DNA of 33,477 nt from positions 1-33,477 of the forward strand of contig JAITMX010000012.1 of NCBI GenBank assembly GCA_031290775.1, read 5' to 3'. The notes beneath the pieces were generated by a model that saw only the letters and a list, made by a program, of their open reading frames with translations, did not search any database and had not been told where the DNA came from. Positions 1 to 33,477 of the stretch are shown in pieces. The DNA comes from Eubacteriales Family XIII. Incertae Sedis bacterium. GTDB taxonomy: Bacteria > Bacillota > Clostridia > Peptostreptococcales > Anaerovoracaceae. A program made the position numbers and the translations under genes. Position 1 is the stretch's first letter, and every line of letters begins with the position of its first letter.

Positions 1-117
1 CGTCGCCTTGGAGACATTGCATCTCTCGGCCAGCTGCGTCACGTTGCTGCCGAGTTCCTTCTGCGAAGCCAGACAGGCCAGTATGCTTACTTTGGTTTCA
101 ATCTTTATTTCCGGCAT
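1..117 (-). CDS. HTH transcriptional regulator, N-terminus only (runs off left edge)
   Basis: The 39 codons visible begin ATG at 117 and continue past base 1. They are preceded by GGAGGA nine bases upstream. The peptide (MPEIKIETKVSILACLAS, then NVTQLAERCNVSKAT) has the spacing of a winged-helix DNA-binding domain: a first helix, then a helix-turn-helix whose recognition helix starts at NVSKAT, as in MarR/ROK-type regulators. The family cannot be fixed from so short a piece. It is transcribed away from the rest of the window. A good promoter lies about 210 bases upstream, leaving a long leader that holds an inverted repeat and a possible small ORF. Missing from the ORF track because it is partial. 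Confidence 0.7.
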   Translation of the reverse strand, partial: MPEIKIETKVSILACLASQKELGSNVTQLAERCNVSKAT

Positions 118-205
118 CAAGCTGTGTCCTCCACGCGTATTGAACCGAGCCGATATTCTTGCGCGAAATCCGCCGACCATTGCCGCAATCAACGCGGATT
201 CGCAT
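98..205 (-). CDS. Possible 35-codon leader ORF overlapping the regulator start
   Basis: An ATG at 205 has AGGAG eight bases upstream. It opens a 35-residue reading frame (MRIRVDCGNGRRISRKN and on) ending in TGA at 98-100. The frame differs from that of the regulator and overlaps its start by 20 bases, the arrangement of a translationally coupled upstream ORF. The peptide is basic and matches nothing I recognise. It could be chance; only the ribosome site and the overlap support it. Confidence 0.3.
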   Translation of the reverse strand: MRIRVDCGNGRRISRKNIGSVQYAWRTQLDAGNKD

Positions 206-240
206 TGGAGTGGCTCCTGAGGTCTTTTCGCTCCTCGTCA

Positions 241-306
241 GCATGGGCTAACGCGACCGTCAACCTTTTTCCGCGCCGCGCGGTTCCGCGCCATCGTTAG
301 CCATGC
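241..306 (-). repeat. 12-bp inverted repeat in the regulator leader
   Basis: GCATGGGCTAACG (241-253) and CGTTAGCCATGC (295-306) are inverse copies with one bulged base, separated by 41 bases. The repeat lies inside the predicted 5' leader of the HTH gene, between promoter and ribosome site. It could fold as an RNA hairpin or act as a pair of operator half-sites. No T-run follows on either strand, so a terminator is unlikely. Confidence 0.5.
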
Positions 307-327
307 CTTACATCAAGTGTCATCCAT

Positions 328-356
328 AGGATAAACGTCTCGGAACCGCCTGTCAA
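328..356 (-). promoter_or_regulatory. Sigma70-type promoter for the HTH regulator
   Basis: On the minus strand a perfect TTGACA (351-356) is followed by exactly 17 bases and TATCCT (328-333). The predicted transcript starts near 321 and reads through a leader of about 200 bases to the ATG at 117. It is the best -35 box I saw in the window. Confidence 0.6.
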
Positions 357-409
357 CCTGTTTGCGCATGTTTTTTGTTTTTGTTTCACGTTTGTTTCAT
401 GTGTTAGTT

Positions 410-792
410 ACAGTTCACGCCCTAACCGTCAGCCGTAGAGTGCCACGGTAGACGACCACGCGCTAAAGCGCTGTCGTCCTCGAATGGGACGTTCCAACGG
501 TCGCAAGCGACCGGGATACGTCCGCAACGCGGCAAAGCCGCTGCACTCTTGGCAGACGTCCTTCCACGGTAGAGCGCCACGGGCTGAAGCCCTGCGCTCC
601 TCGATGTGCGAGGTACGACGGAGCTAAAGCTCCTGTACCTCTGCCATCGATTTGCTTGCGCAAATCGGGATGCCTTTTTTCCACACGCTTCAGCGTGTAA
701 TGGAAAAACGGACAGCGAAGCGAACGCAGTGAGCGTAGGAGTGAGGCGCAGCCGAACGTTGCCTTGCGGCTGACGGTTAGGGTCTGAACTGT
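410..792. mobile_element. 383-bp non-coding element with terminal inverted repeats, packed with hairpins (repeat locus A)
   Basis: The ends are 26-bp inverted copies with 24 matches: ACAGTTCACGCCCTAACC... at 410-435 and ...GGTTAGGGTCTGAACTGT at 767-792. Inside are hairpins with a constant layout: lower stem, NAC, upper stem, short loop, upper stem, T, lower stem. Examples are GACGAC/GTCGTC (451-478), GAGCGC/GCGCTC (572-599) and GAGGTAC/GTACCTC (610-641). A GAGTGC/GCACTC pair (438-443 with 543-548) has 82 extra bases between its halves. The simple palindromes GATTTGC/GCAAATC (about 649-666) and ACACGCT/AGCGTGT follow. The track ORF 463-804 lies in these palindromes and is not a gene. I see no transposase and no clear target duplication. 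MITE- or REP-like; mobility is inferred. Confidence 0.65.
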
Positions 793-890
793 TGCCGCCG
801 GCAACTAAATATCACAAAACCTGCCTAAATCAAAGCCGTGTTTCAATGCCGGCACGCAGTATGGCATAGCAGCAGCGCTTTTTTATACTT

Positions 891-1625
891 TCATTCTTCC
901 TGAAACTGCTCCAAATCGCGAATCATCTGCCGGGCGACCTCGGACGGCTCCCCGGTCTTGCTCCACCCAAGCACGCCCGCCGTGATTTCTATGCGTTTTA
1001 TCGCGTTCATCGCGGCAACTTTCAGATCCGCGTCAACCCGCCCCGTGATTTTTATCTGGGCGAACGCGGTGGCATAAGTCACCATGTCGCTTTGTGTCAT
1101 ATTCATTTCGTCGGACTTCGCCAACTGTTCCACCGCTTCACGGGACAAATCCGCTATTGGGATATATGTCATGCCCCAATAAGTTTCCACCAATTTCTTG
1201 GGGAACGCCGCGAAATCGAATGTCTTGCTTTTGCGGATGTCCTCCCCGATCTGGGCCAGCGTGTCAGACCCCTCGTCGCTTCCAAACGGCGCTTCCTCGT
1301 CGCCGCAGTCATAATACAGTTCGTCCATGAAATGCGTCCTGAATTTTGGGTGTGAGGTCAGCGGATGCAAGCCTATTTCTTCATCGTCGAGGTAAAGCCG
1401 TTTGTCGGGGTCAAATTCCCCAAAAACCCGGTACCCCTTTTTCAATTTGGAGTTGGTCAGCCTTCTTGCTTCTTTCTCGCAGGCTTCCTCGCTGTCGAAT
1501 TCTTTGATTTGATATTTGCCGATAGTCCCGGTCTTGCCATAGTTGACGGCCAACGCGGTTCCGGAAAACTCAATCCGCCAAAACTTGTCGCTCTTTTCAT
1601 CCTGATAACGATACGCTTCCATCAT
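891..1625 (-). CDS. WGR-domain protein
   Basis: About 245 residues. I start it at the ATG at 1625 (or the adjacent one at 1622), because GGGGAG lies just upstream and the extra 17 residues of the track ORF look non-coding. Residues about 1-75 form a WGR domain: an aromatic W near 'KFWRIEF', the 'VNYGKTGTIGK' hairpin and the 'SEEACEKEARRLTNSKLKKGYR' helix. WGR domains occur in MolR-like proteins and PARPs and often bind nucleic acid. The remaining 170 residues are acidic, then helical, and I do not recognise them; no catalytic domain is visible. It follows the phosphofructokinase gene by 73 bases on the same strand and may be cotranscribed. Function unknown. Confidence 0.8.
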   Translation of the reverse strand: MMEAYRYQDEKSDKFWRIEFSGTALAVNYGKTGTIGKYQIKEFDSEEACEKEARRLTNSKLKKGYRVFGEFDPDKRLYLDDEEIGLHPLTSHPKFRTHFMDELYYDCGDEEAPFGSDEGSDTLAQIGEDIRKSKTFDFAAFPKKLVETYWGMTYIPIADLSREAVEQLAKSDEMNMTQSDMVTYATAFAQIKITGRVDADLKVAAMNAIKRIEITAGVLGWSKTGEPSEVARQMIRDLEQFQEE

Positions 1626-1698
1626 ATTCTCCCCGCGCCTCCCGCGTCTTTCCGCTCTTTGCCGGACATGGCCCAATGGCTACAATATTTTTGCGGCA

Positions 1699-3009
1699 TC
1701 AACCTCGCCGGCCTCTGAAATTGGCCGGTACATAGTCCGGCAGTTTCTTCGCAAGCCGCGTCAGGTCGAGCCGCGCGTGATCCGGCAGGCCGCCCGGGCC
1801 GGTGATCGGAACTGTCCGCAAGCCGTCACCGATGAGCGGCATTGCATAGTCTACATAATCATCCGTGACATCGATCCCGCTTTCCGCAATCCAAGCCTTT
1901 GGAAGCTGGCGCGCCGAATTTGCGATCGTTTTCATAAGCGCCTTGTCATAATGAATCCTGTAATGGGGCGCGGTGTAGTCACGCAAGATCGTCGCCATCC
2001 AGCCCGTGCCGTCACGCAGCGCGATCTTCACGGCATGGCGCCCTACTTCGTACGCCTCGCGTTCGTCGACTTCCGAGCGGCAGCTCGATGTGCCGCGCTG
2101 CATGACCCCGGGGATCTGCCCCGTCGCGTTTCCGCGCACAGGCAGACCGCGGCGGTTCAAATAGCTGACCACGGACTGCATTGCCGTGTCATCGCCCGCG
2201 CCGTACTCAATATGGCCAAAACCATCGCGCGCGCCGAGCGGGGCGCCCGCGTCAAAACCCTCGCTCACGATAACAATCGCGCGCCCACAGTCTTTCAGGC
2301 TACGGCAGACATTCGCGTAAAGCGTTTCGATATTTTGCCCGGTTTCCGCAAAATACATCTGCAGCGGCATCCTTCTTTCCGGATCCGCAAGCCGCGCTGC
2401 GGCCGCGATAAAACCGGCTTTGCGCCCCATCGCCTGATAGACGGAAACAGGTTCGCTCACATACATGCCGCGATTTTCCGCCTCTGCGTCCCGCATGAGC
2501 ATCGCCCAATAACGCGCGGCGCTGCCAAACCCCGGCGTGTGGTCGATGAGCGTCCGTTCCTCATCGCCGAGATCGTTGTCGATCGTCTTGGGTACGCCGG
2601 CACAAACGAGGCAAACTCCTTTTTTGCGCGCAAGCTCACTGACCTTGAAAGCCGTGTCCATCGAATCGTTGCCGCCGATATAAAAGAAATACCCGACATC
2701 ATGCGCCGCCAGCACATCCAAAATACGCGTATAATCCTCCTGTGCCCGCTTGCCTTTGCCGAGTTTGTAACGGCAGGTCCCGATCGCGCCCGACGCCGGC
2801 GTATATCTGAGCTTGGCAAGCTCAGGCGGATCCTGCGTATCGAGCCGGACCAATTCCTCTTTCAGCACACCCTCGACGCCGTGCAACGCGCCATAGACTT
2901 CGCCGATTTCGTCAAAATCCAGGCAGGCGCGGACTACGCCAAGCAGCGAGGCGTTGATTACGGGCGACGGCCCTCCGCCCAACGACACCAATGCATTTTT
3001 TTTGCTCAT
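1699..3009 (-). CDS. 6-phosphofructokinase, PPi-dependent type
   Basis: 436 residues, PfkA superfamily. It phosphorylates fructose 6-phosphate (or a related ketose phosphate) to the bisphosphate in the cytosol. Visible motifs are GGGPSPVIN (10-18), YIGGNDSMD (110-118), PKTIDNDL (140-147) and MGRKAGF near 200. The residues matching E. coli Gly104 and Gly124 are Asp (GGNDS) and Lys (PKTIDND), the known signature of pyrophosphate-using enzymes. PPi use is therefore likely and reversible catalysis is expected. It is longer than bacterial ATP enzymes (about 320) and in the PPi-enzyme range. A GGAG lies 12 bases before the ATG. Divergent from the gatD-like operon with 37 bases between the start codons, which suggests linked control. 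Confidence 0.9.
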   Translation of the reverse strand: MSKKNALVSLGGGPSPVINASLLGVVRACLDFDEIGEVYGALHGVEGVLKEELVRLDTQDPPELAKLRYTPASGAIGTCRYKLGKGKRAQEDYTRILDVLAAHDVGYFFYIGGNDSMDTAFKVSELARKKGVCLVCAGVPKTIDNDLGDEERTLIDHTPGFGSAARYWAMLMRDAEAENRGMYVSEPVSVYQAMGRKAGFIAAAARLADPERRMPLQMYFAETGQNIETLYANVCRSLKDCGRAIVIVSEGFDAGAPLGARDGFGHIEYGAGDDTAMQSVVSYLNRRGLPVRGNATGQIPGVMQRGTSSCRSEVDEREAYEVGRHAVKIALRDGTGWMATILRDYTAPHYRIHYDKALMKTIANSARQLPKAWIAESGIDVTDDYVDYAMPLIGDGLRTVPITGPGGLPDHARLDLTRLAKKLPDYVPANFRGRRG

Positions 3010-3039
3010 TTCACTCTCACGCTCCTATTAGAGTATAAT
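3010..3039 (+). promoter_or_regulatory. Promoter giving a leaderless gatD-like mRNA
   Basis: A perfect TATAAT (3034-3039) is preceded by 18 bases and TTCACT (3010-3015, 4/6 to TTGACA). The ATG of the dehydrogenase begins at 3047, seven bases after the -10 box, where transcription would start. No ribosome site lies between, which points to a leaderless transcript. The same 37-bp gap must also hold the control region of the divergent phosphofructokinase gene. Confidence 0.55.
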
Positions 3040-3046
3040 AACAAAT

Positions 3047-4150
3047 ATGAAAGCATTAAATCTACATGGTATCGGCGATTTGCGCTATGAAAACGCCCCA
3101 ATGCCCGAGCCGGGGGCGGATGAAGTGCTGCTCAAAGTGCTCGCGGCGGGCATCTGCGGTTCGGACATCCCCCGCGTATTCACAAAAGGCGCCTATCATT
3201 TTCCGACAATCATAGGGCATGAATTTGCCGGCGAGATTGCGGCCGTCGGCGCGGGCGGGGACAAAGGCTTGATTGGCAAGCGCGCGGCCGTCTTTCCGCT
3301 GCTGCCCTGCTTTGCCTGCGACGCCTGCCAAGAGGAAAACTACGCGTCCTGCGCGGGCTACGGCTATTACGGCTCGCGGCGCGACGGCGCGTTTGCCGAA
3401 TACATCGCCGTCAAGAAATGGAACCTCATCCCCGTCCCCGAAAGCGTGCCGTCCCTATGGGCCGCAATGGCGGAGCCGTGCGCGGTGGCAATACACGCGC
3501 TCGGAAAAGCGGGCATCGGCAAGGGCGGCACCATCTGCATTTTCGGCGCCGGCGCCATCGGGCTCATCATCGCGCAGCTCGCGCGCGGCATGGGCGCAAA
3601 AAACGTTGTCCTGCTCGATGTCGATCCGGAAAAACTCGCGTTTGCGCGCGGGCAAGGTTTTGAACACGCGTTGGACAGCAGCGGCGATGCGTGCCCGGAG
3701 GCGATCCGGAGGCTCACAGGCGGCAAAGGCGCGGATGCCTGCGTCGACGCGGCCGGCGCCCCGGCGGCGGTCGCGGGCTGCCTGAAAGCCGCCGGCGCGT
3801 CCTCTACCGTCGTGCTCATGGGCAACCCCGCCGGCGATATGATGCTGAAACAGCAAGACTACTGGGAGATCCTGCGCAAACAGCTCACACTGAAAGGCAC
3901 TTGGAATTCCGACTTTGGCACACGGAAAAACGATTGGAAAACGGCGCTGCGCTGCATGGAAAACGGTATGCTCGACCTTTCCGCGCTCATCACGCACACA
4001 TTCCCCCTGAAAGACGCGGCAGCGGCCTTTGAGCTTGCGCGTGACCGTAATGAGTTTTATGTAAAGATTTTATTCCTGCCCAACGGACAAGCCGGGAATG
4101 GCAATATAAATGCAAATAAAAGCGAAATCGAAAGGAATGAAACGCGATGA
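3047..4150 (+). CDS. GatD-like zinc polyol-phosphate dehydrogenase (galactitol-1-phosphate 5-dehydrogenase family)
   Basis: 367 residues of the medium-chain dehydrogenase family. Catalytic zinc ligands appear as C37 (GICGSD), H58-E59 (GHEF) and E143. The structural zinc site is C88, C91, C94, C102; the NAD site is GAGAIG (167-172). 'IPRVFTKGAYHFP', 'PLLPCFACDAC' and 'YGSRRDGAFAEYI' closely follow E. coli GatD, which oxidises galactitol 1-phosphate to tagatose 6-phosphate. The true polyol phosphate is uncertain. It lacks a ribosome site and seems to be read from a leaderless message. It overlaps the next dehydrogenase by 4 bases (ATGA), so the three plus-strand genes form an operon. The last 20 residues are low-complexity and polar. 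Confidence 0.85.
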   Translation: MKALNLHGIGDLRYENAPMPEPGADEVLLKVLAAGICGSDIPRVFTKGAYHFPTIIGHEFAGEIAAVGAGGDKGLIGKRAAVFPLLPCFACDACQEENYASCAGYGYYGSRRDGAFAEYIAVKKWNLIPVPESVPSLWAAMAEPCAVAIHALGKAGIGKGGTICIFGAGAIGLIIAQLARGMGAKNVVLLDVDPEKLAFARGQGFEHALDSSGDACPEAIRRLTGGKGADACVDAAGAPAAVAGCLKAAGASSTVVLMGNPAGDMMLKQQDYWEILRKQLTLKGTWNSDFGTRKNDWKTALRCMENGMLDLSALITHTFPLKDAAAAFELARDRNEFYVKILFLPNGQAGNGNINANKSEIERNETR

Positions 4151-5199
4151 AGGCCGCCGTACTCGAAACGCTCGAACACCTCATTGTAAAAGAGGTCCCC
4201 GACCCGGTGATCGGGCCGGACGAGGCGCTCGTCAAGGTCTGGGCCTGCGCGGTCTGCGGCTCGGACATCCGGATCTTCCGCCACGGCAACAGCCGCGTAC
4301 GCCCGCCCGCCATCTTGGGCCACGAATCCTCGGGCGAGATTGTGGCCGTCGGCGACCGCGTCACAGGCTTTTCGGCCGGCGACCGCGTCGCGCTCGGGTC
4401 AGACGTCCCCTGCGGCGAATGCGCGGCCTGCAAGGCCGGTTTCGGCAACAATTGCCGCATCAACTACGCGATGGGCTATCAGTTTCAGGGGAGTTTCGCC
4501 GAATACGTCCCGCTGAACCGCATCATGCTCAATCATGGGCCCGTACACAAAATCCCGCCGGGCATGGGCTATGACGAGGCCGCGCTCGCGGAGCCGCTCG
4601 CTTGCGTACTGAACGCGGTCGAATTTGCAAACGTCAAACTCGGCGACACCGTTGTCGTCATGGGCGCGGGTCCGATCGGCTGTATGATCATCCCCGTTGC
4701 CCTCATGAGCGGCGCGACGAAAGTCATCGCGATCAACCGCTCGCCCGGACGCCTCGAATTTGCCAAACAGGCCGGCGCGGATGTGGCAATCTGCTCCTCC
4801 GAGGAAGACCCTGTCGCGCGCGTGCTCGAAGAGACGGATGGCTTCGGCGCCGATGTGGTCTTTACGGCAAACCCCACGCCGCAGTCCCACATCGACGCGC
4901 TGAAAATGGCCAAAAACCGCGGGCGCGTCAATCTTTTCGGCGGCTTGCCCGCAGGCACAAAGGTCGAGCTTGAAACCAACCTGATCCATTACAAAGAGCT
5001 GCTCGTATCGGGTGCGCACGGCTCTGTGCCGCGCCATCACAAACAGGCGCTCGACCTCATCGCTTCCGGGCGGCCCGATATCAGGCCCTTTATCTCGCAC
5101 CGTTTTTCGCTTGATGAGATCGGGCAGGCTTTTCGCACGGCGGAAAGCAAGGAGGGCCTGCGCGTGATTGTGAAGCCATGGGGCAAAGACGGTGACTGA
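4147..5199 (+). CDS. Zinc-dependent medium-chain alcohol/polyol dehydrogenase
   Basis: 350 residues, sorbitol/threonine-dehydrogenase-like. Catalytic zinc residues are C37 (VCGSD), H59-E60 (GHES) and E149. The structural zinc cysteines are 89, 92, 95 and 103, and the Rossmann motif is GAGPIG (173-178). Such enzymes oxidise a secondary alcohol of a polyol or polyol phosphate with NAD(P)+ in the cytosol; the substrate cannot be read from the sequence. It is paired with the GatD-like gene by a 4-base overlap and followed by an epimerase gene, so it probably serves the same sugar pathway. Confidence 0.85.
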   Translation: MKAAVLETLEHLIVKEVPDPVIGPDEALVKVWACAVCGSDIRIFRHGNSRVRPPAILGHESSGEIVAVGDRVTGFSAGDRVALGSDVPCGECAACKAGFGNNCRINYAMGYQFQGSFAEYVPLNRIMLNHGPVHKIPPGMGYDEAALAEPLACVLNAVEFANVKLGDTVVVMGAGPIGCMIIPVALMSGATKVIAINRSPGRLEFAKQAGADVAICSSEEDPVARVLEETDGFGADVVFTANPTPQSHIDALKMAKNRGRVNLFGGLPAGTKVELETNLIHYKELLVSGAHGSVPRHHKQALDLIASGRPDIRPFISHRFSLDEIGQAFRTAESKEGLRVIVKPWGKDGD

Positions 5200-5224
5200 A
5201 AGGAAAGAGGCGCGCGCGAAACAC

Positions 5225-5896
5225 ATGAAGAAGCATATCAAGCTCTCGCCCAGTATGATGTGCGCCGATATCGGCGCGTTGAAAGAAACGCTGGCGCTCT
5301 TTGAAAAACACGGCATCGACACCCTCCATATTGATGTCATGGACGGCGTTCTTGTGCCGAACCTCATGCTCGGCACGGACTTTTGCAAACGGCTGCGCAA
5401 TCTGACGGACATCCCGCTCGACATCCACTTGATGATTGCGGACCCGGAGCCCAAAATCGCGTGGTTTGACCCGCAGCCCGGCGAATACGTCTCTATCCAT
5501 GCCGAAAGCGCCAAACACCTGCACCGCGCGATTTTGGCCGTAAAGGCCACAGGCGCGACGCCGCTCGCGGCGCTCAATCCCGCCACGCCGCTTTCGTCCG
5601 TCAGCTATATAATGGAGGATGTGGCAGGCGTGCTGCTCATGCTTGTGAATCCGGGTTACGCCGGGCAGGCGCTCGTCCCCGACGCGCTGCGCAAAATCAA
5701 AGACCTGCGCGCCCTCGCGGACAGCAAGGGGCTTTCGGGTTTCGAGATTCAGGCGGACGGAAACGTCGGCTTTGCGAACGCGGCCGAAATCGTCAAGGCA
5801 GGCGCCGACTGCCTCGTCCTCGGCTCCTCAAGCGTCTTTTCAAAAGAGCGCCCTTTGGAAGAAGCCATCCTGAAAACCAAGGCCGCGCTCCCGTAG
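5225..5896 (+). CDS. Ribulose-phosphate 3-epimerase family; AlsE-like (D-allulose-6-phosphate 3-epimerase)
   Basis: About 223 residues. A GTG at 5192 would add 11 polar residues and overlap the previous gene; I prefer ATG 5225 because the fold normally starts a few residues before 'LSPSMMCAD', though the ribosome site there is poor. Counting from that ATG, the metal and catalytic residues are H35 and D37 (HIDVMDG), H68 (IHLMI) and the Asp of 'QADGN'. 'LSPSMMCAD', 'LNPATPLSSVSYI' and 'VNPGYAGQALVP' resemble E. coli AlsE more than housekeeping Rpe. It epimerises C3 of a ketose phosphate. Last gene of the plus-strand operon; it would turn an allulose- or ribulose-type phosphate into a glycolytic or pentose-phosphate intermediate. 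Rpe remains possible. Confidence 0.85.
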   Translation: MKKHIKLSPSMMCADIGALKETLALFEKHGIDTLHIDVMDGVLVPNLMLGTDFCKRLRNLTDIPLDIHLMIADPEPKIAWFDPQPGEYVSIHAESAKHLHRAILAVKATGATPLAALNPATPLSSVSYIMEDVAGVLLMLVNPGYAGQALVPDALRKIKDLRALADSKGLSGFEIQADGNVGFANAAEIVKAGADCLVLGSSSVFSKERPLEEAILKTKAALP

Positions 5897-5914
5897 GGAA
5901 ACGCTTCCCGGCGG

Positions 5915-6877
5915 CTACCGCTTCGCGAAGTTTGCGTACCCCAGACCATCCATCGTGGCCTCCATGATCCGCGCCGCCTCAAAAATATTGTCGTCAATAT
6001 ATGCCGTCGCTTCGGCGGCCTCGAAATCGCCCTTTTCGATGAGCGGCATTCGCTCCATCAGCCGCTTCGCCGCGTACTGCCCCGACGTGCGCACGATCCG
6101 CGTCCACATATTCACGCGCACGACGCCGTCCCCGGCAAGCCCGCGGATATCCTCGTCTTTCATGCTCGACACCCCGTGCAGCACAAGCATCTTGCGGCCA
6201 AGCGCCTCCGTCAGCGCGCGCGCCCTGCTTCCGAGGTAGACCGCCTCTGTCAAGGAGGACTGCTGCTCGGTGCCGAGGTCGGCAACGAGGAAATCCACCC
6301 CGGTCTTGCCGATAAAGTCCACAGCCTTTTCAACATAGTCGCCGGACCGCTTCCCCGGCGCGCCCTCGACGGCAAGGTTTTCGATGATGCCCTCGACCAG
6401 CACCTTGCTGCCAAAATCACGCACATAGTCCCGCGTCATTTCGAGGTTTTCCGCGTACGGATACCCCTGCGCATCAAACATCACGCTCGTGAGGATGTCC
6501 GTATTCTCTGTCAGCGCCCGGCGGTCGGCCTTTGGGTCGGCGTGGTCGAGATGCGCCATCACCGCGACGTTTTTGTACGGCGCGCACGGCCCCTCGCACA
6601 GCATTTTGCAATAATCGAATACCGCGCGCAAGCCGATCCGCTCGTCCCTGCTGTAGCTCACGCGCTTTGCCTGCGCCATATGGGAATAAAGGCTTGTCAT
6701 CGCGACAACGACGGGAATGTTTTCGATGCCGTGTTTTTCCGCAAAATTGCCCGCCGCGAGCAGGATCGCCTCCGTGTTCCAAAAGCTTCCCGTGCAAAAG
6801 AGCGCGACGCTCACGCCTTTTGCGCCCGCGTCGTCAAAAATCCGCTTCGCTTCGTTTCGGTCTGTGATATAAGGCAT
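5915..6877 (-). CDS. Class II aldolase-like protein with an altered zinc site
   Basis: About 320 residues from ATG 6877, which has AAGGAAAG upstream; the longer track ORF starts in the kinase relic and is not used. It follows the FbaA/GatY/KbaY fold: 'MAHLDHAD' (catalytic Asp111, zinc His112), 'SVMFDAQGYPYAENLEMT' (matching SVMIDGSH...ENI..T), 'VEGIIENLAVEG', 'VADLGTEQQ' and 'LVLHGVSSMKDEDI' (His234). The family's second zinc histidine sits in GTAHG; here the position reads GTEQQ, so that ligand is Gln. It may use a different metal geometry or reaction. Last gene of the ABC-led operon, converging with the AlsE-like gene 18 bases away. It likely cleaves or condenses a ketose phosphate, but the activity is uncertain. 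Confidence 0.75.
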   Translation of the reverse strand: MPYITDRNEAKRIFDDAGAKGVSVALFCTGSFWNTEAILLAAGNFAEKHGIENIPVVVAMTSLYSHMAQAKRVSYSRDERIGLRAVFDYCKMLCEGPCAPYKNVAVMAHLDHADPKADRRALTENTDILTSVMFDAQGYPYAENLEMTRDYVRDFGSKVLVEGIIENLAVEGAPGKRSGDYVEKAVDFIGKTGVDFLVADLGTEQQSSLTEAVYLGSRARALTEALGRKMLVLHGVSSMKDEDIRGLAGDGVVRVNMWTRIVRTSGQYAAKRLMERMPLIEKGDFEAAEATAYIDDNIFEAARIMEATMDGLGYANFAKR

Positions 6878-6899
6878 TTTCTTTCCTTTCCCCCTTGTA

Positions 6900-7047
6900 C
6901 ATATCCGGGATACCGCTCGCGAGCGTGAGCCCCGCAAATGTGGGCATACGATACCGCGCTGCCGGCCGCGTACGCAACCGTCGCTTTGCAGCCGGACGTC
7001 CCAACGCCCAGCCCGATATAGTATGTTCCCCGCAACTGTCCCGCCAT
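6900..7047 (-). pseudogene. Relic of an FGGY carbohydrate kinase (N-terminal stump)
   Basis: In the gap between the dehydrogenase and aldolase genes the minus strand encodes 'TYYIGLGVGTSGCKATV' and then 'ARERYPGYVQG'. This is the start of a xylulokinase-type FGGY kinase (YIGIDVGTSGxKA...), about 48 residues long, after which the frame runs into the ribosome site of the aldolase gene. The conserved Asp of DVGTSG is Gly. About 450 residues of a normal kinase are absent. I read this as an internal deletion that removed the operon's kinase. Confidence 0.6.
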
Positions 7048-7059
7048 TCCGCCGAAAAC

Positions 7060-8139
7060 TCAATCGATCAAAACGAGGCCCTTGATCTTGTCGTCCCGGC
7101 TCTCCTTCATATACTTGATGCCCTCTTCCGTTTGGCCGAGCGTGAACTTGTTTGTAATGATGGGCGACAAATCAACCTGCCCTGACGCGACCGCGTGGAA
7201 GACATTGTCCCACACGAGCGGCGCGAGCCACGCAAAGCGGATCGTGCGCTCGGACTGAATCGCGCCGAGCACATCGATCTTCAGGCGATCTTCCGGGGAC
7301 GGCAAGCCAAAATAGCAGATCGTCGAGCAAGGGCCCGTCACGCGCAGCGCGTCCTGGAGCGCGTCGATATTGCTCGTCGGCACGATGCAGCGCGGCGCAA
7401 GCTCCCCGCCGTTCCATTCGCGCACCTTCGCGGCCGTATCGCCCGAATAATATTTGGAATTTTTGTCGCGCACATTGATCGCGTGGTCGGCGCCGGTCGC
7501 GAGCGCCTTCTCGATGCCGTAGTCGCGCACGCCGACCGCGATGACCTTGCCGGCGCCCGAGGCTTTTGCGAGCTGCACCATCATGAGCCCGATGCCGCCG
7601 AGGCCATAGACGACGACGGCCTGCCCAAGCTTGATGTCGAGATCAAAAATCCCATGCGTCGCGCAGGCGAGCGGCTCGGACAGCGCCGCCGACTCAAAGC
7701 TGACCTCGTCCGGAATCCTGTACGCGTGCGTGAACTTGACCTTCACATACTCCGCAAAACACCCATTGACAGAAACGCCGATGACCTCGCTGTGCGAACA
7801 GACATTAAATTCGCCGCGCATACAGGCAGGGCAGGCGTTGCATTGCTGCACCGGGTTGATGGCGACGCGGTCGCCTTCTTTGAAAAGCCCCATCCTCTTC
7901 GGAATCGCGCCAACCTCGGCAATGACGCCGGAAGCCTCATGCCCCAAATACAGCGGCCCCTTGCCGTCCGGCGTGTCAAGCGGGCTGTGCCCATAATAAT
8001 AGCTGACGTCGGAACCGCAAATGCCGACCGCCTTGACGCGCACAAGCACCTCATTGTCCGCAATCCGCGGAATGGGATGCTCCTCGACCTTCATCACCAA
8101 AGGCTCATAAAAATTGACAGCTTTCATACAACCATCCAT
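7060..8139 (-). CDS. Zinc-dependent medium-chain dehydrogenase (sorbitol/L-idonate dehydrogenase-like)
   Basis: 359 residues. A strong AAGGAGGAGG lies eight bases before ATG 8139. Catalytic zinc residues are C41 (GICGSD) and H67-E68 (GHEA), with SEP near 155. Structural cysteines are 100, 103, 106 and 114; the Rossmann motif is GLGGIG (179-184). 'SYYYGHSPLDTPDGKGPLYLGHEASG' resembles sorbitol and L-idonate dehydrogenases that act on free polyols or sugar acids. It sits in the ABC-led operon after the cupin gene, so it probably oxidises or reduces an intermediate of the imported sugar. The kinase relic follows directly. Substrate unknown. Confidence 0.85.
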   Translation of the reverse strand: MDGCMKAVNFYEPLVMKVEEHPIPRIADNEVLVRVKAVGICGSDVSYYYGHSPLDTPDGKGPLYLGHEASGVIAEVGAIPKRMGLFKEGDRVAINPVQQCNACPACMRGEFNVCSHSEVIGVSVNGCFAEYVKVKFTHAYRIPDEVSFESAALSEPLACATHGIFDLDIKLGQAVVVYGLGGIGLMMVQLAKASGAGKVIAVGVRDYGIEKALATGADHAINVRDKNSKYYSGDTAAKVREWNGGELAPRCIVPTSNIDALQDALRVTGPCSTICYFGLPSPEDRLKIDVLGAIQSERTIRFAWLAPLVWDNVFHAVASGQVDLSPIITNKFTLGQTEEGIKYMKESRDDKIKGLVLID

Positions 8140-8178
8140 TGCACTTTCCCTCCTCCTTCAAAATAACCGCAACCAACC

Positions 8179-9372
8179 TCATTGCGGCATACCGCAGTCC
8201 GGCCCAAAATGCTTGAGCATCACCAACGGCTCCACAGGCGACTCGTTGCGAACAAGCACGCCGGCCTTCGCGCGCGCGCTGCCCACATAAAACTCGTCGC
8301 AGGTGAGCTGCCCATAGCGAATCAGCGTAGGGGACTCCATCGCAAACCCGCCGAAACGCCCATGCCCCTGCACGCAGAGGCAGCCATAGGCGGCCGCGTC
8401 GCGGATGATGGCCTCGGCGCCGGGCAGGAGCGTGAGCTCCTTCGCCGCCACATAGGGATTGCCGTAGCACACCCAATCCTGCGACCAACCCTCCCCGCCC
8501 TCGTCCCGCACAGGCGGGCGGAAAAAAACCTCGCGGTAATTGGGCAGCGTGTTGAGCTCCCAGTCCGCGACATCGAGGATCGCGTCGAGGTCGCGTTCCT
8601 TTCCGGGCGGCAGATAGCCGGACAGCCAGCCGTAGTCAAAGATCTCGCCGGAGCCGACGACATTTTCCCAAAGCGCCATCACGTCGCTGTTCCACTGCGG
8701 CTCGTAGGTGCAGAGCGAACCGGGCGCGTGCACGACGCCCGCCGGCGTGTACCAACCCGTGCCGAGCTCAACCTGAAAGGCGCGCGACAATTCAAGGATG
8801 CGCGTATTCTCCGTCTCGTGCTTCGCGAGCCGGGCCTTCACCTCTTCCTTTGTGACCGAAGGGTCAAACCCGAAAAACGTCGTGGGGCGCGTCCCGAGGT
8901 GGTTGTTGTACTGCTTCGGGAAAAAATAATGCTCATGCTTCGGCGTCACGCCGACCTTCGCGCAGGCTTCCGGCCCGTGGTGCACATGATGGAACAGCGG
9001 CTCATTGTAATCGTAAAACTTCGAGTACATCGGCCAAGTGCCGTATTTCCCATGCAATTCCTGCCCGTAAAGCTCCGGCCCGAGCGCGTCCACAAAATCC
9101 TTGAACAGGATCGTATGCGCCGAATCGCCGTCCACGTTCACGAAACTCATGCCCTCATACGGCTCCGCGCCCTCCGTCTCGACCCTTGTGACAGACGAAA
9201 ACCAGCGCTCCACAATCGCGCCGCGCTTCATCCCCATCGCGTAGTAATCGTCGGGGTGCAGGCGGATGCGCTTGCCGGGCCGGTTGAAGGGGCGCGGCAC
9301 CCACGTTGGCGCAAGGCTCAAAATCCCCCCGCCCGCCTCAAGTATTTGTTTCAATCGATCTGTATCTGCCAT
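8179..9372 (-). CDS. Cupin-type protein related to class I mannose-6-phosphate isomerase
   Basis: 397 residues; GGGG precedes ATG 9372 by six bases. The middle holds a cupin-like metal site: 'HHVHHGPEACAKVGVTPKHEHYFFP' (about 127-151), then 'GWYTPAGVVHAPGSLCTYEPQ' (about 209-229), which corresponds to the PAGxxHA segment of mannose-6-phosphate isomerases. The N-terminus ('PTWVPRPFNRPGKRIRLHPDDYY') and C-terminus add a second half-barrel. The expected role is aldose-ketose isomerisation or sugar binding in the cytosol, but it is divergent from ManA and the substrate is unknown. It lies between a TIM-barrel epimerase gene and a dehydrogenase gene in the same operon. Confidence 0.7.
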   Translation of the reverse strand: MADTDRLKQILEAGGGILSLAPTWVPRPFNRPGKRIRLHPDDYYAMGMKRGAIVERWFSSVTRVETEGAEPYEGMSFVNVDGDSAHTILFKDFVDALGPELYGQELHGKYGTWPMYSKFYDYNEPLFHHVHHGPEACAKVGVTPKHEHYFFPKQYNNHLGTRPTTFFGFDPSVTKEEVKARLAKHETENTRILELSRAFQVELGTGWYTPAGVVHAPGSLCTYEPQWNSDVMALWENVVGSGEIFDYGWLSGYLPPGKERDLDAILDVADWELNTLPNYREVFFRPPVRDEGGEGWSQDWVCYGNPYVAAKELTLLPGAEAIIRDAAAYGCLCVQGHGRFGGFAMESPTLIRYGQLTCDEFYVGSARAKAGVLVRNESPVEPLVMLKHFGPDCGMPQ

Positions 9373-9408
9373 CTTTTACCCCATTCCGGGCGAAACCCGG
9401 CGCTTCCG

Positions 9409-10293
9409 TCACGCAAACTTCTCATTGAACGCGTCGACAAACTTCTTGCAATCCGCCGTCGCCTCCCACGCGTCCGGGCACTCGCAAAGGTCGATCGCCC
9501 ACCAGTCGCCCGCATAGCCGGCATCGAGCAGCGCGGGGACGACCTCGTCGAAATTGAGGGCGCCCTGCCCAAACGGCGCGTGCGTGCTTGTGTTCTCGCC
9601 GTTCAGCGTGCCGTCGCTGTCGATGACGTGCACAAAGCCGATCTTGCCCTTCAGCAAGTCGATAAATTCGAGAATGCCGCCCGCAAGCACGTCCGGCTCG
9701 ATGTGGTTGGCGCCCTTCGCCGCCGACATATAGCCGTGACAGGTGTCAAACAAAATCGAAAAATTCGGCTCATCAACTTTTTCGTAGGTTTCGAGGATGT
9801 ACTTCGGCTCGTTGACGATGAAACCGGGCTCAAACTCCCAGACCACCTGCTGGCCGTGCCGCGCGGCGTATTTCGAGATGCGCTTGAAATTGTCCGCGAC
9901 CTTGGCGCGCGCCTGCCCATACGTCCAGCCCTCCGGCAGGACGGGCGGCGCGCCCGTGTCCACGCGTATCGTCTTCCAGCCCATTTTGCCCGCGAAGTCG
10001 CTGCTTTCCTCAAAAAGCCCGATCCACGCTTCCGTCTGCTTCAGCGAATCGACGCTCCATAGGTCAACCGCGTAATCCGCGACTTCGAGGCCGTTGTCCG
10101 AGAGCAGCTTTGCGAGCTCGGCCCTTTTTTCGTCCGTATCCCAGTCCTTCGGCGCCGCGTGCGGCGCAAAACCGCCCATGCTGATCCCGTCAAATTTGAG
10201 CTCGGAGAGCTTTTTCGACGCTTCGGGAAGCAGGATCGGCGTCTCGAGAAAGGCGTACGCCCAACTGCCGATGCTTACTTTTTTCTTTGCCAT
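9409..10293 (-). CDS. Sugar phosphate isomerase/epimerase (xylose-isomerase-like TIM barrel)
   Basis: About 294 residues. I start at ATG 10293 (AAAGGAGA seven bases upstream); the 68 extra residues of the track ORF are translated repeat DNA. Probable metal ligands are the Glu of 'VWEFEPGF', the Asp of 'LFDTCHGYM', the His of 'GFVHVIDSDG' and the Glu in 'IDLCECPDAWE', the usual E-D-H-E set of this family. It probably isomerises or epimerises a sugar derivative. It is separated from the upstream epimerase gene by a 167-bp hairpin repeat, which may reduce or separate its expression. One of four related TIM barrels in the operon. Confidence 0.85.
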   Translation of the reverse strand: MAKKKVSIGSWAYAFLETPILLPEASKKLSELKFDGISMGGFAPHAAPKDWDTDEKRAELAKLLSDNGLEVADYAVDLWSVDSLKQTEAWIGLFEESSDFAGKMGWKTIRVDTGAPPVLPEGWTYGQARAKVADNFKRISKYAARHGQQVVWEFEPGFIVNEPKYILETYEKVDEPNFSILFDTCHGYMSAAKGANHIEPDVLAGGILEFIDLLKGKIGFVHVIDSDGTLNGENTSTHAPFGQGALNFDEVVPALLDAGYAGDWWAIDLCECPDAWEATADCKKFVDAFNEKFA

Positions 10294-10322
10294 ACCATGT
10301 TCTCCTTTTCTCTTCGCCTGTA

Positions 10323-10489
10323 GTCGTAGAGTGCCACGCGCTAAAGCGCTGCACTCCTGACAGACGTCCTGCCACGGTAGAGTGCCACGCGGCAAAGCCG
10401 CTGCACTCCTCGATGTGCGAGGTACAACGGAGCTGAAGCTCCTGTACCTCTGCCAACGATTCGCTTCGCGAATCGGGTTAGGACTGTCA
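10323..10489. repeat. 167-bp modular hairpin element (repeat locus B)
   Basis: It runs from GTCGTAG (10323) to GGACTGTCA (10489), the same ends as the 87-bp insert at 18793-18879. Modules in order are GAGTGC-CAC-GCGCT/AGCGC-T-GCACTC (10329-10356), GAGTGC-CAC-GCGGC/GCCGC-T-GCACTC (10380-10408), GAGGTAC-AAC-GGAGCT/AGCTCC-T-GTACCTC (10419-10450) and CGATTCGC/GCGAATCG (10457-10475). Its last three bases are the TGA stop of the epimerase gene on the minus strand. It lies within the operon between two genes, so its RNA would fold in the message. No coding content. Confidence 0.75.
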
Positions 10490-11341
10490 TTCCGCAAAAA
10501 GCCCCTTCAAAAACGGCACCCCGTCCCGCGCGATCGCCTCGGGCGATTCGGAAAACGGCCGCCACACCGATGCCGCTTTCGCAATCTCGACGCAGTCCGG
10601 CGTGAAAGACTCGATGATGCAATAATCGTCATATCCGACATCCCGAATCGCGTCGCGGATCGAAGCCCAGTCCGTGTTGTCCTTGCCCGGCGTCCCGCGG
10701 TTGTTCGCGCTCGTATGAAAATCGTAGATACGGCACTCCGTGCCCGCGAGCCGGATCGCGGCCGGCACATTGTTTTCCTCGATGCCCATATGGAAGCTGT
10801 CCAGCAGGAAGCCGACATTGCCATAGCCGATGCGGTGGATGTAGTCAACGCCCTGCTCGACCGTGTTGATAAAGTCGGTTTCAAAGCGGTTGAGCGTTTC
10901 GATGGCAAACTTGATGCCCTTCTTCGCGCCATAGTCCGCGATGATCTTCATGTTTTCGACGCCGTACTTCCACTTGAGCCCGACCTCATCGGGCGTTTGC
11001 TGCCTCGCCTTGCCGACAGCCGAATAAATCGGCCCCGCGATGACTTCGGCGCCGATCGCCGCCGCAAAATCGACCATGTCCTTCGCGTACCGGATGCCGG
11101 AATCCCGGAAATCCGCCTCGTCCGCCGAGATGTCGCGCACCTCGTTGTGGATGCCCGTGACGGTCTTGATGAGCACGCCCGTGTCCTCGACGGCCTTGTT
11201 GATCGCGTCCGGGTCGAGCGTGGAAAAATCCTCCAACGCAAGCTCGAAAATGTCGCAGCCGTATTTTTTCGCGAGCCGGAGCAGGCGGTCGATCTCCGTG
11301 ACGGGAGACTGCCAGGCGAGTGAATTGATCCCGAATTTCAT
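10487..11341 (-). CDS. D-tagatose/D-psicose 3-epimerase family protein
   Basis: 284 residues; AGGAGGG lies seven bases before ATG 11341. 'IETLNRFETDFINT' (147-160), 'LLDSFHMGIEENN' (179-191) and 'GPIYSAVGK' match the ketose 3-epimerase family (P. cichorii D-tagatose 3-epimerase, Agrobacterium D-psicose 3-epimerase). The metal set E148, D181, H209, E244 is complete and nearly co-linear with E152, D185, H211, E246 of the Pseudomonas enzyme. It should epimerise C3 of a free ketose in the cytosol. The stop codon is supplied by the end of repeat locus B. It follows the Gfo/Idh/MocA gene by 12 bases. Confidence 0.88.
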   Translation of the reverse strand: MKFGINSLAWQSPVTEIDRLLRLAKKYGCDIFELALEDFSTLDPDAINKAVEDTGVLIKTVTGIHNEVRDISADEADFRDSGIRYAKDMVDFAAAIGAEVIAGPIYSAVGKARQQTPDEVGLKWKYGVENMKIIADYGAKKGIKFAIETLNRFETDFINTVEQGVDYIHRIGYGNVGFLLDSFHMGIEENNVPAAIRLAGTECRIYDFHTSANNRGTPGKDNTDWASIRDAIRDVGYDDYCIIESFTPDCVEIAKAASVWRPFSESPEAIARDGVPFLKGLFAE

Positions 11342-11353
11342 GCCGCTTCCCTC

Positions 11354-12508
11354 CTATTCTTCATCGAGCGCGACCCAGGCCGCGCCCGCCTCATGGCTGT
11401 CGACGCATTTGTTGAAAAACTCGACGCCGTCGATGCCCTGCTGTATCGTCGGATAGCCATAATCGTCTTCATTCACGGCCTTGCCGGCTTTCTTGTCGCG
11501 CACAGCCGCGGCAAAATCCGTGTAGATGTTTGCGAAAGCCTCGGTCAGCCCCTCCGGGTGGCCCGTCGGCACGCGCGCATACTTCGCCGCTTCGGGCGTC
11601 AGGTAGCCCGCGCCGCGCGAATATATCTGCGGCGGCTTCCCGCGCAGCGAAACCTTCAGATAGTTGTTTTCCTCCTGGACAAACTCGATTGTGCCCTTCT
11701 CGCCAAAGACGCGGATTTTCAGCGCGTTGTCAAAACCGATGGCGACTTGGCTCGTCCAGTACATCCCCGTCGCGCCGCCCTTGAATTTGATGAGCGCCTC
11801 GACATTGTTGTCAAGCACGCCGCCCTGCCCAAAGACGTCGAGATGGCAGGCGAGCTTGTCGATCTTGAGCCCGGTCACGTAGCCTACCCAGTTTTCGATA
11901 TGCGTCCCCAGATCCGCCACAGCCGCGCCCCTGCCCGAAAGCGCCGGGTCCGCGCGCCACGGCCTGTTGCCCTCCGTGATGGTTTCGAGCGTGTCAAGCA
12001 GCCAGTCCTGCGGGTACTCGCCCATGACCATGCGGATGTCGCCGATCGCGCCATTTCGGATGAGCTGGCGCGCCTCCCGCGCCATCACATGCCCCGTATA
12101 GGTGTAGGTGACGCAAAACAGGCAGCCGTGCCCCGCCGCGACGCGTTTCAGGTCGCGGCCTTCCTCCGCCGTGAAACACAGCGGCTTTTCGCAGACGACA
12201 TTGATGCCCTGCTCGAGAAAGAGCTTGGCCGCCGGATAGTGAAAGCGGTTGGGCGTCACGATATCGACCCAGTCGATTTTGTCCGCGCGCGCCCCTTCGG
12301 CCAAAGCCATCTCCTCAAAGGAGCCGTAAACCCGGTCTGGCGCCAGGCCCATTTCGGCGCCCGCCTTCGCGCGCGCCCCCTCCGGGATCACATCTGCCCA
12401 AGAGACGAGATCCGCCTCGTCATTCAGCCGGATCGCCGCGCGGTGCACGCCGCCGATGAAAGCGCCGGGGCCGCCGCCGACCATACCATATGTCAACTTG
12501 TCCGTCAT
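11354..12508 (-). CDS. Gfo/Idh/MocA-family NAD(P)-dependent oxidoreductase
   Basis: 384 residues; GGAGGGG lies five bases before the ATG. The N-terminal Rossmann fold carries 'GMVGGGPGAFIGGVHR' (8-23) and the family marker 'EKP' (107-109, VVCEKPLCFTA). The C-terminal sheet domain holds 'AVADLGTHIENWVGYVTG', placing the conserved His in the substrate pocket. Such enzymes oxidise or reduce a ring hydroxyl of inositols, glucosides or sugar derivatives. Neighbouring TIM-barrel isomerase genes on both sides (12 bases each) suggest that the oxidised sugar is the substrate of one of them. Confidence 0.9.
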   Translation of the reverse strand: MTDKLTYGMVGGGPGAFIGGVHRAAIRLNDEADLVSWADVIPEGARAKAGAEMGLAPDRVYGSFEEMALAEGARADKIDWVDIVTPNRFHYPAAKLFLEQGINVVCEKPLCFTAEEGRDLKRVAAGHGCLFCVTYTYTGHVMAREARQLIRNGAIGDIRMVMGEYPQDWLLDTLETITEGNRPWRADPALSGRGAAVADLGTHIENWVGYVTGLKIDKLACHLDVFGQGGVLDNNVEALIKFKGGATGMYWTSQVAIGFDNALKIRVFGEKGTIEFVQEENNYLKVSLRGKPPQIYSRGAGYLTPEAAKYARVPTGHPEGLTEAFANIYTDFAAAVRDKKAGKAVNEDDYGYPTIQQGIDGVEFFNKCVDSHEAGAAWVALDEE

Positions 12509-12519
12509 GATGGCCCCTC

Positions 12520-13509
12520 CTATTCGTTGCCCATCGCCGCGTCAAAGGCCACATCGGACGGCGCAAAATCGACCTTTTTCACAAAGGCCGCGGCCTCCGT
12601 CCCGCCATAGACGCGCTCCATGCCGCTGTCTTCCCATTCCACCGAAAGCGGGCCCGTGTAGCCGCCCGCGTTGAGCTCGCGTATGATCTCCTCGAAATTG
12701 ACGTCCCCGTGGCCGAGCGAACGAAAATTCCAGCCGCGTTTCGTGTCCCCAAACGTGAGGAAAGAGCCGAGGATGCCGGCCTTGCCGTCAAGCGTGACCG
12801 CCGCGTCCTTCATGTGGACGTGGTAAACGCGGTCTATGAAGTCGCGCAGGAAAATCGTCGGGCTGACGCCCTGCCAGATCAGATGGCTCGGGTCGTAATT
12901 GAGGCCAAGCGTCTTGCGCCCGCCAAATTCCTTCACCAGGCGCTGCCACGTATAGTAGTCAAACGCGATTTCGGTCGGGTGGACCTCGAGCGCAAACAGC
13001 ACGCCCGCCTTGTCAAATTCGTCAAAGATCGGCGACCACAGCTCGACGATTTTCGCGTAGCCCGCGTCTACGATCTCGTCTGTCGTCTGCGGGAAACTAT
13101 ACCAATAGGCCCAGATCGGCGAGCCGAGAAAGCCCGTGACCACGCTGACGCCGAGGTTTTTCGCGGCCCACGGGACGGCTTTCATCGTTTCGACCGCCCA
13201 CGCGCGGATTTCCTCCGGCTTGCCTGCGAGCGCGCTTGGCGCAAAGCCGTCGAGGCGGGGGTCCCAGTTGTCGCCGACGCACTGGCCGACCACATGCGCC
13301 GCGACCGCATAGGTTTTCAGCCCGTATTTGCCAAGCGTCGCCAAAATGCCGTCCGCGTAGGCCTTGTCCTGCGCCGCCCTCCTTGCGTCAAAATGCGCGC
13401 CCTCCATCAGCTCAAGGCCATCGTAGCCCATTTCCCTCGCGAGTTCGCAAAGCGGATCGAGGCCGAGATCGCCCCACTGCGCCGTCATAAGTGTTACAGG
13501 TCTTGCCAT
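12520..13509 (-). CDS. Sugar phosphate isomerase/epimerase (TIM barrel, often found with Gfo/Idh/MocA)
   Basis: 329 residues; AAAGGAG lies six bases before the ATG. Expected metal ligands are the Glu in 'FALEVHPTEIAFD', the Asp in 'LNYDPSHLIWQGV', the His in 'VYHVHMKDA' and the Glu in 'LSVEWEDSG'. The PSHLxWQG segment is typical of a subgroup usually encoded beside Gfo/Idh/MocA dehydrogenases, as here. The reaction is not known; isomerisation, epimerisation or lyase action on a keto-sugar are all precedented in this fold. Confidence 0.87.
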   Translation of the reverse strand: MARPVTLMTAQWGDLGLDPLCELAREMGYDGLELMEGAHFDARRAAQDKAYADGILATLGKYGLKTYAVAAHVVGQCVGDNWDPRLDGFAPSALAGKPEEIRAWAVETMKAVPWAAKNLGVSVVTGFLGSPIWAYWYSFPQTTDEIVDAGYAKIVELWSPIFDEFDKAGVLFALEVHPTEIAFDYYTWQRLVKEFGGRKTLGLNYDPSHLIWQGVSPTIFLRDFIDRVYHVHMKDAAVTLDGKAGILGSFLTFGDTKRGWNFRSLGHGDVNFEEIIRELNAGGYTGPLSVEWEDSGMERVYGGTEAAAFVKKVDFAPSDVAFDAAMGNE

Positions 13510-13531
13510 TTCAGGCTCCTTTCCGGCACGC

Positions 13532-14380
13532 TTACGCGTTCCATAGTTTTTCGATATAATCCGCGCTCTGCCGCAGCGTTTCGGGCGTGCCCGCGACTTC
13601 GAGCGTTGAATAATGTATTTTTTCGCTGTCTTTCAAGACTTCGATAACGCCGGCAATGTCGATCTTGCCGGTGCCGACCGGGATGGTCGAAAAGCCGCAG
13701 CCGTAGATCGTGCCGCGCTTCGGGACCCATTCCTCGCCGAGGTCTTTCCAATGGATGTGGTATATTTTGTCCTTATATGTCTTTGCAAGCTCGACCGGGT
13801 CGGTCCCGCCGAGCCAAGAGTTGCCTGTGTCCATGTTGACGCCGAGCGGTTTCGGGTTGCCGAGCAGCTCCATGACGTCGCCGATGCCTGTGATGCTGTC
13901 CGTGAGCGGCCCGTGCGGCTCAAAAATCACGTTGACGCCGTAGTCCTCCGCCATGCGGCAGGGCTGGTACAGTTTTTCGGCGCAGGTAAAGACGCACTGG
14001 TCGTAAGAAAGGCTTTTGGCCCAATCGCTCTTGGGGTAGGTTTCTGTCGTCACGACGTCGCGGATGCCGATGGCGGCCGCAAAGCGGATGGCCTGCATGA
14101 TTTCCCGCGTCTGAAATTCGCCCGGATGCGAGGCCTCAAGCAGCGCCGCGTGCGCGCTGACCGTCATGATCTCCATATCGTACTTTTCAAAGAGCCTTTT
14201 GATATCAAAGGGATTGCTGTCGAGGCTGATTGAAGCGGAAAGCCCCGCGGAAGCAAACATACTGCCGCCCGAATGGGTGTCGGTGATGTCCGCGCAGGAA
14301 AAGCCCGCCTCTTTCGCAAGTTTCAGATTGTGCTCAACGCTTGTGTAGGGCTCAAGCGCGAGGAATACGCCGATTTTCAT
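13532..14380 (-). CDS. Sugar phosphate isomerase/epimerase (TIM barrel)
   Basis: 282 residues; GGGAGG lies six bases before ATG 14380. Metal ligands are the Glu of 'VIFEPHGPL', the Asp of 'GVNMDTGNSW', the His of 'IYHIHWKDLG' and the Glu of 'STLEVAGTP'. The core HIHWKD is shared with the Gfo-linked sugar isomerase/epimerase group. First enzyme gene after the binding-protein gene, separated from it by a strong hairpin that may lower its expression relative to the transporter gene. Substrate unknown. Confidence 0.87.
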   Translation of the reverse strand: MKIGVFLALEPYTSVEHNLKLAKEAGFSCADITDTHSGGSMFASAGLSASISLDSNPFDIKRLFEKYDMEIMTVSAHAALLEASHPGEFQTREIMQAIRFAAAIGIRDVVTTETYPKSDWAKSLSYDQCVFTCAEKLYQPCRMAEDYGVNVIFEPHGPLTDSITGIGDVMELLGNPKPLGVNMDTGNSWLGGTDPVELAKTYKDKIYHIHWKDLGEEWVPKRGTIYGCGFSTIPVGTGKIDIAGVIEVLKDSEKIHYSTLEVAGTPETLRQSADYIEKLWNA

Positions 14381-14414
14381 GTTCTGCCTCCCAAATCAAA
14401 TATTCAGTTGACGC

Positions 14415-14443
14415 GGGGAGGCCGCAGCAAGCGCAGCCTCCCC
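14415..14443 (-). terminator. GC-rich hairpin after the binding-protein gene
   Basis: GGGGAGGC (14415-14422) pairs with GCCTCCCC (14436-14443) across a 13-base loop. No T-run follows on the minus strand, so it is more likely an mRNA-stabilising or attenuating hairpin than a full terminator. Such hairpins after binding-protein genes commonly give that gene more message than the genes downstream. Confidence 0.45.
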
Positions 14444-14519
14444 TTGCGGTTAGATATGGCTTAAATACAGACCGGCTTTTGGATTTTGCGCAATTTTGCA
14501 ATTGTGCGGCGCCGATCCA

Positions 14520-15752
14520 TCAATAACCCGGGATTTCGAGGAACTTCGGGTCATTGATATCATAGACGATGCTGCCGTTGTTGCAGCCTTCGACAAAGGC
14601 GTTGATGTCCGTCTCCGGGACGAGGCTGGGCTCAAGCTCCGCGATCGTATCCTTCGTGTAGCCTGTCAGGTACGGATGCACATGCGCTTTGGCGACGGAA
14701 CCGGTCGCGAAATACTCTTTCACCATTTGATAAAGCAGCGCGCCTTCCATGCAGGAGCTCTGGTTGACGTCCATCGAAAGCACGCCGTCCTTCGTCCACT
14801 GCCAGCTGACCTCGCGGCCATTCATGCTGCCGAGCCAATAATCGTCCGTAGACAGGCCCTGCTCCTTCATCGCGTTGATCGCGCCTTCGGTCATCGGGTT
14901 GTTCTGGACATAAGCGCCGTCCCAACCGTCTTTGCCGAGCGCGGAAATCGCGTCGAGCATCACTTTCTGCGCCGGCTCTGTCATCCAGTTGCCGGATGCC
15001 CACTGCACGACGACGACGTCCGGATTGCCCTTGATGTCGGATGCCGGCGGCTTCAGCGTCGCGACGTCTTCCGCCGTCCACGCAGCGCCGTCCGCCTTTT
15101 CGCCGAGGCTCTTGCCGGCCTCTTCATAGGCTTTCAGGAAGCCGAGCGACTGCGCGGACGCGGAGCCCTGCCCGAGCACGCCTTCGATAATGATGGCGTT
15201 TTTCACGCCGTTCGCAAGCGCGTCCTGGCCGGCAAGGCGGCCGCCCTGCTCAAAGTCATAGTTTGTGCTGCCTGTGGAATCCTTTGCGTTCGCCGCCTCG
15301 GCGAAATTGTGCGCGGCGCCGAAGTACGGGATATTGGCCGCTTTCGCTTTTTCGATGCACTCGCTCGTCGTGTTCGGATTGTTCTGGATCACGATGATGG
15401 CGTCGTAGCCCGCGGTGATAAAGTCTTCGACCGCTTTCAGCTGCTCGTCCGCCGTGCTCTGGCCGACCTTGTAATCGACGACCCAGTCGCATTCCGGGTC
15501 TTGGTTCGCAAGCGCCTGCAATGCGTCGTTCATGTCGGCATAGTAGGAGTCGGCCGCGTCGGCGTAGAAACCGATCGTCTTCGTCACTACATCCCCTGCT
15601 GGCGGCGCCTCTGCGGGCGCCGTGCTGCCGCTGTCCGCCGGCGGCGTGGTCGGCGGCGCGCTTGTCGAGCCGCACCCGACCGCAAAAACAAGTACCATGG
15701 CGATCGCGAGGATCAGCACCAGCGCTTTGCTCTTCTTCATCTGTCTCATCAT
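14520..15752 (-). CDS. Sugar ABC transporter substrate-binding lipoprotein (RbsB-like)
   Basis: 410 residues; GGAGGAG lies just before tandem ATGs (15752 and 15749). Residues 1-26 are a lipoprotein signal (MKKSK, hydrophobic run, 'VFAVGC'), giving lipidated Cys27. A Thr/Ser/Pro/Ala linker follows (about 28-55). The mature part is a periplasmic-binding-protein type 1 domain starting 'TKTIGFYADAADSYYADM', with 'GYDAIIVIQNNPN' and 'GVLGQGSASAQSLGF' as in ribose/galactose-type binding proteins. In a Gram-positive it would sit on the outer membrane face and hand its sugar or polyol to the permease encoded upstream. Confidence 0.92.
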   Translation of the reverse strand: MMRQMKKSKALVLILAIAMVLVFAVGCGSTSAPPTTPPADSGSTAPAEAPPAGDVVTKTIGFYADAADSYYADMNDALQALANQDPECDWVVDYKVGQSTADEQLKAVEDFITAGYDAIIVIQNNPNTTSECIEKAKAANIPYFGAAHNFAEAANAKDSTGSTNYDFEQGGRLAGQDALANGVKNAIIIEGVLGQGSASAQSLGFLKAYEEAGKSLGEKADGAAWTAEDVATLKPPASDIKGNPDVVVVQWASGNWMTEPAQKVMLDAISALGKDGWDGAYVQNNPMTEGAINAMKEQGLSTDDYWLGSMNGREVSWQWTKDGVLSMDVNQSSCMEGALLYQMVKEYFATGSVAKAHVHPYLTGYTKDTIAELEPSLVPETDINAFVEGCNNGSIVYDINDPKFLEIPGY

Positions 15753-15793
15753 TTACTCCTCCTTCGTTTGTATCAATAGTTAAATTCTGCTTT

Positions 15794-15840
15794 GATAACG
15801 GATAACTGCAAGATATAACGGATAACTGCAAGATATAACG
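15794..15840. repeat. Two and a third tandem copies of a 20-bp repeat
   Basis: GATAACTGCAAGATATAACG is repeated exactly at 15801-15820 and 15821-15840, preceded by the partial copy GATAACG (15794-15800). It lies about 42 bases before the start of the binding-protein gene. It could be a regulator site or a simple slippage product. Confidence 0.6.
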
Positions 15841-15860
15841 GTCTGTATTGTTAAAGCAAG

Positions 15861-15887
15861 CAAATGGCGCTTGCGTTTAGCCATTTG
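15861..15887 (-). other. Hairpin between permease and binding-protein genes
   Basis: CAAATGGC (15861-15868) and GCCATTTG (15880-15887) form a perfect 8-bp stem with an 11-base loop, just downstream of the permease stop. In the minus-strand transcript it is followed by CTTGCTTTAAC, too few U residues for a good terminator. A processing or attenuation role is plausible. Confidence 0.45.
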
Positions 15888-15907
15888 TTTTTCCCGCGCC
15901 CCGATTT

Positions 15908-17002
15908 TCATCCCGCCGCCTTGTCGATCGCCGCCGTGGCGAGTGTCGAGGCGTCCTGCTTGATGCGCAGCTGGCGCTTGGCCTGCATATTCGCCACGAT
16001 CGCGGCCGCAGATACGGCGCCGATGATGATGAGTCCCTTTGCCACGTACTGCCACTCCGCGTTCAGGCGCAGAATGTTCATCCCGTTTTCGATAGCCCCC
16101 ATGAGGATGGCGCCGATGAATACGCCCCAGATGGAGCCCTTGCCGCCCGACAGGGCGACCCCGCCGATGACGGCCGAAGCGATGACGTCGATCTCCTTGT
16201 TTTGCCCGACGGTGATGATAGCCGTGTTGACGCGCGCGAGCAGGCAGAGCGACGCGACCGCAACGAGCAGGCCGTTGAGGATATAGGTCGAAAAGATGAT
16301 ATTCTTGACGTCGATGCCCGCGAGATAGGCCGCGTTCTTGTTTGCGCCGACCGCGTAGATTCTGCGCCCATACTTTGAAAAGCGCATGACAATCCAGATG
16401 ATGACCGTGATGGCGATGAAAATGAAGATGTACGGCGGCACATTGACGACGAGGCCCGCAGGGTCTTTGACGCCCGTGATGACGGAAGTCTTCAGGGGGT
16501 CCATCGCGCCCTTCATGCTGATCTCCTGGGAGTGCACGACAAGCAGCGCGACCCCCCGGAAGCAGATCATGCCCCCGAGCGTGATGATGAAAGGCTCCAC
16601 GTTGAGCCTTGACACGATGAAGCCCATGCCCGCCTCAAAAGCGATGGCAAAGATCACGGCCGTGATGAGCGCCGCCTGCAGCGACAAACCATAGTCCGTA
16701 TAGCTCTTGGCCGCGTACAGGACGACAAAACTCGTCAGCATGCCAACCGACAGGTCGATGCCGCCCGCGATCATGATCAGCGCCATCCCCATCGCCATGA
16801 TGCCCGTCGCGGAAACCTGCGAAAGCACGTTGGCAAGATTGGCGGGGGCGATCATCGTCGGGAATTTGCCCGGCGTCAGCGAAAACACTTGGACGAGCGT
16901 GATGATGAGCACAAACGCGACCCATATCACGAGCACGTTCATGTTTGCGCTCCAGTGAAATTCAAATTTCCTCTTGCCGATCCTCTCGCCGGAGTCGCTC
17001 AT
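15908..17002 (-). CDS. Sugar ABC transporter permease (RbsC family)
   Basis: 364 residues with about nine hydrophobic segments. 'IMIAGGIDLSVGML' (about 76-89) is the hallmark of RbsC/AraH/XylH-type permeases, and 'GRRIYAVGANKNAAYLAGIDV' with 'SAVIGGVALSGGKGSIWGVFIG' are its other conserved loops. GGAGG lies nine bases before the ATG, which overlaps the ATPase stop by 4 bases. Forms the membrane channel of the importer as a dimer. Confidence 0.93.
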   Translation of the reverse strand: MSDSGERIGKRKFEFHWSANMNVLVIWVAFVLIITLVQVFSLTPGKFPTMIAPANLANVLSQVSATGIMAMGMALIMIAGGIDLSVGMLTSFVVLYAAKSYTDYGLSLQAALITAVIFAIAFEAGMGFIVSRLNVEPFIITLGGMICFRGVALLVVHSQEISMKGAMDPLKTSVITGVKDPAGLVVNVPPYIFIFIAITVIIWIVMRFSKYGRRIYAVGANKNAAYLAGIDVKNIIFSTYILNGLLVAVASLCLLARVNTAIITVGQNKEIDVIASAVIGGVALSGGKGSIWGVFIGAILMGAIENGMNILRLNAEWQYVAKGLIIIGAVSAAAIVANMQAKRQLRIKQDASTLATAAIDKAAG

Positions 17003-18492
17003 ATCTTTTTCCCTCCTATGGAATATTCGAGCACGTTTGCTTCCGTGACCTCATCGCCCGCGACTTCGCCTACGATGCGGCCGTCTTTCATGACCATGAC
17101 ACGGTCGCTCATGGAGATCACCTCGGGCATATCGGAGCTGACCATGACGATCGCTTTGTTGTCGCGCAGCAGTTCTGTCATGAGCTGGTAAATCTCCTGT
17201 TTGGCCCCGACATCGATGCCGCGCGTCGGTTCGTCAAAGATGAAGATCTCCCCGTCCGTATTAAACCATTTGGCGAGGACGACCTTTTGCTGGTTGCCGC
17301 CCGAAAGATTGCCGACGAGCACGTCCGCGTTCTTCGCCTTGGTCCCGAGTTTCTTGATATATTCCGCGCCGATCTCCTCTTCCTTTTTCGGCATATAGAA
17401 CGAGCCGGAGGAAATCAGCAGGTTTGCGATAATCGTGTTGCGCGCGATCGTATGGATGAGGAAGAGGCCCGTATGCTGCCTGTCCTCCGTGATATAGCAC
17501 ATCTTGTGCCGTATCGCCGAGCGCGGGCTTTTCAGGTTGGCCTCGTGCCCGAAAATCTCCAGGCTGCCGCCAAGCTTTTGGGCGCCGCCGAAGAGCAGCG
17601 TCATGAGCTCGCTGCGGCCGGAACCGACCATGCCGGCAAAGCCAAGCACCTCGCCCCGCCGCACCCTGAAGCTGCAGTCGCTGACCCCGTTTCCCGTGAG
17701 CCCCTTCGCTTCGAGCACGACCTCGCCGGGCTTGAAATGCTCGCGGTTGTAAAACGCCGACGCGTCGCGGCCGACCATCTGGCGGATGAGCTCTTTCCCG
17801 GTGATCTGGTCCGCGCCGCACGTATTGATGTGTTTGCCGTCGCGCAAAATCGTGATGCGGTCGGCGATCTTTTCGACCTCGTCCAAGTGGTGCGATATAT
17901 AAATGATGCCGATGCCGCGCTCCTTGATCTTGCGGACGATATCGAGCAGGTTGCCGATCTCCGTGACCGAGAAAGAAGCGGTCGGCTCGTCGAGGATAAT
18001 GACCTTGCGGTCAAAGATGAGCGCCTTCGCAAACTCGACGATCTTTTGCTCGCCCGACGAAAGGTTTTCCGTGAGCTCGTCGGGATCGATGCCGCTGCTC
18101 AGGTAGTCGAGGACCTCCTGTGTACGCTTGCGCATCTCCTGCTTTTGCATGAAGCCGCCTTTCGTGATCTCCATGCCGACAAATATATTTTCCGTAACGG
18201 ACAAGGGGCCGAAGATCGTGTGCTCCTGATAGATGCATTGTATGCCGAGATCCATCGCGCCGAGCGGCGACAGCGCCACCTTTTGCCCTTCAAAAAAAAT
18301 CTCCCCGCCATCATCGGGCTGATACGCGCCTGAGATGATTTTGATCAGCGTCGATTTGCCCGCGCCGTTTTCGCCGCAGATGCAATGGATCTCCCCCGCG
18401 TTCAGCGTGAAGTCAATGTGATCGAGCGCCCGCACACCCGGAAAGGTTTTTGAAATGTCCGCGAGCCTCAGAAGTTCATGCGTTTGCGTCAT
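16999..18492 (-). CDS. Sugar ABC transporter ATPase, two ABC domains (RbsA/MglA family)
   Basis: 497 residues. The first ABC domain has Walker A 'GENGAGKST' (40-48), signature 'LSSGEQ' and Walker B 'VIILDEPTASF'. The second has the degenerate P-loop 'GMVGSGRSELMTLLFGG', signature 'LSGGNQ' and 'IFIFDEPTRGID'. This double-cassette arrangement is typical of the Rbs/Mgl/Ara sugar importer class. The ATG has AGAGGTG five bases upstream and lies about 28 bases from the predicted transcription start. First gene of the operon that runs to the aldolase gene at 5915. Confidence 0.93.
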   Translation of the reverse strand: MTQTHELLRLADISKTFPGVRALDHIDFTLNAGEIHCICGENGAGKSTLIKIISGAYQPDDGGEIFFEGQKVALSPLGAMDLGIQCIYQEHTIFGPLSVTENIFVGMEITKGGFMQKQEMRKRTQEVLDYLSSGIDPDELTENLSSGEQKIVEFAKALIFDRKVIILDEPTASFSVTEIGNLLDIVRKIKERGIGIIYISHHLDEVEKIADRITILRDGKHINTCGADQITGKELIRQMVGRDASAFYNREHFKPGEVVLEAKGLTGNGVSDCSFRVRRGEVLGFAGMVGSGRSELMTLLFGGAQKLGGSLEIFGHEANLKSPRSAIRHKMCYITEDRQHTGLFLIHTIARNTIIANLLISSGSFYMPKKEEEIGAEYIKKLGTKAKNADVLVGNLSGGNQQKVVLAKWFNTDGEIFIFDEPTRGIDVGAKQEIYQLMTELLRDNKAIVMVSSDMPEVISMSDRVMVMKDGRIVGEVAGDEVTEANVLEYSIGGKKI

Positions 18493-18526
18493 AACAGCAC
18501 CTCTGTCCCCCCAACCTTACCGCAAT

Positions 18527-18555
18527 ATACTATCGTTTTTGACCGCGTTTGGCAA
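18527..18555 (-). promoter_or_regulatory. Promoter of the ABC-led sugar operon
   Basis: On the minus strand TTGCCA (18550-18555, 5/6) is followed by exactly 17 bases and TAGTAT (18527-18532, 4/6). The transcript would begin near 18520, about 28 bases before the ATPase gene. The -10 context GATAGTAT...GCGGTA also occurs at the SDR operon promoter. Confidence 0.5.
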
Positions 18556-18560
18556 GTAAA

Positions 18561-18610
18561 ATATTCCATATTTCTCCATACATTTTTTCTCCATTTTTCT
18601 CCATACATTC
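18561..18610. promoter_or_regulatory. TTTCTCCAT direct repeats upstream of the operon promoter
   Basis: TTTCTCCATACATT occurs at 18571-18584 and again at 18596-18609, with a third core TTTCTCCAT at 18586-18594. A related ATTCCATAT lies at about 18562. All lie just upstream of the -35 box of the ABC operon. The arrangement suits binding of an activator at tandem sites, or an A/T-rich upstream element. Confidence 0.4.
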
Positions 18611-18620
18611 AAACAACACA

Positions 18621-18740
18621 TTGCAGTTCACACCCTAACCGTCATTGCGAGCGAAGCGAAGCAATCCAGTGGATAATGGATTGCTTCGGTTGCTGCGCAC
18701 CCTCGCAATGACGGCATTCCGGCAAGGGTCCGAACTGCAA
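18621..18740. repeat. 120-bp palindromic repeat (GTCATTGCGAG family, copy C1) with inverted ends
   Basis: The outer ends TTGCAGTTC (18621-18629) and GAACTGCAA are inverse copies. Inside, CCGTCATTGCGAG pairs with CTCGCAATGACGG, and GAAGCAATCCA pairs with TGGATTGCTTC around GTGGATAA. The GTCATTGCGAGCGAAGCGAAGCAATCC sequence belongs to a kind of interspersed palindrome found in many bacterial genomes. The left end ACCCTAACCGTCA also matches the terminal repeat of locus A. Confidence 0.7.
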
Positions 18741-18774
18741 CAACAGCGCCTCATACGCTGCACTCCTGGCAGAC

Positions 18775-18893
18775 GTGGTGCAACGGAGCTAAGTCGTAGA
18801 GTGCCACGCGCTAAAGCGCTGCACTCCTGACAGACGTCCTTCCATCGATTTGCTTGCGCAAATCGGGATAGGACTGTCAAGCTCCTGTACCAC
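18775..18893. mobile_element. Hairpin repeat interrupted by a nested 87-bp hairpin element
   Basis: The outer hairpin is GTGGTGC-AAC-GGAGCT-AA (18775-18792) and AGCTCC-T-GTACCAC (18880-18893). Between its halves lies GTCGTAG...GGACTGTCA (18793-18879), whose ends are those of locus B; it carries GAGTGC-CAC-GCGCT/AGCGC-T-GCACTC and GATTTGC/GCAAATC. Removing the insert restores GGAGCTAAAGCTCC, the exact stem-loop seen uninterrupted at 620-633. No target duplication is visible. Confidence 0.65.
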
Positions 18894-18894
18894 T

Positions 18895-19008
18895 GTCATT
18901 GCGAGCGAAGCGAAGCAATCCAGTGGATAATGGATTGCTTCGGTTGCTGCGCACCCCCGCAATGACGGCATTCCGGCAAGGGCCTGAACTGCAACAACAG
19001 CGCCTCAT
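18895..19008. repeat. 114-bp direct repeat of copy C1 (copy C2)
   Basis: Bases 18895-19008 match 18641-18754 with about three differences, 254 bases apart. The match runs past the GAACTGCAA end through CAACAGCGCCTCAT, so the last bases of the repeat include the stop codon of the SorE-like gene (minus strand TGA, 19005-19007). Its left terminal repeat is missing. It probably arose by local duplication or a second insertion. Confidence 0.75.
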
Positions 19009-20267
19009 CCGCATAGCCTCTTGCCATATTCAAGCAGATAACGCTCGGCGTCCACATTCCAAAGCCCATTGTGGGCCTGCACGCGCACGTCAAGTTCGGC
19101 GAAAAACGGGTCGTTTTCCCCCAAGGCGCCAAAGTCCGCGATCGCCGTCAGCGGCATGGACACGTGCGTGTAAATCAGCTTCTTGCCGCCGCCGATGCGC
19201 GGCATGTCCAGCGTCGCCTCCGCGGCGCTGTCGAGCCCCCCGACGTGCGTCACGAGGATGGCGGGGTCGATCCGGCCCGCTGCGGCCAAGGCGAGCGACT
19301 CGATCATGTCGTCCGTATTGCCGCCGCTCGTGCCCGCGATGTGCGTCGCGTTGTAATGGACATCGTAAAAATTGAAGGGCGCGGAAAAGGCCTCGTTTTC
19401 GGGGCCCGCAAAGAAATTGAGGCAGCCGTCGTAGGCAAGGATGGCGCCGCCCTGCTCGACGACGGCAGGCACGGGCGCAAACACAAAGACGTCGTCAAAG
19501 CCGCTGCCGCCGGAGAGCGCGCGCAGCGCCGCCTTTGGATCGTCCATCCCGCCCGTATTCACGTAGACGAGCTCGACGCCGTGCCGTTTCGCGTCCTCGG
19601 CGGGCAGCACTTTCCCCGCGCGCGCGAGCCGTCCCGCGTCGATGTCGGTCACGACAAGCAAGGACGGCCGTTCATCGCGATGGATCAGGTAGTCGAGCAT
19701 CGCCAGCCCCATCGGGCCGACGGCGGCGAGCGCGGCGGCCTTGCCGCCCGCTTTGATGCCCATGGCGTGCGTATATTCGCCGTGCACCGTATGGTAATTT
19801 CCGTGTACGGCGCCCGTCACGCAGGAGAGCGGCTCGACAAGCGCGCCGTAAAAGAAAGCGTCCCCCCCGTAGGGAAGCACGTAGCCGCCGCTGATGGCCG
19901 CGGCGGGGATGATGCCGTAGGTCATATCGCCGCCCATATACGGAAAGCTGTAGCCGATGGCGTCGTAGGTCTCTTTCATGCCGGTCTGTATGACAAAGCG
20001 CATGCCGGGCGCGTATTTGCCCCGCCATTTCGCGCCAACCTCCACGATCTCGCCGCAAAACTCGTGCCCGAGCACGGTCGGGTTTTCGGCGACGTCCGCG
20101 GGTACGCGTTTGTGGCCCGGCCCCTTTTGGGCCGCTTTGTACGAAGACATGCACAGGCTGTCGCAGACGAGTTTCACAAGAATCTCGTCGTCCCGGATGG
20201 GCGGCAGCTCGAAAGTCTCGAGCCGGACATCCTTTTTTCCGTATAGCCTGAGCGCTGTCGTTTTCAT
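19005..20267 (-). CDS. SorE-like L-sorbose-1-phosphate reductase
   Basis: 420 residues from ATG 20267; the 42 extra residues of the track ORF overlap the preceding gene in another frame. The start has only a weak GAAAGAAAG site. 'MKTTALRLYGKKDVRLETFELP', 'DSLCMSSYKAAQKGPGHKRVP', 'PTVLGHEFCGEIVEVG', 'GYSFPYMGGD' and 'GALVEPLSCV' follow the enteric SorE protein closely. SorE reduces L-sorbose 1-phosphate to glucitol 6-phosphate. The zinc-dehydrogenase catalytic residues are present, but the four-cysteine structural lobe is not, as in SorE. Last gene of the second operon. With the SrlD-like SDR it could link sorbose-, sorbitol- and fructose-phosphates. Confidence 0.87.
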   Translation of the reverse strand: MKTTALRLYGKKDVRLETFELPPIRDDEILVKLVCDSLCMSSYKAAQKGPGHKRVPADVAENPTVLGHEFCGEIVEVGAKWRGKYAPGMRFVIQTGMKETYDAIGYSFPYMGGDMTYGIIPAAAISGGYVLPYGGDAFFYGALVEPLSCVTGAVHGNYHTVHGEYTHAMGIKAGGKAAALAAVGPMGLAMLDYLIHRDERPSLLVVTDIDAGRLARAGKVLPAEDAKRHGVELVYVNTGGMDDPKAALRALSGGSGFDDVFVFAPVPAVVEQGGAILAYDGCLNFFAGPENEAFSAPFNFYDVHYNATHIAGTSGGNTDDMIESLALAAAGRIDPAILVTHVGGLDSAAEATLDMPRIGGGKKLIYTHVSMPLTAIADFGALGENDPFFAELDVRVQAHNGLWNVDAERYLLEYGKRLCG

Positions 20268-20299
20268 TTTCTTTCTTTCATATATCCTTTTTTGCGTGC

Positions 20300-21509
20300 T
20301 CACAGTATCGTGATGTCGCCGGCAAGCCTGCCCGCCGCACGGCGAAGCGCCGCCGCCGCGCCCCCCGCATCCGCGCCGGACACAGTCTCCCAAAACGCCA
20401 TAATTGCCCGATAGTGCTGCCCGTCCGGCGAAAGCCCCGTGATTTCTTCAAGCGAGGCGGCGCCCGGAAAGCCGAGGGCCGGCAGAGCCGCCGCCACAGC
20501 CGCCGCGATATAGACAGCCGGCAGCCCGTATTTTTCGCAGTTTTCCAGCGCGCCGACGAGCCGGTCGCCTTGGCTTAGCTTGCGCGCTGGGTCCGCCGCC
20601 ACGCGCGCGCAGGTGTCGCCGAGCGCACGGTTTGAGAAACGATAGAGCAGATTGTCGATGTGGCGGCCCAAGTTTGCCGCGTCGCCCGCGTTTTCCATGG
20701 CAAGGGCGGCCGCGCTTTCGCGCATGGCGCCCGCCGCAAGGAAGAGGATGTCCGCGTCGTCAACCGCCTCCGCGATATAGGTGCAGCCTTTTAGCAAACC
20801 GAGGTAGGCGACGGCCGCGTGCCCCAAATTGTGGACATAGAGTTTTCGTTTTACATAATACTCGAAACGGTCAAGCGTACACAGGCCTTCCACAGAAGGG
20901 GCGTCCCCCCTGAACGCGGCTTTGTCTACGGGCAAAAACGCGTATTTTTCAACGCTTATACGCAAAGGGTCGCCATCCTTCATCGCCTCCGTCTGAATGG
21001 GGGCCATACGCCCGATGACCGCCTCGGGGAAGCCGGCTATTTCATCCAACGAAAGGGCAAGCCCCTCCGGCAATTCCCGCCGCACTTCCTCGCGCAGCTT
21101 CGCGCCGGCGTCCAAGAGGTTTTCGCAGACGATGATGTTGAGCGGCGCGGCATCCCCGCGCGCCCGCTTTGCGAGGCCCGCCGCGAGCATGGGCGCGATA
21201 CGCGGCAGCGCGCGCGCCCACCGCAGTAGCGCAGATATCCGCCCGCGCAATCTCCTCCGCCGCCGCGCCGATATCCGCAGCGTTCACGGCGCGGACGCCT
21301 CTCACGGCCGTTTCGGTGGGCTCGCCTTCGTTTTCAAGCAAACGCACCGGATAAAACCCGCGCTCGCAAAGCAGGCGCACGATGTTTTCATCGATGTCAA
21401 TGAATACCGTTTCATAGCCTGACGCCGCAAAGGCCGCCCCGACAAAACCCCTTCCGATATTGCCCGCCCCGACCACCACGGCGGTTTTTCCGGCGCACTG
21501 CCGTGTCAT
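20300..21509 (-). pseudogene. mtlD: Mannitol-1-phosphate 5-dehydrogenase (MtlD family), frameshifted
   Basis: The gene starts at ATG 21509 (overlapping the kinase stop as ATGA) with 'VVVGAGNIGRGFVGAAF', the MtlD NAD site. This frame is good to 'ADICATAVGAR' near 21215. The rest ('LPRIAPMLAAGLAKRARGD', 'PLNIIVCENLLDAGAKL', 'YVKRKLYVHNLGHAAVAYLG', 'RKLSQGDRLVGALE') continues in another frame to 20300. The break is at a (GC)5 run at about 21209-21218. Adding one GC restores 'TAVGARALPRIAP', the same length as E. coli 'TAVGPVVLERIAP'. Otherwise intact at about 403 residues. It may be a recent inactivation, a slippage switch or a sequence error. The enzyme oxidises mannitol 1-phosphate to fructose 6-phosphate. 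Confidence 0.8.
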
Positions 21510-22528
21510 AGCCCTTTCACCCGCTCCGTTTCCGCTGCCATTTTCGCCTTTATTTCCGCAAGCGGCGCCATCGAATCGTTTGCCCCGTAGCCTTTCAGGC
21601 TGTACGCCGCCACGATATTTGCCTCCGCGAGCGCCTCCGCGAGCGTGAGCCCGCGCCGGACGGCGTACAGAAGCCCCGCCGCAAAAGCGTCTCCCGCGCC
21701 GACCGAAGACTTGATGAAGCCCTCCGGCAGCGCGATTGATTTCGCCGTCATATATTCGCCGCTCGCCACGTCGCAACCGGCGGCAAGCTCCGGCATATGC
21801 ACGCAGACCCATTTTTTCACGCCGAGCGCCGCAAGCGCGCGTACGCAGGCTTCGAGCGCGCCATCCAAAAGCCGCCCCTCCGCGTCCCGGATGCGGATGC
21901 CCGTCACGCCTTCCGCCTCGGTATCGTTGATCGTCAGGATGTCCGTATAGGCGAGCGCCGGCGCCGCGACGGCGCGGTAGCGGTCTGCCGCCTCGCTGAC
22001 CATATCGACCGAAGTCAGGATGCCCGCCTTTCCCGCCGCGTCAAGCACGCGGCACATCCCTGTCGGGTAGTCCTTGTCGGGGCCGTCGAGACGGTCAAGC
22101 AGCAGAATATACCCGATATGCAGGATTTCGGCGCCGCAGCGGGCAAAGTCGAAATGCTCTGGGCCGAGCAGCGCGCCCGCGCCGCGAAACTGGAAAAACG
22201 TCCTGCGCCCGCCCGGCGTGGTGATGACGTCGGTAAAAGAGGTCTCGCCCGCGCGCGTCACCAACCCCGTGTCGATAGAAGGAAATTTGGATAATTCATC
22301 CATGATCAAATCGCCGAGCGCGTCCTCGCCGGCCATGCCGAGGACTTTGACGGGCACTTCGGGCGCGAGCTTTGCCATATCGATGGCGCAGTTGCACACA
22401 AGCCCGCCGAGTCCGCTCATTTGGCGCGTAATCGTCGTGAGCCCCATTTCCGGGGGCCACGCCTCCACAAATTTGAGCCGGTCCACAATGAGGTTGCCGG
22501 CAAAGATTACACTGCCCTTGTTATTCAT
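21506..22528 (-). CDS. PfkB-family sugar kinase
   Basis: 340 residues of the ribokinase/PfkB fold. The N-terminal substrate region is 'SGLGGLVCNCAIDMAKLAPE' (about 37-56); the C-terminal signature 'SSVGAGDAFAAGLLYA' (about 275-290) carries the catalytic Asp and anion hole. It would phosphorylate a sugar, probably a ketose, with ATP. It overlaps the isomerase gene upstream by 8 bases and the mtlD-like gene downstream by 4, so translation is coupled. Its position between an aldose-ketose isomerase and polyol-phosphate dehydrogenases suggests that it makes the ketose phosphate they use. Exact sugar unknown. Confidence 0.88.
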   Translation of the reverse strand: MNNKGSVIFAGNLIVDRLKFVEAWPPEMGLTTITRQMSGLGGLVCNCAIDMAKLAPEVPVKVLGMAGEDALGDLIMDELSKFPSIDTGLVTRAGETSFTDVITTPGGRRTFFQFRGAGALLGPEHFDFARCGAEILHIGYILLLDRLDGPDKDYPTGMCRVLDAAGKAGILTSVDMVSEAADRYRAVAAPALAYTDILTINDTEAEGVTGIRIRDAEGRLLDGALEACVRALAALGVKKWVCVHMPELAAGCDVASGEYMTAKSIALPEGFIKSSVGAGDAFAAGLLYAVRRGLTLAEALAEANIVAAYSLKGYGANDSMAPLAEIKAKMAAETERVKGL

Positions 22529-23561
22529 ATCCCATCAGCAAATCGAGCACATACATCTCCAGCTTTTCAAAGTTTTGCTCGGCGACGCATTTCTTTTGAA
22601 ATCCATAATCGAATTTTTTCACTTTTTCGAGCAGTTTCAGGAAGATCGTCTTGCTGTTGATGAGGTGCCGGTAGCAGTCCTCCGCCGGCTGCGTGCGCAG
22701 GGCTTTCACGTCAAGGCCGACACATTCAAAGTTGCCGATGTCGCCGAAATTGTTTTCGTAAAGCACCTTGGCCTGATTGAAGGCCTGCCGCAGGTTTTCG
22801 ACGCCAAAGGTCTTGTCCTGGTCGTAGCGGATGCCGTTTTGGTCGTTGAGGTGGACGCCCCAGAGCTTGTTCCACGCGAGCGCGAAAGCCATGTCGGCGG
22901 CGGGGTCGAGGCCCGCCATGATGGAATGGGCGCTCTCGATGCACAGGCCGACGCGCGAGGGGTCTACCGTATTTGCGCCGAGCGCGAGCCCGTGGCCAGC
23001 CGTGCCGCAGTAGCTCCGGTCGATGGGCTCGTTGGGCTTGGGCTCGATGAGGATGAGGATGCCCGGGTCGTACTCGAGCATCGTATTGACGGCGTCGCGC
23101 ATTTGCTTGATCTTTGCGACAGGGTCCTTGCCCTCGGCGCACAGCGTGCCTTCGCGCGCGTACCAGAGCTGAATCTTGTTCGTGCCGAGCGCCCGCGCGA
23201 TGTCGATGGACCTCAGCGAGCGCCAGATTGCAAAATCGTAATCCTCGTCAAGGCTTGCCGTATACGCGCCGTCGTTCGTGCGTGTGTCAAACCAGAGCCT
23301 TGGCGCGACAAATTCCGCGAACAGCCCCGTCTTGTCGAGCAGCGCTTTCACATCCTTCGCGTAATCCGTGATTGCCTGCCCGCTCATATTGTTCATATCC
23401 GGGACGGCGTCGTCGTCGTGAAATTGCACGCCGTCAAGGCCGATTTCCTTGAACTTCGCGATCTTTTCCTCAAAGGGTATGGCGGGCCGGATGCCGGGCC
23501 CAAACGTCTCGTCCCCTTCATGGATGTTCCACGGCCCCGCCGTAAACCTGAATGTCGCCAT
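22521..23561 (-). CDS. Class I xylose-isomerase-like protein with a changed metal site
   Basis: 346 residues; AGGAGA lies seven bases before the ATG. It aligns with actinobacterial-type D-xylose isomerase through 'GVQFHDDDAVP' (catalytic His48), 'LWYAREGT', 'IEPKPNEP' (E173, K175), 'IESAHSIMAGLD' (E209, H212) and 'YDQDKTFG' (D247, D249). The segment KLFHIDLNGQNGIKYDQD of Streptomyces enzymes reads KLWGVHLNDQNGIRYDQD here, so metal-1 ligand Asp245 is replaced by His237. Overall length and spacing are otherwise conserved. It likely isomerises an aldose, perhaps not xylose. It precedes and overlaps the PfkB kinase gene. Confidence 0.83.
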   Translation of the reverse strand: MATFRFTAGPWNIHEGDETFGPGIRPAIPFEEKIAKFKEIGLDGVQFHDDDAVPDMNNMSGQAITDYAKDVKALLDKTGLFAEFVAPRLWFDTRTNDGAYTASLDEDYDFAIWRSLRSIDIARALGTNKIQLWYAREGTLCAEGKDPVAKIKQMRDAVNTMLEYDPGILILIEPKPNEPIDRSYCGTAGHGLALGANTVDPSRVGLCIESAHSIMAGLDPAADMAFALAWNKLWGVHLNDQNGIRYDQDKTFGVENLRQAFNQAKVLYENNFGDIGNFECVGLDVKALRTQPAEDCYRHLINSKTIFLKLLEKVKKFDYGFQKKCVAEQNFEKLEMYVLDLLMGYE

Positions 23562-23581
23562 CTTCTCTTCTCCTGTTTTCT

Positions 23582-26056
23582 TTACACGCCGGCCTTCGCC
23601 CTGCGCAGTTGGTCGACCGCCGTGAACACGCCGGTCTTTGGTTGATAGCCCTTCAGCGGCAGGAGCTTCTCGTGGATCGCGTCCAATATCCAGTCCGCCT
23701 GCGGGAAGAAAAATTCATCGTATTCAAACGGCGGCGTGATCCAGTTTTGCGCGCCGACGACCACGGGCGGCCCGTCAAGCCGGTCAAACGCCAGCTCCGT
23801 GATGTTTCGCGCCACGTCGTTTATGAAAGAGCCGCGCGCGCAGGCATCGCTCGCGAGCACGACCTTGCCCGTCTTGTCCACGCTTTCGAGAATTTTCGTA
23901 TAATCCAATGGCACGAGGCTGTGCAGGTTGATGATTTCGGCCTCAACGCCGTATTCCTTTGAGAGGATGCCCGCAGCGTCCACCGCCTTGTACAGCGTCG
24001 CGCCGATCGTCAGGATTGTGATGTCCGCGCCCCGCCTGACCGTGTTTGTATCCCCGATGCTGATTTCATAGGCCTCTTTCGGAACGCCGCCGGGCCGGAA
24101 CCGCTCGCCGGCATCGTAGATGCGCTGGCTTTCAAAGAATACGACGGGGTCTGTCCCGTTCAGCGCGGCTGTCATAAGCCCTTTCGCCTCCCACGGCGTC
24201 GCGGGGAAGCAGACTTTCAGCCCCGGGATATGCGCACAGAGCGCCGTCCAGTCCTGGCTGTGCTGGGCGCCGTACTTTGCGCCGACGGACACGCGCAGCA
24301 CGACGGGCATCTTGAGTATGCCCGCGCTCATCGCCTGCCACTTGGAAAGCTGGTTGAAGATCTCGTCGCCCGCGCGGCCGATGAAATCGCAGTACATGAG
24401 CTCGGAAATGACGCGCCCGCCCATGAGCCCGTAGCCTACGGAAGAGCCGACAATGGCGGCCTCGGAAATCGGCGCGTTGAACAGCCGCGTATACGGCACG
24501 ACCTCATTCATGCCCCGGTAGACCGCAAAAGCGCCGCCCCAGTCGCGCACGTCCTCGCCGTAGGCGATGATGGTCGGGTCTTCCTTGAACTTGTCGAAGA
24601 CAGGCTCAAAGATCGCGTCCCGGATGTTCAGCATTTTCAGCTTGCTGACGGGCTTCCCTTCACCGTCAAAGGCCGCGCGGTTTTTTTCCGCGACCTGCCT
24701 GACGCGGCTGCAGCTGTCCGGGTCCGCAAGGAATTTCGGCTCGCCGTCCGCTAGTTTTGGCGCCCTGCCGTTTGAAAACATCGTGCGCTCGATGATGTGA
24801 TAGTCTTTTTTGAAGTCCGCGTACGGCGAAATCGCCGGGTCTGCAGCCCAGCCGCAGATCCTCGTCATGCGTTCCGTCGTCCCCGCCCACATCTCTTCAA
24901 AGTATGCGTCTGAGGCGACCTCCGCGTTTACGAGCTCCTCGCGAAAGGCCTTGATCGGGTCGACCGCAGCCCACGCGTCAAGCTCTTCCTTTGAGCGGTA
25001 CGCGTTCTGGTCGGAAGTGGAGTGGCCCGAGAGCCGGTAGGTCAGCACATCGAGAAAAACGGGGCCCCCGCCCTGCTCAACCAGCGCCTTCTTGCGGCGG
25101 TAGCAGTCGATGACGGCGAGCGGGTCGTGCCCCCAAACGCGCTCCGCAGACATCTGCCCAGGCGCCACGCCGGCGCCGATCCTGGCAAGCATATCGTAGG
25201 CCATCGTCTCCCCGTTTGTCTGCCCGCCCATACCATACGCGTTATTCCAAACATTGAAGATGATGGGCAGGCCGCCGGGCTTTTTGTCCTCCCAGAGCGT
25301 GTGGAACTGGCCCATCGCCGAAAAGTTCAGCACTTCCAAGACGGGCCCGCAGCCGAGCGAGCCGTCGCCGATGTTGCAGACCACGAGGCCGGGCTTTTCG
25401 TTCACGCGCTTGTACAGCGCCGCGCCCGCCGCGATCGGCGCCGAGCCTCCGACGATGGCGTTGTTGGGATAAACGCCGAACGGCAGGAAAAACGCGTGCA
25501 TCGAGCCGCCCATGCCGCGATGAAAACCGTTGTCGCGCGCAAAAATCTCGCAGAGCGCGCCATAGAGCACAAAGTGGGCCGCAAGGTCCTTCACATCCTT
25601 TGCCGTGTAGATTGTGTCGAGCGTTTTCAGGATCTTGCCGTCCTGAAAGGTCTCCATAATGGTCATAAGCGTGCCCGCGTCAAGCTTTTCGATTGCGGAC
25701 AGCGACTTGGCGAGGATTTCCGAATGGCTTCGGTGGTTGCCGAAAATGATGTCCGACGTCCCGAGGAGATAGGCCTGCCCGACAGCGCCCGCCTCCTGCC
25801 CGAGCGACAAATGCGCCGGCCCCGGATAGGTCGTCTCGATTCCGTTGTAATTGCCCTGTGTCTTGATCTTGTTCAGCATATCCTCAAATGCGCGCAAGAT
25901 CGTCATGTCGCGGTAGATCCGCACAAGCTCCGCGTCCGCAAAATCCGGGCGCGCTTCCGTGACGGTCTTTTTGTAGGAATTGGCCGGGATATTTTCAAAG
26001 ACGATTTCGGAGGGCTTCGAGAGCTCCGCAGGGTCTACAAACAGGGTCTTTGTCAT
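23582..26056 (-). CDS. 2-oxoacid dehydrogenase E1, alpha and beta subunits fused
   Basis: 824 residues; AAGGA lies five bases before the ATG. Residues about 40-480 are E1-alpha: 'FGNHRSHSEILAKS', 'HRGMGGSMHAFF' (179-190) and the thiamine diphosphate motif GDGS (230) to NN (271-272). Residues about 490-824 are E1-beta: 'YGEDVRDWGGAF', 'NAPISEAAIVGSSVGYGLMG' and a transketolase C-terminal domain ('ADITILTIGATLYKAV'). The enzyme decarboxylates a 2-oxoacid and acylates the lipoyl group of E2. Pyruvate, acetoin and branched-chain acids are all possible; the sequence does not decide. E2 and E3 are encoded just upstream. Fusion of the two chains occurs in some bacteria. Confidence 0.9.
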   Translation of the reverse strand: MTKTLFVDPAELSKPSEIVFENIPANSYKKTVTEARPDFADAELVRIYRDMTILRAFEDMLNKIKTQGNYNGIETTYPGPAHLSLGQEAGAVGQAYLLGTSDIIFGNHRSHSEILAKSLSAIEKLDAGTLMTIMETFQDGKILKTLDTIYTAKDVKDLAAHFVLYGALCEIFARDNGFHRGMGGSMHAFFLPFGVYPNNAIVGGSAPIAAGAALYKRVNEKPGLVVCNIGDGSLGCGPVLEVLNFSAMGQFHTLWEDKKPGGLPIIFNVWNNAYGMGGQTNGETMAYDMLARIGAGVAPGQMSAERVWGHDPLAVIDCYRRKKALVEQGGGPVFLDVLTYRLSGHSTSDQNAYRSKEELDAWAAVDPIKAFREELVNAEVASDAYFEEMWAGTTERMTRICGWAADPAISPYADFKKDYHIIERTMFSNGRAPKLADGEPKFLADPDSCSRVRQVAEKNRAAFDGEGKPVSKLKMLNIRDAIFEPVFDKFKEDPTIIAYGEDVRDWGGAFAVYRGMNEVVPYTRLFNAPISEAAIVGSSVGYGLMGGRVISELMYCDFIGRAGDEIFNQLSKWQAMSAGILKMPVVLRVSVGAKYGAQHSQDWTALCAHIPGLKVCFPATPWEAKGLMTAALNGTDPVVFFESQRIYDAGERFRPGGVPKEAYEISIGDTNTVRRGADITILTIGATLYKAVDAAGILSKEYGVEAEIINLHSLVPLDYTKILESVDKTGKVVLASDACARGSFINDVARNITELAFDRLDGPPVVVGAQNWITPPFEYDEFFFPQADWILDAIHEKLLPLKGYQPKTGVFTAVDQLRRAKAGV

Positions 26057-26072
26057 AAATTTCCTTCTTTCT

Positions 26073-27452
26073 TTATTTCAGATCGATAAGGGCGGCCCGC
26101 AGGATCTCGCCCACAGTCGGATGCGGGTATACGATTTTTTTCAGCGTCTCTTTTGGCCACTTTGAGCCGACCATGACGGCAGCCGCGAGGATGATCTCCG
26201 ACGCGTAGCTGCCGATCATATGCACGCCAAGCAGGCGCCCCGTGTTTTTTTCGGCGAGCAGTTTCACAAAGCCATCGCCGCTCGCGTTTTCCGCGACATA
26301 GCGGCCCGAGTATTGCAAAGGCAGGACAGCCTTGTCAAATGCATAGCCTTTTTCGGCCGCGGATTTTTCCGTCTCGCCGACGCCGGCCGCCTCGGGCGAT
26401 GTGTAGATGATTTGCGGAATCGCGCCATAGCGCATCGCGTCGGGGATTCCGAGCATATCGGAAACCGCGACCGCAGCCTCCCGATAAGCCGTGTGCGCAA
26501 GCATGAGTTTGCCGTTTACGTCGCCGGCGGCCCAGATGCCGGGCACATTTGTGCGCATATGCCCGTCCGTGGCGACCGCCCCGTTTTCTGTATGGACGCC
26601 GATCGATTCGAGGCCCGCGCCCGCCGCCCGCGGGCGGCGCCCGATCGAGAGCAGGGCCTTGTCCGCAGGGACAAGCTCGTCGCCGCCCGCGTGCGTGACG
26701 CGTACGCCGCCCGCCTCAAAACCCGCTGCCTTTGTTTCGAGCAGGAAGCGGATGCCGAGCTTTTTCAGATCGGCGCGCAGGGTTTTCGCGATATCCGCGT
26801 CGATGGCGCCGCCGACCTCGGGCAGCATTTCAATGACAGCCACTTCGGCGCCGGCAATCGCAAAGTAGTTTGCGAGCTCAAGGCCGATCGCGCCGCCGCC
26901 GATGATCGCGAGACGCTGTGGCACGCTGCCGATTTCGAGAATCTCGCGGCTCGTGACGGCAAAGCCGCTTTCAAGCGCTTCCCGGATGCCGTCTATGGGC
27001 GGCACGATGGCTTCCGATCCGGTGCAAACGAGCAGGCGCGCGCCCTCATAGGCCTCGCCGTCTGCGGATACGGCAAAACCCGCGCCCGTCCGGCCTGTGA
27101 CAGTCCCGCGCGCGCGCTTCGCGTCGATTTTCTTTTGTTTGAGCGCGGAGGCTACGCCGCCGACCAGCTTTTGGACGACAATATTTTTGCGCTCGACCGC
27201 TTTGCCGTGGTCGAGCGTCACGTTTTCGCAGAATACGCCGTAATCCCCGCCATGCCGCGCCAAAGCGGCAAGTTTGGCCGCGTAGAGCAAGCTTTTTGTC
27301 GGGATGCAGCCTTCGTTGAGGCAGACGCCGCCAAGGCTGCGCTCCTCGAGCAGCAGGACCCGAAACCCGCTGTCTGCGGCGCGTTCCGCCGCAAAATAGC
27401 CCGCAGGGCCGCCGCCGAGGATGATTAAATCGTAAAGGGTCTTTTGTTCCAT
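26073..27452 (-). CDS. lpdA: Dihydrolipoamide dehydrogenase (E3)
   Basis: 459 residues; AAAGGAC lies five bases before the ATG. The FAD motif is 'ILGGGPAGYFAAERA' (11-25), the redox disulfide is C44-C49 in 'GGVCLNEGCIPTK', the NAD motif is 'IIGGGAIGLELA' and the second FAD motif is 'GIWAAGDVNG'. The C-terminal His-Glu dyad lies in 'YPHPTVGE'. It reoxidises the lipoyl group of E2 and passes electrons to NAD+. It lies between the E2 and E1 genes with gaps of 11 and 16 bases, so it is a dedicated E3 for this complex. No N-terminal lipoyl domain is fused. Confidence 0.95.
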   Translation of the reverse strand: MEQKTLYDLIILGGGPAGYFAAERAADSGFRVLLLEERSLGGVCLNEGCIPTKSLLYAAKLAALARHGGDYGVFCENVTLDHGKAVERKNIVVQKLVGGVASALKQKKIDAKRARGTVTGRTGAGFAVSADGEAYEGARLLVCTGSEAIVPPIDGIREALESGFAVTSREILEIGSVPQRLAIIGGGAIGLELANYFAIAGAEVAVIEMLPEVGGAIDADIAKTLRADLKKLGIRFLLETKAAGFEAGGVRVTHAGGDELVPADKALLSIGRRPRAAGAGLESIGVHTENGAVATDGHMRTNVPGIWAAGDVNGKLMLAHTAYREAAVAVSDMLGIPDAMRYGAIPQIIYTSPEAAGVGETEKSAAEKGYAFDKAVLPLQYSGRYVAENASGDGFVKLLAEKNTGRLLGVHMIGSYASEIILAAAVMVGSKWPKETLKKIVYPHPTVGEILRAALIDLK

Positions 27453-27463
27453 TTATTGTCCTT

Positions 27464-28771
27464 TCAGTTTTCAAGCGCGAGCGTCTTCCACGAAAAGTCC
27501 TCGAGCGCGCCGCAAAGCTCTGCGGCAAAGCGGGACGCGGGCGCCCCGTCAATGGCGCGGTGGTCATAAGTGAGCGAAATGCCGATCGAAGAATAGGCAT
27601 CGGGCCGCCCGCCCCTGCCTTTGCGCACGCGTCCTGTCACGCCGCAGACGCCGAGGATCGCAACCTGTGGCGGGTTGATGATGGGCGTGAAGCTCTCAAC
27701 ACCCGTCGCGCCAAGATTGGATACCGTGAACGTGCCGCCCGTGAGCTTGTCCGGGCTGATCCGGCCCTCCCGCGCGGCCGCCGCAAGCAACCGCACCTCG
27801 GCCGAAATCCCCCTCAGCGATTTCTTTTCTGCGGCAAAGACCGTCGGCACCATGAGGCCGCGCGGCGTATCGACCGCGACGCCAAGGTTGACCGTATTGT
27901 ATTTTCGCATGCCGTCAGCGGATACAAGCGCGTTGATCTCGGGGTGGTTTGCGAGTGCGCGCGAGACCACATACAAGATGATATCGCCGACCGAAACACC
28001 TCGGTAGCCGTATGCCTCGTCCGATGTTTTGAAGTCCCCGCGCATGGCAAGCAGCATCGTCGCGTCAAAGCTGTGGTGATGCGTGAGCTGCGCGCTCCTT
28101 TGCAAGGAAGCAGTCATGGATTTTGCGATGACAGAGCGGATCTTTGTAAACGGCTCGTCGATATACTCCGGGGCAGCGGCGGCATTCCGTGCGCCCGCCG
28201 CCGTCCCGTCATTGCGGGGCGGCTCGGGCAGGCGGTTTTCCGGCGGATTCCCATCCGCACCCTGCGTCTCTGCCTCTGCTTCATACACTGCTGCCGAGGC
28301 CGCAATCACATCCGCTTCGAGAATGCGCCCGCCCGGGCCGCTCGGCGCCGTTTGCAGCAGGTCTACGCCCTGCAAGGCCGCATCGCCGCGCGCGCGCGGC
28401 GATGCCTTCAAAGCTTGCGTATCCCCGCCGTGCGCAGCAGCCGCCTGTTCGCCCGCCGCTTGGATTCCGCTTTCTGCCGCAGGCGCGGCCGTCGTCTGCC
28501 CGCCCCCCGCAATCAGCGCCGAGATATCCTCGCCCGCCTCGCCAATGATCGCCACCGGCGCCAGCACGGGCGCCTCGTCGCCATCCTCGTAATATTTGTG
28601 GAGCAACACGCCCGCCGCCGTCGATACGCATTCAAAAGCCGCCTTGTCCGTTTCATAATCGAAAAGCGCCTCGTACTCGGCAACCGCGTCGCCAAGCTCC
28701 TTGTGCCACTTTCCGATCAGGCACGACTCTACCGTGATGCCCTCTTTGGGCATAATCACTTCCCTCGCCAT
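27464..28771 (-). CDS. 2-oxoacid dehydrogenase E2 (dihydrolipoamide acyltransferase)
   Basis: 435 residues. Residues 1-80 form one lipoyl domain with the modified lysine K43 ('DYETDKAAF'). An Ala/Gly/Gln-rich linker follows, then a peripheral subunit-binding domain (about 122-157, 'ASPRARGDAALQGVDLLQ', 'GPGGRI'). A second linker (about 160-203) precedes the catalytic domain (205-435). Near the end 'YDHRAIDGAPASRF' gives the catalytic His and Asp. It transfers the acyl group from lipoate to CoA and forms the core of the complex. The ATG follows GGAGGCGG closely. The second linker contains 'PPRNDG', which may derive from a GTCATTGCG-type repeat. Confidence 0.93.
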   Translation of the reverse strand: MAREVIMPKEGITVESCLIGKWHKELGDAVAEYEALFDYETDKAAFECVSTAAGVLLHKYYEDGDEAPVLAPVAIIGEAGEDISALIAGGGQTTAAPAAESGIQAAGEQAAAAHGGDTQALKASPRARGDAALQGVDLLQTAPSGPGGRILEADVIAASAAVYEAEAETQGADGNPPENRLPEPPRNDGTAAGARNAAAAPEYIDEPFTKIRSVIAKSMTASLQRSAQLTHHHSFDATMLLAMRGDFKTSDEAYGYRGVSVGDIILYVVSRALANHPEINALVSADGMRKYNTVNLGVAVDTPRGLMVPTVFAAEKKSLRGISAEVRLLAAAAREGRISPDKLTGGTFTVSNLGATGVESFTPIINPPQVAILGVCGVTGRVRKGRGGRPDAYSSIGISLTYDHRAIDGAPASRFAAELCGALEDFSWKTLALEN

Positions 28772-28793
28772 TCCGCCTCCATCCTTGCCGCGC

Positions 28794-29681
28794 TTACCGC
28801 AGCATCACTTGGCCGCCCGTCACCGGGACGGCCTGCCCTGTTTCGTACTGCTGTTCGACGACATACTTGACCGCGCGCACGATGTCGTCCACGCGGCAGC
28901 CGCGCCCGAGCGGCGCCTTTGCCTCGTAAAACGCGCGCACGTCAGCCGCCGTTTTCGCGCCCGGCGCCTTGCCGGCGTCGAGATACTGTTTGAAAAGCCC
29001 GCGTTCCGGGTCGCTCCAAAGCGGCCCGTCAAACAAATTGCCCGGGCAGATCGCGTTGACCTTGATGCCAAACGGCGCGAGTTCAAGCGCGAAGCTCTGC
29101 GTGAGGCCGATGCCGCCGAATTTCGACCCCGCATACGCAAAATTTGCCTTGCTGCCCTCAAGCCCGCTCTTGGAATTGATTTCAATAATGTCGTGCATGC
29201 GGTCTTTGTCGAGCGCCCGCTGCGCTTTCATCACCGCCGACGCGTATTTGGCGCACAAAAAGAAACCCGTATAATTCACGGCGCCTACGCGCTCAAAATC
29301 CTCTTTGCTCAGATCCGGCAAGCCGCCGGCTTTCAGGACCCCCGCGCACGAAACGATCACATCGAGCCCGCCGAAACGCTTGACGGCTTTCAGCACCATA
29401 TCGCGCACAGACCCCTCATCCGTGACATCCGCCTCAACCCCGATCACATCCGTCATATAATCTCTCGCGAGCAGTTTTGCGGCGTCCCGCACGCCCCGGA
29501 TATTCACATCCGCCATGCATATCTTTGCGCCCATCGCCGCGAGCGCTTCACAAATCCCGTAGCCAAGCCCTTGCGCGGCGCCCGTCACGATAAAGATGCG
29601 TTCCGATATGTCAAAATCCCGGCCCGCCTGCGCCGCGATGCGATCCTTGTCAATATAATCGTTATACACAATCTGATCCAT
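28794..29681 (-). CDS. SDR-family polyol-phosphate dehydrogenase (sorbitol-6-phosphate 2-dehydrogenase-like)
   Basis: 295 residues. The NAD site is 'TGAAQGLG' (33-40), 'VSCAGV' follows, and the catalytic Ser and 'YAGSK' are in 'INSKSGLEGSKANFAYAGSK'. The end 'APLGRGCRVDDIV' and 'TGQAVPVTGGQVMLR' matches E. coli SrlD ('VPLKRGCDYQDV', 'TGQSINVTGGQVMF'). SrlD oxidises glucitol 6-phosphate to fructose 6-phosphate. An N-terminal extension of about 25 residues is unusual. First gene of the second operon; its ATG lies at the predicted transcription start with no ribosome site, so the message seems leaderless. Confidence 0.85.
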   Translation of the reverse strand: MDQIVYNDYIDKDRIAAQAGRDFDISERIFIVTGAAQGLGYGICEALAAMGAKICMADVNIRGVRDAAKLLARDYMTDVIGVEADVTDEGSVRDMVLKAVKRFGGLDVIVSCAGVLKAGGLPDLSKEDFERVGAVNYTGFFLCAKYASAVMKAQRALDKDRMHDIIEINSKSGLEGSKANFAYAGSKFGGIGLTQSFALELAPFGIKVNAICPGNLFDGPLWSDPERGLFKQYLDAGKAPGAKTAADVRAFYEAKAPLGRGCRVDDIVRAVKYVVEQQYETGQAVPVTGGQVMLR

Positions 29682-29687
29682 ACCGCG

Positions 29688-29715
29688 ATACTATCACTTT
29701 TGAAAGCGAAATCAA
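29688..29715 (-). promoter_or_regulatory. Promoter of the SDR operon, leaderless type
   Basis: On the minus strand TTGATT (29710-29715), 16 bases, then TAGTAT (29688-29693). The ATG of the SDR gene is at 29681, six bases past the -10 box, so transcription would begin at or within one base of the start codon. No Shine-Dalgarno sequence is present. Confidence 0.45.
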
Positions 29716-29730
29716 CAAATGGCGCATATA

Positions 29731-29786
29731 TTGCGCAAAACAAGCAATATTTGTCACATTCGCGCAAATATTGAGCAACTTTGCGC
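29731..29786. promoter_or_regulatory. Operator-like inverted repeats upstream of the SDR operon
   Basis: CAATATTTG (29745-29753) and CAAATATTG (29765-29773) are perfect inverse copies separated by 11 bases, so their centres are 20 bases (about two helical turns) apart. The palindrome TTGCGCAA (29731-29738) and TTGCGCA (29781-29787) flank them. The cluster lies about 16-70 bases upstream of the -35 box, fitting an activator or repressor site. The regulator is not identified. Confidence 0.45.
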
Positions 29787-29824
29787 ACCGCTATTTCAAC
29801 GTTCCTGATGACGGCAAAAAACGA

Positions 29825-29853
29825 TTGCGTATGCGCGGCCATCGTGCTATTTT
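29825..29853 (+). promoter_or_regulatory. Probable promoter of the THF riboswitch-folT transcript
   Basis: TTGCGT (29825-29830), 17 bases, then TATTTT (29848-29853). The transcript would start near 29860, a few bases before the first paired base of the riboswitch. The -35 match is weak, but the position fits well. Confidence 0.4.
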
Positions 29854-29863
29854 ATGAGCAACA

Positions 29864-29980
29864 GTAGAGTAGATGCTGTGCGTCAAGTGCTGCGGGATGG
29901 GATGTTGCCCGCAGACGAAGAGCAGCTCTCCCAAAAGCTTTGGGGGGCGGCGGCTCGCGGTGCGGTATCGCGTTCGCTAC
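29864..29980 (+). promoter_or_regulatory. Class I tetrahydrofolate (THF) riboswitch aptamer
   Basis: The conserved THF-I blocks occur in order: GAGTAGATG, GCGTCAAGTG, a CTGCGGG/CCCGCAG hairpin with loop ATGGGATGTTG, ACGAAG, a long extra stem (CCCAAA/TTTGGG) and CGCGGTG. P1 is GTAG (29864-29867) with CTAC (29977-29980). P2 is TGCTGT with GCGGTA using wobble pairs, and TCGCGTTCG corresponds to the known TTGCATCCG joint. It binds reduced folates and precedes folT, a common target of this class. The track ORFs over it are not genes. Confidence 0.88.
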
Positions 29981-30059
29981 GCACTGATGCGAAACAGGCT
30001 TTCTTCCGGACAATCAGTGCAGGTGGACCTGCCTTGCGATTTAGAAGGAGGTTTTTTTT
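29981..30059 (+). promoter_or_regulatory. THF riboswitch expression platform
   Basis: Several exclusive hairpins are possible. GCACTGAT (29981-29988) pairs with ATCAGTGC (30013-30020). GCAGGT (30019-30024) pairs with ACCTGC (30027-30032). ACCT and CCTT (30027-30035, one bulged G) pair with AAGGAGGT (30045-30052), which buries the ribosome site and is followed directly by eight T residues. The last looks like both a ribosome-site mask and a terminator; the second would prevent it. How the aptamer selects among them is inference. Confidence 0.55.
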
Positions 30060-30638
30060 ATGTCCGTTTTGCCTGACCGCGAAAGCGGCCCAACTTTGCG
30101 TGAGTTTTTCTCTTCCAATGTCTTTACGGCCCGCGCTGTCGCCGCACTGGCGGCGCTTCTTGCGATCCGTACCATTCTCGGCCTCCCCTTCCTGACAGTT
30201 TATATCGGGCCGGGTTTCAAACTCATCACATTCACCTATGTGACGGACGCCCTTGCGGCCATGTTTTTCGGCCCTGTCGCCGGCGCGTTTTTCGGCCTTG
30301 CTGGGGACTTTCTCGGTTACATATCGAGCGGCGGCAGCGGCGGCGCGTACTTTCCGGGATTTGCGCTGTCCGAGATGGCAACTTGTTTTATCTTTGCTTG
30401 CTTTTTTTACAAGCGGGCCATCACATTGCCGCGCATCATCATCGCGTGGCTCATCAATCTCGCCGTCGTCCTGCTCGGCCTGAACTCCCTATGGCTCATC
30501 CTCATGTACGGCATGGGCGCCGGGGAGGTCTTTGCGATGGCGCGCGTCGTGAACAACGCCATCCAATCGCCGCTGCATATCGCGATCCTGTTCTTCCTGT
30601 TGACCCAGATGAAAAAGCTTGGCCGCCACCTGCGCTGA
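30060..30638 (+). CDS. folT: Folate ECF transporter S component
   Basis: 192 residues with about five or six hydrophobic segments. The length, the 'FFGPVAGAFFGLAGDFLGYI' helix and the loop 'SSGGSGGAYFPGFALSEM' fit folate-family ECF S components. It binds folate at the membrane and works with the shared ECF energising module (EcfA/A'/T), not encoded here. AAGGAGG lies eight bases before the ATG inside the riboswitch expression platform, so synthesis should fall when reduced folate is plentiful. Stands alone, convergent with the GNAT-like gene 29 bases away. Confidence 0.9.
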   Translation: MSVLPDRESGPTLREFFSSNVFTARAVAALAALLAIRTILGLPFLTVYIGPGFKLITFTYVTDALAAMFFGPVAGAFFGLAGDFLGYISSGGSGGAYFPGFALSEMATCFIFACFFYKRAITLPRIIIAWLINLAVVLLGLNSLWLILMYGMGAGEVFAMARVVNNAIQSPLHIAILFFLLTQMKKLGRHLR

Positions 30639-30667
30639 CAGCGCCACAGGGGACAACAGGGCAATGG

Positions 30668-31744
30668 CTACAAAAGGCCCACGTCGATACGGATCGTTGC
30701 GTCATTCAAAACCGCGCCCGGGCCTGCGTCCTCAAAGTCTACCAGATAAAGACGGCTGCTGTACCGAAAGTGTTTGATATGCCGCAGCGCGGCATGAAGC
30801 GGGTCGTTTTCATACAGGCCGATCAGCAAAAGGCCGTAGGCCTTTGTTTCCGCCAGTACCGCGCGGAGGAAATCCGCGGCGATTTCGGGGGCGCTTGCGT
30901 GCAAAAGCGCGGCCGAAGCGTAGTTTGCCGCCGCGCCGGCCTTTGGGAAGGCGGGATATCCGAGGAGATGGACGGGAAGCTTGCTGAGCGCTTTGCAGGC
31001 GCCGCCGTACCCCGTGATCCGGTATTGCTTATAGGACTGCTGGTCCCACACCGCGCAAGCGGCGGTGATTTCCCCGTCGCCGCCGCGGAAAGAATAGAAG
31101 TCCGCGGCCGGGCCGGCCGGAACGACGGCGGCCAGATCATGATCGGACTGGTGCTTCTGATAGAAATCCCGCAGCGCCGCGTCGGCGCCCCGGCACAGCA
31201 CCGGCCCGCCCGCCCGCAGACGGCTTTCGCGCAAAGCCCGCCCGCCCGGTTTCAAACAATAGACTGTATAGTCGCCGCGGTAAAGATAGCGGGGCATATT
31301 CCGGCGCCTTTTCTCAAGCAGACGCCGCGCCGGGAGATTGCCCGACAGAATGGTCGTCATATACAGGTCCGCTTCTTTCGTATGCGCGCGCAGGAAAGCA
31401 TAACAGTCCGGCATGAAGCGGAGCAGTTTCCCGTTTCCGGGAAGGAGTTTCAGCCCTGTGAGATAGCCTACATTTTTTTCGCGGCCGCAGACAAAGGCCT
31501 TGCGCATTACGCAGGCGCCGACGCCGACCGCTTGCCCGCTCTCCTCGTTTTTGAGCAGGCAAATGACGGCTTTATAGCCCTCGGCGGCAAGGGACAAATA
31601 GGGATTCGGCTTCCGTTCGAAACGGACGCCGATGCCGCCGCTGAAATCCACGCTGTCGAAGATGCGGCCGATCGCTTCGGCGTCGTCCGGCGTTGCAAGG
31701 CAAATCGCGTAACCGCTCCTGCCCTTGTTATTTGGGGAGTTCAT
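30668..31744 (-). CDS. GNAT-like acetyltransferase-fold protein
   Basis: About 358 residues from ATG 31744, which has GGAGGG seven bases upstream; the track start adds eight residues. Residues about 8-160 look like a GNAT domain: 'YAICLATPDDAEAIGRIFDSVDF', a GVGACV strand and 'LTGLKLLPGNGKLLRFM'. The C-terminal half may be a second, degenerate GNAT repeat ('AEILAADF', 'YGLLLIGLYENDPLHAALR'-like spacing). The usual acetyl-CoA loop (Q/RxxGxG/A) is not clear. The start overlaps the end of the radical SAM gene by 17 bases, so the two are cotranscribed. Function unknown. Confidence 0.65.
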   Translation of the reverse strand: MNSPNNKGRSGYAICLATPDDAEAIGRIFDSVDFSGGIGVRFERKPNPYLSLAAEGYKAVICLLKNEESGQAVGVGACVMRKAFVCGREKNVGYLTGLKLLPGNGKLLRFMPDCYAFLRAHTKEADLYMTTILSGNLPARRLLEKRRRNMPRYLYRGDYTVYCLKPGGRALRESRLRAGGPVLCRGADAALRDFYQKHQSDHDLAAVVPAGPAADFYSFRGGDGEITAACAVWDQQSYKQYRITGYGGACKALSKLPVHLLGYPAFPKAGAAANYASAALLHASAPEIAADFLRAVLAETKAYGLLLIGLYENDPLHAALRHIKHFRYSSRLYLVDFEDAGPGAVLNDATIRIDVGLL

Positions 31745-33065
31745 CGAGATTCCCTCCGATGGGGACATTCATTTTTTCGTCCACTTCTGTGCCAAGGCGA
31801 AGATTCATCGCCCAAAAAAGCGACCACATAAGGGGGCTTGTATGGCGCATTGCGTGCAGGCCGCGGCGCAGGACGACGGGCCCCGCGGAAAATTCCCGGC
31901 GCGCTTCGTGGCAGCGGCGGCTGAGTTCCTCCGGCGTGAAGTGCTTGGGCCGGAAGGCAAGTTCCCCGTAGTTGTAATCCTCGGCGAGCCACCAGGCATC
32001 GTGGAGCAGGCGGCCGCTTTGCCGAAGATCGCGGTAAAGCCGCGTGCCGGGATATGGCAGCAGATGATTGAACGCGGCCGTGTAGAATTTGTGTTTTTTC
32101 GCGAAGGCCACCGTGCGTTCGATCGTAGCGGGCGTATCCCCGTCGTAGCCCATGACGAAGGTGGCGTAGATGCCGATCCCGGCATCGTGGATTCGCCGGA
32201 CCGACTCGCCTTGCGCGAGCCCGGCCATGAAACCCTTGTTCATCTGGCGCAGGCTCTCCGCCTCAAGGCTTTCAAAGCCGATCAGAATCAATTCGCAGCC
32301 GCTCTTCTTCATGGCTTTCAGAAAGGCGGGGTCGGATGCCATGGCCAGCGTGCCTTGCCCGGCCCATTTGATACGGAGCGGCGCCAGCGCGGAAAACAGC
32401 GCCTCCGCGTGCGCCTTGTCCGCCGTGAGGTTGTCGTCCACGAGGAAGTGGTATTTGTGCGGGGACAGCGAAACATCCCGGAGAATGTCCTCGATATCCC
32501 TTTTGTAATATCGGCAGCGGTAATATTGCGAGATCGCGCAGAAATTGCAGTTGTGAACGCAGCCCCGCCCCGTTTCGATCAGGGAAACCGGGAGGTATTT
32601 CTTCTCAGCGAATAGGCTTCTGTCCGGCGCGGCGGCTTGGAATCCGGGTGCGCCGTCGTAGCGGCTTCGGAGGGCGCCCGCCGAAAAGTCCTCCAGCAGG
32701 GCCGGCCACATGGTTTCCGCGTTTCCAGTCAGAATGGCATCGGCGCGCTTTTGCGCTTCCTCGGGAAACAGGGCGACGTGATAGCCGCCGAGCACGACGG
32801 GGACGCCCCGCTCCCGGTAGGCGCTTGCGATCTTGTAGGCGCGTTTCGCCGTGTAGGTTTCTACCGTGATGGCGACGATATCGGTTTTTTTGCCATAGTC
32901 GATCAGTTCGATCCGGTCGTCGAAAAATACGGTATCAAAGCGCTCCGGCGTCAGCGATTTCAGCACGGCGATGGCGAGCGGCTCCATCTTCCATGTGCCG
33001 ATGTATTTCTCGCCGGGCTTTTTCCCGATCGCGGGCAGGATAAATGTTATGGTCGTCTTTTTCAT
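31728..33065 (-). CDS. B12-binding-domain radical SAM protein
   Basis: About 445 residues from ATG 33065; the 88 upstream residues of the track ORF are out-of-frame translation of the neighbouring gene. Residues 1-130 form a cobalamin-binding-like Rossmann domain ('YIGTWKMEPLAIAVLKSLTP', 'VVLGGYHVALFPEEA'). The radical SAM cluster cysteines are C169, C173 and C176 in 'GRGCVHNCNFCAIS'. 'HFLVDDNLTADKAHAEALFSAL', 'GFESLEAESLRQMNKG' and 'TFVMGYDGDTPATIERTV' are core barrel strands. No DxHxxG B12-ligand motif is obvious. It resembles YgiQ/BchE-like proteins of unknown substrate. A second family member is encoded 10 bases upstream. Confidence 0.87.
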   Translation of the reverse strand: MKKTTITFILPAIGKKPGEKYIGTWKMEPLAIAVLKSLTPERFDTVFFDDRIELIDYGKKTDIVAITVETYTAKRAYKIASAYRERGVPVVLGGYHVALFPEEAQKRADAILTGNAETMWPALLEDFSAGALRSRYDGAPGFQAAAPDRSLFAEKKYLPVSLIETGRGCVHNCNFCAISQYYRCRYYKRDIEDILRDVSLSPHKYHFLVDDNLTADKAHAEALFSALAPLRIKWAGQGTLAMASDPAFLKAMKKSGCELILIGFESLEAESLRQMNKGFMAGLAQGESVRRIHDAGIGIYATFVMGYDGDTPATIERTVAFAKKHKFYTAAFNHLLPYPGTRLYRDLRQSGRLLHDAWWLAEDYNYGELAFRPKHFTPEELSRRCHEARREFSAGPVVLRRGLHAMRHTSPLMWSLFWAMNLRLGTEVDEKMNVPIGGNLDELPK

Positions 33066-33075
33066 GATCCGCCTT

Positions 33076-33477
33076 TCACAGCCCGCTCGGCAGCCGCGTG
33101 TACAGCCGGCGCAGCGCCAGATTGAAGACGATAGGGAACAAAAGGTTTGTTCTTGCGCCGAAGATGCGTCTTGTGATGGACGCAAGGCTGTGGATGGATT
33201 TGGCGGCGCGGTATCGGCCAAGCTGGAGCGTTTCCGGCAACATCTGTTTGGGCCGGAACACGGTCGTCTGGAAATCGTACTTTCCCCAATCCTCGTGAAG
33301 AAGGCGGCCGTCCCTTTTGAACTCATCATAAAAGCTCGTTCCGGGCAGCGGTGTCAGTATGGAAAACATGGCGTATTCCAAATGGTTTTTCTCGACGAAA
33401 CGCACGGTGGCGTCAAAGACGTCCTCCCGGTCGCTGTCAAACCCGAAGATGAACAAACCGAATACAGCGATTTTGTG
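33076..33477 (-). CDS. Radical SAM protein, C-terminal part only (runs off right edge)
   Basis: The visible 133 codons begin in mid-gene (HKIAVFGLFIFGFDSDRED). The track start at 33456 is an internal TTG. 'FIFGFDSDREDVFDATVRF', 'SILTPLPGTSFYDEFKRDGRLLHEDW' and 'VFRPKQMLPETLQ' match the C-terminal region of the neighbouring radical SAM protein ('FVMGYDGDTPATIERTVAF', 'LLPYPGTRLYRDL', 'FRPKHFTPEEL'). The two are therefore paralogues in tandem, 10 bases apart. The cluster cysteines would lie outside the window. Confidence 0.85.
   Translation of the reverse strand, partial: HKIAVFGLFIFGFDSDREDVFDATVRFVEKNHLEYAMFSILTPLPGTSFYDEFKRDGRLLHEDWGKYDFQTTVFRPKQMLPETLQLGRYRAAKSIHSLASITRRIFGARTNLLFPIVFNLALRRLYTRLPSGL

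Follow-up and report, generated by a model that had tools for sequence, protein, structure and literature searches.

The window (the whole stretch of 33,477 nucleotides of DNA analysed here) encodes a class II aldolase-like protein, a member of the family PF01116, in which glutamine stands in the place of the middle one of the three zinc-binding histidines. The same glutamine is found in all 45 homologues collected, from six phyla, and these make up a clade, GTEQ, that is real, conserved, and apparently new, no description of it having been found in the literature searched. The metal is probably held differently in this clade, and our preferred reading, put forward with moderate confidence, is that the protein is an active enzyme of sugar catabolism that would cleave a ketose phosphate by retro-aldol chemistry at a rebuilt, two-histidine metal site.

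The protein and its active site

The coding sequence begins with an ATG at position 6877; a longer ORF with a TTG start, reaching position 7063, had no homologue support. The 320-amino acid product matched PF01116 with 99.5 bits (the curated Pfam cut-off is 25.5), and with all the NCBIfam class II aldolase models its scores were far below the cut-offs. The source genome is a fragmented assembly, 86% complete, and contains on contig 39 a separate, canonical class II fructose-bisphosphate (FBP) aldolase (345 bits, vs. 98.9 for the window protein). An AlphaFold2 model made from a 42-row alignment had a pLDDT of 93.9, and its best matches in the PDB were class II aldolases (E 3e-16, TM 0.72–0.75 by query length), the nearest solved structures including those of the SqiA and KbaY types. 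Lower among the matches was an engineered Helicobacter pylori FBP aldolase (FBA), H180Q, with dihydroxyacetone phosphate (DHAP) and with FBP (5ud2 and 5ud3, respectively).

The residue equivalences were read from an alignment with Escherichia coli FbaA, GatY, KbaY, and YdjI (Table 1). Asp111, His112, Gln205, and His234 are in ungapped columns with FbaA D109, H110, H226, and H264, respectively, and His109 corresponds to FbaA H107. The original prediction, made from the sequence alone, held that this was a class II aldolase whose family motif GTAHG reads GTEQQ at residues 202–206, with two zinc histidines (H112 and H234) and the catalytic Asp111 remaining; the translation, the PF01116 match, and the alignment bear out the family, the motif, and the role of each residue. 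Another histidine at the ligand position, sought as a refutation, was absent, the only invariant histidines of the 42-row alignment being H109, H112, and H234.

The altered metal site that had also been predicted is real inasmuch as the Gln is present and kept, but the extent of the change had been understated, for FbaA Asn35, Asp288, and Glu174 are replaced by Cys28, Trp258, and Ile164, and these changes had been overlooked. In FbaA, the histidines H110, H226, and H264 bind zinc at both the exposed and the buried site, and at the buried site Glu174 binds it as well (PMC11194214). Since Glu174 is aligned with Ile164, the window protein differs from FbaA at two of these four zinc-binding positions. 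Among the features of a zinc-dependent class II FBP or tagatose-bisphosphate aldolase, the catalytic Asp is present, while the set of three zinc histidines and Glu174 are not. It is reasonable to infer that, owing to the Gln, both metal binding and the reaction would be different.

Table 1. Features of the window and active-site positions of the aldolase-like protein
Feature	Position	Strand	Remarks
PPi-type phosphofructokinase	1699–3009		Close to the window member of the clade only
Two zinc-type alcohol dehydrogenases	3047..5199	plus	Assigned from sequence without family scan; kept in L023–L026
Ribulose-phosphate/allulose-6-phosphate 3-epimerase family gene	5192..5896	plus	Adjoins the aldolase gene; kept together in L023–L026
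Class II aldolase-like gene	5915..6877	minus	320 amino acids and stop; GTEQ clade of PF01116
Zinc ligand His234 (LHG)	6176..6178	minus	Alignment
GTEQQ motif, residues 202–206	6260..6274	minus	Translation and alignment
Gln205, codon CAG	6263–6265	minus	Replaces the zinc His (FbaA His226, GatY His180)
Ile164	6386..6388	minus	Replaces the buried-site zinc ligand FbaA Glu174; alignment
Catalytic Asp111 and zinc ligand His112 (HLDH)	6542..6547	minus	Alignment
Zinc alcohol dehydrogenase	7060..8139	minus	Nearest NCBIfam model IolM, under cut-off
Conserved 397-amino acid protein	8179..9372	minus	No match in Pfam or NCBIfam, none convincing in the PDB
Four xylose-isomerase-like TIM barrels and a Gfo/Idh oxidoreductase	9409..14380	minus	Part of the same sugar locus; 9409–12508 scanned; 12520–14380 assigned from sequence
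Sugar ABC transporter (binding protein, permease, ATPase)	14520..18492	minus	Assigned from sequence

Conservation and origin of the clade

Homologues were taken from genome contigs and from class-wide and phylum-wide collections, giving 45 distinct sequences about 47–76% identical to the window protein, from Bacillota, Spirochaetota, Chloroflexota, Actinomycetota, Lentisphaerota, and Bacteroidota. Whether GTEQQ is conserved had been proposed as a check, and Gln205 was found in 45 of 45, followed at position 206 by Gln in 43 and Asn in two; the column of Gln205 is His in all 18 canonical sequences and in four of four proteins with the motif GTEHR. Its conservation across phyla shows the substitution to be real and maintained. 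Also invariant in the 45 sequences are D111, H112, E162, D200, E204, H234, S237, N256, W258, and T259.

With FbaA and GatY/KbaY, the window protein has in common the TIM barrel, the catalytic Asp, two of the three zinc histidines, the equivalent of Asn286, and the HGxS and NxxT motifs. Unlike them, the clade has Gln for the middle His, Ile (40 sequences) or Val (five) for Glu174, Cys for Asn35 (Cys28 in 42 of 45), and Trp for Asp288; its gene neighbors are different, and the window protein is under every NCBIfam cut-off. The GTEHR proteins (L068–L070 and L077) share with the clade Cys28, Trp258, the GTE motif, the absence of Glu174, and the fucose-isomerase-like and FGGY neighbors, but they keep the middle zinc His, carry Asn at position 200, where the clade has Asp, and differ in the C-terminal part.

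In a maximum-likelihood tree, the 45 Gln sequences formed a single clade (support 100/100), adjoined by the four GTEHR proteins, with all canonical sequences separate; the tree was midpoint-rooted, with a long branch to the canonical group, and does not in itself fix the order of the changes. The simplest history would be a single change from His to Gln at the base of the clade, placed after three others that the GTEHR sequences have in common with the clade (Asn replaced by Cys, Asp replaced by Trp, and Glu174 lost). Searches of plasmids and viral structures gave distant matches only. In one clade gene, from an Anaerolineae MAG (L063:10001–10955), the frame is lost midway, which is a frameshift or a sequencing error.

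Gene neighbors

Within about 5.5 kb of the clade gene, 27 of the 45 loci have an FGGY sugar kinase and 18 have a protein resembling fucose isomerase, for which the nearest NCBIfam model is SftI (under cut-off); one or the other was present in 34 of the 45, against none of 16 canonical class II aldolase loci with similar flanks, these counts being low estimates, as some loci end at a contig edge, and related loci not being independent. This linkage in most of the clade argues for a role in sugar catabolism. The model scoring highest with the linked kinase is the NCBIfam xylulokinase, also under cut-off. Genes of the arabinofuranosidase or alpha-galactosidase type are close to some members, and in one locus (L050) genes for a glycyl radical enzyme and an SDR accompany those for the aldolase, the kinase, and the isomerase, the glycyl radical enzyme being nearest to the glycerol/diol-dehydratase and choline-lyase types. 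Two compact clusters with GTEHR proteins (L071 and L073) also contain an FGGY kinase, a fucose-isomerase-like protein, and a protein that by eye resembles aldose-1-epimerases; apparently, they represent a sugar pathway without assignment.

The setting of the window gene recurs in related MAGs from the termite gut, in which the gene is found with an ABC transporter, TIM-barrel isomerase- or epimerase-like proteins, a Gfo/Idh oxidoreductase, zinc dehydrogenases, and the 3-epimerase. In L025, L026, and L028, an FGGY kinase gene sits directly between the aldolase gene and the orthologue of the dehydrogenase that is its neighbor in the window, and in the window locus and L023 the kinase is absent from this place. 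The only FGGY gene found in the window's genome (86% complete) is xylulokinase-like and lies beside xylA, and a search of the same genome for the fucose-isomerase-like protein gave no match.

The 397-amino acid protein is 77–87% identical in termite-gut Family XIII MAGs and 79–82% identical in Treponema MAGs. The dehydrogenase, this orphan, and the aldolase genes (5915–9372) are common to two Treponema loci (L030 and L032) and Bacillota MAGs, with 63–82% identity, a distribution that suggests transfer of the three genes between Spirochaetota and Bacillota. Elsewhere in the window, on the minus strand, a mannitol-1-phosphate 5-dehydrogenase (20300–21812) is apparently split over two overlapping frames, by a frameshift or an assembly error: in the first ORF the profile match begins at about position 92, the N-terminal part being in the other. 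On the same strand, 23582–26056 encodes an 824-amino acid protein that by eye resembles fused alpha and beta E1 subunits of a 2-oxoacid or acetoin dehydrogenase, adjoined (by eye) by E3 and E2 genes.

Proposed retro-aldol cleavage and its alternatives

Metal-assisted retro-aldol chemistry is suggested by the retention of the catalytic Asp and two zinc histidines, and an aldolase by the invariance of the HGxS and NxxT motifs, which in class II aldolases bind the phosphate of DHAP; N256, S237, and T259 presumably are part of this DHAP-end phosphate and substrate site. Having an ordinary class II FBP aldolase of its own, the genome would leave the window protein free to differ. In the reaction proposed, His112 and His234 would bind the metal, the third His being replaced by Gln205 or by a neighboring invariant acid (Glu204, Asp200, or Glu162), and the metal might be held more weakly, or stay fixed in one place without shuttling between two sites. 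Asp111 would start the retro-aldol chemistry, by which the substrate would be broken between C3 and C4. This substrate would be a ketose phosphate, most likely one phosphorylated at C1 by the neighboring kinase, and the products would be DHAP and a short aldehyde, for whose disposal the SDR and glycyl radical enzyme of L050 would be fitting. In the lineage of the window, whose locus has neither kinase nor isomerase, the ketose phosphate would come from the surrounding dehydrogenases and epimerases and from other kinases.

Several points weaken this reading: a different reaction could account just as well for the loss of the zinc His, Glu174, and Asp288; GatZ/KbaZ, with a similar site, are epimerases (PMC11907403); and the window locus has no FGGY kinase. 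A further one comes from H. pylori FBA H180Q, which has the same substitution at the same position, although it is a laboratory mutant of an ordinary aldolase, whereas the Gln of the clade is natural, spread across phyla, and accompanied by further changes. The title of the 5ud3 entry, with FBP bound, suggests that H180Q harms FBP cleavage in the ordinary enzyme. These mutant structures probably stem from Jacques et al. 2018.

Among aldolases with isomerase and kinase partners, the sulfofructose-phosphate aldolase SqiA is a PF01116 protein that works with a FucI-related isomerase and a PF00365 kinase (PMC9594981). It resembles the clade in family, partners, and predicted structure, being among the nearest structures; membership is ruled out, for SqiA retains the ligands of both zinc sites, which are not conserved in the clade, and the kinase associated with the clade belongs to the FGGY family.

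An aldolase is more likely than a 4-epimerase of ketoses or ketose phosphates, a serious but weaker candidate. Like GatZ/KbaZ or AraD, such an enzyme would carry out the same retro-aldol step and then rejoin the fragments from the opposite face, and the isomerase, the FGGY kinase, and the window protein would form an analogue of AraA-AraB-AraD. The 4-epimerases GatZ/KbaZ (PF08013) have two metal histidines, with GatZ Glu171 as the third ligand, a Cys instead of the Asn responsible for positioning the catalytic Asp, and a residue other than Asp at the position of FBA Asp253 (PMC11907403). The clade agrees with them in having only two metal histidines, in the change of Asn to Cys (42 of 45), and in the loss of FBA Asp253, and engineered FbaA H226A retains 4-epimerization of fructose 6-phosphate at a level comparable to wild type (PMC5434028). 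The preference of the neighboring kinase for the xylulokinase model (under cut-off), the 3-epimerase family gene beside the window gene, and the arabinofuranosidase or alpha-galactosidase-type genes beside some members also favor an epimerase. Against it, neither GatZ Glu171 nor the Glu proposed for FbaA epimerization is matched at the aligned position (Ile164), though other invariant acids are nearby; D288, required for epimerization by FbaA (PMC5434028), is Trp in the clade; and HGxS and NxxT, missing in GatZ, are retained. The similarity of the barrel profile to GatZ/KbaZ had a probability of 21% over 72 columns, against 99.5% for FBA, which rules out descent of the clade from GatZ/KbaZ; the PF08013 profile had no match in the window protein at E 0.001 and none in its genome. 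Should an epimerase be correct, a still more tentative proposal is that a sugar-phosphate 4-epimerase arose within the class II FBP aldolases, independently of GatZ/KbaZ, by loss of the middle His and in an AraA-AraB-AraD-like set. A stand-in for a missing AraD/FucA is unsupported, as PF00596 proteins were found in 13 of the 13 genomes searched.

That the protein has lost metal catalysis and instead assists another enzyme of the locus, as its partner or as a binding subunit, seems unlikely: two of its metal ligands are altered, as are two further active-site residues, and GatZ/KbaZ, once regarded as non-catalytic subunits, offer a precedent (PMC11907403), but invariance of the Asp, the two zinc histidines, and the Asn in 45 sequences about 47–76% identical would be unexpected without catalysis. 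A second ordinary FBP or tagatose-bisphosphate aldolase, with Gln merely substituting for His, agrees in fold and in most active-site residues and is nonetheless very improbable, given the canonical enzyme already in the genome, the concurrent changes of Glu174, Asn35, and Asp288, the scores far under all NCBIfam cut-offs, and the different gene neighbors. A sequencing or assembly error or a decaying gene, which a fragmented, 86% complete assembly might have produced, is refuted by the Gln in 45 homologues, its two synonymous codons (CAG in 37, CAA in eight), and a dN (0.17–0.21) well under dS (1.2–2.4, close to saturation) within the genus.

Class II aldolases serve as model metalloenzymes: three histidines hold a zinc that is mobile, and the middle His has been mutated in the laboratory to study catalysis. 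A natural clade with Gln at exactly this position, together with near relatives that keep the His, is a comparative pair, which would permit a direct test of the need for the third histidine and for zinc movement, and also of how an aldolase might be converted into an epimerase. The GTEQ clade is a little-studied, widely spread branch in which the metal is probably held differently and the reaction on a sugar phosphate may differ, and it points to a sugar pathway without assignment in gut and sediment bacteria.

Follow-up and report, generated by a model that had tools for sequence, protein, structure and literature searches.

The DNA analysed herein (the window) is a 33,477-nt stretch, contig C206 of a Family XIII MAG (2.3 Mb, 85.8% complete, 211 contigs) from a genus of which four genomes were compared. 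A THF riboswitch (RF01831, 71.5 bits) lies at window positions 29863-29981. The window carries several copies of a short palindromic unit that comes in two types, distinguished by their tips: type A (G[TC]CGTAG...GTCA) and type B (CGGTAG...GCCA, GCAA or GCGAA). The composite on which we focus spans 119 nt and comprises an outer hairpin, the loop of which is occupied by a type A unit:

18775-18792, + strand: 5' arm and half-loop of the outer (host) hairpin, GTGGTGCAACGGAGCTAA, read directly
18793-18879, + strand: inserted type A unit, 87 nt, GTCGTAG...GGACTGTCA, fold z = -5.8; hairpin 1 (18793-18831, foot GTCGTAG), an A, hairpin 2 (18833-18878), and a final A
18880-18893, + strand: 3' arm of the outer hairpin, AGCTCCTGTACCAC, read directly

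An earlier note, made from the letters of this DNA, had claimed that removing 18793-18879 restores the loop seen at 620-633, and direct reading confirms this: excision yields GGAGCTAAAGCTCC, identical to 620-633, a sequence that occurs about 18 times in the genome sequence (the outer hairpin in its uninterrupted form being GGAGCTRAAGCTCC). Folded as single-stranded DNA, the insert alone forms two adjacent hairpins (with the z-score listed above), and the entire composite forms one nested structure (z = -7.1). The insertion point within the GGAGCTAAAGCTCC loop can be shifted by one base, an A. A relative (G191) has loop insertions that read GCGGGC^A-CGGTAG..TGCC^TTGACCCGC (carets mark joins throughout), and these suggest that the A lies to the left of the unit. 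Around the composite, a CGTC-type palindromic repeat (TCATTGCGAGCGAAGCGAAGCAATCC...CGCAATGACGG) occurs twice, at 18638-18758 and 18892-19012 (121 nt at 96%, spacing 254 bp), and this direct repeat pair suggests that the cluster was duplicated in tandem.

The same note had matched the ends of the insert to those of a 167-bp element at 10323-10489. The ends do agree (on the + strand, the first 43 bases and the last nine, GGACTGTCA, are identical), but the element is a nested unit, not a longer version. Specifically, it consists of an 86-nt type A unit, the closest undisturbed copy of which is found at C55:1877 (L024), with an 81-nt type B unit inside it at CCTGCCA^ACGATTCG. A third type A unit, at 432-671, hosts two type B units, one in the loop of hairpin 1 and one in hairpin 2. 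The parts of these two composites are as follows:

10323-10374, + strand: left part of the type A unit that hosts the nested type B unit; joins 10456-10489 to give the 86-nt unit
10375-10455, + strand: nested type B unit, CGGTAGAGTGCC...CTCTGCCA; excision restores a sequence found elsewhere
10456-10489, + strand: right part of the type A unit, with end GGACTGTCA; site empty in congeners G001 and G002
432-445, + strand: left tip of the third type A unit, inserted 3' of CCCTAACCGTCA
446-527, + strand: type B unit (subtype with end GTCCGCAA) in the loop of hairpin 1, GAGTGCCA^...^CGCGGCAAAGCCGC; from the excision test
528-566, + strand: host type A unit resumed (end of hairpin 1, first part of hairpin 2); from the excision test
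567-646, + strand: type B unit (CGGTAGAGCGCC...CTCTGCCA) in host hairpin 2 at CCTTCCA^TCGATTTG; from the excision test
647-671, + strand: host hairpin 2 resumed (TCGATTTGCTTGCGCAAATCGGGAT)

The final TCA of the unit at 10323-10489 (10487-10489) is the complement of the TGA stop of a sugar-isomerase-like gene (10487-11341, - strand).

A family of two-hairpin units

About 47 stretches of the genome match the 87-mer, many of them full length and 91-100% identical and many partial, and nested, broken, and truncated copies are common. A covariance model recovered 33 copies in Emergencia timonensis, 41 in G057, and 9-11 in each of several genomes that are 98-99% complete. The copies are dispersed in the source genome, E. 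timonensis, and G057, and their location was intergenic where checked (at the three sites in the window and at a small number elsewhere). By a pattern scan of named genomes, the family occurs in Clostridiales Family XIII (Anaerovoracaceae), mostly in Family XIII MAGs, and also in E. timonensis and other Bacillota MAGs. Under stricter filters and at E <= 1e-6, the covariance model had zero matches among 148 genomes from the class, the source genome excluded, and searches of plasmid and phage records likewise gave zero matches. In viral contigs the hairpin-1 pattern was unmatched, and the 17-nt hairpin-2 motif gave two weak pattern matches.

The stems vary between copies while the pairing is kept. 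When 18 copies drawn from several genomes were taken together, pairing held in 95.8% of cells, versus 80% in shuffles, and compensatory changes were seen at 17 of 28 base pairs; the two-sided changes include the final pairs of hairpin 2 (GAC/GTC, GGG/CCC, GCC/GGC). GTAG stands at the palindrome foot, as CCGTAG or CGGTAG, in nearly all copies, with CCGTC in a minority of those from E. timonensis. Hairpins lie at both ends of the unit, and terminal inverted repeats are absent. The best label is a new GTAG-tagged, two-hairpin REP-like family in Bacillota.

Rfam models, run on the window and on seven copy-bearing loci, had no match to the unit; their only hits were the THF riboswitch of the window and, in another Family XIII MAG, a DUF3800-XI RNA (RF02975; L122, 6575-6622, - strand) near two head-to-tail type A units. 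Tandem arrays containing hairpin pairs were observed at L224 (G192:C1:141600-143200, period of about 199 bp) and, in E. timonensis, at L138 (1168-1580, about 194 bp). Two near-identical loci on contig C8 of the E. timonensis genome G215, at about 60.7 kb and 88.9 kb, each carry an identical unit pair and are probably a segmental duplication.

Constant ends and exact empty sites

The nesting is not a chance match. The loop position GGAGCTRA^G[TC]CGTAG is filled seven times in the source genome, by the flagged insert and six others, and all of the inserts are different. Several of these insertions are independent, because the stems of the inserts differ (AGTGC, AGCGC, AGCCGG, GGGCGCC). Units of a similar kind occupy GCGGCTAA^AGCCGC loops and the join of CCGTCA^ to TTGCGAG; the latter site is empty at window 18635-18650.

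A mechanical excision test, in which 55-330 nt were cut from the unit start and the joined 18-mer was sought elsewhere, restored an existing 18-mer for 27 of the 142 candidates, and successes peaked where the cut coincided with the unit start, although offsets -3 to 0 share microhomology of the ends and some of the 27 represent alternative cuts of one repeat cluster. Given that the 18-mer test alone gives some chance matches in coding DNA, only cases with an internal hairpin unit were used. Exact filled/empty pairs emerged from this test in three other genera: GTCATTGCGGGC^80 nt^TTGACCCGCAATC and GCGGCC^81 nt^TCCGAGCCGC in G191, GCGGCT^80-81 nt^GAAGCCGC in G110, and CGGCTA^88 nt^AAGCCGC in G057. 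The pairs lack a target duplication, and the unit ends are constant within each subtype.

Where a flank and a right end have 2-5 nt in common (TGCCA, for instance), those bases belong to the unit, as its constant right end, and are no copy of the target. Nor is the unit a MITE of a DDE transposon, the ends G[TC]CGTAG and GTCA not being inverted and the filled/empty pairs being without duplication.

The flanking genes are in the same order in the congeners G001 and G002 as in the source genome. Between the genes at 9409-10293 and 10487-11341, both congeners carry a short spacer only and the 167-bp unit is absent; G002 reads CCCGTCA^TCCCGC across the join, versus ...GTCA^TTCCGC in the source genome. 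In G003 (L189), a different hairpin repeat (GTCATTCGCCGG...) occupies the spacer orthologous to window 10294-10489. The region at 18.5-19.1 kb corresponds to about 0.2 kb in G001 and G002, where the entire repeat cluster is absent; the flagged cluster is therefore lineage specific, and the inner insertion is not dated by that alone. Synteny with G001 and G002 stops short of the 432 site, and no orthologue was obtained there.

Judged from these comparisons of sequence, the insert is a discrete mobile unit. The earlier note had proposed just such a unit, entering hairpin loops without target duplication, and had reasoned that variable ends in other copies or a lack of empty sites in relatives would speak against it. 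The gathered copies instead have constant ends within subtypes, and empty sites exist both in G001 and G002, for the unit at 10323, and in the pairs from other genera.

Target choice

The targets end in CA, TA, or AA. The base at -1 is A in all 16 distinct flanks from G057 (GTCA in 14), in 10 of 10 from G191, and in 10 of 11 from G110. The left flanks in E. timonensis vary and are not limited to CA, with at least four copies lying in ATTT/AAAT hairpin loops. GTAG units also insert at or within CGTC-type hairpins, and the 3' ends of two genes, one for tmRNA (L132, near 5596) and one for tRNA-Pro (L131, near 3053), are the exact starting points of type B units. At the latter two loci, the first A of the unit preserves the CCA. 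An IS608-style guide code did not predict the CA and AA sites and was discarded.

Search for a mobilising enzyme

For the mover, the earlier note had looked to a RAYT/TnpA-REP or IS200/IS605-type enzyme encoded in the genome. This part of the proposal fared less well. Searching with PF01797 (Y1_Tnp) alone, the only trace in the source genome was the 3' fragment of an IS200-type TnpA, broken by an internal TAA stop and located at a contig end (L001 1-230, G000:C83). The same search detected no Y1_Tnp (RAYT/IS200) gene in E. timonensis, with its 33 copies, in G159 and G192 (98-99% complete, nine copies each), or in the copy-rich MAGs G057, G110, G191, and G158 (67-77% complete). Conversely, when the covariance model was run against 33 loci, nearly all with Y1 genes, it gave zero matches; no unit adjoined any Y1 gene examined, and none lay beside the RAYT-like gene or the IS200 TnpA gene of G002. 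A parent IS with the same ends that encodes a Y1 HUH transposase was not found, although MAG gaps could hide one in some of the genomes. Because the ends of MAG contigs frequently fall in these repeats, a repeat-flanked gene could drop out of MAGs, though not easily out of the E. timonensis assembly.

Y1 insertion into the lagging-strand template predicts a strand bias. A hand count of orientation against GC skew in E. timonensis, a modest sample, gave none (about 20 with, 13 against). Most carrier genomes, a cultured one among them, lack the expected single-strand transposase.

How the units may move

The units are discrete, nest in one another, lack target duplications, are missing from congener sites, and retain a conserved two-hairpin structure. 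Their anatomy is REP/IS200-like, with a GTAG-footed hairpin, no duplication, and CA sites. The best explanation of the whole, to which we give an even chance, is that the insert represents an 80-88-nt mobile element that is non-autonomous, is built of two adjacent hairpins, and would be moved as single-stranded DNA by a Y1/HUH-type transposase acting in trans. Specifically, hairpin 1 carries the GTAG motif at its 5' foot, and hairpin 2 closes the unit with a cleavage-site-like (G)TC or GCC, followed by A. The unit joins DNA just 3' of a short site (GTC^A, GCC^A, GGC^, CTA^A) that is similar to the right end of the unit, and this site is not duplicated. Hairpin loops and the edges of other palindromic repeats are frequent sites, so that units nest within units. 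The enzyme may recognise the unit via its hairpins, with GTAG as a guide, as proposed for REPs, and may have been lost, may lie within unassembled DNA, or may be too divergent for detection.

The hairpin ends, the GTAG foot, the absence of duplication, and the right-end-like join sites are what a Y1 single-strand transposase would be expected to give. Three further predictions of such an enzyme were not borne out: a Y1 gene, units flanking a Y1 gene, and a strand bias. An enzyme of this class that is lost or hidden stands as the likeliest single answer, at about one half.

A possible but tentative alternative is that the units are mobile and their mover is not a Y1 enzyme, being instead a hairpin-specific recombinase, a nuclease-plus-ligation process, or reverse transcription of an RNA copy with joining at loops. 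The lack of detected Y1 genes in E. timonensis and in near-complete relatives argues for such a mover, as do the structure-directed insertion into loops of differing sequence and the exact insertions at the tmRNA and tRNA-Pro gene 3' ends; the compensatory changes equally fit an RNA. Against it, the search, by PF01797 only, produced no candidate enzyme, an enzyme class is already known in other systems for the GTAG foot and CA-type sites, and the E. timonensis copies look old, so that the enzyme there may simply be gone. The fuller claim, that Bacillota harbour mobile hairpin pairs that use loops as insertion sites and depend on a mover outside the Y1 (IS200/RAYT) class or on an RNA copy, we regard as rather doubtful.

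It is improbable that existing palindromes became nested without transposition, whether by recombining with one another, by template switching, or by tandem duplication. The 121-nt direct repeat at the locus and the tandem arrays in relatives are in keeping with such events, as is the pairing of some right junctions (TGTCA^AGCTCC) with different left partners. However, in several genera, and where the surroundings are single-copy, inserts that are independent and different have exactly the same joins on the left and on the right, and constant ends are not expected from template switching; the independent clean insertions largely refute this reading. Very improbable is a unit that is mainly a structured RNA or terminator module under functional retention, its mobility secondary or ancient, which would suit the strong compensatory changes and the intergenic, 3'-of-gene placement but not the lack of an Rfam match in the window or the seven loci, the many nested, broken, and truncated copies, or the lineage-specific sites.

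Relation to known elements and significance

The units invite comparison with several known systems. First, like GTAG REPs and their TnpA_REP/RAYT partners (REPtrons), they have a short hairpin with GTAG at its 5' foot, are present in many copies (intergenic where checked), form clusters, and join at CA/CT-type sites; TnpA_REP of Marinomonas cleaves at CT or CA, guided by GTAG (PMC8266576). They differ in that the unit is composed of two dissimilar hairpins, nests in loops, occurs in Bacillota, and lacks a RAYT both nearby and in the genome of E. timonensis. Second, they share with IS200/IS605 elements and their transposase-less derivatives (PATEs) subterminal hairpins at both ends, the absence of terminal inverted repeats, the absence of target duplication, and the joining 3' of a short site that resembles the right end, although flanks in E. 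timonensis vary. Unlike IS200/IS605, no parent IS with these ends was found, most carriers are without Y1, there is no strand bias, and the ends lie at the hairpin feet.

Third, the fungal mitochondrial GC clusters (double-hairpin elements) are likewise short palindromic units that merge and shuffle, in yeast with no known enzyme and a putative target duplication (AG) (PMC4478555), whereas the present units belong to a bacterial chromosome and use strict loop and CA-type sites. Fourth, palindromic repeats serve as insertion sites for autonomous IS that target REPs, including IS1397, IS621, and others (PMC1525189); those elements carry their own transposase genes, while the insert described here is itself a hairpin pair of 80-88 nt. 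Finally, CGTC-tagged REP-like palindromes (CGTCATTGCGAG..., GTCATTCCCG...) occur in the same genomes, likewise with no known enzyme, and differ by acting as targets: units occupy their loop or abut their 5' edge. The open-access full texts searched described no GTAG unit that has two hairpins and nests in loops.

Arguments on how REP-like palindromes spread have relied mostly on the association of these repeats with RAYT genes. Here, short two-hairpin units in a gut bacterial family have repeatedly inserted, scarlessly, into loops, both each other's and those of other hairpins, and the nested, datable insertions and exact empty sites make the unit ends and targets directly readable. The family also belongs to a phylum outside the list of the main survey of GTAG and CGTC repeats, which placed these two REP superfamilies in eight phyla and the text of which names neither Firmicutes nor Clostridia (PMC3733652). 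If the copy-rich strains are truly without a Y1 enzyme, another mover of short hairpins must exist. If one is found, the guide-like foot and the end-like stem, with its co-changing GAC/GTC, GGG/CCC, and GCC/GGC pairs, would make target choice testable.
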